Source: Rhodocyclales bacterium
GTDB lineage: Bacteria; Pseudomonadota; Gammaproteobacteria; Burkholderiales; Rhodocyclaceae
Direction: 5' to 3'
Assembly (NCBI GenBank): GCA_016235745.1
Contig: JACRJA010000012.1
Location: forward strand, 1 to 64,000
Length of the DNA: 64,000 nt
Translations under genes and position numbers: made by a program
Part shown: piece by piece, positions 1 through 64,000 of the stretch
Position numbering within the stretch: position 1 is the stretch's first letter
Layout of the letters: each line of letters starts with the position of its first letter
Notes under the pieces: generated by a model
What the model saw: the letters and a program-made list of their open reading frames with translations, nothing else
The model's database searches: none
Told to the model about the DNA's origin: nothing

Positions 1-64
1 GCCGATTCTCAGGCGGCAACAGCTTGCGCAGGATCGCTTCTCGACGTTCTTCAGCGTACTTCAT
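1..64 (-). CDS. IS3-family transposase OrfA, N-terminal fragment
   Basis: Only the first 21 codons are present (MKYAEERREAILRKLLPPEN...), cut by the window edge. This N-terminus resembles the helix-turn-helix OrfA proteins of IS3-family elements. OrfA binds the element ends and is joined to OrfB by frameshifting in the family. The ATG at 62-64 is preceded on its own strand by an AGAAGGGG stretch that could serve as ribosome-binding site. The identification rests on a short stretch and is tentative at subgroup level. Confidence 0.55.
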   Translation of the reverse strand, partial: MKYAEERREAILRKLLPPENR

Positions 65-133
65 CGGAACCCCTTCTCTGCCCCTTGGTGGTTGAGGATT
101 CTAAACACAGTTCAGGTTCCAACTATTCTGACA
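1..133 (-). mobile_element. IS3-family element, 5' terminal part (runs off window)
   Basis: On the minus strand the sequence beginning TGTCAGAATAGTTGG reads as an insertion-sequence terminus followed, about 70 nt later, by the start of an OrfA-type reading frame. The TG start and the short leader before orfA are typical of IS3-family left ends. The terminus falls inside the coding sequence of the neighbouring IS1380-type transposase, so this element appears to have inserted into it. The outer boundary at 133 is approximate, because the other end and any target duplication lie outside the window. Confidence 0.6.
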
Positions 134-1174
134 CTGGGGGATGCGGTTCTCACAATCGGCACGTCCCCGGTACGTGCGCCAGACCTCCACCATAGGCAAC
201 TCCAGCGAGGTCACGAACGCCCCGTAACGCCAGCCCTGGATGTCCGGGTCATCGGCAAACAAGGACAGGGTCTTGCCCGGTGCCGTTTTGCGCTTGATCG
301 ACTGGCGCACCACGATCAAGCGCCGTTCGCTCGTCCAGCCCGCCGCCCGATAGCGCAGTTCGGTCAGTTCGAGCCCACTATCCAGAGCCCACCAGCCCCC
401 TGCCTGGTAGATCGCCCGCTGCAGGGGCTGCGTCAGCCGGGCAGCGATGATGTAGGGGATACACTTGCCTTCCAGGGCGGACAGGATGGCCTCATCGAAG
501 AAGCCGCTGTCGGCGCGTAGCAACCCCACGGCCTTGTCGCCCAGATGGTGCAGCGTCGATTCGAGGAACTGCAGCAAGTTGTTGGCGCTAGCCGTGTTGC
601 CCGGGCGCAGCCAGAAGTTGGCCACCATTCTGGCTTCGGCCACGAAGGCCAGCAGCGGGTGGTGACTGCCCCGCCCCTGGCGATTCGGGTTGTAGCCGCG
701 CGCTGCGCCTTCCTGCAGGCCGTTGCGGGTGATCACCGTGGAGTCCACGTCCAGCGTCACTTGCTTGAGTGCGCTGATCTTGCTGAAGAACCAGCGATAG
801 ACCTGGGCCTGCACCCTTTCGTTGGTGAGCATGTCGAAGCGGCCGAACAGTCGCATGATGGCCTTGTGCCCGGCTGCCCGGCTCCAACCGAACAGTCGCA
901 CCAGGGTGTTGTCCATGCGCACCGTCTCAGCATGTACGAAGCGGCAGGCGCCGCACCAGATTGAGACGATGAATTGCTCGATGAGTTGCAACGGCGCGTA
1001 GCCCCGGTTGGACTTCGGCTGAGGCAATTCCCAGCCCGCTACTGCTGCGCGAAACTCCATGCTGTCCAGCATGTGCTTGAACAGCGCCAGTCCTCCCCAG
1101 GCCGTCACTTCGCGGTTGCTGAAGTTGACCGTAAACCCGTCACCTTGCAGCACTGAGTCTGCCATGTCCTTCAC
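101..1174 (-). pseudogene. IS1380-type transposase, C-terminally truncated
   Basis: The product shows DDE-transposase features: a first Asp in LDVDSTVITRNG, a second in LLRADSGFFDEAI, and the late YRGRADCENRI motif that carries the catalytic Glu in this family. After NRI the reading frame runs into unrelated sequence (PQCQNSWNLNCV, then stop), which is the end of the adjacent IS3-type element. Family members are usually about 430-480 residues, so roughly 100 residues are missing from this 357-residue frame. It is very likely inactive. The start at 1174 was taken from the longest frame. Confidence 0.8.
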
Positions 1175-1318
1175 CTATCAAGATGATTTACAATGTCATT
1201 TTATAATGGTATCTATTAGAATCCGCGCCACAGCTCACCACGAAGCGGGGGCTCACGGTTTGCCCTCAACTTCCAAAAAATGACTAATGGACAATCTGGG
1301 TTTAAACAGCTTCTCAGA
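134..1318 (-). mobile_element. IS1380-like insertion sequence, interrupted remnant
   Basis: This is the body of an insertion sequence carrying a DDE transposase of the IS1380 type. Its 3' portion is lost where the IS3-type element begins. The other end probably lies near 1305-1318, where the minus strand reads CTGAGAAGCTGTTTAAAC about 130 nt upstream of the transposase start; this end assignment is a guess because the partner inverted repeat is not in the window. The stretch 1319-1461 beyond it has no gene that I can support. Confidence 0.5.
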
Positions 1319-1461
1319 TGCGAAGCTTTCTCAAAACCTGGGGTGGTTCAGGTGCGGCCCACAGCAGGCGGCGACGATCGGGCGCGTATGCAGTGGGCTG
1401 AGATCGAATCGGCAATTGAAGCGATGGGCAAACGCGGCGAGATATCGGGGGCCGCTATAGT

Positions 1462-2340
1462 TCAGGGTTCTTTGCCCTGCGCGATGGGCCGGCGTGCATC
1501 GGCGCACCATTCGCTCCACGAACCGGGATAGAGGCGGGAGCCGCAAAAGCCCGCCCATTCCATCGCCAGCAGGTTGTGGCAGGCGGTGACGCCCGAGCCG
1601 CATTGATGCACCACGTCCGATGGATCGTGGCCGGCGAGGAGCGCCGCGAACTCGGCGCGCAGTGCCTCGGGTGGGCGGAACCGGCCGTGTTCGCCGAGGT
1701 TGAGGCGGTAGAAGCGGTTGACGGCGCCGGGGATGTGCCCCGCGACCGGGTCGAGCGCCTCGTTCTCGCCGCGGTAGCGGTCGGGGCTGCGGGCGTCCAC
1801 GATGAGCAAGCGGCCGCTCCCGAGCTGGGCGAGGAGCTTTTCGGTGGTGACGGTGGGCATGCACGGCTCCTCGGGCGCGGCGGGGTAGCTGCATGGCGCA
1901 GCGTGCCGCACGCTGCGATCGAATGGCAGGTTGTCGCTGCGCCAGGCGTTCCAGCCGCCGTCGAGCACGGCCACGCGCCGATGTCCGATCCAGCGCAGCA
2001 TCCACCAGGCGCGCGCCGCGAACATCCCCCCATCGTCATCGTAGACGACGGCCAGGGTCTCGGGCGTGAGGCCGCACGCCCCTACGAAGCGGACGAAGTC
2101 GCCGTAAGATGGCAAGGGATGGCGTCCGTTGGTGCCGGTGCGCGGGCCGGAGAGGTCTTCGTCCAGATGCCAGAAGATCGCTCCGGGGATATGGTCTTGC
2201 GCCCAAGCCCGGCGCCCGAGCGCCGGATCGCTGAGGTCGTGCCGGCAGTCGATCACCCGCCAGGAAGGATCGTCCTGATGTTCGGCGAGCGTGCGGGTAG
2301 AGACGAGGGGGGTGAAGGATTCATGGGGTGTCGCGTTCAT
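1462..2340 (-). CDS. Sulfurtransferase with two rhodanese domains (SseA-like)
   Basis: The 292-residue protein has two rhodanese-like halves. The N-terminal half contains the non-catalytic signature DHIPGAIFWHLDEDLSG, and the C-terminal half carries the catalytic loop CGSGVTACHN, where the first Cys would form the persulfide. The CGSGVTA loop is that of thiosulfate / 3-mercaptopyruvate sulfurtransferases, which pass sulfane sulfur to thiols or cyanide. I chose the ATG at 2338-2340 (MNATPHES) over the longer frame because it fits the family length. It overlaps the upstream STAS-like gene by 20 nt, so the two are probably translationally coupled as the end of the regulator-kinase operon. Confidence 0.85.
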   Translation of the reverse strand: MNATPHESFTPLVSTRTLAEHQDDPSWRVIDCRHDLSDPALGRRAWAQDHIPGAIFWHLDEDLSGPRTGTNGRHPLPSYGDFVRFVGACGLTPETLAVVYDDDGGMFAARAWWMLRWIGHRRVAVLDGGWNAWRSDNLPFDRSVRHAAPCSYPAAPEEPCMPTVTTEKLLAQLGSGRLLIVDARSPDRYRGENEALDPVAGHIPGAVNRFYRLNLGEHGRFRPPEALRAEFAALLAGHDPSDVVHQCGSGVTACHNLLAMEWAGFCGSRLYPGSWSEWCADARRPIAQGKEP

Positions 2341-2689
2341 CTCGCCCTTCCTTGAGCCAGGAAAGCGCCTCTTCCTCGGAATCGAACACCTTGATTTCCG
2401 CCTCGAGAAAGAGGCTCTCGAACCAGGCGAGCAGGGCGAGCCAGTCGTCTTCAGCCACGATGGCGATGCGGCGGAAGTCGCTCGGATGCTGACGGGCGAA
2501 GCGGAATTCCTCCCATGCGGCATCGATCGTAAACCCCAGCATGCCGCGCAGGTCGAGCAAGACGTCTACCGGTCCTCCGACGCGGTTGCGGTACTCGACC
2601 GCGTCTTCGAATTCCTTGAAATCTTCGAGCGTGAATTCGCCGAATACGGCGGCGGAAATGAAGTCGTCGCGAACCTCGATGGTGATCAC
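2321..2689 (-). CDS. SpoIIAA/STAS-like small protein
   Basis: This 122-residue acidic protein begins at a GTG (MITIEVRDDFISAAVFGEF). The alternating strand-helix pattern, with VDVLLDLRGMLGFTIDAAW in the middle and RIAIVAEDDW later, resembles the SpoIIAA-like (STAS/SEC14) family. Members bind lipids or partner proteins, but most have no known function. It lies 38 nt after the kinase gene and overlaps the sulfurtransferase gene, so it is the third gene of a four-gene leftward operon. I cannot assign a specific role. Confidence 0.65.
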   Translation of the reverse strand: MITIEVRDDFISAAVFGEFTLEDFKEFEDAVEYRNRVGGPVDVLLDLRGMLGFTIDAAWEEFRFARQHPSDFRRIAIVAEDDWLALLAWFESLFLEAEIKVFDSEEEALSWLKEGRDERDTP

Positions 2690-2727
2690 GGCGGCGGGCT
2701 CCCTGCGGGCGGAAAGGTCGTTTCACA

Positions 2728-4086
2728 CTATAGCGACACTGTGCCGCCGCTGCAAGCCACGGGCGGCCGCAAAGGCAGGCGCAAGACCGCCCGCAGTCCA
2801 TGCGGTTGCGCCGCTTCCAGGGAGAGGCTGCCGTGCAGGGCGCGGGTGAGATTGGCGGCGATCGATAGCCCCAGGCCGGTGCCGCCGGTGTCGGGATTGC
2901 GCGAGGGTTCGAGCCGCACGAAGGGTTCGAGAACCGCCTCGCGCGCTTCGGGCGGAATGCCTGGGCCGTCGTCCTCGACGACGAACTCGCAGGATTGTGC
3001 CGCAACGGCCCGCAGCTGCAGTCTGGCCCGCGTCCCGTAGCGCAGGGCATTGTCGAGCAGGTTGGCGAGGATGCGCCCGAGCGCGGTCGGGTCGAGTCTG
3101 GCCGTCAGAGGGGATGCGGGCAAATCGGCCTCGATCTCGGCGCCGCCGTCGCGGTAGAGGTCGACGAGATCGGCGGTGAATTCGGTCAGGTCCACTTCCT
3201 GATATTCCAGGCGGGGCGTAAGGCTGCGCGCGTAGTCGAGGCTGAGCTCGATGAGGCGCTGCATGTCCGTGAGGTCGCGCTCGATGCCGGCGCGGGTCTC
3301 GTCCTCGGGCAGGGATTCCAGTCGCAGGCGGATGCGCGCCAGCGGCGTGCGCAGGTCGTGGGCGATGCCGGCGAGGAGGGCAGTGCGGGCGGTGAGCAGC
3401 CGCTCCAGCCGCTCCCGCAAGGCGTTGAGGGTGCGGGCGGTGAGCGCGACCTCGTAGGGGCCGTGCTCGGGAAGCGGAGCGGCCGGTGCCTGCGGCGTGG
3501 CGAAGGTCTCCAGAGCCTGGATGAGACGCTCGAGCGGCGCGGTGACGCGTCGTAAGGCCCAGAGGGCGATGATCCAGGTACCGAGCCCGGCGAGCGCGAG
3601 CGCCGTGATGATACGCCACGGCAGCCCCGGGGGGCGGCGCAGTGCCGCGGGCAGCATGGCGCTCAGGGGGCTGCCGTCGTCGAGGATGACGGTGAAGCCG
3701 TGCCGTACTCCGTCCTTGGTGTTGATCGCCCAAAAGGCGACGTCTTCTGGAGCAAGGAAATCGGCGAGCGCTTTGTGCCAGGCGGGCGGCAGGGGCAGGA
3801 GGCGGGCCTGCGGCGGCGGTGTGGCAGGCGCAACGAGCAAAGGGGCGAATTCCCAGCGCTGCGCCGCCTGCAGTCGCTCGCTCCAGGGCAGCGCTTCCAT
3901 CACCGCGACGGCGCGCGCGAGCGCATGGGCCGCGTCGCGCTGTACGCTCGCCTCGGCCGAGAGGCGGCTCTGATGGGCAAGCAATCCCAAGGTGAGGGCG
4001 AAGAGCGCGACGACGGCGGCGCTCACGACCCACGCGAGCCGGGTGCTCAGGCGCCGGCCGAAGGAGAGCAGGGGCAGCAGGCTCAT
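2728..4086 (-). CDS. EnvZ/RstB-type sensor histidine kinase
   Basis: This is a membrane two-component kinase of 452 residues. Residues ~15-37 form a first membrane helix, followed by a periplasmic sensor region of about 130 residues and a second helix near 165-185. A HAMP segment (RRVTAPLERLIQALE) follows, then the H-box GIAHDLRTPLARIRL with the predicted phospho-His at 243. The ATPase domain has N-box NLLDNALRYG and G-boxes DDGPGIPPEA and GGTGLGLSIA. All catalytic motifs are intact. Its start overlaps the stop of the response-regulator gene by 4 nt, so the pair is coupled. The signal is unknown; the divergent Spy-like gene suggests envelope stress. Confidence 0.88.
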   Translation of the reverse strand: MSLLPLLSFGRRLSTRLAWVVSAAVVALFALTLGLLAHQSRLSAEASVQRDAAHALARAVAVMEALPWSERLQAAQRWEFAPLLVAPATPPPQARLLPLPPAWHKALADFLAPEDVAFWAINTKDGVRHGFTVILDDGSPLSAMLPAALRRPPGLPWRIITALALAGLGTWIIALWALRRVTAPLERLIQALETFATPQAPAAPLPEHGPYEVALTARTLNALRERLERLLTARTALLAGIAHDLRTPLARIRLRLESLPEDETRAGIERDLTDMQRLIELSLDYARSLTPRLEYQEVDLTEFTADLVDLYRDGGAEIEADLPASPLTARLDPTALGRILANLLDNALRYGTRARLQLRAVAAQSCEFVVEDDGPGIPPEAREAVLEPFVRLEPSRNPDTGGTGLGLSIAANLTRALHGSLSLEAAQPHGLRAVLRLPLRPPVACSGGTVSL

Positions 4087-4811
4087 TCGATCGCTTCGAC
4101 GGGGGCGGCGAGCACGTACCCTTGGCTGCGCACCGAGCGGATGGCGCGCGGCGCCTGCGGGTCGACTTCGAGCTTGGCGCGCAGGCGGCTCACGGCGATG
4201 TCGATGGCGCGGTCGAACACGTCGGCGCTGCGCCCGCGGGTGGCGCGCATGAGGTAGTCGCGCGTGAGCACCTCGTTGGGATGCTGCACGAAGAGTGACA
4301 AGAGGGCGAACTCGCTGCCGGTGAGCGGCTGCATGGTGCCGTCGGGTAAGACGAGGGTGCGCGCCACCGCGTCGAACTCGACCGGGCCGATGCGCCAGCG
4401 GCGCGGCGCGAGTGAGGGCTGCGCACCGCTGCCGCGCGTGCGCCGCAGGATCGCCTTGATGCGCGCTTCCAGCTCGCGCGGCAAGAAAGGCTTGGTGAGG
4501 TAGTCGTCGGCACCCACTTCCAGGCCGAAGACACGGTCGAAGTCGTCGCTGCGCGCGGTGAGCATCAGCACCGGTACCGCCTGGGTGCGGGGGGTGGCCC
4601 GCAGCCGGCGCAGCACGCTGGGGCCATCTTCGCCGGGCAGCATCCAGTCGAGCACGATGAGATCGGGCAGGCGTTGCGCCAGCACCCCGTCGAGCGCCGC
4701 GGCATCGGCCAGCGCCTCGACCGAGAAGCCGCGCCGGCGCAGATCCTCGGCGAGCAGGCGGCGGAATTCGTGATCATCATCCACTAGGACGAGGTGATAA
4801 GGGGTTTCCAT
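4083..4811 (-). CDS. OmpR-family response regulator
   Basis: This 242-residue regulator has a receiver domain (acidic pocket VDDD, phospho-Asp in VLDWMLPGEDG, conserved Lys in DYLTKPF) and a C-terminal winged-helix domain (LTGSEFALLSLFVQHPNEVLTRDYL, ending in RSVRSQGYVLA). The winged-helix ending and sequence style resemble OmpR. I placed the start at the ATG at 4809-4811 (METPYHLVLVDDD) because upstream codons of the open frame do not fit a receiver domain. It is first in the operon with the EnvZ-type kinase. It probably controls its own operon and perhaps the divergent gene across the 182-nt intergenic region; I saw no clear operator there. Confidence 0.88.
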   Translation of the reverse strand: METPYHLVLVDDDHEFRRLLAEDLRRRGFSVEALADAAALDGVLAQRLPDLIVLDWMLPGEDGPSVLRRLRATPRTQAVPVLMLTARSDDFDRVFGLEVGADDYLTKPFLPRELEARIKAILRRTRGSGAQPSLAPRRWRIGPVEFDAVARTLVLPDGTMQPLTGSEFALLSLFVQHPNEVLTRDYLMRATRGRSADVFDRAIDIAVSRLRAKLEVDPQAPRAIRSVRSQGYVLAAPVEAIE

Positions 4812-4993
4812 CGGGACGTCCCAGATCCAGGAAATGTCGCTTCCATTATGACTCAGCCCCGGCGAAAGGAAAATGCGCGATCGTCGCCGACAACAAACGT
4901 TACACGCTGCAATGCTCGTGAAGCGCAAGGCAGCCGCATACGTGCTCTAATGAGGATGTCCGCAAAGGGACGCAACGCAATGAGGAGAAAACG

Positions 4994-5533
4994 ATGATGG
5001 ATACATGGATGACGAAGAAAGGCCGCTCCCGCGGCTGGCGGCATGGCCTCGTCGCCCTGGCGCTGGCCGGGGCAGCGGGTGCGGGATTCGCGCAGCAACC
5101 CCCCGGCCCCATGGGGCCCGCTCCGATGGGACCGGGCGCCGGACCCGCGGCGCGCCAGCAGATGACGCCGGAACAATGGCGCGAACGCATGCAGCAGCGC
5201 CACGAGGCCGAGGTGAAACGCGTCGAGGGCCTGCTGCACCTGCGCCCCGAGCAGCGCGCCGCCTGGGAGGAATTCGTTGCGGCCTGGGACAAGCACCGCG
5301 AGCAGTTCTTCTCCTATCGCTGGGACCAGGAGAATCAGCGCACCGTCACGGCCCTTGGGCGTCTGCAGCAGCGCGAAGAAGCGCTCACGGCGCATCTCGA
5401 GGCGGTGCGTGGTCTGCGCGAGGCGGTGCAGAAGTTCTACATCCAGCTCGACGACGCGCAGCGCGACGTGTTCGATCGCGAGTTCCTGCGCTGGGGTAAG
5501 GGGCCGAAAGGCGGCGGGCCGCGTCCCCGCTGA
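4994..5533 (+). CDS. Spy/CpxP-like periplasmic protein
   Basis: This 179-residue protein starts with a signal peptide (basic MTKKGRSRGWRHG, hydrophobic VALALAGAAGAGFAQ with probable cleavage after FAQ), then a Pro/Gly/Met-rich linker (PPGPMGPAPMGPG). The rest is a long charged helical region containing the LRPEQRAAWEEF segment typical of the LTXXQ/Spy group. Spy and CpxP are periplasmic chaperones or sensors of envelope stress. A strong GAGGAGAAAA ribosome site precedes ATG 4994, and a second ATG follows directly. The gene is divergent from the OmpR/EnvZ-type operon, which suggests regulation by it. The exact function is not shown by sequence. Confidence 0.65.
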   Translation: MMDTWMTKKGRSRGWRHGLVALALAGAAGAGFAQQPPGPMGPAPMGPGAGPAARQQMTPEQWRERMQQRHEAEVKRVEGLLHLRPEQRAAWEEFVAAWDKHREQFFSYRWDQENQRTVTALGRLQQREEALTAHLEAVRGLREAVQKFYIQLDDAQRDVFDREFLRWGKGPKGGGPRPR

Positions 5534-5547
5534 GCGGCTTTGCCGAG

Positions 5548-5596
5548 ACGATCGCGGCGCGTGATTGCCTGATCACGTCGTCGCGATCGTTTTTTT
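5548..5596 (+). terminator. Rho-independent terminator after spy-like gene
   Basis: A GC-rich inverted repeat has outer arms ACGATCGCG and CGCGATCGT and inner arms CGTGAT and ATCACG around a short loop. It is followed directly by a run of seven T residues. It lies 15 nt after the stop codon and separates this gene from ftsH. Confidence 0.85.
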
Positions 5597-5683
5597 CGAT
5601 CAGCTTTCCTCTTGGCGCACGGAACAAACGCCTCTAGAATGGCCTCTGAAGCAGCACGGGAAGTATTTTCAGGAGTCCGCCCC

Positions 5684-7605
<1,922 letters not shown>

Positions 7606-7606
<1 letters not shown>

Positions 7607-8439
7607 TGCGGTGGCTGCAGGCCGGGCGCTTTCGGCTCGATCTCTCCGCGCCGAAAGTGATGGGCATCGTCAACCTCACCGAGGATTCCTTTTCTGGCGA
7701 TGGTCTTGGCGCGCAGCGCGACCGCGCGCTGCGCCAGGCCGAAGCCTTCATCGCGGCGGGAGTCGATCTGCTCGATCTTGGGGCGGAATCGACGCGTCCC
7801 GGGGCCGAACAGGTCCCGGCCGAGCTCGAGCTCGAGCGCTTGCTGCCGGTGCTCGAAGCCCTGCGCGGGGCGCCAGTGCCGCTGTCGGTCGACACCATGA
7901 AGCCCGAGGTGATGCGTGAGGTATTACGCGCCGGGGCCGATCTCATCAACGACGTCAATGGGTTTCGCGCGCCCGGCGCCATCGAGGCGGTGGCCGGAAG
8001 CGGCTGCGCCCTGTGCGTCATGCACATGAAAGGCGAGCCGCGCACCATGCAGCACTCCCCCGTCTATGAAGACGTGGTTGCGGAGGTGGAAGCGTTTCTC
8101 GCGCAGCGCACGGCGGCGCTGTGCGCGGCAGGCGTGGCGCGTGAGCGCATCCTGTGGGATCCTGGTTTCGGCTTCGGCAAGACCCTGGAGCACAACGCGG
8201 CGCTTTTTCGCGCCCTGCCGCGGCTGGCGGCGCATCAGCCGCTGCTGGTCGGCGTGTCGCGCAAAACCATGATCGGGCAGATCACGGGCCGGCCCGTGGG
8301 CGAGCGGCTCGCTGGCAGCCTCGCGGCCGCCGTGCTCGCGTGGACGAACGGCGCGGCCATCGTGCGGGTGCACGACGTGGCGGCCACGGTCGATGCCCGC
8401 GCCATCCTGCGCGCGCTCGGGCCTTCAGGGCCAGTCTGA
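7606..8439 (+). CDS. folP: Dihydropteroate synthase
   Basis: FolP condenses 6-hydroxymethyl-7,8-dihydropterin pyrophosphate with p-aminobenzoate in folate synthesis. The 277-residue protein carries the family signatures MGIVNLTEDSFSGDG (pterin/PABA loop), DLGAESTRPGA, DTMKPEV, LINDVNG, CVMHMKG, and the C-terminal GVSRKTMIG and IVRVHDV. The sixth residue of the first signature is normally Pro (NxTPDSFSDGG); here it is Glu in NLTEDSFS, a mild deviation. The ATG shares one base with the ftsH stop codon, and glmM follows after 57 nt. This order is the standard ftsH-folP-glmM arrangement of proteobacteria. Confidence 0.95.
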
Positions 8440-8496
8440 GCCTTTCTCCCTGATTTCGTGCGACAATTCGCACCCTGCGCAGCATAGGGTGTAAGA

Positions 8497-9879
8497 ATGG
8501 GTCGTTATTTCGGTACGGATGGCATCCGCGCCCGCGTCGGCGAGCCGACGATGTCGCCGGATTTCATCTTGAAGTTGGGTCATGCCGCCGGGCGGGTGCT
8601 CGCGCGGCAAGGCGGCGGTGCCAAGCGCCCGGCGGTGCTCATCGGCAAGGATACGCGCATCTCCGGCTACATGATCGAGTCGGCGCTGGAAGCGGGCCTG
8701 TCGGCGGCCGGGGTCGACGTGGTGTTGTGCGGGCCGCTGCCCACGCCCGGCATGGCTTATCTCACCCGCGCCCTGCGGCTGGAAGCCGGCATCGTCGTGA
8801 GCGCCTCGCACAACCCCTATCCCGACAATGGCATCAAGTTTTTCGGCCCCGACGGCGAGAAGCTGCCCGATGCTCTGGAAGCCGAGATCGAGGCGGCGGT
8901 CGAGGCGCCGCTCGTCTGCCGCGAGGCGCACGAGCTGGGGCGGGCCCGGCGGCTGGACGATGCCGCCGGGCGCTACATCGAGTTCTGCAAGAGCACGTTC
9001 CCTTCGTCGATGTCGCTCGATGGGCTGCGGCTGGTGCTCGATTGCGCCCACGGCGCGGCCTATCAGGTGGCTCCGGCGGTGTTCCACGAACTGGGCGCCG
9101 AGGTGCTGGCGCTCGCCAATCAGCCCAACGGGTTCAACATCAACGAGGGCGTGGGGGCGACGCATCCCGAATACCTGCAGGCCATGGTGCGCACGCACGC
9201 GGCGGATCTGGGCATCGCGCTCGATGGCGACGGGGACCGGGTGATCATGGCCGATGCCGAGGGCCGTCTCTATGACGGCGACGCGCTGCTCTACGTGATC
9301 GTGCGCGATCGGGTGCGCTCCGGAGTATCCATCGACGGGGTGGTCGGCACGCTGATGTCGAACCTGGGGCTGGAGCACGCCCTGCAGCGGCTCGGCGTGA
9401 AACTCGTGCGCGCCAAGGTGGGCGATCGCTACGTCGCCGAAGCGCTGCGCGAGCGCGGCTGGACGTATGGCGGCGAGAATTCGGGGCACCTGCTGTGCCG
9501 CGAGGTCCATACCACGGGCGATGGCATCGTCAGCGCCCTGCAGGTGCTCGCCGCCTTGCGCCGCCGGGACGAGACTTTGGCGCAAGCCTGCGCGGATTTC
9601 GTGCGCTACCCTCAGGTCTTGCGCAACGTTCCGGTGCCTCGCGGCTACGACTGGCAGGTGCAGCCGGCGGTGGTGGAGGCTTGCCGCGCCGCCCAGGCCG
9701 ATCTTGCTCAGGAGGGGCGGATTTTGTTGCGGCCCTCCGGCACCGAGCCGCTGTTGCGCGTCATGGTGGAAGGGCGCGACGCCGCGACCGTGCAGCGCTG
9801 GGCCGCGACCCTCGCCGCCGCGGTCGAAGCCTCGCTGGCCGCGGAAAACACATCGATGTCATTGGGGGCCAACCCATGA
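8497..9879 (+). CDS. glmM: Phosphoglucosamine mutase
   Basis: GlmM interconverts glucosamine-6-phosphate and glucosamine-1-phosphate on the way to UDP-GlcNAc for peptidoglycan and LPS. The 460-residue protein starts with [16 protein letters not shown] and has the phosphoserine loop [16 protein letters not shown] (predicted phospho-Ser104), the metal loop [11 protein letters not shown], the sugar loop GGENSGHL and the phosphate-binding [15 protein letters not shown]. All are canonical. A short inverted repeat (CACCCT/AGGGTG, 8471-8491) lies just before the start codon and includes the only ribosome-site-like bases. The 3' end overlaps tpiA by 4 nt. Confidence 0.97.
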
Positions 9880-10637
9880 AGAAGATCGTGCTCGGCAACT
9901 GGAAGTCCCTCGGGGATACGGCCAGCAATGCCGTCTTGCTCGCCGCCCTCGTCGCCCATCCGCCGGCGGCCGGCGTCGAGGTCGGCGTCTGCGTTCCCTT
10001 TCCTTTTCTCGCCCAGGCGCGGGCGGTGCTGGAAGGTACGGCAATCGGCTGGGGGGCGCAGAACGTCAGCCCGTTTGGCGCCGGGGCCTACACGGGGGAG
10101 GTGCACGCCGGGATGCTGGCCGAATTTGGCTGTCGCTATGCCCTCGTGGGGCATTCGGAACGGCGTCAGCATTTCGCCGAGACGGACGAGCGGATTGCTG
10201 ATAAAATCGACCGTTTGTTGGCGGCAAACGTCCGGCCCGTGGTCTGCGTCGGCGAGACGCTCGCCGAGCGTGGGGCAGGCACTTGGCGCGAGACGCTCGG
10301 CCGGCAGGTGGCGGTGCTCGCTGCCCGGCTCGGTTCCGAGAAACTCTCCCGTGCCTGGTTCGCCTATGAGCCGGTCTGGGCGATCGGCACGGGACGCGTG
10401 GCCGCGCCGGCCGACATCGCCGAGGCGCATGCCTTCTTGCGTGAGCGGCTCATTGTGCTTGGGCTGCCGGCCGAAGAGGTCGTGATCCTCTATGGCGGCA
10501 GCGTCAAGGCGGACAACGCCCAAGGGGTTTTCGCCGTGCCGGGATGTGACGGAGCGCTCGTCGGGGCGGCGTCGCGCGCCGTCGAGGAATTCATCGCCAT
10601 CGTTGCGGCGGCCGGCGCCGCGCTGGCCAAGGATTGA
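9876..10637 (+). CDS. tpiA: Triosephosphate isomerase
   Basis: TpiA interconverts dihydroxyacetone phosphate and glyceraldehyde-3-phosphate. The 253-residue protein has the N-terminal [11 protein letters not shown] (Lys of the active site), [13 protein letters not shown] (electrophilic His), the catalytic-Glu motif [11 protein letters not shown], and the C-terminal [12 protein letters not shown] and GALVGAASR loops. In the usual NWKMN motif, Met is replaced here by Ser. The start codon overlaps the glmM stop codon (ATGA), indicating translational coupling. secG follows closely. Confidence 0.97.
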
Positions 10638-10648
10638 GGAAACGAATC

Positions 10649-10993
10649 GTGTCTGGACTCTGGTTTTCCGTCGTGTTGACGATCCACGTCATCATCGCCG
10701 TTGCGCTCATCGCGCTGGTGCTGGTACAGCGAGGCAAGGGGGCCGATGCAGGTGCGGCCTTTGGCGGAGGCTCTTCGGCAAGCCTCTTCGGCGCAAGCGG
10801 TGGCGCGAATTTCCTCAGCCGTTCCACGGCGGTGCTTGCCACGCTCTTCTTTCTCACGAGCTTGACGCTCACCTATCTCGCGAGCCACCGCCGCGTCGAA
10901 GGGCAGGAGAGCATCATGCAAAGCGCCCCCGTCGAGCCGGCGCCGCAGCCATCGACCCCCGCGCCTTCCCAGGCGCCCGCCGTGCCGCAGTAA
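10649..10993 (+). CDS. secG: Preprotein translocase subunit SecG
   Basis: SecG is the small auxiliary subunit of the SecYEG export channel. The 114-residue product has two membrane helices (residues ~3-23 and ~52-72) flanking the conserved cytoplasmic loop [25 protein letters not shown], and ends in a Pro/Ala-rich tail. I chose the GTG at 10649 because GAGGA lies 8 nt upstream and the protein then starts like other SecG sequences ([15 protein letters not shown]). The position between tpiA and tRNA-Leu is classical for betaproteobacteria. Confidence 0.93.
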
Positions 10994-11001
10994 AAGAGCG
11001 C

Positions 11002-11029
11002 TTGCAAAAAAGCGGGCTTCCGCTATAAT
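11002..11029 (+). promoter_or_regulatory. Sigma-70 promoter of tRNA-Leu
   Basis: A -35 hexamer TTGCAA and a perfect -10 TATAAT are separated by 16 nt and lie 15 nt upstream of the mature tRNA. A GC-rich stretch (CGCG) follows the -10 box, as expected for stable-RNA promoters. Confidence 0.8.
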
Positions 11030-11044
11030 TCGCGAACTACGCAA

Positions 11045-11129
11045 GCCGACGTGGTGGAATTGGTAGACACGCCATCTTGAGGGGGTGGTGGCGAAAGCCG
11101 TGTGAGTTCGAGTCTCACCGTCGGCACCA
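11045..11129 (+). tRNA. tRNA-Leu (anticodon GAG)
   Basis: The 85-nt sequence folds as a class II tRNA. The acceptor stem GCCGACG pairs with CGTCGGC. The D-arm carries the standard GGTGGAATTGGTAGAC. The anticodon stem CCATC/GGTGG encloses loop TTGAGGG with anticodon GAG. A long variable arm is present, and the T-arm is GTGAG-TTCGAGT-CTCAC. The 3' CCA is encoded. It reads CUC and CUU leucine codons; CUC looks common in the core genes of this window. Confidence 0.97.
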
Positions 11130-11131
11130 GG

Positions 11132-11161
11132 AAAAGCAGCCAAAAACCGCTGCTTTTTTTT
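11132..11161 (+). terminator. Rho-independent terminator after tRNA-Leu
   Basis: Inverted repeat AAAAGCAG ... CTGCTTTT with a short A/C-rich loop is followed by a run of T residues. It begins 2 nt after the tRNA CCA end and separates the tRNA transcript from the nuo operon. Confidence 0.88.
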
Positions 11162-11289
11162 CGTCGAATCTATGATAAATAAATAACAACGACAACACCG
11201 GGCTTCGTTCGTCCAGCTCATGAAGCGCGGCAGATTTTGCGCTATCATGAGACCGTGTCTCTGGCGCTCGAAGCAGCCGAGAGGTGATC

Positions 11290-11664
11290 ATGATCGAGAA
11301 TTACTTTCCGGTATTCGTGTTTCTCGTCGTTGCCTTGCTCTTCAGCATGGCGCCGGTCTTGCTCGGCTGGTTGCTCGGTCCACGGCGGCCCGATCCGGAA
11401 AAGCTCTCGCCCTATGAGTGCGGCTTCGAGCCGTTTGAGGATGCGCGCATCCGCTTCGACGTGCGCTACTACCTCATCGCCATCCTCTTCATTTTGTTCG
11501 ACCTCGAAATCGCCTTTCTCTTCCCCTGGGCGGTGGTCTTCAAAGAGATGATCGCCGAGGGGGCGCACGCGCTCTATGTGTTCGGTACCGTCATGGTCTT
11601 CCTGGCGGTGCTGGTGATCGGCTACGTCGTCGAGTGGAAGAACGGAGCGCTCGACTGGGAGTGA
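11290..11664 (+). CDS. nuoA: NADH-quinone oxidoreductase subunit A
   Basis: NuoA is a small membrane subunit at the junction of the arms of complex I. The 124-residue protein has three predicted membrane helices and the conserved loop [12 protein letters not shown] with its Cys, followed by [25 protein letters not shown] chose ATG 11290 (MIENYFPVF), which follows GAGAGGT, rather than the GTG two codons upstream. It is the first gene of the 14-gene nuo operon. The 160 nt between the tRNA terminator and here must hold the promoter, but I saw no convincing -35/-10 pair. Confidence 0.97.
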
Positions 11665-11668
11665 AACG

Positions 11669-12145
11669 ATGAGCATCGAAGGGGTCATGCGCGAGGGTTT
11701 TCTCACTACCTCGCTCGACACGATCATCAACTGGACCCGTACCGGCTCGCTGTGGCCCATGACTTTCGGTCTGGCCTGCTGCGCCGTCGAAATGATTCAC
11801 GCGGGCTGTGCGCGCTACGATCTCGACCGCTTCGGCGTGGTCTTTCGCCCTAGTCCGCGCCAATCCGACGTGATGATCGTTGCCGGCACCTTGTGCAATA
11901 AGATGGCTCCGGCCCTGCGCAAGGTCTACGACCAGATGCCCGAACCGCGCTGGGTGATCTCCATGGGCTCGTGCGCCAACGGCGGCGGCTATTACCATTA
12001 CTCCTACTCGGTGGTGCGCGGCTGCGACCGCATCGTGCCGGTGGATATCTACGTCCCGGGGTGTCCGCCCACCGCCGAGGCGCTGCTCTACGGCATCATC
12101 CAGCTGCAGAACAAGATCAAGCGCACCTCGACCATCGCGCGCTGA
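11669..12145 (+). CDS. nuoB: NADH-quinone oxidoreductase subunit B
   Basis: NuoB carries the terminal [4Fe-4S] cluster N2 that reduces quinone. The 158-residue protein contains the tandem cysteines [12 protein letters not shown], a third in [14 protein letters not shown] and a fourth in [12 protein letters not shown], which are the four cluster ligands. Hydrophilic segments contact NuoCD and NuoI. The gene starts 4 nt after nuoA and is followed by nuoC. Confidence 0.97.
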
Positions 12146-12164
12146 AGTCCCGGAGATCCTGCCC

Positions 12165-12767
12165 ATGAGTCGCATCGAACGTTTGGCGCAAACCCTGCAG
12201 GAGGTACTCGGTGACAGGGCGCTCGAAGTGCTCGTCGATCGCGGGGAAGTGACGCTGCGGGTGGCCGCTGCCGATTATTCCCTGGTGGCCGAGCTGCTGC
12301 GTGATCATCCCGAGCTCGCCTTCGAGCAGCTCATCGACCTCTCCGGTCTCGATTATTCCGGCTACGGCAACCGCCCGTGGCCCGGCCCGCGCTTTGCCGT
12401 GGCCGTGCACCTGCTGTCGCTGCGTCACAACGTGCGCCTGCGCCTCAAGGTCTTCGCCGAGGACGACGAATTTCCCGTGCTTCCTTCGCTGATCGAGGTC
12501 TGGCCCAGCGTCGACTGGTACGAGCGCGAGGCGTTCGACCTCTTCGGCATTCTCTTCGAAGGGCACCCCGACCTGCGGCGCATCCTCACCGACTACGGCT
12601 TCGTGGGGCATCCGCTGCGCAAGGATTTCCCGGTGAGCGGCCACGTCGAAATGCGCTACGACCCCGAGCTGCGCCGGGTGATCTACCAACCCGTCACGAT
12701 CGAGCCGCGCGTCAATGCGCCGCGCATCGTGCGCGAAGCCCAATACGGGGACGTCGACCATGGCTGA
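12165..12767 (+). CDS. nuoC: NADH-quinone oxidoreductase subunit C
   Basis: NuoC is a peripheral-arm subunit of about 30 kDa class without cofactor. The 200-residue product contains the signature [18 protein letters not shown] followed by [23 protein letters not shown], which identifies it. It is a separate gene here, not fused to nuoD as in Escherichia coli. It overlaps the nuoD start by 8 nt. Confidence 0.96.
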
Positions 12768-14013
12768 GATCCGCAACTACACGATCAACTTCGGTCCGCA
12801 GCATCCTTCCGCCCACGGCGTACTGCGGCTCATCCTCGAGCTCGACGGCGAGGTGGTCGAGCGCGCGGACCCGCACATCGGACTGCTGCACCGCGGCACC
12901 GAGAAACTTGCCGAGACGCGCACCTGGGTGCAATCGGTCCCCTACATGGACCGGCTCGACTACGTCTCGATGATGTGCAACGAGCACGCCTATTGCCTGG
13001 CCATCGAACGGCTGCTCGGCCTCGAGGTGCCGATCCGCGCCCAGTACATCCGGGTGATGTTCGACGAGATCACGCGCATCCTCAACCATCTGCTCAACAT
13101 CGGCACGCACGCGCTCGACATCGGCGCCATGACCATGGTGCTCTACACCTTCCGCGAGCGCGAAGACCTCATGGATGCCTACGAGGCGGTTTCCGGCGCG
13201 CGCATGCACGCAGCCTATTACCGGCCGGGCGGCGTCTACCGCGACCTGCCCGATCAGATGCCGAAATATCAGGTGAGCAAGGTCAAGGACGAAAAGCGGG
13301 TGCGCGAGCTCAACCGCAACCGCGAAGGGTCGCTGCTCGATTTTCTCGAAGATTTCACCGAGCGCTTCCCCAAGTACCTCGACGATTACCATGAGCTGCT
13401 CACCGACAACCGCATCTGGAAGCAGCGCACCGTCGGCGTCGGCGTCGTCTCGCCCGAGCAGGCGCTCGCCTGGGGCTTCACCGGGCCCATGTTGCGCGGC
13501 TCGGGCGTGGCCTGGGACCTGCGCAAGAAGCAGCCCTACGAGGTCTACGACCGGCTCGAATTCGACGTTCCCGTGGGCACCAACGGCGACTGCTACGACC
13601 GCTATCTGGTGCGCATGGAAGAGATGCGCCAGTCGAACCGCATCATCCGGCAGTGCATCGACTGGCTGCGCCAGAACCCCGGCCCGGTGATCACCGACAA
13701 CCACAAGGTCGCTCCGCCGCCGCGGGCCAAGATGAAGGAAGGGATGGAAGAGCTCATCCATCACTTCAAGCTGATGACCGAGGGCATCCATGTTCCGCCG
13801 GGTGAAGTCTATGCCGCGGTCGAGCATCCCAAAGGCGAATTCGGCGTCTATGCCGTCTCCGACGGCGCCAACAAGCCCTACCGCGTCAAGCTGCGCGCGC
13901 CGGGTTTTGCGCATCTGTCGGCGATGGATCGCATGGCGCGGGGCCATCTCGTCGCCGACGTGGTGGCGATCATCGGGACCATGGACATCGTCTTCGGCGA
14001 AATCGACCGCTGA
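12760..14013 (+). CDS. nuoD: NADH-quinone oxidoreductase subunit D
   Basis: NuoD is the 49-kDa-type subunit that forms the quinone pocket with NuoB. The 417-residue protein starts [20 protein letters not shown], with the conserved PQHPSAHG loop lining the pocket, and continues with [14 protein letters not shown] and the C-terminal DIVFGEIDR ending. The Arg of this ending is conserved across the family and related hydrogenase large subunits. The start codon lies inside the end of nuoC. Confidence 0.97.
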
Positions 14014-14033
14014 GACGGGGAGAACGCACGACC

Positions 14034-14509
14034 ATGCTGAGTCAAGAGTCGCTCGCGAGCATCGATCGCGAAATCGCCAAGTATCCCGAAGGGCAGAAGC
14101 GCTCGGCGGTGATGGCGGCGCTGCGCATCGCGCAGGAAGAGAAGGGCTGGCTTTCTCCGGAGACGATCGAATTCGTCGCCAGCTATCTCGAGATCCCGCC
14201 GGTAGCGGCCTATGAGGTCGCGAGCTTCTACAACATGTACGACCTCCAGCCGGTGGGCAAGCACAAGATCACCGTGTGCACCAACCTGCCGTGCGCCCTC
14301 TCGGGCGGGGTCCATGCCGCCGAATACCTCAAGCAGAAGCTCGGCATCGACTTCGGCGAGACCACGCCGGACGGTCTCTTCACCCTCAAGGAAGGCGAGT
14401 GCATGGGGGCCTGCGGCGATGCGCCGGTGATGCTCGTCAACAACCACCACATGTGCAGCTGGATGACCAAGGAAAAGATCGACCAGCTCATCGAGCAGCT
14501 GAGGTCCAA

Positions 14510-14513
<4 letters not shown>
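14034..14513 (+). CDS. nuoE: NADH-quinone oxidoreductase subunit E
   Basis: NuoE is the 24-kDa-type thioredoxin-fold subunit carrying the off-pathway [2Fe-2S] cluster N1a. The 159-residue protein has the four Cys ligands in [12 protein letters not shown] and [15 protein letters not shown]-terminal helices ([19 protein letters not shown]) precede the fold. The 3' end overlaps nuoF by 4 nt (ATGA), so the E-F pair of the NADH-oxidising module is coupled. Confidence 0.96.
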
Positions 14514-15822
<1,309 letters not shown>

Positions 15823-15829
<7 letters not shown>

Positions 15830-18135
15830 AACTCGAAATCGACGGGAAGCCGGTCCAGGTCGACGACGGCAGCACCGTGATGGATGCGGCGAAGAAGCTG
15901 GGCATCTACATCCCGCACTTCTGCTATCACAAAAAACTGTCGATCGCCGCCAACTGCCGTATGTGCCTGGTGCAGGTGGAAAAGGCGCCCAAGCCGCTGC
16001 CGGCCTGCGCCACGCCCGCCACCAACGGGATGAAGGTGTATACGCACTCGCCGGCGGCGGTGAAGGCGCAGAAAGGGGTGATGGAGTTCCTCCTCATCAA
16101 CCACCCCCTCGACTGCCCGATCTGCGACCAGGGCGGCGAGTGCCAGCTGCAGGATCTGGCCGTCGGCTATGGTCAGGCCGCCTCGCGCTATCAGGAAGAA
16201 AAGCGCGTCGTGCACGAGAAGGATCTCGGTCCCCTGGTGCAGACGTTCATGACGCGCTGCATCAACTGCACCCGCTGCGTGCGCTTCCTCGACGAGATCG
16301 GCGGCTACCAGGAAATGGGGCAGGCCTTCCGCGGCGAGCGGGCCGAGATCATGCCCTTCCTCGGGCGCACCATCGACTCCGAGCTCTCGGGCAACATCAT
16401 CGACCTTTGCCCGGTCGGGGCCCTCACCTCCAAGCCTTTCCTCTACCGCGCGCGTACCTGGGAACTCACCCGCCGCCGCTCGGTGAGCCCGCACGACGGT
16501 TTTGGCTCCAACCTGATCGTGCAGTCGCGCCACGACGTGGTCAAGCGAGTGTTGCCGCTCGATACCGAAGCGATCAATGAATGCTGGCTCTCCGATCGCG
16601 ACCGGTTTGCCTATCCCGGACTCGAAGCGGCCGACCGGCTCACGACTCCGCTCGTCAAGCGCGACGGCCAATGGGTCGAAGTCGATTGGGCCACGGCGCT
16701 GGAAGTGGCGGTCAACCGCATCAAGAGCGTCATCGACGAGGAGGGGGCGCAGCAGGCGGCTTTCCTCGCTCACCCCATGGCCACCGTTGAAGAGCTTCAT
16801 CTGTTGAAACGCCTGGGCGAGGCCCTGGGAGTGGGGCTGGTCGATGCCCGTCCCGAACGGCTCGATGCCCGGGCCGACGCCGCGCGCGGCGCTGCCGCCT
16901 GGCTGGGCATGGACTACGCCGGCATTGCCGCGCTCGATCGCCTGCTGGTGATCGGCGCTGCCCTGCGTCAGGAATTGCCGCTTCTGGCGCACCGCGTGCG
17001 CCAAGCGGCCAAGCGCGGGCTCAAAGTGGCCGCGCTCGACTTCGTGGCCGATGATTGGCGCCTGCCGGTCGCGCCGCGGCTGGTGGCCAAGCCGAGCGAG
17101 TTCGTTGCCCGGCTCGCCGCCGTCGTGCGCGCCGCGGCCGAGGAAAAAGGCGTGCCCGTGCCGGCCGTGGCCCAGGAAGCCGCAGCGCCCGATGAGACCG
17201 AACGGGCGCTCGCCCGGCAGCTGCGCTCGGGAGAGCGCCGGGCGATCTGGCTCGGGGCGCTCGCTCTGGCGCATCCGGATGCGGCGGCGATCGAAGCGCT
17301 CGCTTCCGAGCTGGCCCAGCTCACGGGGGCGACGCTGGGCTGGCTGCCGGCCGGGGCGAATGCTGTCGGAGCGCAACTCGTGGGGGCGCTCGGCGCCGAG
17401 ACGGCGCTCGCCTCGCTCGCGCAGCCTCGCGCAGCCTATCTGCTGCTGCACCTGGAGCCGGAAGATTTCGCCGATCAAACGGCGGCGCGCACCGCCTTCG
17501 AGCGCGCGCGCACCGTGGTGGCGCTCACCGCCTACGCCGGCGAGGCGCTGCGCGCCTGTGCCGACGTGCTGCTGCCGGTGGCGCCTTTCACCGAGACCTC
17601 CGGCACCTTCGTCAATCTCGCCGGTATGGCCCAGTCCTTCACCGCGGTAGTGCGTCCCAAAGGGGAGACGCGGCCGGGGTGGAAGGTGCTGCGCGCCATC
17701 GGCGCGATGCTCGGATTTGGCGGTTTCGCCCAGCAGAGCTCGGAAGAGGTGCGGGCCGAGGCTCTGCCCGAAGGCTGGCAGGCGCGGCTCGCGCGCAGCG
17801 GCGCTTCCGGGTTCACGGCCGCGGCGCGGCCCAGCGGCGCAGGGCTGGAGCGCATCCCGCTCGCGCATCCTTACGCGCGTGATCCGATCGTGCGTCGCTC
17901 CCCGCCGCTGCAGCAGACGGCCGAGGCGCAGCGTCTGCGTCTGGCGCGGATCCATCCGGATACGGCGCGGGCGCTGAAGGTGAACAATGGGGATCGGATC
18001 GCTTTGGGTGACGGCTGTGTGGCCGAGGCGGCGCTGGACGGGAGCGTGCCGCCGGGCGCCGTGTTGCTGGCCCTGGACGGGGTGTTCGCCCAGGCGGGAC
18101 GGCCGTGGGCGGTGCTGAGCGTGGAGCGTGCATGA
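15823..18135 (+). CDS. nuoG: NADH-quinone oxidoreductase subunit G
   Basis: NuoG is the large iron-sulfur subunit linking NuoEF to the quinone end. The 770-residue protein has an N-terminal ferredoxin domain ([10 protein letters not shown]...CRMCLV, N1b), the [18 protein letters not shown] segment (N5 region) and [10 protein letters not shown] plus CPVGAL (N4). The rest is a molybdopterin-oxidoreductase-like domain that has lost its cofactor. The extra N7 cluster motif of some bacteria was not evident. The C-terminal half is Ala-rich and less conserved. The gene overlaps nuoF by 7 nt and nuoH by 4 nt. Confidence 0.95.
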
Positions 18136-19184
18136 TGGAATCGACCTGGCAAACCCTCGCGGCGTGGTTCGGACCGGCCTGGCCGACGATCTGGGTGCTC
18201 CTGAAAATCGTCTTGCTTCTCATCCCCCTGATGCTGTCCGTGGCCTATCTCACTTTTGCCGAGCGCAAGGTCATCGGCTACATGCAGGTGCGCATCGGGC
18301 CCAACCGGGTCGGGCCCAAGGGCTGGCTGCAGCCGATCGCCGATGCCCTGAAGCTCCTCTTCAAGGAAGTGATCTTCCCCACGCAGGCGAACAAGGCGCT
18401 GTACGTGATCGGGCCGATCATGGCGCTCACGCCGGCCCTGCTCGCCTGGGTGGCGATCCCCTACGGCGAAGGGATGTGGATCGCGAACATGAATGCGGGC
18501 GTGCTCTTTCTGCTCGCGGTCACCTCGCTCGAGGTCTACGGCATCATCATCGCCGGCTGGGCCTCGAACTCCAAGTACCCCTTCCTGGGGGCGATGCGCG
18601 CCTCGGCGCAGATGGTCTCTTACGAGGTGGCGATGGGCTTTGCGCTCATCTGTGTGCTGCTCATCGCCGGCAGTCTCAACTTCCAGGACATCGTCCATTC
18701 GCAGGCGCAGGGGCGTTTCGCGGACATGGGGCTGGGATTCCTTTCCTGGAACTGGCTGCCGCTCTTGCCGCTCGCGGTGGTGTACTTCGTCTCGGGCGTG
18801 GCCGAGACCAACCGCGCGCCGTTCGACGTGGTCGAGGGCGAATCCGAGATCGTAGCCGGGCACATGGTGGAGTATTCGGGGATGGCGTTCGCGCTCTTCT
18901 TCCTCGCCGAATACGCCAACATGATCCTCGTCTCTTTCCTCACCTCGATTTTCTTCTTTGGCGGCTGGCTCTCTCCCGTGGGATTCCTGCCCGACGGCCT
19001 GCACTGGCTCGTGCTCAAGGCGGCGGTCTTCCTCTTCCTTTTCCTGTGGTTCCGCGCCACCTTCCCGCGGTTCCGCTACGACCAGATCATGCGCCTGGGC
19101 TGGAAGGTCTTCGTGCCGATCACCTTGATCTGGCTGTTCGTGGTGACGGTGTGGATGTTGTCGCCGCTGTCGATCTGGCGCTGA
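18132..19184 (+). CDS. nuoH: NADH-quinone oxidoreductase subunit H
   Basis: NuoH is the membrane subunit forming the entrance of the quinone cavity. The 350-residue protein has eight or so membrane helices and the conserved loop [21 protein letters not shown] near residue 40, plus the acidic loop [22 protein letters not shown]. Two adjacent ATG codons (18132 and 18135) are possible starts; the first overlaps the nuoG stop. It is followed by nuoI after 13 nt. Confidence 0.96.
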
Positions 19185-19197
19185 GGAGAATCATACG

Positions 19198-19683
19198 ATG
19201 GGCGCGCACAACCTGATTGGAACCTTGTTCCTGAAAGAGCTCTTCAAAGGGCTCGCCGTGACCGGGCGGCACTTCTTCGCCCGTAAGATCACGGTGCAAT
19301 ATCCCGAAGAGCGTACGCCGCAGAGCCCGCGTTTCCGCGGCTTGCATGCGCTGCGCCGCTATCCCAACGGCGAAGAGCGCTGCATCGCCTGCAAACTGTG
19401 CGAGGCGATCTGCCCGGCCATGGCCATCACCATCGAGGCCGAGCCGCGCGCCGACGGGTCGCGCCGCACCACGCGCTACGACATCGATCTCACCAAATGC
19501 ATCTTCTGCGGTTTCTGCGAGGAGGCTTGCCCGGTGGATGCCATCGTCGAGACCCGGGTGTTCGAGTACCATGGCGAGCAGCGCGGCGACCTCTATTACA
19601 CCAAGCAGATGCTGCTGGCGGTGGGCGACAAGTACGAAGCACAGATCGCCGCCGACCGTGCGGCCGACGCCAAGTATCGTTGA
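19198..19683 (+). CDS. nuoI: NADH-quinone oxidoreductase subunit I
   Basis: NuoI is the 23-kDa-type ferredoxin subunit with two [4Fe-4S] clusters, N6a and N6b, carrying electrons to N2. The 161-residue protein has both motifs: [16 protein letters not shown] and [16 protein letters not shown], each CxxCxxCxxxCP. The N-terminal helix anchors it to the membrane arm. AGGAG precedes the ATG. Confidence 0.97.
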
Positions 19684-19702
19684 GACGGGAAAAGGACAGG
19701 CC

Positions 19703-20299
19703 ATGGAATTCCAAACCGTCGTGTTCTACCTCTTCGGCGCGATCGCGGTGGCCGCGGCCCTGGGCGTGATCCTGGTGCGCAACCCGGTGCATGCCGCGCT
19801 CTTTCTGGTGCTCGCCTTCTTCTCTTCGGCGGCGATCTGGCTTTTGCTCGAGGCGGAATTCCTGGCCATCGCGCTCGTGCTGGTCTATGTGGGCGCGGTG
19901 ATGGTGCTCTTCCTCTTCGTCGTGATGATGCTCGACATCAACATCGACCGCCTGCGCGAGGGCTTCTGGTCCAGCCTGCCGCTGGGTCTGCTGGTGGCGG
20001 CGGTCCTGGTGGTCGAGATGGTGCTGGTGCTCACCGGCGATTTCTTCCGCCAATGGCCGGCGCCAGCGCCCTTGCCGGCGGATGCGAGCAACACGGCCGA
20101 CATCGGCCGGGTGCTCTACACCGTCTACGCCTATCCGTTCGAAATCGCGGCCTTGGTGTTGCTGGTGGCGATGGTCGCCGCGGTGAGCCTGACGCTGCGC
20201 AAGCGCAAGGACGCGCGTTATCTCGATCCGGCCGAGCAGGTGAAGGTGAAGGCGGCCGATCGGTTGCGGGTGATCTCCATGCCCGCGGAAAAAGAGTGA
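19703..20299 (+). CDS. nuoJ: NADH-quinone oxidoreductase subunit J
   Basis: NuoJ is a five-helix membrane subunit near the arm junction. The 198-residue product starts [20 protein letters not shown] and contains the conserved helix [20 protein letters not shown], whose pi-bulge is implicated in coupling in known structures. The start at 19703 is preceded by AAAGGACAGG. The C-terminal tail is charged and cytoplasmic. Confidence 0.94.
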
Positions 20300-20312
20300 G
20301 CGGAGCGACATG

Positions 20313-20618
20313 ATGCTGACCTTGTCCCATTTTCTGGTGTTCGGCGCGATCCTGTTCGCGATCAGCGTGGTCGGGATCTTCCTCAACCGCAAGAACCTGA
20401 TCGTGCTGCTGATGGCCATCGAGCTGATGCTGCTGGCGGTCAATACGAACTTCGTCGCGTTCTCGCACTATCTGCGCGACATCAACGGCCAGATCTTCGT
20501 CTTCTTCATCCTGACGGTGGCGGCGGCCGAGTCCGCCATCGGGCTGGCGATCCTGGTGGTGCTGTTCCGCAACCGCCGCACCATCCACGTCGATGATCTC
20601 GACCAACTGAAGGGCTGA
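20313..20618 (+). CDS. nuoK: NADH-quinone oxidoreductase subunit K
   Basis: NuoK is a three-helix antiporter-like subunit. The 101-residue protein [18 protein letters not shown] has the two conserved membrane glutamates in [12 protein letters not shown] and [13 protein letters not shown], which take part in proton translocation in the family. Two consecutive ATGs exist; I prefer 20313 because GGAG lies 7 nt upstream and the length equals that of typical NuoK. Confidence 0.95.
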
Positions 20619-20622
20619 TCCG

Positions 20623-22632
20623 ATGAGCGCGATGAACGAAATGAAAACGCTCTACCCCTTGGTGCCGCTCGCGCCGCTCGTGGGGTCCATCGTCGCGGGG
20701 CTCTTCGGACGCTGGGTGGGACGGCGCGGGGCGCACACGGTGACCATCCTCGGCGTGCTCGTGGCCTTCCTCGCCTCGGTGGCCATCTATTTCGACGTCA
20801 AGGCCGGCAACACCTTCAACGGGCCGCTCTATGTCTGGGGCACGAGCGACGGGCTCTCCTTCCAGGTGGGCTTTCTCATCGATTCCCTCACGGTGATGAT
20901 GATGCTCGTGGTCACCTTCGTGTCGCTGATGGTGCACATCTACACCATCGGCTACATGGCCGACGATCCGGGCTATACGCGCTTTTTCAGCTACATCTCG
21001 CTCTTCACCTTCTCGATGCTGATGCTGGTGATGGCCAACAACTTCCTGCAGCTCTTCTTCGGCTGGGAAGCGGTGGGTTTGGTGTCGTACCTGCTGATCG
21101 GTTTCTGGTACACGCGCCCTAGCGCCATCTACGCCAACCTCAAGGCGTTCCTGGTCAACCGCGTCGGCGACTTCGGCTTCCTCCTGGGCATCGGCTTGGT
21201 GGCGGCCTACGCCGGCTCGCTAGACTATGCCGAGGTGTTCGCCAAGGCCGAACACCTGGCCGGGCTCACCGAGACGGTCACCGGCTGGCCGCTGGTGACG
21301 GCCATCTGCATCGCGCTCTTCGTCGGCGCCATGGGTAAGTCGGCCCAGGTTCCGCTGCACGTGTGGCTGCCCGATTCGATGGAGGGTCCGACGCCGATCT
21401 CGGCGCTCATCCACGCCGCGACCATGGTCACGGCCGGGATCTTCATGGTGGCGCGCATGTCGCCGCTCTTCGAGCTCTCCGACACGGCGCTCTCCTTCGT
21501 GCTCATCATCGGCGCCACTACCGCGCTCTTCATGGGCTTTCTCGGCATCGTGCAGAACGACATCAAGCGCGTGGTGGCCTATTCGACCCTGTCGCAGCTC
21601 GGTTACATGACGGTGGCGCTGGGGGCATCGGCCTATTCGGCGGCGGTGTTCCATCTCATGACGCACGCTTTCTTCAAGGCGCTCCTCTTCCTTGCCGCCG
21701 GTTCGGTCATCATCGGCATGCACCACGACCAGGACATGCGCAACATGGGGGGCTTGCGCAAGTACATGCCCATCACCTGGATCACGGCGCTCATCGGTTC
21801 GCTGGCCCTCATCGGCACGCCTTTCTTCTCCGGTTTCTATTCCAAGGACACCATCATCGAGGCGGTGGCCGAGGCGAACGTCTTCGGTTCGGGGTACGCC
21901 TATTTCTGCGTGCTCGCCGGCGTCTTCGTCACGGCGTTCTACACCTTCCGCATGTACTTCCTCGTCTTCCACGGCAAGGAGCGTTTCGGGAAGGCGCACC
22001 ATGGGCACGAAGCGCATGGGCACGACGAGCACCACGGGCTCGCGCCGGGCGAGAAACCGCACGAGTCGCCCTCGGTGGTGACGGTGCCGCTGGTGCTGCT
22101 GGCCATTCCTTCGGTGGTGATCGGCTACTTCACCATCCAACCCATGCTCTATGGCGACTGGTTCGGCGACGCCATCCGCGTGCTCACCGACAAACATCCG
22201 GCCATGGAGAGGCTCGCCGAGGAGTTCCACGGACCCTTGGCCATGGCGTTGCACGGCTTCACCGCGGCACCGTTTTGGCTCGCGCTCGCCGGCGTGGTGC
22301 TTGCCTGGTTCTGCTACCTGGTGCGGCCGCAGGTGCCGGAATTCTTCGCCCGGACGTTGCGCCCGATCTACGTGCTGCTGGAGAACAAGTACTATTTCGA
22401 CCGCTTCAACGAGGTGGTCTTCGCCGGCGGGGCGCGGCTGCTCGGGCGCTTCCTGTGGCAGATCGGCGATCGCACCATCATCGACGGGGCGGTGGTCAAT
22501 GGCTCGGCGGCGATGGTGGGCGAGATCGCCGGTTCGGCGCGCTCGCTGCAGACGGGACGGCTCTACCATTACGCCTTCGCGATGATCGTCGGCATAGTGG
22601 TGCTGCTCTGGTTCATCTACCGCGGGCATTGA
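20623..22632 (+). CDS. nuoL: NADH-quinone oxidoreductase subunit L
   Basis: NuoL is the distal antiporter-like proton-pumping subunit with the long lateral helix. The 669-residue protein shows the core motifs FFGWEAVGLVSYLLIGFW (TM5 Glu), GAMGKSAQVPLHVWLPDSMEGPTPISALIHAATMV (TM7 Lys region) and KRVVAYSTLSQLGYM. A His-rich loop (HHGHEAHGHDEHHG) sits near residue 465 between late helices; such loops vary between species. The ribosome site is weak, and nuoK ends only 4 nt upstream. Confidence 0.96.
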   Translation: MSAMNEMKTLYPLVPLAPLVGSIVAGLFGRWVGRRGAHTVTILGVLVAFLASVAIYFDVKAGNTFNGPLYVWGTSDGLSFQVGFLIDSLTVMMMLVVTFVSLMVHIYTIGYMADDPGYTRFFSYISLFTFSMLMLVMANNFLQLFFGWEAVGLVSYLLIGFWYTRPSAIYANLKAFLVNRVGDFGFLLGIGLVAAYAGSLDYAEVFAKAEHLAGLTETVTGWPLVTAICIALFVGAMGKSAQVPLHVWLPDSMEGPTPISALIHAATMVTAGIFMVARMSPLFELSDTALSFVLIIGATTALFMGFLGIVQNDIKRVVAYSTLSQLGYMTVALGASAYSAAVFHLMTHAFFKALLFLAAGSVIIGMHHDQDMRNMGGLRKYMPITWITALIGSLALIGTPFFSGFYSKDTIIEAVAEANVFGSGYAYFCVLAGVFVTAFYTFRMYFLVFHGKERFGKAHHGHEAHGHDEHHGLAPGEKPHESPSVVTVPLVLLAIPSVVIGYFTIQPMLYGDWFGDAIRVLTDKHPAMERLAEEFHGPLAMALHGFTAAPFWLALAGVVLAWFCYLVRPQVPEFFARTLRPIYVLLENKYYFDRFNEVVFAGGARLLGRFLWQIGDRTIIDGAVVNGSAAMVGEIAGSARSLQTGRLYHYAFAMIVGIVVLLWFIYRGH

Positions 22633-22690
22633 GGCGGGATCGATTCCCGGTTTTCACGATACAACGACGACGCGCACACGGAAGAGCGAC

Positions 22691-24178
22691 ATGGCGGGAA
22701 TTCCTTTACTGAGCTTGGCGATCTGGATTCCGATCCTCGGAGGGCTGCTGGTGCTCGCGGTGGGCGGCAACGACCGCAACGCGCCGCTGGCGCGGGTGAC
22801 CAGCCTCTTCGCGGCGGCACTCGGCTTTGCCGTGACGCTGCCGCTGTGGTTTCAATTCGATCCGAGCACTTCGGCGCTGCAGTTCGTCGAGATCCGCGAC
22901 TGGATCCCGCGCTACGCGGTGCGCTACCACCTCGGCGTCGATGGCATCTCCATGCCTTTCGTGTTGCTCAATTCCTTCGTCACGCTCATCGTCGTCATCG
23001 CCGGCTGGGAGGTGATCCAGGAGCGCGTGGCGCAGTACATGGCCGCCTTCCTCATCATGTCGGGCATCATCAACGGCATCTTCTCGGCGATGGATGCGGT
23101 GCTCTTCTACGTCTTCTTCGAGGCCTCGCTCATCCCGCTCTATCTCATCATCGGCATCTGGGGCGGACCGAACCGGGTCTATGCGGCGATCAAGTTCTTC
23201 CTCTACACGCTCGCCGGTTCGCTCCTGATGCTGGTGGCGCTGCTCTATCTCTTCTACGCTTCCAACGGCAGCTTCGAGATCCTCGACTGGCACCGCCTGC
23301 CGCTCGATCTGCGCACGCAGCAACTGCTCTTCCTCGCCTTCCTCGTGGCCTTCGCCGTCAAGGTGCCGATGTGGCCGGTGCACACCTGGCTGCCGGATGC
23401 GCACGTCGAGGCGCCTACCGGGGGGTCGGTGGTGCTGGCGGCCATCGCGCTGAAGCTCGGCGCCTACGGCTTCCTGCGCTTTTCGCTGCCGATCGCTCCC
23501 GATGCTTCCATGAGCTTCCAGTGGCTGATGGTGACCCTGTCGCTCATCGCGGTGGTCTACATCGGTTTCGTCGCCCTGGTGCAGGAGGACATGAAGAAGC
23601 TCGTGGCCTATTCTTCGATTGCGCACATGGGCTTCGTCACGCTGGGCTTTTTCGTCTTCAACCGGCTCGGCGTGGAGGGCGCGATCGTGCAGATGGTCTC
23701 GCACGGCTTCGTCTCGGGGGCGATGTTCCTGTGCATCGGCGTGCTCTACGACCGGATGCACTCGCGGCGTATCGCCGACTACGGCGGCGTGGTCAACGTC
23801 ATGCCCAAGTTCGCCGCCTTCTTCCTGCTCTTTGCCATGGCCAACTCGGGGCTGCCGGCGACCAGCGGCTTCGTGGGGGAATTCATGGTGGCGCTCGCCG
23901 CCGTGAAGACCAATTTCTGGATCGGGTTCGTGGCCGCCACCACCCTCATCCTCGGCGCGGCTTATTCTCTTTGGATGTACAAGCGCGTGGTCTTCGGCCC
24001 GGTGGCCAACGAGCGCGTCGCGGCGCTCACGGACATCGGCGCGCGCGAATTCTGGATGCTGGCGCTGCTCGCCTTCTTCGTGCTGCTGCTGGGGGTGTAC
24101 CCTGCGCCGCTCTTGGACGTGATGCACGCCTCCGTCGATGAACTGCTGCGGCACGTGGCCGCCGGCAAACTGCACTGA
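22691..24178 (+). CDS. nuoM: NADH-quinone oxidoreductase subunit M
   Basis: NuoM is the middle antiporter-like subunit, 495 residues here with about 14 membrane helices. Conserved features include the TM5 Glu segment VLFYVFFEASLIPLYL, the TM7 Lys segment AVKVPMWPVHTWLPDAHVEAPTGGSVVLA and KKLVAYSSIAHMGFV. It starts 58 nt after nuoL; the short gap contains no gene. GAAGAG precedes the ATG. Confidence 0.96.
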   Translation: MAGIPLLSLAIWIPILGGLLVLAVGGNDRNAPLARVTSLFAAALGFAVTLPLWFQFDPSTSALQFVEIRDWIPRYAVRYHLGVDGISMPFVLLNSFVTLIVVIAGWEVIQERVAQYMAAFLIMSGIINGIFSAMDAVLFYVFFEASLIPLYLIIGIWGGPNRVYAAIKFFLYTLAGSLLMLVALLYLFYASNGSFEILDWHRLPLDLRTQQLLFLAFLVAFAVKVPMWPVHTWLPDAHVEAPTGGSVVLAAIALKLGAYGFLRFSLPIAPDASMSFQWLMVTLSLIAVVYIGFVALVQEDMKKLVAYSSIAHMGFVTLGFFVFNRLGVEGAIVQMVSHGFVSGAMFLCIGVLYDRMHSRRIADYGGVVNVMPKFAAFFLLFAMANSGLPATSGFVGEFMVALAAVKTNFWIGFVAATTLILGAAYSLWMYKRVVFGPVANERVAALTDIGAREFWMLALLAFFVLLLGVYPAPLLDVMHASVDELLRHVAAGKLH

Positions 24179-24210
24179 GTCAAGCCCTCTACGCTGGGAC
24201 GGGATAGAAC

Positions 24211-25683
24211 ATGGAATTCGAACGACCGGACTTTTCCTTGGCGGCTGCCGAGATCTTCGTGGCGGTGATGGCGCTCGTCGTCATGGTGGCGGGGACTTTC
24301 CTGCGCCGCATCAGCCGGGAGCTCGGCTATGCGCTGGCCCAGATCACCGTCATCGGCGCCGCCTTCATCACGGTCTTCTCGGTGAATGAGCCGACGGTGC
24401 GCTACACCTTCGGCACGATGTACGTCTCGGACTGGCTCGGCCAGGTGCTCAAGCTCTTCATCTACCTGTCGGTGTTCGCCTCGCTCCTCTACGGACGGCT
24501 CTACCTCATCGAGCGGCGGCTGGAGAAGGCCGAATACTACGTGCTGGTGCTCCTGTCGATGCTGGGGGCGATGATCCTGGTGTCGGCGAACAACCTGCTC
24601 GTGCTCTACCTCGGCCTGGAGATGATGACGCTCGCGCTCTACGCCCTGGTCGCCTTCGACCGGGACAACGGCTTGCGCTCCGAGGCGGCGATCAAGTACT
24701 TTGTGCTGGGGGCGATCTCTTCCGGGCTGCTGCTCTACGGTATGTCCATGGTCTATGGCGCCACCGGCTCGCTCGACTTGGGCACGGTGGCCCAGGCGGT
24801 CTATCTCGGGGCGGGCGACGAGACGGTGCTCAAGTTCGGCGTGGCTTTCCTCGTGGCGGGCATCGCCTTCAAGTTCGGCGTGGTGCCTTTCCACATGTGG
24901 GTGCCCGACGTCTATCACGGCGCGCCCACGCCGGTGACGCTGCTCATCGCCTCGGCGCCCAAGCTCGCCGGCTTCGCGCTCGCCCTGCGGCTCCTCGTCG
25001 GCGGATTTTTCGGCCTGGCGCCGACCTGGCAGCCGATGCTGATGCTGCTCGCCGTGGCCTCCATCGTGCTCGGCAACCTCGCGGCCATCGCCCAGAACAA
25101 CATCAAGCGCATGCTCGCTTACTCGGGCATTTCCCACATGGGCTTCGTGCTCCTGGGCCTGCTCGCCGGCGTGACCGACGGCAGCCACCAGCTTGCCTTC
25201 AATGCCTATAGCTCGGCACTCTTCTACGCCGTGTCCTACGCCATCATGAGTCTGGCGAGCTTCGGCATGGTGCTGTTGCTCGCGCGCACCGGCTTCGAGG
25301 CCGAGCACATCGACGATTTCAAAGGGCTCAACCGCCGCAGTCCCTGGTTCGCGGCCATGATGCTCTTCGTCATGTTCTCCATGGCCGGCATCCCCTTCTT
25401 CCTCGGCTTCTTCGCCAAGTTCGCCGTGCTCGAGGCGGTGGTCGCTGCCGGTCACACCTGGCTTGCCGTGCTGGCGGTGATCATGTCGGTGATCGGCGCC
25501 TATTACTACCTGCGGGTGGTCAAGGTGATGTATTTCGATGAACCGAGCGAGCGCACGGCCCTCGTCGCCTCCAGCGAGACGCGCGTGCTGCTGTCGGCCA
25601 ACGCCTTGACCTTGGCGGTGGCCGGTCTCATGCCGCAGGGGCTGATGTCGATCTGCGCCTACGCCATCCTCACTTCCTTCTGA
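24211..25683 (+). CDS. nuoN: NADH-quinone oxidoreductase subunit N
   Basis: NuoN is the proximal antiporter-like subunit and the last gene of the operon. The 490-residue membrane protein carries LYLGLEMMTLALYALVAF (TM5 Glu), FKFGVVPFHMWVPDVYHGAPTPVTLLIASAPK (TM7 Lys region) and KRMLAYSGISHMGFV. A Nudix hydrolase gene follows after only 12 nt, so the operon may read through into it. Confidence 0.96.
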   Translation: MEFERPDFSLAAAEIFVAVMALVVMVAGTFLRRISRELGYALAQITVIGAAFITVFSVNEPTVRYTFGTMYVSDWLGQVLKLFIYLSVFASLLYGRLYLIERRLEKAEYYVLVLLSMLGAMILVSANNLLVLYLGLEMMTLALYALVAFDRDNGLRSEAAIKYFVLGAISSGLLLYGMSMVYGATGSLDLGTVAQAVYLGAGDETVLKFGVAFLVAGIAFKFGVVPFHMWVPDVYHGAPTPVTLLIASAPKLAGFALALRLLVGGFFGLAPTWQPMLMLLAVASIVLGNLAAIAQNNIKRMLAYSGISHMGFVLLGLLAGVTDGSHQLAFNAYSSALFYAVSYAIMSLASFGMVLLLARTGFEAEHIDDFKGLNRRSPWFAAMMLFVMFSMAGIPFFLGFFAKFAVLEAVVAAGHTWLAVLAVIMSVIGAYYYLRVVKVMYFDEPSERTALVASSETRVLLSANALTLAVAGLMPQGLMSICAYAILTSF

Positions 25684-25695
25684 GGAAAGCGTTCC

Positions 25696-26265
25696 GTGTC
25701 CGCGGCTGACGACCCTCTGCGCGAAGCGACGTTGGCCTCCGACACGGTCTGGGAAGGGGTCTTCCTGCGCGTGCTGCGCGACCGCGTGCGTCTGCCCGAT
25801 GGGCACGAGACGACGCGCGAATACCTGCGCCATCCCGGCGCCGCGGCGATGATCGCGCTCACCGAGGCGGGCGAAGTAGTGCTGGAGCGCCAGTTCCGTT
25901 ATCCTTTGGGATGCAGCATCGTCGAGCTACCGGCAGGCAAACTGGATGCGGGCGAGCCGCCGCTTACCTGCGCCCGCCGCGAGCTGGAAGAAGAGACGGG
26001 TTACACGGCCGAGCACTGGGAAGAGATCGGACGCGTTCATCCTTGCGTCGGCTATTCCGACGAGGTAATCCACGTCTTCCTTGCCCGCGGGCTGCGCACC
26101 GGGCGCCGTTGCCTCGATCACGGCGAATTCCTCGAAGTCGTGCACTGGCCGCTGTCGCGCCTGTGGCAGGCGGTCTTTGCCGGTGAGATCACCGACGGCA
26201 AGACGCTCTCCGCCCTTCTGCTCGCGCTGCCGAAGTTGCGCGCACTCGGGCTGCCTACGCCATGA
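25696..26265 (+). CDS. Nudix hydrolase, ADP-ribose pyrophosphatase type
   Basis: The 189-residue protein has the complete Nudix box G-x5-E-x7-REUxEExGU, read as GKLDAGEPPLTCARRELEEETGY, and the upstream sequence typical of ADP-ribose/ADP-sugar pyrophosphatases (VVLERQFRYPLGCSIVELPAGKLD). Such enzymes hydrolyse ADP-ribose to AMP and ribose-5-phosphate. The start is a GTG at 25696, 12 nt after nuoN; AGGAAAGCG lies upstream. The 3' end overlaps pfp by 4 nt. Co-transcription with nuo is plausible. Confidence 0.88.
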   Translation: MSAADDPLREATLASDTVWEGVFLRVLRDRVRLPDGHETTREYLRHPGAAAMIALTEAGEVVLERQFRYPLGCSIVELPAGKLDAGEPPLTCARRELEEETGYTAEHWEEIGRVHPCVGYSDEVIHVFLARGLRTGRRCLDHGEFLEVVHWPLSRLWQAVFAGEITDGKTLSALLLALPKLRALGLPTP

Positions 26266-27509
26266 GCGCGCTCCTCTACGCCCAGTCGGGCGGAATGACG
26301 GCGGTGATCAACGCGAGCGCCGTGGGGGTGATGCGCGCCTGCGCCGCGGCGGGGGTGCCGTTTCTTGCCGCACGGCACGGCATCGTCGGGCTCCTCGAGG
26401 AGGATCTCGTCGCGCCCGGCGCGCTCGAGGCATCCGTGCTCGCGCGCATTTCGCGCACGCCGGGCGGAACCTTCGGCTCCTGCCGCTTCGACCTGCCGCC
26501 GTTCGACGAGGCACCGGCGCTGCACGAGCGCCTCTTCGCCGTGCTCGCGGCGCACGAGGTGCGCTGGCTGCTCTACAACGGTGGCAATGGTTCGATGGAC
26601 ACGGTGCGCCAGCTGCATCTGAGCGCGCAGCGGCTCGGCTATCCTCTCACCGTGGTCGGCATTCCCAAGACGATAGACAACGACCTTCTCGGTACCGATT
26701 TCTCACCCGGCTACCCCTCGGCGGCGAAGTATCTGGCCACGAGCTATCTCGAGGCGAGCCTCGATCTCGCCTCCCTCTACGTGCGCAAACCCCGGCTCTT
26801 CGTCATGGAGACGATGGGGCGCAACGTCGGCTGGCTCGCGGCGAGCACTTCGATCGTGCAGCGGCTTGCTCCCGACGAGGGACCTCATCTGGTGCTGCTG
26901 CCGGAGACGCCCTTTCGCGCCGAGGCGGTTTTCCCTCGCGTGGAGGAGACGCTCGCCCGTCTCGGTTTTTGCTCCATCGTCGTCGCCGAAGGGGTGAAAG
27001 ACGAAGCGGGGCGGCTGCTGTCGATGCGGGGGGTGGAGGAGGGGCGCTACGTCCAGCTCGGCGGGGCGGGGCTGGCACTCGCGCAGCGGCTCGCGCAGGA
27101 ATTCGGCGTGAAGTATCACGTTGCCGTGCCCGACTACCTGCAGCGGGCTGCGGCGCATTGGGCAAGCCCGGTCGATTACGAGGTCGCTGATCGTCTGGGC
27201 GAATTCGCCGTGGAGACGGCGCTTTCGGGCGCCTCGGCAGTGATGGTGGCGGTGGAGCGTCTCGGCGAAGCGCCTTACCGCTATCGCTGCGTGACGGTGC
27301 CGATCGACACGCCAGCCAACCGCGAGCGCGGTTTTCCGCCGCAGTGGATCGATGCCTCAGGCTGTGGCGTAGACGAGGCGTTCCAGCGCTGGCTCGTTCC
27401 TCTCATCGAGGGGGCCTTGCCTACCCCTTGCCGCGGGGGATTGCCGGACGTCCATTTGCCTGCGTGGGAGGTCCTGCCGAAGCGCTGCCCGCCGTGGTCC
27501 GCGCCCTGA
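26262..27509 (+). CDS. pfp: 6-phosphofructokinase, probably pyrophosphate-dependent
   Basis: This 415-residue PFK-family enzyme phosphorylates fructose-6-phosphate. The substrate loop reads GIPKTIDNDLLGTDFSPGYPSAAKY with catalytic Asp in TIDND, and METMGRNVGWLAA is the F6P-binding MGR motif. The donor-site loop is NGGNGSMDT (N109, G110). Lys136 of PKTIDND is typical of pyrophosphate-dependent enzymes (ATP enzymes have Gly). At the other discriminating position it has Gly, which is typical of ATP enzymes (PPi enzymes have Asp). The donor is therefore probably PPi but not certain. It overlaps the Nudix gene by 4 nt. Confidence 0.85.
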   Translation: MSALLYAQSGGMTAVINASAVGVMRACAAAGVPFLAARHGIVGLLEEDLVAPGALEASVLARISRTPGGTFGSCRFDLPPFDEAPALHERLFAVLAAHEVRWLLYNGGNGSMDTVRQLHLSAQRLGYPLTVVGIPKTIDNDLLGTDFSPGYPSAAKYLATSYLEASLDLASLYVRKPRLFVMETMGRNVGWLAASTSIVQRLAPDEGPHLVLLPETPFRAEAVFPRVEETLARLGFCSIVVAEGVKDEAGRLLSMRGVEEGRYVQLGGAGLALAQRLAQEFGVKYHVAVPDYLQRAAAHWASPVDYEVADRLGEFAVETALSGASAVMVAVERLGEAPYRYRCVTVPIDTPANRERGFPPQWIDASGCGVDEAFQRWLVPLIEGALPTPCRGGLPDVHLPAWEVLPKRCPPWSAP

Positions 27510-27513
27510 CCAT

Positions 27514-27580
27514 CATGCAGATAGGCGAGCCTGCGAGCACCGCGCAACGCCTGCGGCCGCTCAGTAGGTTGTTCGCCGCG
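27514..27580. repeat. Dispersed intergenic repeat, copy 1
   Basis: This stretch shares long identical blocks with 30099-30169 in the same orientation: GATAGGCGAGCCTGCGAG, CGCGCAACGCC, TGCGGCCGC and CAGTAGGTTGTT. Copy 1 lacks four bases present in copy 2 between the second and third block. It starts 5 nt after the pfp stop codon and contributes the -35 region of the next gene's promoter. It contains no obvious transposase or coding potential. Confidence 0.75.
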
Positions 27581-27596
27581 CCCTATTGTCTATAAT
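27569..27596 (+). promoter_or_regulatory. Sigma-70 promoter of lipoprotein gene
   Basis: TTGTTC and a perfect TATAAT are separated by 16 nt. The expected transcription start near 27603 gives a leader of about 22 nt to the ATG at 27625. The -35 hexamer is the end of dispersed repeat copy 1. Confidence 0.6.
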
Positions 27597-27624
27597 GGGC
27601 TTCAAGTCGAGTCGGGGGACGAAG

Positions 27625-28122
27625 ATGCGCATGCGGCCGTTGTCTGTCTTTTTCTTCGTCGCGGTGCTTGCCTTGAGCGCATGCACCACGCCGCTCATCC
27701 ATACGCCCATTTTCGAGAGCGAATCGCAGCTCCTCGCCGCCCGCGGCTCGCCCACCCGCGTGTGGGAGAACCCCGATGGCACGCGCACGCTGGAATACGC
27801 CACCCAGCCCTATGGTTGGACCTGCTGGATGTACACGGTGGATCGCGAGGGGCGAATCGTCGAGCAGTACGATGCGCTCGCGCCGGAAAATCTGGCGCGT
27901 ATCAAGCCGGGCATGACCAAGGCCGAAGTCGACCGCTTGCTGGGGGCGCATCGCCGCGAGCATTTCTATTCCCTTTCCGGCGAGGAAGTGTGGGACTGGA
28001 ACATCCGGACTGAATGGCGCGGCGTGCTCTTCACCCTCTTCAACGTGCATTTCCGCAACGGCGTGGTCGAGCGTACCAGCGTGAGCTACGTCTACGGCTG
28101 GCTCGATCCGGATGCGATGTGA
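27625..28122 (+). CDS. Putative lipoprotein, BamE/SmpA-like
   Basis: The 165-residue product has a lipoprotein signal peptide: MRMRPLSVFFFVAVLALSAC with lipobox LSAC. The mature part contains GSPTRVWENPDGTRTLEYATQ and later IKPGMTKAEVDRLLG. The latter is the K-x-G-M-T-xx-EV-xx-LLG pattern of small outer-membrane lipoproteins such as BamE and OmlA. BamE itself is shorter and the specific role is not proven. I chose ATG 27625 over the earlier ATG 27595 because the TATAAT box overlaps the latter and GGGGGA precedes the former. Confidence 0.7.
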   Translation: MRMRPLSVFFFVAVLALSACTTPLIHTPIFESESQLLAARGSPTRVWENPDGTRTLEYATQPYGWTCWMYTVDREGRIVEQYDALAPENLARIKPGMTKAEVDRLLGAHRREHFYSLSGEEVWDWNIRTEWRGVLFTLFNVHFRNGVVERTSVSYVYGWLDPDAM

Positions 28123-28136
28123 GGCGGCGCCCCTCG

Positions 28137-29687
28137 TCAGGCGCCGTGGCGGCGGAATTCGGCCAGCCTCATTCCGGTAGCGTAGAGGGTGCCGAAATAG
28201 GCGAGCGCGCAGGCGGCAAGGAGCAGGGCGAGCCGGCCGGCGCGCTCGAGGGCAGGAAGGTGCAGCCAGTCGCCGAGGCCGCGGGCGCCCCAGAAGGCCA
28301 CGATGCCGAGCGCGATCGTGGCCGCCGTCACCCGCAGCAGGAACTTTCCCCAGCCCGGCAGCGGGCGGTAGGTGCCGCGCCGCCATAGGCCGTGCAATAA
28401 GAGTCCGGCGTTGAGCCAGGCCGCCAGGCTGATCGACAGCGCCAGCCCAGCGTGCGCGAGCGGCAGGACGAAGACGAAGAGCCCGTTCATCGCCTGGGTG
28501 GCCACGAGCGAGACGAGGGCGATTTTCACCGGCGTGCGCACGTTCTGCTGGGCGTAGAAACCGGGGGCGAGGATCTTCACCGCAATCAAAGCCGTCAGGC
28601 CCACGCTGTAGGCGACGAGGGCGCGGCAGGTGGCGAGCCCATCCTGCGCGCTGAAAGCGCCGTGCTGGAAGAGCGTGCTCACCAGCGGTTGGGCGAGTAG
28701 CGCCATGCCCGCGGCCGCCGGTAGGGTGAGGAGCACCGTCAGGCGTAGTCCCCAGTCGAGCAGGGCTTGGTAGTCTTCGCGGCTTGCGCGCGCGTGCGCC
28801 CGTGACAGACTCGGTAGCAGAATGGTCCCCAGCGCCGCGCCCAGAAGCCCGGAAGGGAATTCCATCAGCCGGTCGGCGTAGTAGAGCCAGGAAACGCTGC
28901 CGCTGGGCAGCAAAGAGGCGAATACGGTGTTGATGAGAAGCGAAATTTGGGCCACCGACACGCCCAGCACCGCCGGGGCCATGAGCCGCAGCACGCGGCT
29001 CACGCCTTCGTCGCGCGGTGCCCAGTCCCAGCGCGGCCAGGTGCCAAGGCGCCGCAGGGCAAGGACGTGCAGCAAGACCTGCGCGAGCCCGCCAACGAGC
29101 ACGGCCCAGGCGAGTGCCGTGACCGGCGGCGAGAAAGCCGGCACGCCGGCGATCACGAGCACGGTGAAGCCGATGAAGGAGAGGTTGAGCGCCACGGGCG
29201 TGGCCGCCGGCAGGGCGAATCGGCCCCAGGTATTGAGGATGGCCGAGGAGAAAGCCACCAGCGCCATGCACAGGATGTAGGGGAAGGTGATGCGCGTCAT
29301 CGACGCGGCAAGTTCGAAGGTCTCGGGTCGGGCGAGGAATCCGGGCGCCGAAATGGCGATGAGCGCGCCGGCGCCGAGGATGCCCGCGAGCGTCACGGCG
29401 CTCACGGCAGTGAAGAGGAGGGTGAAGACGCGGTCGATGAGCCGCTGCGTCGCCTGAGACCCTTCGCGCTCGCGCGTATGCCCCAGCACGGGCACGAAGG
29501 CTTGGGAGAAGGCCCCTTCGGCAAAGAGCCGTCGCAACAGGTTGGGCAAACGGAAAGCGACGAAGAAGGCATCGGTGGCAGGGCCGGCGCCGAAGACGGC
29601 GGCGATCAGCAGGTCGCGCACGAAGCCGAGGATACGGGAGGCCAGCGTGAAACCGCTGACGGTGGCCAGCGCGCGCAACAGGTTCAT
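28137..29687 (-). CDS. murJ: Lipid II flippase MurJ
   Basis: MurJ moves lipid II across the inner membrane for peptidoglycan synthesis. The 516-residue protein has about 14 membrane helices and the N-terminal family signature ASRILGFVRDLLIAAVFGAGPATDAFFVAFRLPNLLRRLFAEGAFSQAFVPVL. The conserved Arg residues of the central cavity are visible in this segment. It is transcribed away from rpsT, the usual betaproteobacterial neighbour. It converges on the lipoprotein gene, with 14 nt between the stop codons. Confidence 0.95.
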   Translation of the reverse strand: MNLLRALATVSGFTLASRILGFVRDLLIAAVFGAGPATDAFFVAFRLPNLLRRLFAEGAFSQAFVPVLGHTREREGSQATQRLIDRVFTLLFTAVSAVTLAGILGAGALIAISAPGFLARPETFELAASMTRITFPYILCMALVAFSSAILNTWGRFALPAATPVALNLSFIGFTVLVIAGVPAFSPPVTALAWAVLVGGLAQVLLHVLALRRLGTWPRWDWAPRDEGVSRVLRLMAPAVLGVSVAQISLLINTVFASLLPSGSVSWLYYADRLMEFPSGLLGAALGTILLPSLSRAHARASREDYQALLDWGLRLTVLLTLPAAAGMALLAQPLVSTLFQHGAFSAQDGLATCRALVAYSVGLTALIAVKILAPGFYAQQNVRTPVKIALVSLVATQAMNGLFVFVLPLAHAGLALSISLAAWLNAGLLLHGLWRRGTYRPLPGWGKFLLRVTAATIALGIVAFWGARGLGDWLHLPALERAGRLALLLAACALAYFGTLYATGMRLAEFRRHGA

Positions 29688-29695
29688 CGTGTCGG

Positions 29696-29724
29696 TTGCA
29701 TCAAAAGGGCGGAAAGGCTAGAAT
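29696..29724 (+). promoter_or_regulatory. Sigma-70 promoter of rpsT
   Basis: TTGCAT and TAGAAT hexamers with 17-nt spacing lie in the 72-nt gap between the divergent murJ and rpsT genes. The predicted start near 29731 leaves a leader of about 29 nt. Confidence 0.6.
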
Positions 29725-29759
29725 TATAGTTTCTTCCAAGCATTTCGGGGTTGAAGGAC

Positions 29760-30023
29760 ATGGCCAACACGGCTCAAGCTCGCAAGCGCGCCCGCCAGGC
29801 GCTCAAGCGCCGCACGCACAACCGCAGCCTGCGCTCGCGTCTGCGCACCGCCATCAAATCGGTGCGCCAGGCACTCGCTACCGGCGACAAGCAGCAGGCC
29901 CTTGCTGCTTTCCAGGCGTCACAGGGCGTGATCGATTCGATGGCCGGCAAGGGCATCATCCACAAGAACGCCGCCGCGCGCTATAAGAGCCGGCTGATGG
30001 CGCGGATCAAGGCGCTCGGCTGA
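29760..30023 (+). CDS. rpsT: 30S ribosomal protein S20
   Basis: S20 binds 16S rRNA early in 30S assembly. The 87-residue, strongly basic protein [33 protein letters not shown] is a standard bS20. I chose ATG 29760, preceded by GAAGGA, rather than the TTG three codons upstream in the open frame. It is a single-gene unit ending at a terminator past a dispersed repeat. Confidence 0.97.
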
Positions 30024-30098
30024 GGAAAGGGACGCCGCGAAAAACCGTCGCGAGCGGCTGCAGGGCAAGGCGTCCGCAGCGCAGCAGGCGAGACCTAG

Positions 30099-30169
30099 CA
30101 TGAAGATAGGCGAGCCTGCGAGTATCGCGCAACGCCGCCATGCGGCCGCGCAGTAGGTTGTTGGCAGCG
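30099..30169. repeat. Dispersed intergenic repeat, copy 2
   Basis: This is the second copy of the element at 27514-27580, same orientation, about 2.6 kb away, with only a few substitutions and a 4-nt length difference. It lies between the rpsT stop codon and a terminator. The surrounding 30024-30195 holds no gene. The sequence is GC-rich but does not form one simple long hairpin by eye. Confidence 0.75.
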
Positions 30170-30195
30170 TCCAAAGACCCTTCGCTTTGGCGATG

Positions 30196-30222
30196 AAAAG
30201 GCAGCTCAGTGGCTGCCTTTTT
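30196..30222. terminator. Bidirectional terminator between rpsT and DUF3579 gene
   Basis: AAAAGGCAGC and GCTGCCTTTTT form a perfect stem around a 6-nt loop, with A residues on one side and T residues on the other. It can therefore end rpsT transcription rightward and the convergent 30239-30550 gene leftward. Confidence 0.85.
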
Positions 30223-30238
30223 CTTGCCTTGCGTTCTT

Positions 30239-30550
30239 CTATCTGCCTTCGCCGTCGGATGGTGGCGCATCTTCGTCGAGGAAACGCAGCTGGAGGTCGT
30301 TGTCCCTGGCGAAGTTGAGCAAAAAGTGGTAGGCGAGCGGTTCGATGTCGTAGAGCCGGGCGTCGACCCGTACGGTCTTGGCGCCGTTCTCGTCGGGGCC
30401 GGGCTGGACGTAAGGCGAATAGCGCATCTTGTGGTCGGCGCCGAACTGCGACATGATGCCGCACAGGCGCTCGGCCCAGTCGCTGGGACGAAAGCGCTTT
30501 CCTGCGGAAGTGAGCCCGACGATGACGAAATTGCGCACGGTGGGTTTCAT
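30239..30550 (-). CDS. DUF3579 family protein
   Basis: The 103-residue protein starts MKPTVRNFVIVGLTSAGKRFRPSDWAERLCGIMSQFG and continues with the YSPYVQP...VRVDARLYDIEPLAYHFLLNFARDNDLQL segment. This pattern is that of the DUF3579 family found in betaproteobacteria. Its function is unknown to me. It is a small, cytoplasmic, probably globular protein in a single-gene unit convergent with rpsT. Confidence 0.7.
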   Translation of the reverse strand: MKPTVRNFVIVGLTSAGKRFRPSDWAERLCGIMSQFGADHKMRYSPYVQPGPDENGAKTVRVDARLYDIEPLAYHFLLNFARDNDLQLRFLDEDAPPSDGEGR

Positions 30551-30729
30551 GGGAGGCCCGTCGAGGGTCGATCCGGCGTCACGCGAAAAACCTAATTATA
30601 GCCCAGCCCGCCGTCCGGCCGATGCTGCTGCGCCGTGAGCCGGATGCTTCGGGGAATTTTGATGCGATAATCCTTCGTTTGTTGCGCGGTCGAATCGTTG
30701 CCGTGCCTATCGTGGAGGGAAATCGCCCC

Positions 30730-32319
30730 ATGTTCGAAGTCATCCGCCGTAAGCGACGCATCGCCCAGGGTATCCTGCTGCTCTTGATCCTGCCCTTTGC
30801 CTTCTTCGGGATCGAGCGCTATTTCTCCGGCGGCCCCAGCCATCAGGAGGCAGCCAAGGTGGGCGACGCGGTCGTGACCACGGCCGAGCTGCGCCGGGCC
30901 CTGGAAGAGCGCACGGCGCAATTGCGCCAACGCTTCGGTGAGAATTTCGATGCGCGCATCGTCAGCGATCCCGCTTTCGTGGACATGGTGCTGCGCGAGC
31001 TCATCGAGCGCCGTTTGGTGCAGGTCGAGACGGCTCGCCTAGGAGTGGTGGTGACGCCGGAAGCCTTGCAGCGCGCGATCGCTTCCTTCGAGGTGTTTCA
31101 GCAAGACGGACAGTTTTCCTATTCGCGCTATGAGACGGTGCTGCGGGCGCAGGGGCTCACGCCCAAGGCGTTCGAGGCGATGCTCGCCCAGGATCTGGCG
31201 GTGCAGCGCCTGGTGGAGCCGATCGCGCAGAGGGTCATCGTGCCGCGGGAGCAGACGCTGCAGCTGGTGGCGCAGCAGCTCGAAGAGCGCGAGGTGAGCG
31301 TGGCGGTGCGCGCCGCCACCGACGAGGCCGACCCCGCCGGTTTGACGCCGGAGGCGTTGCGCGCCTACTACGAAGCGAACGCGGCGCGCTACGTCGAGCC
31401 GGCCAAGGTTCGGCTGCAATACCTGCTCGTCGATGAAGAAGAGATCGGCCGGGGACTCACGCCGGGGGAGGCGGACCTGCGCGCCCTCTACGAGCAGGCG
31501 CCGGACCTCTTCCGCGATCCGGCCACCCAGCAGCTGCGCCCCTTCGAGGAAGTGCGCGAGGCCTTGGCCGATTCCTGGCGCGCGCGGCAGGCCAGGCAGC
31601 GCTACGGGGAGCTGCGGGAAGAGTTGGGCAACGCCGTGTTCGAGGCGATCGACCGGCTCGACCCCGTGGCCGAGCGTTTCGGACTGAAAATCCGCGAGAC
31701 CGCGCTCGTGCCGCTGGAGGAAGTCGAGATCGCCGGCGTGAAGAGCGGCCAGCTCATCGCCGCGCTCAGAGAGGCGCAGGCGCACGGCGGGCAGAACCTC
31801 GAACCGATCGAGCTCGCCCCGGGCAAGCTCGCCGCGGTGCGCGTGGCCGAATACCTGCCGCCGCGGCCCCTTCCCTTCGACGAAGCGCGGGCGCGCGTGG
31901 CCCAGGATCTGGCGCGGGAAAAGGGTCGTGAGCGGCTGCGGGAGCTGGCGCCGCAATGGCTGGAGCAGCTGGCTCGAGGCCAGACGCTAGAGGGGCTCTC
32001 GTGGCAGCCCAAGCGTAGCCTTACCCGGGCTTCCAGCGCCCTGCCGCCGGATCTCGTTGACGAGATTTTCAAGGCCACGCCCCCTTGGCCGCGCTACCTC
32101 CACTGGCAGGCGTCCAACGGGGACCTGTGGTTCGTGCGCATCGAGGCTTCACGCCAGCCGCAGCTGCAGGCCGATGATCCGATGGTGCAATTTGCCGGCG
32201 AGCGCATCCGCTCGGTGGTTGGCAATGTGGAATGGCGCGGCTGGCTGAAGACGCTGGAGGCACGCCACCCCGTGGTGATCCGGCGCGAGGCGCTGCAGGA
32301 GCTCACCGCCGCGCCCTGA
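30730..32319 (+). CDS. PpiD-like periplasmic chaperone lacking the PPIase domain
   Basis: PpiD is an inner-membrane-anchored SurA-type periplasmic folding factor next to the Sec channel. The 529-residue protein has the family start MFEVIRRKRRIAQGILLLLILPFAFFGIE (single anchor), the SurA-N-like region GDAVVTTAELRRALEERTAQLRQ and the C-terminal helical region. Family members of this group are usually about 620-640 residues with a parvulin domain in the middle. Here the linker EADLRALYEQ runs almost directly into RPFEEVREALADSWR, and no parvulin motif (SHIL, GG-G, FGYH) is present. It probably acts as a chaperone only. GGAGG precedes the ATG. Confidence 0.8.
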   Translation: MFEVIRRKRRIAQGILLLLILPFAFFGIERYFSGGPSHQEAAKVGDAVVTTAELRRALEERTAQLRQRFGENFDARIVSDPAFVDMVLRELIERRLVQVETARLGVVVTPEALQRAIASFEVFQQDGQFSYSRYETVLRAQGLTPKAFEAMLAQDLAVQRLVEPIAQRVIVPREQTLQLVAQQLEEREVSVAVRAATDEADPAGLTPEALRAYYEANAARYVEPAKVRLQYLLVDEEEIGRGLTPGEADLRALYEQAPDLFRDPATQQLRPFEEVREALADSWRARQARQRYGELREELGNAVFEAIDRLDPVAERFGLKIRETALVPLEEVEIAGVKSGQLIAALREAQAHGGQNLEPIELAPGKLAAVRVAEYLPPRPLPFDEARARVAQDLAREKGRERLRELAPQWLEQLARGQTLEGLSWQPKRSLTRASSALPPDLVDEIFKATPPWPRYLHWQASNGDLWFVRIEASRQPQLQADDPMVQFAGERIRSVVGNVEWRGWLKTLEARHPVVIRREALQELTAAP

Positions 32320-32335
32320 CCCGGTGCGCAGCAAG

Positions 32336-32402
32336 CCTCGGCCTGCAGGCCGAGGAAGGATGACGCCTCCCCGCCGGGCTGGAAGCCGGCGGGGAGGCGT
32401 CA
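32336..32402. terminator. Double hairpin between convergent ppiD-like gene and fabI
   Basis: Two strong inverted repeats fill the 80-nt gap. The first is the perfect palindrome CCTCGGCCTGCAGGCCGAGG (32336-32355). The second pairs TGACGCCTCCCCGCCGG with its exact complement around an 8-nt loop (32361-32402). The second includes the fabI stop codon. T-runs are short, so efficiency as intrinsic terminator is uncertain. Confidence 0.65.
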
Positions 32403-33191
32403 TTCCTGTTCGGGATTCCCCAGGGCGGTGGTGTTGAATCCGCCGTCGACGTAGAGAATCTCGCCGGTGATGCCGCTTGCCAGATCCGAGCACAGGAACG
32501 CGGCGGCGTTGCCCACTTCCTCGATCGTAACGTTGCGCCGCAGCGGGGCGTTGTGCTCATTGAAGCGCAGGAGTTTGCCAAAACTGCCGATGCCCGAGGC
32601 GGCCACCGTCTTGATCGGCCCGGCCGAGACGGCATTGACCCGCGTGCCTTCGGGGCCGAGGCAGGCGGCCAGGTAACGCACCGCGGCTTCCAGGCTCGCC
32701 TTGGCCAGACCCATGATGTTGTAGTTGGGCATGGTGCGCACGGCGCCGAGGTACGTGAGGGTGAGGAGCGAGCCATTCCGGCCCTTCATCATCGGCCGGG
32801 CGGCCTTGGCGAGCAAGGGAAAGCTCGCCGCGCTCACTTCCTGTGAGATGCGGAAGGCTTCGCGCGTGAACCCGTCGAGGAAGTCGCCGTCGAGCGCTTC
32901 GGTGGGAGCGTAGGCGATGGAGTGTACCAGGCCATCGAGTCCGTCCCAGTGCTGGCGCAGCGCCGTGAAGAGCCCTTCGATCTGCGCGTCGTCGGTGACG
33001 TCGAGCGGAAAGGCGAGCTCGGAATCGAATTCCGCTGCCATCTTGCGGATGCGCTCTTCGAAGCGCTCGTTCTGGTAAGTGAAGGCGAGCACGGCGCCTT
33101 CGCGATGCATCGCCTTGGCAATGCCGTAGGCGATCGAGCGGTTGCTCATCATTCCGGTGATGAGGATCTTTTTGCCGTCAAGAAAGCCCAT
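32400..33191 (-). CDS. fabI: Enoyl-[acyl-carrier-protein] reductase (NADH)
   Basis: FabI performs the last reduction of each fatty-acid elongation cycle and is the target of triclosan. The 263-residue SDR protein starts [25 protein letters not shown], the FabI-type nucleotide loop. The active-site signature Y-x6-Y...K is visible in [24 protein letters not shown], and it ends in the conserved [14 protein letters not shown]. This is the FabI branch, not FabV or FabL. It is a single leftward gene convergent with the ppiD-like gene. Confidence 0.96.
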
Positions 33192-33257
33192 CGGGTGTGC
33201 TCCATCGTAGTTATCGTGTGGCGGCGATTATACGGCAAGCCCGCGCGGGCTTTCGTA

Positions 33258-33704
33258 TCAGCGCTTCTCGCGCATGAGGCGGGCTTTTTCGCGCAACCAG
33301 TCTCGCTCTTTCTCGGCCTCGCGTTTGTCGTGCTGTTTCTTGCCCTTGGCAAGCCCGATCGTGGCCTTGATGCGGCCACGGGAGAAGTGCAGATCGAGCG
33401 GCACGAGGGTGTAGCCGGCGCGTTCTACCTGGCCGATGAGCCGGTCGATCTCGCGCCGGTGCAGCAGCAGCTTGCGCGTACGCGTGGGGTCGGGGTGGAC
33501 GTGGGTCGAGGCGCTCGCCAGCGGCGTGACGTGCATGCCAAGCAGGAAGAGCTCACCGTTTCTGACGATGACGTAGGCTTCCTTGAGGTTCGCCCGGCCG
33601 GCGCGGATCGCCTTCACTTCCCAGCCCTGCAGCTCGATGCCTGCCTCGAAGGTCTCCTCGATGAAGTAATCGTGGCGCGCCTTGCGGTTTTCGACGATGC
33701 TCAT
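33258..33704 (-). CDS. smpB: SsrA-binding protein SmpB
   Basis: SmpB brings tmRNA to stalled ribosomes for trans-translation. The 148-residue basic protein starts [45 protein letters not shown], an unmistakable OB-fold SmpB sequence, and ends in the basic tail [28 protein letters not shown]. It is divergent from ratA, an arrangement conserved in many proteobacteria. Confidence 0.97.
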
Positions 33705-33773
33705 GGACGGCGTTCCGGTGAAGTGCTGGGGTAGAATCGCCGATTATAGGTGAGCAGCCGGCGAAAGCACACG

Positions 33774-34217
33774 ATGGCCGAGGTCCATAAGCGCGTCTTG
33801 ATCGATTCTCCCGCGGCGGCGATGTTCGAACTCGTCGACCGCTGCGAAGACTATCCGCAATTCCTGCCCTGGTGCGGCGGCGTGACGCTGCACCGGCGCA
33901 CCGACACGGTGACCGAGGCGACGCTGCGCGTGGATTTTCACGGCATCAAAACCCATTTCACCACGATCAACGACAAGGAATTTCCTCATCATATGCGGAT
34001 CCGCCTCAAGGAGGGCCCTTTCCGCCGCCTGGAGGGGGAGTGGCGCTTCGTGCCGCTGGGCGAGGGGGCGTGCCGCGTGGAGTTCGATCTCTATTATGAA
34101 TTTGCCTCCCGCCTGCTGGAGAAGGTCCTCGGGCCGGTGTTCAACCGCATTGCGGCGACCTTCATCGATGCCTTCGTGCAGCGGGCGCGGACGCTGAAGG
34201 GCGCGGGCGGTGCTTGA
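33774..34217 (+). CDS. ratA: RatA-type START-domain protein (toxin/ubiquinone-related)
   Basis: The 147-residue protein MAEVHKRVLIDSPAAAMFELVDRCEDYPQFLPWCGGV belongs to the polyketide-cyclase/START superfamily group called RatA in Escherichia coli and Coq10-like elsewhere. Escherichia coli RatA has been described as inhibiting 70S ribosome association; the Coq10-like members bind ubiquinone. Which applies here cannot be told from sequence. I chose the ATG at 33774, eight codons into the open frame. It overlaps rnfH by 8 nt. Confidence 0.85.
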   Translation: MAEVHKRVLIDSPAAAMFELVDRCEDYPQFLPWCGGVTLHRRTDTVTEATLRVDFHGIKTHFTTINDKEFPHHMRIRLKEGPFRRLEGEWRFVPLGEGACRVEFDLYYEFASRLLEKVLGPVFNRIAATFIDAFVQRARTLKGAGGA

Positions 34218-34527
34218 GTTGCGCGTGGAGATCGTCTATGCGCCGGCCCCGGGGGTGATCGAGCGCGCGCCGCTCATCCTGTCCGAAGGGGCGACGGTGC
34301 GCGACGCCGTGCTGCGCTCGGGGATCCTCGAGCGCCATGCGGATTTGCGGCCAAGCTGGGAGCGCGCCTGCAGCCTCTTCGGACGACTCGTGCCGCCGGA
34401 GACGCCGCTTGCCGACGGCGACCGGCTGGAGCTCACCCGGCCGCTCGTCGCCGATCCGAAAGCGGTACGCCGGCGCCGCGCCCGAACGTCGCGCGACAAA
34501 AACCCCGAGGAGCGCAAGGCTCGCTGA
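34210..34527 (+). CDS. rnfH: RnfH family ubiquitin-like protein
   Basis: The 105-residue protein starts at a GTG inside the end of ratA ([38 protein letters not shown]). It has a beta-grasp pattern and the ending [21 protein letters not shown] that is typical of RnfH/YfjF. The ratA-rnfH pair is widely conserved and considered a toxin-antitoxin-like or metabolic pair, but no firm biochemical role is known. A basic tail follows the fold. Confidence 0.85.
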
Positions 34528-36033
<1,506 letters not shown>

Positions 36034-36037
36034 TCCC

Positions 36038-37606
36038 ATGACCCGACACGACAAGATCCTGATCCTGGATTTCGGCTCGCAGCTCACCCAGCTCATCGCC
36101 CGGCGCGTGCGCGAGGCGCAGGTCTACTGCGAAATCCATCCCTTCGACGTGGGCGAGGATTTCATCCGCGCCTTCGCTCCCCAGGGCATCATCCTCTCGG
36201 GCGGGCCGAATTCAGCGTACGCGGCGCTCGATTGGCGCGCGCCCGAGATCGTCTTCACGCTGGGGGTGCCCGTGCTCGGTATCTGCTACGGCATGCAGGC
36301 CATGGCCGAGCAGCTGGGGGGCAAGGTGGCGGCGAGCGGCAAGCGTGAATTCGGCTATGCCCAGGTGAGCGTGGCCGCCCCCAACCGCCTCTTCGGAGCG
36401 CTCGCCGACCGTCGCGACGAAGAAGGGCGCGCGGTGCTGGAAGTATGGATGAGCCATGGCGACAAAGTGGTCGAGTTGCCGCCCGGTTTCGTCGTGATCG
36501 GCAGTAGCGACGCCACCCCCATCGCGGCCATGGCCGACGAGGCGCGCGGTTTCTATGGCGTGCAGTTCCACCCCGAGGTGACGCACACGCTCAAGGGCAA
36601 GGAGATGCTCGAGCGCTTCGTGCACGAGATCTGCGGCTGCGGGCGCGACTGGACCATGCCGGATTTCATCGGCGAGGCCGTCGCCCGCATCCGCGCGCAG
36701 GTCGGCGACGAGGAGGTGATCCTGGGGCTCTCCGGCGGGGTCGATTCGTCGGTCGCCGCGGCGCTCATCCACCGCGCCATCGGCGATCGCCTCACCTGCG
36801 TCTTCGTCGACAACGGCCTGCTGCGCCTCGACGAGGCCGAGCAGGTGATGGCGACTTTCGCCCGCAACCTGGGCGTGAAGGTGATACACGTCGACGCGAG
36901 CGAGCGTTTTCTGTCGGCGCTCGCCGGCGTGGCTGATCCGGAGCAGAAGCGGCGCATCATCGGGCGCGTCTTCGTCGAAGTCTTCCAGGAAGAAGCGGCG
37001 AAGCTGCCGCGGGCGCGCTGGCTCGCCCAGGGAACCATCTACCCCGACGTGATCGAATCGGCCGGCGGCAAGACCAAGAAGGCGGCGAGCATCAAGAGCC
37101 ACCACAACGTGGGGGGGCTACCCGAGACGCTGAACCTGAAGCTTCTCGAACCGCTGCGCGAGCTCTTCAAAGACGAGGTGCGGGAACTGGGCATCGCCCT
37201 GGGGCTGCCGCACGACATGGTCTATCGCCACCCTTTCCCCGGACCGGGTCTGGGAGTGCGCATTCTGGGGGAAGTGAAGCGCGAATACGCCGATATCCTG
37301 CGCCGGGCCGACGCCATCTTCATCGACGAGCTGCGCCGCGCCGACTGGTACGACAAGGTGAGCCAGGCGTTTGCCGTATTCCTGCCGGTGCGCAGCGTCG
37401 GCGTGATGGGGGACGCCCGCACCTACGAATACGTGATCGCCCTGCGCGCGGTGCAAACGCAGGATTTCATGACGGCGCACTGGGCGGAGCTGCCGCACGC
37501 GCTCTTGGCCCAGGTGTCGCACCGCATCATCAACGAGGTGGCCGGCATCAACCGCGTGGTATACGATATTTCCGGCAAGCCGCCGGCGACGATCGAGTGG
37601 GAGTGA
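36038..37606 (+). CDS. guaA: GMP synthase (glutamine-hydrolysing)
   Basis: GuaA aminates XMP to GMP. The 522-residue protein has an N-terminal class I glutamine amidotransferase domain ([18 protein letters not shown], nucleophile Cys in [11 protein letters not shown], His-Glu in [10 protein letters not shown]), the ATP pyrophosphatase P-loop [17 protein letters not shown], and the dimerisation domain ending [10 protein letters not shown]. It is co-transcribed with guaB. Confidence 0.97.
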
Positions 37607-37791
37607 GCTTCTCCCGGTTTTTCGTCTTCCAAGAGAAGACGAAATTTCGGGGGGCTCATCCGTCTGATCCACCAACTGGATCATGGCGCCAGCGCCACGC
37701 CCAATGCGTAGCGGACCTTCTTTGCCGAGTTTTTGCCACCACGGGCGTGTACGGCGCCTGGGGCAACAGTTGCCCCTTGAACTACACCAGT
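37607..37791. other. Intergenic segment with two inverted repeats after guaA
   Basis: No gene is supported here. An inverted repeat TTCGTCTTC/GAAGACGAA (37621-37643) just after guaA may help end transcription, though no T-run follows. A second perfect hairpin, GGGGCAACAGTTGCCCC, lies at 37760-37776, immediately before the 41-bp repeat. Open frames through the segment are short and unconvincing. The stretch marks the junction between housekeeping DNA and the nitrogen island. Confidence 0.5.
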
Positions 37792-37832
37792 CCTAAACTC
37801 GGATGAAATTTGTCTTGACAGAGGGGGCCAGT
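37792..37832. repeat. 41-bp direct repeat, left copy (IS-end-like)
   Basis: This 41-bp sequence differs from 55533-55573 at four positions only, in the same orientation. On the minus strand it starts with TGGCCCCCTCTGTCAAGACA, the style of an IS3-family terminal repeat. No transposase is next to it. Together with the right copy it brackets the urt-ure block. Confidence 0.75.
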
Positions 37833-37884
37833 CCATTCCGCCTTTTGCGTGCGAGGGCCTGATGGACGTCATTTCAGATCCCTC

Positions 37885-38229
37885 TCAATGACTGATCATC
37901 CACGGCCGTTGCGTCGGAAACGCCTTCGTTCCGTCGGCTGCCCTGACCGTCGACTTCGACGGTTGCCCGCTGCAACATCCGCACCCAGGCCCGTGCTTGT
38001 GGCGCGTCGCGTACTCCGCGCTGGTCATTGGTGCATGGGCCGCGCGTTCGTTGGTGGCGTGGGCGTTACGGGTGGCGCTGTCCATCGTGGCGAGGGAGGG
38101 AGCGCTGAGCATGACGCGGTAGGCCTGCGCGCCGCAGTGCGGGCAGGCGCAGGGTTCATTACGGGCGCTCATGGGGCGCAGGACGGAGAAGTCGCCGCAG
38201 CTTTCGCAGAAGTATTCATAGGTTGGCAT
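37885..38229 (-). CDS. fmdB: FmdB-type zinc-ribbon regulatory protein
   Basis: The 114-residue protein begins with the FmdB zinc ribbon MPTYEYFCESCGDFSVLRP...CPHCGAQAYRVMLSAP, i.e. CxxC...CxxC. A less conserved tail follows and contains HGPGCGCC. In Methylophilus methylotrophus fmdB lies next to formamidase fmdA and was proposed to be regulatory; the mechanism is unknown. I chose the start at 38229 because the family begins MPTYEY. It is the last gene of the leftward urt-fmd operon, 70 nt after fmdA. Confidence 0.85.
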   Translation of the reverse strand: MPTYEYFCESCGDFSVLRPMSARNEPCACPHCGAQAYRVMLSAPSLATMDSATRNAHATNERAAHAPMTSAEYATRHKHGPGCGCCSGQPSKSTVRAADGTKAFPTQRPWMISH

Positions 38230-38299
38230 GATGGGTTCCCGGTGGCAGTGCCCGCCGCGCGGAGGGTGGCGGCGGGTGGTGGCTACGGTTGATGCGGGC

Positions 38300-39532
38300 T
38301 CAGCTCTTGTCGTAGGCGATGGGCAGGTCGACGCCGCCACTGATGAACTTGGTGGGCCCTTCGGCAGTGGGATTGATGTCGAAGTCGAAGATCTCAGTGG
38401 GCAGCCACAGCGTGGCGCAGGCGTTGGGGATGTCGACGACGCCGCTGATGTGGCCCTGCACCGGCGCGGTGCCGAGAATGGAGTAGGCCTGAGCGCCAGA
38501 GTAGCCGAACTTCTTCAGGTACTCGATGGCGTTGAGACAGGCCTGGCGGTAGGCGACGTGTACGTCCAGGTAGTGCTGCTTACCCCGTTCGTCGACCGAG
38601 ATGCCTTCGAAGATCACGTAGTCCTTGAACTGCGGAGTGATCGGGCTGGGCTTGAAGATCGGGTTCTTGATCGCGTACTTGGCCATGCCGCCCTTGATCA
38701 GACTGACCTTCATGTGCACCCAGCCGGCCATCTCGATGGCGCCGCAGAAGGTGATTTCACCGTCGCCCTGCGAGAAGTGCAGGTCGCCCACCGAGAGGCC
38801 GGCGCCTTTCACATACACCGGGAAGAACACGCGCGAGCCGCGCGAGAGGTCCTTGATGTCGCAGTTGCCGCCGTGTTCGCGCGGCGGCACGGTGCGGGCG
38901 CCTTCCATCGCAGCCTTGTCGCGCGCTTCACCCTTCATCTTGCCCATGTGCGCGGTGGGGGCGAAGGGCGGGTTGGCCAGTGGCGGCACGCGGTTGGGCT
39001 GGGTGGCGATGAAGTTGATCTCGCGCTCGTTCCACATGTCGAGCATCTTCTGGTCGGGCAAACAGCCGATGAGGCCGGGGTGGATGAGGCCGGGGAAGCG
39101 CACGCCGGGGATGTGGCGGCTCTTCGTGAACATGCCCTCGAAATCCCAAATGGACTTCTGCGCGTGCGGGAAGTGCTCGGTGAGAAAGCCTCCGCCGTTG
39201 TTCTTGGAAAAGAAGCCGTTGAAGCCCCACAGGCTGTCGTCTTTGGCGCCGATGTCGAGCAGGTCGACCACCAGCAAGTCGCCGGGCTCGGCGCCTTCGA
39301 CGCCTACGGGGCCGGACAGGAAGTGCACGGTAGTCAGATCCACGTCGCGCACGTCAGAAGCATCGTCGTCGTTCTTGATGGCGCCGCCAGTCCAGTCGTA
39401 GGTCTCGAGAATGAAGTCATCGCCCGGCTTCACCCAGCACGCCATCGGGATGTCCGGGTGCCAGCGGTTGTGCACCATCTCGTTCTCGTACGGGGACTGC
39501 TTCAAGTCGACCTTGATCAGTGTTTCAGGCAT
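38300..39532 (-). CDS. fmdA: Formamidase (acetamidase/formamidase family)
   Basis: FmdA hydrolyses formamide to formate and ammonium. The 410-residue protein starts MPETLIKVDLKQSPYENEMVHNRWHPDIP and follows the long-form FmdA/AmdA pattern: PGDLLVVDLLDIG, HFPHAQKSIWDFEG, IPGVRFPGLIHPGLIGCLP, GGNCDIKDLSRGSRVFFPV and VGDLHFSQGDGEITFCGAIEMAG. These conserved His and Asp residues are thought to bind metal in the family. It is unrelated to the amiE-type amidase also present in this island. It lies 21 nt after urtE, which places it in the transporter operon and suggests the transporter handles amides as well as urea. Confidence 0.93.
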   Translation of the reverse strand: MPETLIKVDLKQSPYENEMVHNRWHPDIPMACWVKPGDDFILETYDWTGGAIKNDDDASDVRDVDLTTVHFLSGPVGVEGAEPGDLLVVDLLDIGAKDDSLWGFNGFFSKNNGGGFLTEHFPHAQKSIWDFEGMFTKSRHIPGVRFPGLIHPGLIGCLPDQKMLDMWNEREINFIATQPNRVPPLANPPFAPTAHMGKMKGEARDKAAMEGARTVPPREHGGNCDIKDLSRGSRVFFPVYVKGAGLSVGDLHFSQGDGEITFCGAIEMAGWVHMKVSLIKGGMAKYAIKNPIFKPSPITPQFKDYVIFEGISVDERGKQHYLDVHVAYRQACLNAIEYLKKFGYSGAQAYSILGTAPVQGHISGVVDIPNACATLWLPTEIFDFDINPTAEGPTKFISGGVDLPIAYDKS

Positions 39533-39553
39533 GGCACACCTCTTGTTGGTAGG

Positions 39554-40243
39554 TTACACGGAGAGGAACTGCTTGATGTGGGCTTCGTCAGTGTCGGCGC
39601 GTGCGCTTTCATAGACGAGGCGTCCGCCTTCGATGACGAACAGGCGGTCGGCCACGTCCATCGCGAAGGAAAGGACCTGTTCGGACACGACGATGGTGAT
39701 CTTGCGGATCTTGCGGATCTCGTTGAGCGCCTTCGCGATGTCCTTGATGATCGAGGGCTGAATGCCCTCGGTGGGTTCGTCGAGCAGCAGCACCTTGGGG
39801 TCGGTGACGAGCGCGCGGGCAATCGCGAGCTGCTGCTGCTGGCCGCCAGAGAGGTTGCCTCCCTTGCGCCGGCGCATGTCCCACAGCACCGGGAATAGCG
39901 CGTAGATCTCGTCGGGCACCTTCTTGACCTTGGCGTTCTCCATGCCGGTGAGGATGTTTTCCTCGACGGTGAGGGTGGAGAAAATCATCCGCCCCTGCGG
40001 CACGTAGGCGATGCCCTTGGCCACGCGGCGGAAGCTCTCGTCCTTGCCGACTTCCTGGCCGTCGACCTCGATGCTGCCGGACTTGAGCGGCAGCAGGCCT
40101 ATCAGTGACTTGAACAGGGTAGTCTTGCCCATGCCGTTGCGGCCCATGATGGCGACGGCTTCATTGCGTTCGGCGGTGAACGAGATGCCGTGCAGCGCCT
40201 CGCTCTGGCCGTAGTTCACGACGAGGTTGGATACCTTGAGCAT
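39554..40243 (-). CDS. urtE: Urea/short-chain amide ABC transporter ATP-binding protein UrtE
   Basis: This is the LivF-like ATPase of the urea transporter, 229 residues. It shows Walker A MGRNGMGKTTLFKSL, the signature LSGGQQQQLAIARAL and Walker B VLLLDEPTEGIQPSI, a combination typical of UrtE. It powers the UrtBC permease as partner of UrtD. It starts 18 nt after urtD and precedes fmdA. Confidence 0.93.
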   Translation of the reverse strand: MLKVSNLVVNYGQSEALHGISFTAERNEAVAIMGRNGMGKTTLFKSLIGLLPLKSGSIEVDGQEVGKDESFRRVAKGIAYVPQGRMIFSTLTVEENILTGMENAKVKKVPDEIYALFPVLWDMRRRKGGNLSGGQQQQLAIARALVTDPKVLLLDEPTEGIQPSIIKDIAKALNEIRKIRKITIVVSEQVLSFAMDVADRLFVIEGGRLVYESARADTDEAHIKQFLSV

Positions 40244-40261
40244 GGTGTTCTCCGGCGAGCC

Positions 40262-41005
40262 TCAGTGGCCCAGATAGACGTCGATGACCCGGGGATCGGA
40301 CCGGATCTTGTCCATCGAGCCTTCGGCGAGAATTTTTCCTTGGTGCATCACCGTGACCTTGTGGGCGATGCGGGCGACGAAATCCATGTCGTGCTCAATG
40401 ACGATCACCGATCGGTTCTGGCAGATGCGATTGAGCAGGTCGGCGGTGAGCTCGCGCTCGCGCGCGCTCATGCCGGCGATGGGCTCGTCGAGCATCAGCA
40501 GCTCGGGGTCCTGCATCAGCAGCATGCCAATCTCTAGCCACTGCTTCTGGCCGTGGGAGAGCAGTCCAGCTTCGAGGTCGAGGCAGTCGGCGAGGCCGAT
40601 CATGCCGGCGACCTCGTCGACTTTGGCCTGCACAGCGTCGTCGCACTTGAAGCAGAGCGCGCCGAACACGCCGCGGCCGCGCGGATAGGACACTTCCAGG
40701 TTCTTGAACACGGTTAGGTTTTCGTAGATGGACGGGGTCTGGAACTTCCGCCCGATGCCGGCGCGCACGATCATGTGCTCGGGCAGCCGGGTCATTTCCT
40801 GGTTCTTGAACTTGATGCTGCCGGCCGAGGCTTTGGTCTTGCCGCAGATGAGGTCGAGCAGGGTGGTCTTGCCGGCGCCATTGGGTCCGATGATCACGCG
40901 CAGCTCGCCGCGATCGACGTAGAGGTTGAGGTTGTCGATGGCCTTGAAGCCGTCGAAGGAGACCGTCAGGTCTTCCACGGCGAGGACGAAGTCGGTGTTG
41001 CTCAT
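40262..41005 (-). CDS. urtD: Urea/short-chain amide ABC transporter ATP-binding protein UrtD
   Basis: This is the LivG-like ATPase, 247 residues. It has Walker A IGPNGAGKTTLLDLICG, Walker B ELLMLDEPIAGMS and the ending VIVIEHDMDFVARIAHKVTVMHQGKILAEG. The signature helix reads LLSHGQKQWLEIGMLL, where the usual LSGGQ is LSHGQ, as is normal for UrtD. It follows urtC by 21 nt. Confidence 0.93.
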   Translation of the reverse strand: MSNTDFVLAVEDLTVSFDGFKAIDNLNLYVDRGELRVIIGPNGAGKTTLLDLICGKTKASAGSIKFKNQEMTRLPEHMIVRAGIGRKFQTPSIYENLTVFKNLEVSYPRGRGVFGALCFKCDDAVQAKVDEVAGMIGLADCLDLEAGLLSHGQKQWLEIGMLLMQDPELLMLDEPIAGMSARERELTADLLNRICQNRSVIVIEHDMDFVARIAHKVTVMHQGKILAEGSMDKIRSDPRVIDVYLGH

Positions 41006-41026
41006 GATGTGGGCCTCCCTGTTCCG

Positions 41027-42253
41027 TCAGACCGACTGGCTGCTGATCTTGGTGCCGAGGCTGGGGCTTGTGGCTGAGGCGGCCGTGGTGGCGGTGGCGA
41101 CAGTGGCCGGCTTGTGCGCGGGCTCGGTCGTCGGTGCCGGCGGCTCGCCGCCCGTGCCAGCTGGCGCGGGCGCCTGCTTGCGACGCGCCAGCCAGGGCTT
41201 GACGTGGCTCTCATAGAGGCCGGCTAGACCATTGGGGAAGGCCATCACCACGCCGATGAAGAGCCCCGCCATCAGGAACAGCCACAGGTCGGGGAAAGTC
41301 TCGGAGAAGTAGGTCTTGCCAAAATTGACCAGCAGCGCGCCATACACCGCGCCCACCAGGCTCATGCGCCCGCCCACCGCAGCGAAGATCACCATCTCGA
41401 TCGACGGTACGATGCCGACGAAGGACGGCGACATGAACCCGACCTGCAGCGTAAACATCGCCCCGCCGATGGCCGACAGCGCGGCCGCCAGGCAGAAGGC
41501 GAAGACCTTGAACATCGACACGTCGTAGCCAGAGAAGCGCACGCGGTCTTCTTTGTCGCGCATGGCCAGCAGCAGGGTGCCGAGCTTGCTGAGCTGGATC
41601 CAGCGGCACAGCAGGATGGCCCCGAGCAGCAGGGCGGCGGTGAGGAAGTACAGCAGAGTCTTGGCTTCGTCGGTGCGGATGTCCCAGCCCATCAGGGTCT
41701 TGAGGTCGGTTATGCCGTTGACGCCGCCGGTGTAGCCCTGCTGGCCGATGATGAGGACGGTCAGGATCAGCGCCACCGCCTGGGTGATGATGGCGAAGTA
41801 CACCCCGCCCACGCGGCGCTTGAACATCGCGTAGCTCACGATGAAGGCCAGCAGCACCGGCACCGCAACCACCGCGAACAGCGTGAAGGCGAAGGAGTTG
41901 AACGGCTCCCACCACCACGGCAGTGCGGTGAGCTGGTTCCAGTCCATGAAGTCGGGGATGCCTGGCGTGGATTGGATCTTGGTGCTCACGGGGTCGGACG
42001 CCTCGAGCTTTAGGAACATGGCCATGGCGTAGCCGCCGAGGCCGAAGAACACGCCCTGGCCTAGGCTGAGCACTCCGCCGTAGCCCCACAGCATGACGAG
42101 GCCGATGGCGACGAATCCGTAGGTGAGATACTTGCCCACCAGATTCAGTCGGAAGCTGTCCATCGCCAGCGGGAACACCACCAGCAGCAGGACGGCGAGG
42201 ATCGCGACGCTGGCTAGGCCGCTGCGTCCCAGCCAGGATTTGATTGCATCCAT
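41027..42253 (-). CDS. urtC: Urea/short-chain amide ABC transporter permease UrtC
   Basis: This is the LivM-like permease, 408 residues with about ten membrane helices. Features include LWGYGGVLSLGQGVFFGLGGYAMAMFLK and GRMSLVGAVYGALLVNFGKTYFSE. I chose ATG at 42253 because GGAG lies 7 nt upstream; a TTG two codons earlier is also open. The C-terminus carries an unusual Pro/Ala/Thr-rich tail of about 50 residues (PAPAGTGGEPPAPTTEPAH...) beyond the last helix, not expected in the family. Confidence 0.92.
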   Translation of the reverse strand: MDAIKSWLGRSGLASVAILAVLLLVVFPLAMDSFRLNLVGKYLTYGFVAIGLVMLWGYGGVLSLGQGVFFGLGGYAMAMFLKLEASDPVSTKIQSTPGIPDFMDWNQLTALPWWWEPFNSFAFTLFAVVAVPVLLAFIVSYAMFKRRVGGVYFAIITQAVALILTVLIIGQQGYTGGVNGITDLKTLMGWDIRTDEAKTLLYFLTAALLLGAILLCRWIQLSKLGTLLLAMRDKEDRVRFSGYDVSMFKVFAFCLAAALSAIGGAMFTLQVGFMSPSFVGIVPSIEMVIFAAVGGRMSLVGAVYGALLVNFGKTYFSETFPDLWLFLMAGLFIGVVMAFPNGLAGLYESHVKPWLARRKQAPAPAGTGGEPPAPTTEPAHKPATVATATTAASATSPSLGTKISSQSV

Positions 42254-42317
42254 GATCAATCTCCGGTCTTTGATTCGAGGTTCGGTCAGGTTCGGGCCGG
42301 TTGTAAATCCATCGGAC

Positions 42318-43232
42318 TCAGCGGCGCACCTTGGAGGCGAACAGACCTTGCGGGCGCAGCATCAGGATGGTCACGATCAGCAGCAGGGTGAGCACCTTGG
42401 CCATCGAGCCGGACAGGAAGAACTCGGAGATCGATTGCATTTGTGCGATGCCGAAGGCCGAGACCACCGTGCCCCACAGGCTGGCTGCGCCGCCGAAGGT
42501 CACCACCAGGAAGGCATCGACGATGTAGAGCGAGCCGCTGGTCGGGCCGGTCGAGCCGATGGTGGTGAAGGCCGCCCCGGCTACGCCGGCGAGGCCGCAG
42601 CCGATGGCAAAGGTGACGCGGTCGGTGCGCGTGGTGTTGATGCCGATGGCGTTGGCCATGCTGCGGTTGGCGACCGTGGCACGCACCCGTAGTCCCCAAC
42701 GCGACTTGTACAGCGCGAGCAGAACGCCGCCGGTAACGACGATGGTCAGCCCGAGCACGAACATACCGTTGATCGGGATGTCGAGGCCTTCGGCCGGCGA
42801 CCACGAGCCCATTAGCCAGTCGGGCAGGATGGGGCTGACTTCCTTCGGCCCGATGATGCTGCGGAATGCCTGCTGCATGGCCAGCGATAGGCCCCAGGTG
42901 GCGAGCAGGGTGTCGAGCGGGCGCTTGTACAGGTGCCGGATCAATGCCCATTCCGTCAGCCAGCCGAAGGCAAAGGCGACGAGGAAGGAGCACACGATGG
43001 CAAACGGGAAGTAGGCCTGGATTAGGCCAGGGGCGTAGCTCTCGGTGAGGCTGGAGAGCAGAAAGATAGTGTAGGCGCCAATGGTCATGAATTCGCCATG
43101 CGCCATGTTGATGACGCCCATCTGACCGAAGATGATCGCCAGGCCGAGCCCCATCAGCAGCAGCACCGCGAACAGGCTAAGGCCGGCAAAACCCTGCATC
43201 AGGGCGATGTTGTAGATTTCGTCGAACGACAT
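42318..43232 (-). CDS. urtB: Urea/short-chain amide ABC transporter permease UrtB
   Basis: This is the LivH-like permease, 304 residues with about eight membrane helices. The conserved segment GLGLAIIFGQMGVINMAHGEFMTIGAYT and the later TDRVTFAIGCGLAGVAGAAF identify the UrtB group. It lacks the long periplasmic extension of some UrtB proteins, as in the amide-type (FmdE-like) transporters. It lies 79 nt after urtA, behind two hairpins. Confidence 0.92.
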   Translation of the reverse strand: MSFDEIYNIALMQGFAGLSLFAVLLLMGLGLAIIFGQMGVINMAHGEFMTIGAYTIFLLSSLTESYAPGLIQAYFPFAIVCSFLVAFAFGWLTEWALIRHLYKRPLDTLLATWGLSLAMQQAFRSIIGPKEVSPILPDWLMGSWSPAEGLDIPINGMFVLGLTIVVTGGVLLALYKSRWGLRVRATVANRSMANAIGINTTRTDRVTFAIGCGLAGVAGAAFTTIGSTGPTSGSLYIVDAFLVVTFGGAASLWGTVVSAFGIAQMQSISEFFLSGSMAKVLTLLLIVTILMLRPQGLFASKVRR

Positions 43233-43260
43233 GACGGGTCTCCGGAGGGGGCGGAAGATC

Positions 43261-43297
43261 GCGGTTAACAGCCGGAAACCGCTGCGGCGCGTGCCGC
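43261..43297 (-). other. Tandem hairpins between urtA and urtB
   Basis: Two inverted repeats lie in the 79-nt gap: GCGGTT/AACCGC (43261-43282) and GCGGC/GCCGC around GCGT (43284-43297). In binding-protein-dependent transport operons such structures often stabilise the binding-protein message or reduce readthrough, giving more binding protein than permease. No T-run is present, so complete termination is unlikely. Confidence 0.5.
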
Positions 43298-43311
43298 GGC
43301 GGATGCCAGTC

Positions 43312-44577
43312 TTACTGGTAGCCCTCGGGGAAGGGGTTCGGTTCGATCAGCTCTGGGGATTCGGCCACAACCTTGAACTGGCCGTCGGCCAGGCCCATGC
43401 CGATGCGGGTTTTGCTCCACAGGTGATGGTTTTCGTGAATCTTCACGTAACCCTCTGGCGCAGTAGTGAGCTCGATGCCGGGGGAGGCCGCGACGACCTT
43501 GTCTACATCGAAGCTACCCGCCTTTTCGACCGCGGCTTTCCACAGCCATGGCCCCAGGTAGGCCGCCTGGGTGACGTCGCCGATGACCGCTTTGGGACCA
43601 TACTTGGCCTTGAAGGCGGCGACGAACTTCTTGTTGTTCTCGTTTTCGAGCGACTGGAAGTATTTCATCGAGGAATAGAAGCCCTCGAAGTTTTCGCCGC
43701 CGATGCCCAGCATCTCGTCCTCGGTCACCGACAGGGTGAGCAGGAACTGCTTGGCGCCGGTGATGCCGGCAGCCTTCAACTGCTTGTAGAAGGCCACGTT
43801 CGAGCCGCCGACCACGGCCGCCAAAATGCAGTCGGGCTTGGCGATTTTGATCTTGTTGATCAGCGAGTTGAAGTTGGTGTTACCGAGCGGGTAGTACTCT
43901 TCGCCAACGACCTTTCCGCCTTGGAAATTCTCGATGTGTTTGCGCGCGATCTTCATCGAGGTACGCGGCCAGATGTAGTCCGAGCCCACCAGGAAGATCT
44001 TTTGCGCGCCCTTCTCCTTCTTCGCCCAGTCGAGGCCGTAGAGGATCTGCTGGGTGGCTTCCTGGCCGGTGTAGATGACGTTCTTCGATTGCTCCAGGCC
44101 CTCGTAAAAGGTGGGGTAATAGAGCAGGCCGTTTTCCTTCTCGAAGATCGGCAGCACCGCCTTGCGCGAGGCGGAGGTCCAGCAGCCGAACACGGTCGCC
44201 ACTCTGTCGTTGACCAGCAGCTTGCGTGATTTCTCGGCGAAGGTCGGCCAGTCGGAGGCGCCGTCTTCCTTGATGACGCGGATCTTACGGCCGAGGATGC
44301 CGCCCATCTCGTTGATCTGGTCGATGGCGAGCTGCTCAGCCTGGATAGAGCCGGTTTCAGAGATGGCCATGGTGCCGGTGGCCGAGTGCAGCTGGCCGAC
44401 CACGACCTCGGTGTCGGTCACAGCGAGGCCAGTGGTGTTGACCTGGGCGGTGGGCAGGGCGGCAGCATGGCCCATGCGGGACATCGCCAGCGCGAGCGGG
44501 AGGGCGGCGGCGCCGAGCATGAACGTGCGACGCGAGGAGGAAGACAGGTGCTCGGGAGGCAAGTGCTTAGCGGACAT
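43312..44577 (-). CDS. urtA: Urea/short-chain amide ABC transporter substrate-binding protein UrtA
   Basis: This is the periplasmic binding protein of the transporter, 421 residues. The N-terminus carries a twin-arginine signal (SSSSRRTFMLGAAALPLALAMS, cleavage probably after HAA), so export folded by Tat is predicted. The mature part begins VTDTEVVVGQLHSATGTMAISETGS and contains VFGCWTSASRKAVLPIFEKENGLLYYPTFYEGLEQS, the UrtA/FmdD/AmiC-type ligand pocket. It is first in the operon urtABCDE-fmdAB and divergent from the hybrid kinase gene across 378 nt holding the shared palindrome and a sigma-54-like promoter. Confidence 0.94.
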   Translation of the reverse strand: MSAKHLPPEHLSSSSRRTFMLGAAALPLALAMSRMGHAAALPTAQVNTTGLAVTDTEVVVGQLHSATGTMAISETGSIQAEQLAIDQINEMGGILGRKIRVIKEDGASDWPTFAEKSRKLLVNDRVATVFGCWTSASRKAVLPIFEKENGLLYYPTFYEGLEQSKNVIYTGQEATQQILYGLDWAKKEKGAQKIFLVGSDYIWPRTSMKIARKHIENFQGGKVVGEEYYPLGNTNFNSLINKIKIAKPDCILAAVVGGSNVAFYKQLKAAGITGAKQFLLTLSVTEDEMLGIGGENFEGFYSSMKYFQSLENENNKKFVAAFKAKYGPKAVIGDVTQAAYLGPWLWKAAVEKAGSFDVDKVVAASPGIELTTAPEGYVKIHENHHLWSKTRIGMGLADGQFKVVAESPELIEPNPFPEGYQ

Positions 44578-44697
44578 GGATCGCTCCTTGATGGGTGGGG
44601 TACAACACGGATCTGGCGAGGCGGCGGGTCGGTCAGGCTGACAAGCGCTGTCGTCTCGTTTCGGTGCACAAGCTATCCATCAGGGGCGAAACCGTGA

Positions 44698-44715
44698 ATA
44701 CGTCAAACGACGTAT
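44698..44715. promoter_or_regulatory. 18-bp palindromic operator of urtA promoter
   Basis: ATACGTCAAACGACGTAT is an inverted repeat of ATACGTC with a 4-nt spacer. A near-identical site (17 of 18 on the opposite strand) lies before amiE. On the minus strand it abuts a possible -35 (TTCACG, 44693-44698) of the urtA promoter, with a weak -10 about 15-16 nt further (around 44671-44677). This is where a class II activator would bind. The LuxR-type regulator encoded at 48389 is the obvious candidate, by inference only. Confidence 0.7.
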
Positions 44716-44759
44716 GGGGATGCGCAGGGTGGGCGGCTATCGTCTTGTACGGCGCACAA

Positions 44760-44776
44760 GATGCGCTGTGGGAGGG
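44760..44776. repeat. 17-bp motif shared with amiE upstream region, copy 1
   Basis: GATGCGCTGTGGGAGGG occurs here and again at 59403-59419 on the same strand. Both copies are preceded, 9 nt upstream, by TAC. Each lies in the same intergenic region as the 18-bp palindrome. Chance recurrence of 17 identical bases is unlikely, so a regulatory or duplicated-promoter origin is likely. Here the motif overlaps the palindrome GCGCACAAGATGCGC. Confidence 0.6.
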
Positions 44777-44796
44777 TCGCGTCTGCTGTTCAGTGG

Positions 44797-44833
44797 GGTG
44801 CATAAGGTGCAGTACGCGCCCCGATCTGGTGCG
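44797..44833. promoter_or_regulatory. NtrC-like half-sites upstream of kinase promoter
   Basis: Three GGTGCA/GGTGCG half-sites begin at 44797, 44806 and 44828. They lie about 75-110 nt upstream of the GG of the sigma-54-like promoter, the usual position of NtrC enhancers. None forms the full 17-bp NtrC palindrome, so the assignment is tentative. Confidence 0.4.
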
Positions 44834-44895
44834 CGCGCAGCCGCGGGCTGAGCGCGGATGCCCGTAGGCGCTGGCCGGGCACGCATGGCGAAGAG

Positions 44896-44911
44896 TGGAA
44901 CGCTTCTTGCT
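44896..44911 (+). promoter_or_regulatory. Sigma-54-type promoter of hybrid kinase gene
   Basis: TGGAACGCTTCTTGCT matches the -24/-12 consensus TGGCACG-N4-TTGCW at all positions but one, with the invariant GG and GC correctly 10 nt apart. Predicted start is near 44922, leaving about 34 nt to the start codon at 44956. Confidence 0.75.
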
Positions 44912-44955
44912 GAAGCACCAGGATCGATCCTAACCCTCCTTCATCGCCCACTGCC

Positions 44956-47900
44956 ATGACCACCCCTGCCAGCCAGCGCATCATCCGTCGGGAGTACAAT
45001 AGTTGGGTCGCTGACGAGACGCTGGAGGACTACGCCTTACGTTACGCCCCTCGTGGCTTCCGCAAGTGGTCATTCTCGCGCATCGCCCACACCGCGCTGG
45101 GCGCGGTATCCTTCCTGGCGATGGAAGCCATCGGCGGCACCATTGCACTGCATTGGGGCTTCACCAATGCGGTATGGGCGATCAGCCTGGTGGCGCTGGT
45201 GATCTTCCTCACCGGCCTGCCAATCAGCTACTACGCTGCGCGTGAGTCGGTGGACATGGACTTACTGACCCGCGGCGCCGGCTTTGGTTACATTGGCTCG
45301 ACCATCACCTCGCTGATCTACGCCTCCTTCACCTTCATCTTCTTCGCCATTGAGGCGGCGATCATGGCGCTGGCACTGGAGCTGTGGTTCGGGCTGCCGC
45401 TGCTGTGGGGCTACCTGCTGAGTTCGCTGGCGGTGATCCCGCTGGTGGCGCACGGCATCACCTGGATCAGCCGGCTGCAGGCGTGGACGCAGCCAGTGTT
45501 CGTCGTGCTGCTGCTGACGCCCTTCCTCGTCGTGCTGCTGCGCGAACCTGAGCTGTATGCCGCCTTCACCGAGTTCGGTGGACGCCACGGCAACGACGTC
45601 GACTGGCTGGCGATAGGCACTGGCTGCACCGTGGCCTTTGCACTGATCGCACAGATTGGCGAACAGGTGGACTTCCTGCGCTTCCTGCCGCCGGCCGACC
45701 GGCGCAACCGTGGACGCTGGTGGATCTCGGTGGTGGCGGCGGGGCCGGGTTGGATCATCCCTGGCGCGCTCAAGATGGTCGGCGGGGCCTTCCTTGTCTT
45801 CCTTGCACTGCAGGCGATGGTGCCGCCGGATAAGGCATTGCAGCCCACGCACATGTACCTGACGGGCTTCCAGCATGTGGTCGACGATCCGCGTGCGGCG
45901 ATCGCGCTCGCCTGCATTTTCGTCATCATCTGCCAGGTCAAGATCAACGTGACCAACGCCTATGCGGGGTCGTTGGCGTGGTCCAACTTTTTCTCGCGCC
46001 TCACGCACAGCCACCCGGGGCGGGTGGTGTGGCTGATTTTCAACGTGCTGATCGCGCTGATGCTGATGCTGCTCGGCGTGTTCGAGGCGCTGGAGCACGT
46101 ACTGAGCGTGTATGCCAACGTGGCGGTGGCTTGGATCGGTGCGGTGGTGGCCGACCTGGTGGTGAACAAGCCGCTTGGCCTGTCGCCGCGCCACATCGAG
46201 TTCAAACGCGCCTACCTCTACGATGTGAATCCGGTGGGAGTAGGTGCGATGCTGGCGGGCTCGGTGCTGGGCATCGTCGCCCTCGGCGGCTACCTGGGGC
46301 CGGTGGCGCAGGCCTTTGCACCCTTCATCTCGCTGCTGAGCGCCTTCGCGCTGGCACCGCTGATCGCCTGGAGCACGCGAGGCCGCTTTTACCTTGCCCG
46401 GCCGCGCGAGACGCAATGGCGCGCGGCCGAGCCGCTGCGCTGCGTGGTGTGCGAGAACCACTTCGAAGCCGAAGACATGGCCCATTGTCCGGTCTACGGC
46501 GGCGCCATATGCTCGCTGTGCTGCACGCTGGAGGCACGCTGCCGCGACCGCTGCAAGCCCGACGCCAGCCTGCTCTCGCGCTTCGCCCCGTTGCTGGCGG
46601 GCTGGATGCCGTCGTCGATATCGGCGCGCATGGCCCGTTGCGTGGGCCAGTTCGTGATGGTGTTTTTCGTCAGCAGCCTGGTGATTGCCTCAGTCGTGGG
46701 CCTGGTGTACCAGCAGGAACTGCTGGCGGAGCAGGCGGGGACGACCGACTTGGGACTGGCCTTCCTGCGCATCTTCGCGGTGCTCGTGCTGCTGGCGGCG
46801 GTGGGGGTGTGGTGGCTGGTGCTGGCCAACGAGAGCCGGCGGGGGGCGCAGGAGGAGTCCGATCTCCAGAACCAGTTGCTACTGCGCGAGATTGAGGCCC
46901 ACCGCGACACCGATGCCAAGCTGCAGCGGGCTAAGGAGGCCGCCGAGGCCGCCAACGTGGCCAAGAGCCGCTACGTGCGCGGCATCAGTCACGAGCTGCG
47001 CACGCCCCTCAACACCATCCTTGGCTACTCGCAGATCATGCTGCGTGACCCCGACCTGCCGCGGCACCGGCGCGAGGCGATTTCCACCATCCAGCGCAGC
47101 GGAGAACATCTGCTGGCGCTGATCGACGGCCTGCTCGATATCGCCAGCATCGAGGCCGGGCGCCTGCAGTTCAACCGCCAGGAGTTTCGCTTCGGCGAGT
47201 TCCTCGCTCACGTCGAAAAGATGATCGCGCTCGAGGCCGAGCGGAAGGGGCTGGTGTTTCGCACCGAGTTCGCCGGGCGCATGCCCGAAGTGGTGCAGGG
47301 CGACACCAGCCGCCTGCGCCAGATCCTGATCAATCTGCTCGCCAACGCGGTGCGCTACACCGAGCGCGGCGAGGTGGTGCTGAAGATCACCTACCAGAGC
47401 GAGATCGCGGTGTTCGAGATCCGCGACACCGGCTGCGGCATTCCCGAGGCGGACCTGGAGCGCATCTTCGAGCCCTTCGAGCGTGGCACAGGCAACCAGC
47501 CGCCGAGCGCGCCGGGCACCGGCCTCGGGCTCACCATCACCCGCCTACTGATTGATCTCGCTGGCGGCCAGCTCACGGTCAGCAGCACCCCGGGGCGCGG
47601 CAGCGTGTTCCGCGTCAAGCTGCATCTGCCGCGGGTGACACATCCGCGGGTGGCGACGCGGCCCGAGCGCGAGATCCGCGGCTACTTTGGCCCGCGGCGT
47701 AAGCTGCTGGTCGTCGACGACCAGCCGGCGCAGAGCCACCTGATCGCCGACATGCTGCGTCCGCGCGGTTTCCTGGTCGAGGAGTGCGAGCGACCGGACG
47801 ATGTGCTGCGCCAGGTGGAGTCCTTCGCGCCGGACATCGTGTTCCTCGACGTGTCGATGCCGGTGACCGATGGCTGGACGCTGAGCCGCCAGCTGCGCGA

Positions 47901-48417
47901 TGTGGGTTACAGCGGGCCGATCGTCATGGTCTCGGCCAACGCCTACGAGAATCTGCCGGACCGGCGTACGGCCGCGGGTTGCGACGACTTTATCGTCAAG
48001 CCGGTGCTGGAGACCGAACTGTTCGCCCGCCTCAGCACCTGGCTGGGACTGGCGTGGATCTATTCCGAGAGTGGCGATACGCCGCGGGTCGATGCGCCGG
48101 CCGCACCTGCAGGTGAGCTTTCGGCGCTGCTGCCGGCTCCGCCCGCCGACGACTCCGCGTCCGTTCGTCCTGCGACACTTGCGCCGGCGGTGCTGTCTGC
48201 CCTGTCCGGACACGTCCGCGCCGAGCTGCGCGAGTTTGCCGACCTCGGCCACCTGCAAGGCCTGGTGCGTCGCCTCGACGAACTCGAAGCCTTGCACCCT
48301 GAACTCCGCGCCCCGCTGGAAACCCTGCGCGCGCTGACCCTGGAGCTGCGCTTTGACACCCTCATCCAAGCCCTAGATGGAGTCGCCGATGACTGCCCCG
48401 ACGTTGTCGCTCCGTGA
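44956..48417 (+). CDS. Hybrid sensor histidine kinase with NCS1 permease-like N-terminus
   Basis: This 1153-residue protein joins several modules. Residues ~30-490 form a 12-helix NCS1 (cytosine/purine/hydantoin) permease-like domain (e.g. RGAGFGYIGSTITSL). A cysteine cluster (~494-535; CVVC...CPVYGGAICSLCC...CRDRC) looks metal-binding. Two more helices follow (~555-620), then a HisKA H-box (GISHELRTPLNTILGYSQ, His679), an ATPase domain (NLLANAVRYT, DTGCGIPEAD, GTGLGLTI) and a receiver (LLVVDDQPAQ, Asp965, KPVLE). The last ~100 residues resemble no domain I recognise. It probably senses urea, amides or related compounds by its transporter-like part and signals to the LuxR-type regulator encoded downstream, whose gene overlaps it. 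Confidence 0.88.
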   Translation: MTTPASQRIIRREYNSWVADETLEDYALRYAPRGFRKWSFSRIAHTALGAVSFLAMEAIGGTIALHWGFTNAVWAISLVALVIFLTGLPISYYAARESVDMDLLTRGAGFGYIGSTITSLIYASFTFIFFAIEAAIMALALELWFGLPLLWGYLLSSLAVIPLVAHGITWISRLQAWTQPVFVVLLLTPFLVVLLREPELYAAFTEFGGRHGNDVDWLAIGTGCTVAFALIAQIGEQVDFLRFLPPADRRNRGRWWISVVAAGPGWIIPGALKMVGGAFLVFLALQAMVPPDKALQPTHMYLTGFQHVVDDPRAAIALACIFVIICQVKINVTNAYAGSLAWSNFFSRLTHSHPGRVVWLIFNVLIALMLMLLGVFEALEHVLSVYANVAVAWIGAVVADLVVNKPLGLSPRHIEFKRAYLYDVNPVGVGAMLAGSVLGIVALGGYLGPVAQAFAPFISLLSAFALAPLIAWSTRGRFYLARPRETQWRAAEPLRCVVCENHFEAEDMAHCPVYGGAICSLCCTLEARCRDRCKPDASLLSRFAPLLAGWMPSSISARMARCVGQFVMVFFVSSLVIASVVGLVYQQELLAEQAGTTDLGLAFLRIFAVLVLLAAVGVWWLVLANESRRGAQEESDLQNQLLLREIEAHRDTDAKLQRAKEAAEAANVAKSRYVRGISHELRTPLNTILGYSQIMLRDPDLPRHRREAISTIQRSGEHLLALIDGLLDIASIEAGRLQFNRQEFRFGEFLAHVEKMIALEAERKGLVFRTEFAGRMPEVVQGDTSRLRQILINLLANAVRYTERGEVVLKITYQSEIAVFEIRDTGCGIPEADLERIFEPFERGTGNQPPSAPGTGLGLTITRLLIDLAGGQLTVSSTPGRGSVFRVKLHLPRVTHPRVATRPEREIRGYFGPRRKLLVVDDQPAQSHLIADMLRPRGFLVEECERPDDVLRQVESFAPDIVFLDVSMPVTDGWTLSRQLRDVGYSGPIVMVSANAYENLPDRRTAAGCDDFIVKPVLETELFARLSTWLGLAWIYSESGDTPRVDAPAAPAGELSALLPAPPADDSASVRPATLAPAVLSALSGHVRAELREFADLGHLQGLVRRLDELEALHPELRAPLETLRALTLELRFDTLIQALDGVADDCPDVVAP

Positions 48418-49042
48418 GCGCGAAGTCATCCTGCTGATCGACGACGCACCGGACACGGTGCGCATGATCGCCGAGGCGCTCGACGAGACCGGCTACACTG
48501 TGCTGGTCGCCACCGACGGTGCCACCGCGCTGAAGCGGCTAGAGCGCATCACCCCCGATGCCGTGCTGCTCGACGCCTGCATGCCGGGCATGGACGGCTT
48601 CGAGACCTGTCGCCGGCTCAAGCAGACGCCGGGGATGCGTACCGTGCCGGTGATCTTTATGACGGGGTTGGCGGAGACCGAGCGCCTGGTCGAAGGCTTG
48701 TCCGCCGGGGGCATCGATTACCTGGTCAAGCCGGTCGTGCCCGACGAGCTGGTGGCGCGCTTGCAGGCGCACCTGCGCGTGGCGCGCGAGATGAATGCGG
48801 TGATGCGTGCGCGCGGAGAGGACGCCGAGCCTGACGCTGCGCTGCTGCCCAATCCGCTGACGCAGCGCGAGATGGACGTGCTGGAGTGGGTTGCGCGCGG
48901 CAAGACCAACCGCGACGTGGCAGACATTCTCGGCATGAGCCCACGCACGGTGAACAAGCACCTCGAGCACATCTACGAGAAGCTTGGGGTGGAGACACGC
49001 ACGGCAGCCGTAGCCCGGCTCGCGCGGCTTGTGCGCATCTGA
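48389..49042 (+). CDS. LuxR/NarL-family response regulator
   Basis: The 217-residue protein has a receiver domain (VILLIDDAPDTVRM, phospho-Asp62 in VLLDACMPGMDG, Lys in DYLVKPV) and a C-terminal LuxR helix-turn-helix (LTQREMDVLEWVARGKTNRDVADILGMSPRTVNKHLEHIYEKLGV). I chose ATG 48389 because GGAG lies 6 nt upstream; the earlier in-frame ATG 48377 is possible. It overlaps the kinase gene, so the two form a two-component system. LuxR-type regulators bind inverted repeats, making the 18-bp palindrome at urtA and amiE a plausible target. Confidence 0.9.
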   Translation: MTAPTLSLREREVILLIDDAPDTVRMIAEALDETGYTVLVATDGATALKRLERITPDAVLLDACMPGMDGFETCRRLKQTPGMRTVPVIFMTGLAETERLVEGLSAGGIDYLVKPVVPDELVARLQAHLRVAREMNAVMRARGEDAEPDAALLPNPLTQREMDVLEWVARGKTNRDVADILGMSPRTVNKHLEHIYEKLGVETRTAAVARLARLVRI

Positions 49043-49257
49043 GGTCTCTGGCTGCGCAGCCTGTCTGGTGTGCAGGGCGTTTGACGTGCGTCTCCTCACA
49101 CAGGTCGTCGGTCGTGCCTACCTGCACTGCCTGTCGTGCGAGGCCCCTTCCGTGTGCTCGCCTGCTGCTTCGGCTGGCAGTGCGAGGTGCCGTGCAAGGA
49201 TGTGGTGCTGTTGCGCAAGCCAGGCGGCTGACCGCCTCCCCTGTCGAGGTGAGCATG

Positions 49258-49274
49258 TGCACTATCTGTGTGCC
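49258..49274. promoter_or_regulatory. NtrC-like site, distal
   Basis: TGCACTATCTGTGTGCC approximates the NtrC palindrome TGCACYA-N3-TRGTGCA, with a good left half and a weaker right half. It is centred about 130 nt upstream of the predicted ureD transcription start. The rest of 49043-49396 holds no gene. Confidence 0.5.
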
Positions 49275-49290
49275 CCAGAGGACCATTTGG

Positions 49291-49307
49291 TGCACCGCAA
49301 TGGTGCG
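49291..49307. promoter_or_regulatory. NtrC-like site, proximal
   Basis: TGCACCGCAATGGTGCG matches the 17-bp NtrC consensus palindrome at nearly all key positions (TGCACC and TGGTGC halves with correct spacing). It is centred about 97 nt upstream of the predicted ureD transcription start, a standard enhancer distance. Confidence 0.72.
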
Positions 49308-49369
49308 CACGCCAGAGCGCCGTGGCGCCGCGGGCCGCAGTTGCCCAGCAGCCGCACCTTTTCATGGGA

Positions 49370-49385
49370 TGGCACGTTATTTGCT
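49370..49385 (+). promoter_or_regulatory. Consensus sigma-54 promoter of urease operon
   Basis: TGGCACGTTATTTGCT fits the sigma-54 consensus TGGCACG-N4-TTGCW at every defined position, with GG and GC 10 nt apart. Transcription should start about 12 nt after the GC, near 49396, i.e. at or within a base or two of the ureD start codon at 49397. The urease operon message may therefore be almost leaderless. Confidence 0.85.
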
Positions 49386-49396
49386 CAGATTGGTGC

Positions 49397-50266
49397 ATGA
49401 ATGCTCCACTCTCTTTCCCCGCCGAGTACGTCATCGCGCCGCTGCGGCAGCAGGGCTGGCATGCGGCCTTGTCGCTGACCTATGCCCGCCGTGGGGATCG
49501 GAGCGTGCTTATCCGTCGCAGCCATGTCGGGCCGCTGGTCGTGCAGCGACCGCTGTATCCGGAGGACGAGGCGGTTTGCCACACCATCGTGGTTCATCCG
49601 CCGGCAGGCATTGCTGGCGGGGACAGTCTGCAGGTAACGGTGCGGGTGGAGGATGGTGCACATGCCTTGCTGACCACGCCGGGGGCGGGCAAGTGGTACC
49701 GCAGTACCGGTGCGCCTGGGATACTGGTGCAGCGCATCGCCGTGGCCGCGGGTGGCGTATGCGAGTGGCTGCCGCAGGAGAGCATCGTCCAGGACGGGGC
49801 GCTGGGTGCGCTGGTGACCGAGGTGAGCCTACAGGGCGACGCCTGTTTTGTCGGCAGCGAGATGTTGTGCTTTGGACGCACCGCCTCTGGCGAGCGTTTC
49901 GGCCGCGGCGAGATGGCGATGCGCACCCGCATCGAGCGTGATGGTCGCCCGCTGTGGCTGGAGCGCGGCGTACTGCAGGGCGGCGATGCCCTGCTGGATG
50001 CGGCCGTGGGCCTGCAGGGGCAGCCGGTCTGCGGCAGTTTCGTCGTCGCCTCGCCGCGCTGCGATGCCGACCTGCTGGCAGCGTGGCGCGACATTGTGCC
50101 CGCGGTCGGCGAAGGCGGCGTGACCCTGTTGCCAGGCCTGCTGGTGGCGCGCTGGCTGGGGCCGGCCTGCGAGCCCGGGCGCGAATGGTTCGCCCGCCTG
50201 TGGGCGAGCGTGCGGCCGGCGGTCGCCGGGCGGGCGGCGCAGACGCCGCGCATCTGGAATACCTAA
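49397..50266 (+). CDS. ureD: Urease accessory protein UreD
   Basis: UreD binds apo-urease and, with UreF and UreG, delivers nickel. The 289-residue protein has the family segments LTYARRGDRSVLIRRSHVGPLVVQRPLYPED, HPPAGIAGGDSLQV, LLTTPGAGKWYRS and LPQESIVQDGA. It is first in the urease operon. The chosen ATG 49397 has no visible ribosome-binding site and coincides with the predicted sigma-54 start site; the frame upstream is open but not UreD-like. Confidence 0.92.
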   Translation: MNAPLSFPAEYVIAPLRQQGWHAALSLTYARRGDRSVLIRRSHVGPLVVQRPLYPEDEAVCHTIVVHPPAGIAGGDSLQVTVRVEDGAHALLTTPGAGKWYRSTGAPGILVQRIAVAAGGVCEWLPQESIVQDGALGALVTEVSLQGDACFVGSEMLCFGRTASGERFGRGEMAMRTRIERDGRPLWLERGVLQGGDALLDAAVGLQGQPVCGSFVVASPRCDADLLAAWRDIVPAVGEGGVTLLPGLLVARWLGPACEPGREWFARLWASVRPAVAGRAAQTPRIWNT

Positions 50267-50305
50267 TCAACCCTTTGGCGGCGCGCTCGCGCTGAGGAGG
50301 ACACG

Positions 50306-50608
50306 ATGGAACTGAGCCCACGCGAGAAGGACAAGCTGCTGATCTTTACCGCCGGTCTGTTGGCCGAGCGTCGCCGCGCGCGCGGCCTGCGCCTCAACTA
50401 TCCCGAGGCGGTCGCCTTCATCACCTGCGCGATCCTCGAAGGCGCGCGCGACGGCCGCACGGTGGCCGAGCTGATGAGCTACGGTGCCACGCTGCTAACG
50501 CGGGACGAGGTGATGGATGGGGTTGCCGAGATGATCCCCGAAATCCAGGTTGAGGCGACCTTTCCGGATGGCACCAAGCTGGTCACAGTGCATAACCCGA
50601 TCGTGTGA
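50306..50608 (+). CDS. ureA: Urease subunit gamma
   Basis: UreA is the small structural subunit of the three-subunit bacterial urease. The 100-residue protein [39 protein letters not shown]...[11 protein letters not shown] is a standard gamma subunit. GAGGAG precedes the start. It follows ureD after 39 nt and is separated from ureB by a small unknown gene. Confidence 0.97.
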
Positions 50609-50630
50609 CTTCAGCCGTGGGAGCAGGAAG

Positions 50631-50939
50631 ATGAGCGAAGCCGAACTCGAGACCGCGCGCCTGCTGGCGCGCTTCAAGCTGATGGTGCGCCGCAGTTTGG
50701 ATCGCAGCGTTAACCTGGCCGCGATGCAGGCCGACCCGGTGCAGGCGGCGGCGGTGCTGGACGAGATCGAGGAACTCGCCGATGACGAGGAACTGCTGAC
50801 GATGGTGGTGCGCCTGCGTGAACGCCTGCTAGCGTCGGCGCCGGAAGCCCCAGGGGAACCGCCCCCCGAAGCCGAGGTGCCGTCCGCTGTCGCGCGTCCG
50901 GCGCTACGCGACTACCGTTTCGGCGCCCGCGGCAGTTGA
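50631..50939 (+). CDS. Unknown small protein encoded between ureA and ureB
   Basis: The 102-residue product starts [67 protein letters not shown]. It is amphipathic-helical and charged for about 70 residues, then has a Pro/Glu/Ala-rich linker and the ending [14 protein letters not shown]. There is no signal peptide, membrane helix or metal motif. GGGAGCAGGAAG precedes the ATG. It lies 22 nt after ureA and 28 nt before ureB with no frame disruption, so it should be co-translated with urease. I do not recognise the family. Confidence 0.75.
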
Positions 50940-50967
50940 ACACCCGATGTCTACGCAGGAGAAAAGG

Positions 50968-51272
50968 ATGATTCCCGGAGAACTCATGCCGTGCGACGGC
51001 GACATTGAACTCAATGCTGGCCGCGCCACGCTGACGCTGGTGGTGAGCAACACCGGTGACCGTCCGATCCAGGTCGGTTCGCACTACCACTTTGCCGAGA
51101 CCAACATGGCGCTGGCCTTCGATCGCGCGGCGGCACGAGGCTTCCGGCTGAACATCGCTGCCGGTACCGCGGTGCGCTTTGAGCCGGGACAGTCGCGCAC
51201 CGTCGAGCTGGTGGCGCTGGACGGGGAGCGCAAAGTCTATGGCTTCAACGGTCTCGTGATGGGAGCGCTGGA

Positions 51273-51276
<4 letters not shown>
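50968..51276 (+). CDS. ureB: Urease subunit beta
   Basis: UreB is the beta subunit of urease. The 102-residue protein [46 protein letters not shown] is canonical. I chose ATG 50968 because AGGAG lies 6 nt upstream and the family starts MIPGE; the open frame begins seven codons earlier. The 3' end overlaps ureC by 4 nt. Confidence 0.97.
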
Positions 51277-52979
<1,703 letters not shown>

Positions 52980-52997
52980 CTGAATCCTGGACGCATC

Positions 52998-53546
52998 ATG
53001 CCGATCAACAATGAAATGCTTGAAGACCTAGTTATGCCCGACGCCGCGTCGGCGGTGCTGCTGATCGAGGTCCTCTACGACGGCGACGCGCCGGCGACCG
53101 AAGTACTCGAGCTGGATTTCAGCAGGCGCACAAAGAGCCGCCTGCGCGCACGGCTCGCCTCCGGCACCGATGTTGGCCTGTTCCTGCCGCGCGGCACCAT
53201 CCTGCGCGGCGGCCAGAAGCTGCAATCGCGCGACGGTCGCATCGTCGAGGTGCGCTCGACGCCTGAAGACCTGCTCGAGGTGCGCTGCGCGTCCTCGCTG
53301 GAGCTGGCGCGCGCTGCCTACCATCTCGGCAACCGCCACGTCGCCGTGCAGGTCGGGCGCGACGCCAGCGGCGACTGGCTGCGCATCCAGGCAGATCATG
53401 TGCTTGAGGGCATGCTGCTCGGGCTGGGGGCCTCGGTCAGCAGTCTGCGCGCGCCCTTCGAGCCGGAGGCCGGCGCCTATGCGCATGGCCACCAGCATCC
53501 GGGCGATGGCAGCGGCGCGCGCATCCATCTGATGGCGGGCCATTGA
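52998..53546 (+). CDS. ureE: Urease accessory protein UreE
   Basis: UreE is the nickel metallochaperone of urease assembly. The 182-residue protein has the N-terminal peptide-binding half ([29 protein letters not shown]), the central metal-binding His in [12 protein letters not shown], and a His-containing tail [21 protein letters not shown]. The tail is shorter than that of Klebsiella UreE. ureF follows immediately. Confidence 0.94.
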
Positions 53547-53548
53547 GC

Positions 53549-54268
53549 ATGCCGATCAGCGCCACCCCGTTCGCAGCCGGTACCGGGCTACTGCCACTGG
53601 TGCGCCTGCTGCAACTGGCCAGCCCGGCGCTGCCGGTGGGTGCCTATACCTATTCGCAGGGCTTGGAGTGGGCGGTGGAGAGCGGTGCTGTGCGCACGGA
53701 GGTGGACGCTGCGGTCTGGATCGGCGACTTGCTGCAGTGGAACCTGGCGCGCTTCGAGGCGCCTCTGCTGGCCTGCCAGCTGGCAGCCTGGGCGGTGGGC
53801 AATGACGCCGAGGTGGCGCGCCTGAACGGCGATTTCCTCGCCAGCCGCGAGACCGCCGAACTGCGCGCCGAGACGGTTCAGATGGGCTGGTCCCTGATGA
53901 AGCTGCTGACCCAACTGGACGCCTTCGCCGCCTTGCCCGGCTGGCGCGTGCGCCTGCTGGCGATCGACACGCCGTGCTTTCCCTGCGCCTGGTCGGCGGC
54001 GGCTGCCGCCTGGCAGGTACCGGTTGCTCAGGCGCTGGCGGCCTACCTGTGGGCCTGGGCCGAGAACCAGGTGATGGCGGCGGTGAAGGCGGTGCCGCTG
54101 GGCCAGGGCGCAGGCCAGCGCCTGCTGGCCGCACTCGGTCAGCGCATCCCGCAGCTGGTCGAGGTTGCGCGCAGCCTACCCGAGGCACAGTGGAGCAACT
54201 ACACCCCGGGGCTGGCGATCGCCAGTAGCCGGCACGAAACCCAATACACGAGGCTGTTCAGATCATGA
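53549..54268 (+). CDS. ureF: Urease accessory protein UreF
   Basis: UreF gates the GTPase activity of UreG in the UreDFG complex. The 239-residue helical protein has the family opening [27 protein letters not shown] and the C-terminal [22 protein letters not shown], whose ordered tail is needed for binding UreD. I used ATG 53549; an in-frame TTG at 53543 overlaps the ureE stop. No strong ribosome site is visible, so coupling to ureE is likely. Confidence 0.93.
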
Positions 54269-54903
54269 GCATGAATATGAGCATTTCCGAGCACCGCGGC
54301 CCGCTGCGCGTCGGCATCGGCGGGCCGGTTGGTTCCGGCAAGACCGCGCTGACGCTGGCACTGTGCTTGGCGCTGCGTGACCGGTACAACATCGCCGTCA
54401 TCACCAACGACATCTACACTGCGGAGGACGCCCAGTTCCTAGTGCGCAACGAGGCGCTCGCGCCCGAGCGCATCATTGGCGTCGAGACCGGCGGCTGCCC
54501 TCACACCGCGATCCGCGAGGACGCCTCGATCAACCTCGAGGCGGTCGACCGGCTCAACATGCGCTTTCCCGGACTGGATATCATCTTCATCGAATCCGGC
54601 GGCGACAACCTGGCGGCCACCTTCTCGCCCGAGCTGTCGGACCTGACGATCTACGTCATCGACGTGTCGGCTGGCGACAAGATCCCACGCAAAGGCGGCC
54701 CCGGCATCACCCGTAGCGACCTGCTGGTGATCAACAAGATCGACCTCGCGCCGCTGGTGGGCGCGTCGCTCGAGGTTATGGACCGCGATGCGCGAAGGAT
54801 GCGTGGCACACGCCCCTTCATCTTCTCCAACCAGAAGACGGGGCAGGGGCTCGCCGATATCATCGACTTCATCGAGCGTCAGGGCATGCTGGTTGCCCCC
54901 TGA
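54265..54903 (+). CDS. ureG: Urease accessory GTPase UreG
   Basis: UreG is the SIMIBI-class GTPase that hands over nickel during urease activation. The 212-residue protein has P-loop [18 protein letters not shown], the metal-binding CPH motif in [38 protein letters not shown], and base-recognition NKID. The start overlaps the end of ureF by 4 nt. Nearby later ATGs (MSMNMSIS) leave the exact start open by a few codons. Confidence 0.97.
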
Positions 54904-54941
54904 GTCGTCGCACGCAACATTCATCTGCAGGAGAACATATC

Positions 54942-55547
54942 ATGAAGACCCGCTCCGTGTTCGCCGCTGTCGCCCTCGCCGCCGCATCGGGCGCCGCGCT
55001 CGCCCACCCCGGCCATGAGTCAGCCAGCTTCTTCACCGGCTTCACCCACCCGCTGGGCGGCCTTGACCATCTGCTGGCGATGCTGGCCGTCGGCCTGTAT
55101 GCCGCGCGCCAGCCGGGCGCAACGCGCTGGATGCTGCCCGTCGGCTTCGTGCTGGCGATGCTCGCCGGGGCTGGGCTGGGTGCGCTCGGCGTCGCGCTGC
55201 CGGCGGTGGAGGCGGGCATCGCGGCATCGGTGCTGGTGTTCGGTCTGTTGATCGCGTTTGCCGCGAGCCTGCCGCTGACTGTCAGCCTGCCGCTGATCGC
55301 TGCCTTGGCGCTGTTCCACGGTCATGCCCACCATGCCGAGATGGGTGGCGCCAGCCTCGTGACCTACGCGGCGGGTTTTGCTCTGGCGACGGGATTGCTG
55401 CATGGCGCAGGCTACGTGATTGCACGCTGGATCCCGCAGACGTGCGCCGGCAATGTGATCAAGCGCGTCGCTGGTCTGATGGTGGGGGGCGTAGGCAGCG
55501 CTGTTGCGCTGCGAGTGAAGCGATGGACGCAGCTTAAACTCGAATGA
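54942..55547 (+). CDS. ureJ: HupE/UreJ-type membrane protein, C-terminus altered
   Basis: UreJ/HupE proteins are small inner-membrane proteins proposed to take up nickel for urease or hydrogenase. The 201-residue product has a cleavable-looking N-terminus (AAASGAALAHPGHE), the signature GFTHPLGGLDHLLAMLAVGLYA and the HGHAHHAEM helix, all normal. The last residues (RVKRWTQLKLE) are charged instead of a membrane helix. The stop codon is inside the 41-bp repeat, so the natural end was replaced by the repeat insertion. It may still function, as the conserved helices are present. Confidence 0.85.
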   Translation: MKTRSVFAAVALAAASGAALAHPGHESASFFTGFTHPLGGLDHLLAMLAVGLYAARQPGATRWMLPVGFVLAMLAGAGLGALGVALPAVEAGIAASVLVFGLLIAFAASLPLTVSLPLIAALALFHGHAHHAEMGGASLVTYAAGFALATGLLHGAGYVIARWIPQTCAGNVIKRVAGLMVGGVGSAVALRVKRWTQLKLE

Positions 55548-55573
55548 AATCTGTCTTGACAGAGGGGTCCAGT
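55533..55573. repeat. 41-bp direct repeat, right copy (IS-end-like)
   Basis: This is the second copy of the 37792-37832 sequence (37 of 41 identical, same orientation). On the minus strand it reads TGGACCCCTCTGTCAAGACA, the style of an IS3-family end. It overlaps the final codons and stop of ureJ and ends 6 nt before the stop codon of the convergent norD-like gene. Confidence 0.75.
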
Positions 55574-55578
55574 TCACT

Positions 55579-57306
55579 TCAGCCCCCCACCAGTTCGGCG
55601 TAGCTGCGCGCCAGCGTGACGGCGAGTCGGGCCGGATCGTCGACAATCCGGTAGCCGCCGTGTCCAAAAATCCGGCGCACATCCGCCTCGGACGCGCGGT
55701 CCAGACTGAGGCAGAAGCAGCGCACGCCCTTGCGTCGTGCCTCGACCACCGCACGCGCGGCGTCCTCGACTAGATGGCGGGCGTCGAATACGTCGATGTC
55801 CGACGGTGAGCCGTCCGACAGCACCAGCAGCGTGCGTTGCGCGCTCATCTCCTGCGCCAGCCGCGCTGTTGCGTGGCGCATGGCCGCGCCCAGCCGGGTG
55901 GATAGCCCTGGCCGAACAGCGCCCAGCACCATCATCGGGTCGGTCGGCACGGCCTGGCCGAAGTCGAGCAGGCGCAGGTAGTTCACCGCCTGCCGACCGT
56001 CCGAATTGAAACCAGCGACCTCAAGCCTGTCCTCGCGGTTACGCAGCGCATCCATCAGTAGCGCGGCAGCTTCGCATTCCAAATCCAGTACGTTGCGCCC
56101 ACAGGACTGCATGTCGGCAGTGGAAGCGGACAGGTCGAGCAACAGCAGCAGGCTGGTGCGCGGCACGGAACGGCCGTTACGACGGAACAGTCGCGGATCG
56201 GGTACCAGTCCCAGCCGACGGTCGATAAAGACCTCGGTGGCGGCGTCCAGATCCAGCTCGTCGCCTTCCCACTGGCGGCGGATGCGCTGGCTGCGGTCGA
56301 GACGGCAGCTGCGCGCCAGCCGCAGCGGCAGGCGCGCAGGCGGCGTCGGTGTGCTGGCCGAAGTGGGCGGCACGGCGCGCTCGATCACGGTGCACCACTT
56401 GTCGCGGGCGCGGTCGAGGCGGTAGTGCCACTCCGGGTAGTCGTGGCGGGCGAGCTCAGGCAGGGACATCGATTCCGGCGCTTCTTCCGGCGCCTGCGGC
56501 GGTACGGACCGGCGTTCGCCCTGCGGTGGCGGGTGGCACAGCGTAGTTTTGGCCTGCTCGGCGTCAGCACCGTGCGCCCACAGGTGACTGTTATCGTCGT
56601 GCCAGGGCAGAGGAGGGGCGTAGGTCTGCAGGTTCATGCGCACGCGCAACTGACCGAGATCGTTGGCCAGAACCGACACCAATTCACGGAAGGCCTCGGC
56701 CTCATCCAGCCGTTCGGCCTGCGCCTCGAACAGCGCGCGGCCTTTACACACCCAGGCATTGTCGTCTTCGGTCTGTGGGTCGAGCAGCACGCGCTGCAGG
56801 CGCGCAATCATCGCCTCGAAGCCCACTTGAGGCAGTTCCGTCTGGCAGCGCAGCAGGCGGCGGAACAGACGTCCGATGCCGGGGTAGCGGCGGATCATCA
56901 GGCGGTCGACACGCACGTCCTCGATGGCACCGGCCAGCGCCAGGCTCATAGGCTTGCGCTTTCCCGCTTCTTGGCGGCGCGGGGAATGGCGTAGATGGCC
57001 AATAGCGTGCAGCGTGGCGGCGAGGTGGAATTCGTCGGCAGGCAGTGTCCATGCGGGCGGCGCCTCAGGCAGCAGCAGGGTGGCGCCGTGCAGTACCGGG
57101 CGCAGCGCAGGGCCGTCCTGCGGCGGGCGTTCCAGCGCCTGCACATTACCGTCGTCGACGCCGAAGGCGTGCATCACATGGCCGAGTGCGGCCAGACGGG
57201 GGGCGAAGTCTGTTGGCGCCCGGCATCGGCCACCACACCATGCTGCGGGTAACTCAGAAGGCCGATTCAAGGATGGCTCCCAGCGCACGTTGCATGTCTG
57301 GGTCAT
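55579..57306 (-). CDS. VWA-domain protein, NorD/CbbO type
   Basis: The 575-residue protein has a C-terminal von Willebrand A domain with MIDAS motif (LLLLDLSASTADM, later LVLSDGSPSDID) and an N-terminal metal-peptidase-like region (FHLAATLHAIGHLR). This layout is that of NorD and CbbO, which work with AAA partners (NorQ, CbbQ) to activate or assemble enzymes such as nitric oxide reductase or Rubisco. Neither target is present here; the neighbour is an amidase. Its start overlaps the AAA gene by 53 nt, so a later start is possible. Confidence 0.8.
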   Translation of the reverse strand: MTQTCNVRWEPSLNRPSELPAAWCGGRCRAPTDFAPRLAALGHVMHAFGVDDGNVQALERPPQDGPALRPVLHGATLLLPEAPPAWTLPADEFHLAATLHAIGHLRHSPRRQEAGKRKPMSLALAGAIEDVRVDRLMIRRYPGIGRLFRRLLRCQTELPQVGFEAMIARLQRVLLDPQTEDDNAWVCKGRALFEAQAERLDEAEAFRELVSVLANDLGQLRVRMNLQTYAPPLPWHDDNSHLWAHGADAEQAKTTLCHPPPQGERRSVPPQAPEEAPESMSLPELARHDYPEWHYRLDRARDKWCTVIERAVPPTSASTPTPPARLPLRLARSCRLDRSQRIRRQWEGDELDLDAATEVFIDRRLGLVPDPRLFRRNGRSVPRTSLLLLLDLSASTADMQSCGRNVLDLECEAAALLMDALRNREDRLEVAGFNSDGRQAVNYLRLLDFGQAVPTDPMMVLGAVRPGLSTRLGAAMRHATARLAQEMSAQRTLLVLSDGSPSDIDVFDARHLVEDAARAVVEARRKGVRCFCLSLDRASEADVRRIFGHGGYRIVDDPARLAVTLARSYAELVGG

Positions 57307-58051
57307 CGGTAATTGGGGCGGTCATCGCCATGCGGCAACTGTCGATGGGTGGCAGCCCGTCGCGGATCAGAACGCCGGCGTAGATCAGCATACGGGTGGA
57401 GATGCCCTCATCCAGCCCGCGCTCGCGCAGAAGGCGCGACTGATGGGCGATGTTGACCAGCCGGGCAGCCAGCGCGTGGTCTATGCCTGCTTCGTGGGCG
57501 ACGATATCCGCCTCGGCCTCCGCCGTCGGGTAGTCGAACTCCAGCGCTGCAAAGCGCTGGCGGGTAGATTGCTTGAGGCCCTTGCTATAGTGCTGGTAGC
57601 CGGGGTTGTAGGAGACGACGAGCTGAAAGTCTGGATGTGCGGCTACGATCTCGCCCTTTTTGTCTAGCGGCAGGATGCGGCGACTGTCCGTAAGGGGGTG
57701 AATCACCACCGTGGTGTCCTGCCGCGTCTCGACCACTTCATCCAGGTAGCAGATGGCACCGTGACGCACAGCGGTGGTGAGCGGGCCATCATGCCAGCGC
57801 GTGCCTTCGGCATCGAGCAGATAGCGGCCGACGAGGTCGGCAGCGGTCATGTCCTCGTTGCAGGCCAGAGTGATCAGCGGCTTGCCCAAGCGCCAGGCCA
57901 TGTATTCGACGAAGCGCGTCTTGCCGCAGCCGGTCGGGCCCTTGAGCATCAACGGTAAGCGGTGAGCGTAGGCGTGCTCGTAGAGGGCAATTTCGTGGCC
58001 GGTGGGGCGGTAGTAGGGCTCGGCGGTGAGGCGGTAAGGGGCGAGGTCCAT
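57254..58051 (-). CDS. MoxR-type AAA ATPase, NorQ/CbbQ/AmiB-like
   Basis: The 265-residue protein has Walker A LMLKGPTGCGKTRFVEYMAWRLG, Walker B AICYLDEVVETRQDTT, sensor 1 VSYNPGYQ and the Arg-finger-like STRQRFAALEF. It is close to NorQ/CbbQ/NirQ. In Pseudomonas aeruginosa the amidase operon includes amiB, an AAA protein of related type, so amiE followed by this gene matches that order. I chose the start at 58051 (MDLAPYRL), 61 nt after amiE; the longer frame upstream is a shadow of amiE. Confidence 0.85.
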   Translation of the reverse strand: MDLAPYRLTAEPYYRPTGHEIALYEHAYAHRLPLMLKGPTGCGKTRFVEYMAWRLGKPLITLACNEDMTAADLVGRYLLDAEGTRWHDGPLTTAVRHGAICYLDEVVETRQDTTVVIHPLTDSRRILPLDKKGEIVAAHPDFQLVVSYNPGYQHYSKGLKQSTRQRFAALEFDYPTAEAEADIVAHEAGIDHALAARLVNIAHQSRLLRERGLDEGISTRMLIYAGVLIRDGLPPIDSCRMAMTAPITDDPDMQRALGAILESAF

Positions 58052-58112
58052 AGCGTTCGTCCGAATGGGCACGCCCGACATCCCGCGGGACATCGGGCGG
58101 CCGAAGGGGCAA

Positions 58113-59150
58113 TCAGCGATGGGCCGATGGCTGGTTGGGGATGCCCTCGATCGGGCATTCCGGCGTGCCCACGGTGGAACGGGTGATTGCCTCCACCTTC
58201 TTGCGCGTGCCTTCCGGATCATTGATCCACTCGCCGTAGAAGCTGTAGGGGCAGGCGGCAACGCCGGTGGGTTCTTCGCCGGAGTTGATCTTGCCGGTGT
58301 AGCCACGGTGCAGCAGCTTGAAGAGGTGGTTCTCCGACTGCGCGTTCTTGCGGAAATCGCGGATCAGGCTGGTAGAGAGTTCGGCGTACTGGATGCCCAT
58401 CTCTTCCTCACCGCATTCGCCCAGCGTACGGCCGTCGAAGCCAATGATGGCCGAGTGGCCGAAGTAGGAATACACACCGTCGAATCCGGTGGCGTTGGCT
58501 ACGGCCACGTAGCAGTTGTTCATCCACGCCATCGCCTTGGCCACCATCACCTGCTGGTCCTTGGCCGGGTACATGTAGCCTTGGCAGCGCACGATCAACT
58601 CGGCGCCCTTCATCGCGCAGTCACGCCAGATCTCGGGGTAGTTGCCGTCATCGCAGATGATGAGACTGATCTTCATGCCCTTAGGGCCATCAGACACATA
58701 GGTGCAGTCGCCCGGATACCAGCCTTCGATTGGCACCCAAGGCATGATCTTGCGGTATTTCTGCACAATCTCGCCACGGTCGTTCATCAGGATCAGCGTG
58801 TTATAGGGCGCCTTGTTAGGGTGGTCTTCATGACGCTCGCCGGTCAGCGAGAACACACCCCACACCTTGGCCTTGCGGCAGGCGGCGGCGAAGATCTCGG
58901 TCTCCTCGCCCGGTACCATGGCCGCGGTGTCGTACATTTCTTGGGGGTCGTACATGATCCCGTGGGTCGAATACTCGGGAAAGATCACCAGATCCATTCC
59001 CGGCAGGCCCTTCTTCATGCCTACCACCATTTCAGCAATCTTGCGCGCATTGTCCAGCACCTCGGCCTTGGTGTGCAGGCGCGGCATCTTGTAGTTGACC
59101 ACCGCAACGCCCACGCAATCGGCGCTGCTCGAAATGTCTCCGTGTCTCAT
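58113..59150 (-). CDS. amiE: Aliphatic amidase
   Basis: AmiE hydrolyses short aliphatic amides such as acetamide and propionamide to acid plus ammonium in the cytoplasm. The 345-residue protein follows the Pseudomonas aeruginosa enzyme closely from MRHGDISSS onward. The nitrilase-fold catalytic residues are Glu59 (FPEYS), Lys (QKYRKI) and Cys ([14 protein letters not shown]), all intact, with [10 protein letters not shown] also conserved. It is divergent from the SDR gene and preceded by the same palindromic operator as urtA. The AAA and VWA genes follow it in one operon. AmiE and FmdA give this island two unrelated amide hydrolases. Confidence 0.95.
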
Positions 59151-59194
59151 GGATTGGGTCTCCTGGTGAGGTGGGTTGCAAAGGATGTGCTCTC

Positions 59195-59222
59195 ATTATC
59201 AGAGGGGCGGTGCGCCGCACAA
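59195..59222 (-). promoter_or_regulatory. Sigma-70-like promoter of amiE
   Basis: On the minus strand TTGTGC (59217-59222) and GATAAT (59195-59200) are 16 nt apart. The palindromic operator ends directly at the -35 box, the geometry of an activator that touches RNA polymerase. The predicted start near 59188 leaves a leader of about 38 nt to the amiE ATG. Confidence 0.6.
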
Positions 59223-59240
59223 ATACGTTGTTTGACGTAT
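59223..59240. promoter_or_regulatory. 18-bp palindromic operator of amiE promoter
   Basis: ATACGTTGTTTGACGTAT is, on the opposite strand, ATACGTCAAACAACGTAT. It differs from the urtA site by one base. Its position next to the -35 of amiE, and the downstream CGCCCCT bases shared with the urtA promoter, argue for one activator of both operons. Confidence 0.72.
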
Positions 59241-59746
59241 CGGGTTGCTTGAATGATATAATGCGTAATCTGAAATGCATAGATGATTCCGCCGTCGCTG
59301 ATATATCGTTTACGCTCGCTGTGGCGCGCAAGGGGCCGAGCATGACGCAAAATCGGCAGGAGAAGCGGGATGGGTAGAGTACGCATGCTCTACGTTTTGA
59401 GCGATGCGCTGTGGGAGGGGATCGAGCCTTTGATTTCTGTACCGGCACCGGTGCATCCAGGAGAAAAGGGCATGATGTCAAGGTAGTTCGGGTGATCGTT
59501 TTTGCTTACCCGAGCGCCACTTTCGGCAACATTGCTCGGACGGGCTCGGCGGCGGGGCCGAAACCGCTGGCGCGGCGACACCAAGTCAAAGTCTGCGACC
59601 CACGAAGCCCCCGCGACGACGACGCAAGTCGTTAAGCGGTGGGGGAGGTTATGTCGGGTGCTACGTTGCTAATCGATGAGTGAGTGGGCGTGATTCCTCT
59701 TTCCTTATCTCGAGTTTCAGTTATACCTTGATAAACGTATTGACAT
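59241..59746. other. Long intergenic region between amiE and SDR gene
   Basis: No gene is supported in this stretch. It holds an inverted repeat TAGAG...CTCTA at 59377-59394, the second copy of the 17-bp shared motif, and an AT-rich segment at 59690-59745 that probably carries the SDR promoter (TTGACA at 59740-59745). Short open frames here lack homology-like features and have poor codon character. Confidence 0.5.
59403..59419. repeat. 17-bp motif shared with urtA-kinase intergenic region, copy 2
   Basis: GATGCGCTGTGGGAGGG is identical to 44760-44776, same strand, again preceded 9 nt upstream by TAC. It lies about 160 nt from the palindromic operator, further than in the other region. Role unknown. 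Confidence 0.6.
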
Positions 59747-59767
59747 ATTTCCGCATCGTACGGAAAT
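59747..59767. promoter_or_regulatory. Inverted-repeat operator upstream of SDR gene
   Basis: ATTTCCG and CGGAAAT form a perfect 7-bp inverted repeat with a 7-nt spacer, ending 19 nt before the SDR start codon. It lies just downstream of a perfect -35-like TTGACA (59740-59745), so a protein bound here would block transcription. This arrangement fits a TetR-type or similar repressor; no such gene is in the window. Confidence 0.55.
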
Positions 59768-59786
59768 CCAGGTAAGGAGGAGTGGG

Positions 59787-60677
59787 ATGGCAATCGAGAC
59801 GTATCGTTCGGTGTTCCGGCCTGGCTTGTTCGCCGGCCAGAGCGTCATCGTCACGGGCGGGGGGAGCGGCATCGGGCGCTGCACGGCGCACGAGCTGGCG
59901 AGCCTGGGGGCCAAGGTCGCCTTGGTGGGGCGGCGTCGCGAGAAACTCGCAGCGGTCAAGGCAGAGATCGAGGCCGGTGGCGGAAGTGCCACGATCCACT
60001 CTTGTGATATTCGCGACGAAGAAGCGGTCAAGGCGATGGTAGCCCAAGTGCTCGCCCAGCATGGCCGCATCGATGGTCTCGTCAATAACGCCGGTGGCCA
60101 GTTTCCCGCCCGTGCGCGCGACATCACGCTCAAGGGGTGGGAGGCGGTGGTCAAGAACAACCTTACTGGCGGTTTCCTCGTCTCGCGCGAAGTGTATACG
60201 CAGTGGATGGAGGAACACGGCGGAGCCATCGTAAACATCATCGCCGACATCTGGGGTGGGATGCCGACCATGGCGCACAGTGGCGCAGCGCGCGCTGGTA
60301 TGCTTTCGTTTACCGAGACCGTCGCCTGCGAATGGGCCCATTCGGGAGTGCGCGTCAATGCCGTGGCGCCGGGGTGGATTGCCAGCAGCGGCTTTGACAC
60401 CTACGACGAGGCGATGCAACAGGAATTGCGCCGTCTGCAGACGAAAGTGCCGCTGCAGCGCTACGGCACCGAGGCCGAGGTCTCGGCGGCGATCGTCTTC
60501 CTGCTGTCCGAGGCGGCCGCCTTCATCACGGGTTCCTATATTCGTGTCGATGGTGGCGTGCCCAACGCGCGTCCAACATGGAAACTCATTGCGCACGACC
60601 GCTCGAAACCGTTCAATGGCTTCCTGCTCTATCGACCACCGCGCTGCTTGCAACCCGAAGCGGGAGAACCTTCATGA
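59787..60677 (+). CDS. SDR-family oxidoreductase, dienoyl/enoyl-CoA reductase-like
   Basis: The 296-residue protein has the NAD(P) loop VTGGGSGIGRCTA, LVNNAGGQFPARARDITLKGW and the C-terminal FITGSYIRVDGG. In place of the usual catalytic Tyr-x3-Lys it reads MAHSGAARAGMLSF, the pattern found in the 2,4-dienoyl-CoA / trans-2-enoyl-CoA reductase-like branch of SDRs. A role in acyl-CoA metabolism is likely but the substrate is unknown. A strong AAGGAGGAG precedes the ATG. Its stop overlaps the start of the next gene. Confidence 0.8.
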   Translation: MAIETYRSVFRPGLFAGQSVIVTGGGSGIGRCTAHELASLGAKVALVGRRREKLAAVKAEIEAGGGSATIHSCDIRDEEAVKAMVAQVLAQHGRIDGLVNNAGGQFPARARDITLKGWEAVVKNNLTGGFLVSREVYTQWMEEHGGAIVNIIADIWGGMPTMAHSGAARAGMLSFTETVACEWAHSGVRVNAVAPGWIASSGFDTYDEAMQQELRRLQTKVPLQRYGTEAEVSAAIVFLLSEAAAFITGSYIRVDGGVPNARPTWKLIAHDRSKPFNGFLLYRPPRCLQPEAGEPS

Positions 60678-61381
60678 GCCGTACTTTCTTTTCCGATACC
60701 GATATCCTCGCCGATTCCGATCGCTTTGCCCCTTACCTACGCCCTGGGGTCTTCGTCGATAGCGACCATCCTGCCGTGATCGACTTCGCTCGGTCGCGGG
60801 TCGAGGCGTGCGAGAGTGCCCTCGAGGCTGCCGTGCGTCTGTACTACGCCGTGCGCGATGAGTTTCTCTACGACCCTTACGGCATCGATACCTCCGTCGA
60901 GGCCCTCAAGGCGAGTCGGGTGATCGAAGTGGGCCGCGGTTTTTGCGTACCCAAGGCAGCTTTGCTGGCGGCGGCGGCCCGCGCCGTGGGTATTCCGGCT
61001 CGAGTGGGCTATGCCGACGTGCGCAACCACCTTACCAGTCCGCGCCTGCGCGAGGCCATGGGGACGGATCTCTTCGTCTTCCACGGGTATACCGAATTGT
61101 GGCTCGAGGGGAGATGGGTGAAAGCCACCCCGGCCTTCAATCGGACTTTATGCGAAAAGGCTGGAATCAAACCCTTGGAATTCGACGGACGGCAGGATTC
61201 GTTGTTTCACGAGTTCGATGTCGCCGGTCGTCGCCACATGGAGTATGTACGGGATCGTGGCACGTTCGCCGATTTGCCGCGCGAGCAGATGCTGGCGGCC
61301 TGGGCCGAGCATTATCCCGGTTATGAGCGCTGGGCAGGTGCAGTCAAGGGGGATTTTCAGTCCGAGGCACAGGGGCAGTAG
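60674..61381 (+). CDS. Transglutaminase-like cysteine protein
   Basis: The 235-residue protein has a transglutaminase-core triad region: Cys in VGRGFCVPKAALLAAAARAVGIPAR, His in FHGYTELWLEGRW, then VKATPAFN where the usual Asp is replaced by Ala. It has no signal peptide and is therefore cytoplasmic. Small bacterial proteins of this type are often hydrolases or proteases of unknown substrate. The start at 60674 overlaps the SDR stop codon by 4 nt, so the pair is coupled. It ends with TAG. Confidence 0.75.
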   Translation: MSRTFFSDTDILADSDRFAPYLRPGVFVDSDHPAVIDFARSRVEACESALEAAVRLYYAVRDEFLYDPYGIDTSVEALKASRVIEVGRGFCVPKAALLAAAARAVGIPARVGYADVRNHLTSPRLREAMGTDLFVFHGYTELWLEGRWVKATPAFNRTLCEKAGIKPLEFDGRQDSLFHEFDVAGRRHMEYVRDRGTFADLPREQMLAAWAEHYPGYERWAGAVKGDFQSEAQGQ

Positions 61382-61390
61382 CGATAAGCG

Positions 61391-62722
61391 CTACTGCGCG
61401 CGGCCGCTGCCGCCCAGCAGCACCGCCACCACCGCTTTCTTGTTCCCGGCGCGGTGCGGAGCCGCTTCCTTTGCTGCGGCAAGCACGGCGTCAGCCTTGG
61501 GTTCGTAGGGGCGGGAGAAGTCGAAGCCGTCGGGGGAGCGCCCGCTGCGTTCGCTGCGGCGGCGGGCGGGTTCGGCGCGCCGTTCACGCGCCGGCGGCTC
61601 CAGCGTCTCGCAAGGGATGGCGCGGCCGAGCATTTTTTCGATGGCTTGGAGCCGCTCTGCTTCGCTCGCATCGACGAGCGAGATTGCCAAGCCTTCGTGC
61701 CCGGCGCGACCGGTGCGCCCGACGCGGTGGATGTAGTCTTCGGGGTTGGAGGGCAGGGCGAAGTTGATGACGAAGGGGAGCTCTTCGATGTCTAGCCCTC
61801 GGGCGGCGACGTCGGTGGCCACGAGCACGCGCAAGCGCCCGCTTTTGAAGGCTTCGAGCACGTCGAAGCGCTGCTGCTGGGATTTGTCGCCGTGGATCGC
61901 TTCGGCCTGGATACCGTGCCGCTGCAGGTGGGAAGCAAGCCGTCCGCAGGCGATCTTGGTGTCGACGAAGACGAGCGCCTGACCGGGGTGGCGCTGCAGC
62001 AGCTCGACGAGCGCCTCGCGCTTATGCGGGGCCTCGCAGCGCACGATGCGGTGCGTGATGGTCTCGCTCACCGTGTTGCGCTGCGCCACTTCGATCGTTT
62101 CCGGCTCGCGCAGCAGCTGCTGCGCGAGTTTCTTGATTTCGGGCGAGAAGGTGGCCGAGAAGAGCACGGTCTGGCGTTGCTGCGGCAAGCGCTCCATGAT
62201 GCGGCGGATGTCGGGCATGAACCCCATGTCGAGCATCCGGTCGGCTTCGTCGAAGACGAGAAATTCGACCTGGTTGAGCTGGATGGTCTTCTGTTCGAGG
62301 TGATCGAGCAGCCGTCCCGGCGTGGCCACGACGATTTCCACGCCGCGGCGCAGTTCCTCGATCTGCGGCTTGATGTCCACGCCGCCATAGATCGCCGCGG
62401 CGCGCAGCGGCAGATGCTTGCCGTACTGACGCACGGATTCATAGACTTGCAGCACCAGCTCGCGCGTGGGGGCGAGGACGAGCGCGCGCACGGGGTGGCG
62501 GGCAGGGCTTGCCGAGGTGTTGGCGTGGGGCGCGAGGCGCTGCAGCAGCGGCAGGGTGAATCCGGCGGTCTTGCCGGTGCCGGTTTGGGCGGCGCCGAGC
62601 AGGTCCTTGCCGGCGAGGATGCGCGGGATGGCTTGGGCCTGGATCGGCGTGGGTTCGGTGTAACCGAGGTCGTTGACGGCGGCAAGCAGTTCCGGCAGAA
62701 GCCCAAGCTCAGAGAAAGTCAT
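61391..62722 (-). CDS. rhlE: DEAD-box RNA helicase, RhlE type
   Basis: RhlE-type helicases remodel RNA in ribosome assembly and mRNA decay. The 443-residue protein has the Q motif (FSELGLLPELLAAVNDLGYTEPTPIQAQAIP), AAQTGTGKTAGF, PTRELVLQV, VFDEADRMLDMGFMPD, FSATFSPE, and the C-domain motifs VATDVAARGLDIEELPFVINF and HRVGRTGRAG. The basic tail (about 75 residues, ERRAEPARRRSERSGRSP) is typical of RhlE. It converges with the transglutaminase-like gene, 9 nt apart. Confidence 0.92.
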   Translation of the reverse strand: MTFSELGLLPELLAAVNDLGYTEPTPIQAQAIPRILAGKDLLGAAQTGTGKTAGFTLPLLQRLAPHANTSASPARHPVRALVLAPTRELVLQVYESVRQYGKHLPLRAAAIYGGVDIKPQIEELRRGVEIVVATPGRLLDHLEQKTIQLNQVEFLVFDEADRMLDMGFMPDIRRIMERLPQQRQTVLFSATFSPEIKKLAQQLLREPETIEVAQRNTVSETITHRIVRCEAPHKREALVELLQRHPGQALVFVDTKIACGRLASHLQRHGIQAEAIHGDKSQQQRFDVLEAFKSGRLRVLVATDVAARGLDIEELPFVINFALPSNPEDYIHRVGRTGRAGHEGLAISLVDASEAERLQAIEKMLGRAIPCETLEPPARERRAEPARRRSERSGRSPDGFDFSRPYEPKADAVLAAAKEAAPHRAGNKKAVVAVLLGGSGRAQ

Positions 62723-62806
62723 CGGAGGTCGTGCGCTCCAGAAACGGAAGGAAAGGGTCAGGACAAGAAATTATACGCCGGTATCGGGTGATCGACAGCA
62801 GCGCGT

Positions 62807-63871
62807 TCAGGCGAGCGCCCGGGCGAAGAGGGTGACTTCTTCGCGGTCGTGGTAGAGCTGCTTGCAGCGCAACTCGATGCCGCCGGCCTCGCGAGCGAGC
62901 CGCTGGAGCCGCTTGCGCGCGTCTTCCAGGGCTTCGAGGCGTTTTTTCATCGGCAGTTTCAGGTTGAAGAGGGCATGGCGGCACAGGCGCAGGGCGAACC
63001 AGCGGCCGACGAGCTCGGCGATGCGGCTGGGCTGCTCCACCATGTCGCACAGCAGCCAGTCGACGCGACCGCGCGGGCGCCAGGTAAAGCCGTCGGCACG
63101 TTGCCAGTCGACGAGCCCGGAGGCGAGGAGCCGCTCATCCAGCCGGCCGTTGTCGATCGCGCTCACCCGCAAGCCACGCTGCACCATCTGCCAGGTCCAG
63201 CCACCGGGTGCGGCGCCCAGATCGACCGCTTTCATGCCGGGGCGCAGCCAGCGGGCGCGTTCGTCTTCGTCGAGCAGCACGAGAAACGCCTCGGCGAATT
63301 TGAGCGCGGAGCGGCTGGGCGCTTGCGCCGGCAGGCGCAGCCGCGGGATGCCGTTTTCCCAGGGGGAGAGGAGCCCGGAGGGGGCGCTGCCCAAAAAGGC
63401 TTCGCGCGAGGAGGGGAAAAAGACGACGAGGGTCTCACGGGCGCGCTCGGCGAATTTGCCGCGCTCGGCGAGCGCCGTCTCGAGGTGCGGCCGCAGCCGG
63501 CGGGTGAAACCGGAGAGGGGCCGGCCTTCGTCGCTGTCGGGAAAGGCGAGGCGCAGGGCGCCGAAGCGCGTCCGGGGGTGATGGTGCTCGATGTTCTCGA
63601 CCAGGGGACGCACGCGATCGCGTTCGGGCAGCGCCAGCCGGTCGAACCAGGGCAGGCACTCGCGGGCGAACACGAGCTCGCGCCAGGAGGGCAGGGGAAG
63701 GCCGTCCGGCAGCGGTGCATGGGTATCCAGCAGCACGTAGCCGCTGCGCACCGGCAGCGTGACTTCAGCGGCAAGGCCTTGGGTCTCGGCCCAGTGGCGC
63801 AGCTCGGCGGCGGCCTCGGGCTCGAAACCGGGGCGGGTGAGGGCGATCAGCCCTTGCGGCGGGGAATGCAT
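62807..63871 (-). CDS. rlmM: 23S rRNA 2'-O-ribose methyltransferase RlmM-like
   Basis: RlmM methylates C2498 of 23S rRNA in Escherichia coli. The 354-residue protein starts MHSPPQGLIALTRPGFEPEAAAEL (chosen over the longer frame), has a THUMP-like N-terminal part, the SAM-binding motif MKAVDLGAAPGGWTWQMVQRG, the Asp of VDWLLCDMVEQPSR and the Lys of LFNLKLPMKKR, consistent with the K-D-K-E catalytic set. It is divergent from an aldo/keto reductase gene. Confidence 0.9.
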   Translation of the reverse strand: MHSPPQGLIALTRPGFEPEAAAELRHWAETQGLAAEVTLPVRSGYVLLDTHAPLPDGLPLPSWRELVFARECLPWFDRLALPERDRVRPLVENIEHHHPRTRFGALRLAFPDSDEGRPLSGFTRRLRPHLETALAERGKFAERARETLVVFFPSSREAFLGSAPSGLLSPWENGIPRLRLPAQAPSRSALKFAEAFLVLLDEDERARWLRPGMKAVDLGAAPGGWTWQMVQRGLRVSAIDNGRLDERLLASGLVDWQRADGFTWRPRGRVDWLLCDMVEQPSRIAELVGRWFALRLCRHALFNLKLPMKKRLEALEDARKRLQRLAREAGGIELRCKQLYHDREEVTLFARALA

Positions 63872-63947
63872 GGCGTACACTACGAGCGAAACGGTAATGA
63901 TACCGCGGCGCGCCCGCGGCGACGCGCTTTTCGACGAGGAGAGAACA

Positions 63948-64000
63948 ATGGAGTATCGCACGCTGGGAGATGGCGCCTTGCGGGTGTCGGCGATCTGCAT
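63948..64000 (+). CDS. Aldo/keto reductase, N-terminal fragment
   Basis: Only the first 17 codons are present (MEYRTLGDGALRVSAIC...), cut by the window end. The start matches the common opening of Tas-like aldo/keto reductases (MEYRxLG...L-VS-I-LG). GAGGAGAG lies 7 nt before the ATG. Confidence 0.7.
   Translation, partial: MEYRTLGDGALRVSAIC

Follow-up and report, generated by a model that had tools for sequence, protein, structure and literature searches.

In sigma-54 promoters, a GG box lies at −24 and a GC box at −12 relative to the transcription start (PMC4842269). Surveys of sigma-54 regulons list urease genes, including UreD, among the targets, chiefly those of alpha- and betaproteobacteria (PMC12316311). 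N2-fixing conditions raise the expression of ureD and ureABC 2–8.8-fold in a relative, Azoarcus olearius BH72 (PMC8467165). Leaderless mRNAs are known from the same order: leaders shorter than 5 nt make up 4.67% of the primary starts of Cupriavidus metallidurans (PMC7563307), and 72 genes of Burkholderia cenocepacia have a start exactly at the codon (PMC4603805). The leaderless starts of S. meliloti are all AUG (PMC3616915). 70S ribosomes are able to bind an AUG at the 5′ end of a message, and translation can follow (PMC4965119). So far, the leaderless genes of bacteria have been tied to −10-type promoters.

The ureD gene in the window, by which we mean the whole 64-kb stretch of DNA analysed here, reads as an NtrC/sigma-54-driven and essentially leaderless gene with a leader of 0–2 nt, an interpretation to which we give a probability of roughly 85%. 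Its promoter element (Table 1) has the GG box at 49371–49372 and the GC box at 49383–49384 (GG-N10-GC), and agrees with the consensus TGGCAC-N5-TTGC at 12/12 scored positions, although the base preceding the core is A rather than the usual Y. The −12 C lies at 49384, and the A of the ureD ATG is 13 nt 3′ of it. The preliminary description had placed a full-consensus promoter at 49370 and the ureD ATG at 49397, and our analysis confirmed both the coordinates and the complete match. Such elements are rare: the 2.16-Mb genome contains the full consensus three times (the reversed control pattern never), and only two sites in the window score at least 11/12, each before a gene of the urea-utilisation cluster. 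The genome also encodes rpoN (Sigma54_DBD, 6.0e-65). Of the two window sites, the second has its −12 C 46 nt 5′ of the ATG at 44956 and would leave a leader of ~33 nt, so genes of this neighbourhood do not generally share the short spacing seen at ureD.

Table 1. Positions in the window of the ureD promoter region, the urease operon and the second sigma-54 site
Feature	Position	Strand	Basis or remark
Second sigma-54 site, TGGAACG-N4-TTGCT = TGGAACGCTTCTTGCT	44896–44911	+	Before the permease-like/histidine-kinase gene (ATG 44956)
Putative NtrC-type dyad TGCACT-ATCTG-TGTGCC, centre ~−131	49258–49274	+	17/20; kept in closest relatives
Putative NtrC-type dyad TGCACC-GCAAT-GGTGCG, centre ~−98	49291–49307	+	19/20 by the scoring used; kept in closest relatives
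Sigma-54 −24/−12 promoter, TGGCACG-N4-TTGCT = TGGCACGTTATTTGCT	49370–49385	+	Consensus match; kept in 46 ureD loci
Predicted transcription start, likeliest the A of the ATG (49397), with C before it	49395–49397	+	Distance from GC; −1 base C
ureD, urease accessory protein, 289 aa	49397–50266	+	Pfam UreD PF01774, 4.8e-53; conserved start
ureA Shine-Dalgarno GAGGAGG, strong, in contrast to ureD	50294–50300	+	Sequence and anti-SD pairing
ureA, urease gamma subunit, next operon gene	50306–50608	+	Pfam
ureB, ureC, ureE, ureF, ureG, remaining operon	50947–54903	+	ureC by Pfam; others by position and translation

The strongest evidence comes from the spacing between promoter and start codon in other genomes. 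We gathered ureD loci from named genomes plus the family and the order, and retained those with a −24/−12 element of at least 10/12 and an in-frame ATG, the ATG itself thus being part of the filter. This gave 46 distinct loci, including those of Thauera, Azoarcus, Parazoarcus, Aromatoleum and Pseudothauera, in which the A of the ATG follows the −12 C at a distance of 13 nt (30 loci), 14 nt (15) or 15 nt (1); the loci are related, and these counts overstate their independence. No GTG or TTG was found at 12–15 nt from the −12 C, except for one spurious match in L020. Where enough sequence was available, UreD falls into 32 identity clusters at 90%, 23 at 80% and 11 at 70%, and the distance is 13 or 14 in every cluster representative. 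The spacer from the −12 element to the ATG is only 0.36 identical among the 11 representatives, and the ATG lies 16–33 codons from the conserved UreD tryptophan. The fixed distance on one side and the variable one on the other indicate that insertions and deletions are common after the ATG and nearly absent before it. Elements of at least 10/12 have a background of 3 in 67,200 positions in the upstream DNA of ureD homologues, and a chance match to the consensus was rejected because 46 distinct loci carry the site at exactly this place. A quick tree needs 7 changes to explain the trait, against a shuffled mean of 26, which means strong clustering and few gains or losses. Four family members depart from the pattern: in L132 a GTG lies 36 nt past the −12 C, in L136 the distance is 17, in L028 GG and GC are one base further apart, and L020 has a weaker site at a distance of 12.

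When a strict pattern with an ATG at N10–12 was applied to 22 genomes, 10 of the 13 matches were ureD and the other three preceded genes whose real starts lie elsewhere. By this pattern, ureD is the only gene with the fused geometry among the 22 genomes, and the idea that the sigma-54 genes of the family are leaderless in general was rejected on the same ground. If any ATG 4–34 nt past the element is allowed, the spacings are otherwise scattered. Outside the family, the arrangement occurs in none of the 28 closest loci retrieved from the same order. Two loci there, L156 and L175, have strong elements at odd places; in L156 (genome G234) a full-consensus site and the ureD ATG overlap, which would put a start 12 nt further on inside the reading frame.

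The preliminary description had expected transcription to start at 49395–49397, about 12 nt past the GC, which agrees with the C+12 convention, give or take 1–2 nt. A C precedes the ATG in 40/46 loci with the element and in all 11 cluster representatives, compared with 31/78 ureD loci without it. Transcription usually initiates at a purine that has a pyrimidine before it, and the A of the ATG is therefore the likeliest +1. In several loci with a distance of 14, an A two nucleotides 5′ of the ATG could be the start instead. Sigma-54 start positions shift by one or two nucleotides. A leader of 1–3 nt is hence just as possible as no leader, particularly in loci with a distance of 14 or 15. We consider a ureD leader of 0–2 nt most likely and do not claim exactly zero.

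A Shine-Dalgarno sequence is missing before ureD. Pairing with the anti-Shine-Dalgarno sequence gives −0.5 kcal/mol for ureD, compared with −12.1 kcal/mol for its operon neighbour ureA and an average of −2.6 kcal/mol (sd 2.5) at random positions of the window, and the mean over the comparison loci is −1.2 kcal/mol before ureD versus −7.4 kcal/mol before ureA. The earlier remark that no ribosome-binding site fits in front of the ureD ATG is borne out by these values. The −10 element ~10 nt before the ATG that marks the described sigma-70 leaderless type is absent as well, its place being occupied by the −12 element TTGCT. A structured 5′ RNA or riboswitch was also considered and rejected, as there was no Rfam match and the first 60 nt fold slightly worse than shuffles.

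The rival explanation that survives best, though it is improbable, is that the operon is transcribed mainly from another promoter upstream, so that ureD usually has a leader and the sigma-54 spacing matters little. A promoter that departs from the consensus could go unnoticed in the ~350 bp of intergenic DNA, and many genes have several starts. However, no sigma-70-like site was found in the region upstream of ureD (a weak negative), a longer leader would also lack a Shine-Dalgarno sequence before the ureD ATG, and a spacing of 13–14 nt would not be held if it were unimportant. In the same intergenic region, between the response regulator gene and ureD, there is a 3′ gene remnant at ~49138–49230 whose frame is broken in the window; its counterpart in the relative G139, a Thauera-like genome, is methyltransferase-like, judged by eye.

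The ureD ATG occupies 49397–49399, no more than 2 nt from the predicted 5′ end of the message. The preliminary description had left two options, a nearly leaderless ureD or a true start further downstream in frame. The first is strongly supported by the comparison, through the ATG spacing in 46 loci. The second, in which the promoter is real but a downstream start gives the message an ordinary leader, would restore the leader, but we regard it as very unlikely. Besides the ATG being conserved at a fixed distance in those loci, the first in-frame start codon that follows it in the window, a TTG at ~49469, falls within the conserved GWHAAL motif, and mismatches after the ATG number 30/23/60 at codon positions 1/2/3 (only 14 pairs, a small sample), a bias to third positions suggesting that the codons past the ATG behave as coding. 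A UreD start further upstream was likewise rejected: in 12/46 loci an in-frame stop lies within the −12 element (TTGCTRA), four codons 5′ of the ATG, which makes such a start impossible there. The second ureD codon is AAT or AAC in 38/46 loci with the element versus 12/78 without it, and the cause could lie at the protein level or in an mRNA that favours A-rich sequence behind a 5′-terminal AUG. Further along the operon, a small gene of 102 aa (50631–50939) with no Pfam or NCBIfam match lies between ureA and ureB, where G139 has ~180 bp less DNA.

Upstream of the promoter, two NtrC-type dyads lie 33 bp apart (Table 1), as scored against the pattern TGCACC-N5-GGTGCA. A dyad of at least 15/20 is present 50–260 bp upstream in 42/46 loci, where ~11 would be expected from shuffles. 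The genome has one ntrC above the curated cut-off (TIGR01818, 691 bits against 558.6). From these dyads we infer that NtrC binds and activates the ureD promoter.

Judged by sequence similarity, the urease cluster belongs to a Thauera-like island of ~22 kb, carried by a small-genome relative. The window matches the host genus at 80–91% over 30172–37607 and 59674–64000, and in the relative G039 (contig C23) these two flanks adjoin, at 70184–74523 and 74503–78836, whereas the ~22 kb between them (~37608–59674) match G139 at 88–93%. The presence of Thauera-like DNA between host-genus flanks indicates that the urea island was acquired and that the promoter geometry came along with it. Mis-binning of the contig was rejected, since both flanks match the host genus at 80–91%. 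The order of the island pieces differs from that in G139, the counterpart of 55577–59341 preceding the piece that matches 37880, as in a circular permutation. Two repeats were noted in passing: one of ~85 bp at 55494–55577 recurs in part at 37794–37842 and elsewhere in the host genome, and a ~130-bp element at 30025–30175 has dozens of copies (mostly 85–95%) across the host genome and genus. The gene at 44956–48417 encodes a protein of 1153 aa in which a membrane-transporter-like N-terminal half, reading like an NCS1-type permease but without a Pfam match, is joined to a hybrid histidine kinase; it is overlapped by a LuxR-type response regulator gene (48377–49042). The sigma-54 site in front of the kinase gene points to a sensor under nitrogen control close to the urea genes.

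The acquisition bears on the weakest rival, which we consider very improbable: a chance or relic match without function in this host would fit with the ~90% identity of the island to a Thauera-like genome, when the rpoN genes of host and G139 are only ~69% alike and the host regulators thus differ from those of the donor, but the window copy has the full consensus and is better than the TGGCCCG of the donor-like copy, both NtrC dyads are retained, and the host has rpoN and ntrC.

Returning to the NtrC/sigma-54-driven, essentially leaderless ureD, we propose that an NtrC-activated sigma-54 promoter drives ureDABCEFG. When nitrogen is limiting, NtrC-P at the dyads at ~−98 and ~−131 would loop onto RNAP-sigma54 at 49370–49385 and open the promoter, and transcription would start on, or at most 2 nt from, the A of the ureD ATG. 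The operon mRNA would then begin with a 5′-terminal or nearly 5′-terminal AUG and no Shine-Dalgarno sequence, so that UreD would be initiated by the leaderless route, probably by 70S ribosomes, and the downstream ureA would be translated via its strong Shine-Dalgarno sequence. The exact start site, leaderless translation and any effect on UreD:UreABC stoichiometry are what we infer within this scheme. A broader proposal is that these loci form a conserved class of sigma-54 genes whose promoter and start codon are fused, leaderless by design and kept because leaderless initiation is useful; we hold it tentatively and with some doubt. If it is true, the accessory protein UreD could for example be kept low relative to UreABC, or its synthesis be favoured in nitrogen-starved cells.

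If the essentially leaderless reading is borne out, leaderless initiation is compatible with enhancer-dependent control, and selection can maintain the two together. The ureD locus offers a clean test system, with one gene, one regulator and the Shine-Dalgarno-led ureA downstream as an internal control. It is suited to asking whether protein stoichiometry is set by leaderless starts, or whether such starts promote translation during starvation. Both leaderless genes and sigma-54 promoters have been described before, and we found no description of their conserved fusion, though it may have been recognised earlier. The sigma-54 regulon surveys yielded no mention of a fused promoter and start codon, and in the open-access papers found, neither ureD nor sigma-54 genes as a class are tied to leaderless messages.

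Among the described systems, the nearest are the NtrC-activated sigma-54 promoters of the glnA type, which like ureD combine a −24/−12 element with a nitrogen-scavenging gene; the likeness extends to the paired upstream NtrC dyads ~33 bp apart at ~−98/−131. Xylella glnA differs in having its mapped start 35 bp before the ATG and a Shine-Dalgarno sequence (PMC3224663), whereas 0–2 nt and no Shine-Dalgarno sequence are predicted for ureD. The Klebsiella pneumoniae operon ureDABCEFG shares ureD as the first gene and nitrogen control, but it has two core promoters, one of them NAC-dependent (PMC3415461), while the sequence here points to direct NtrC/sigma-54 control. Finally, ureD resembles the leaderless mRNAs of bacteria in its AUG at the (predicted) 5′ end and its lack of a Shine-Dalgarno sequence. 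The motifs described for leaderless genes are TA-rich and −10-type or extended −10 (PMC4842269, PMC4603805), whereas that of ureD is a −24/−12 element that would be under an enhancer-binding protein.
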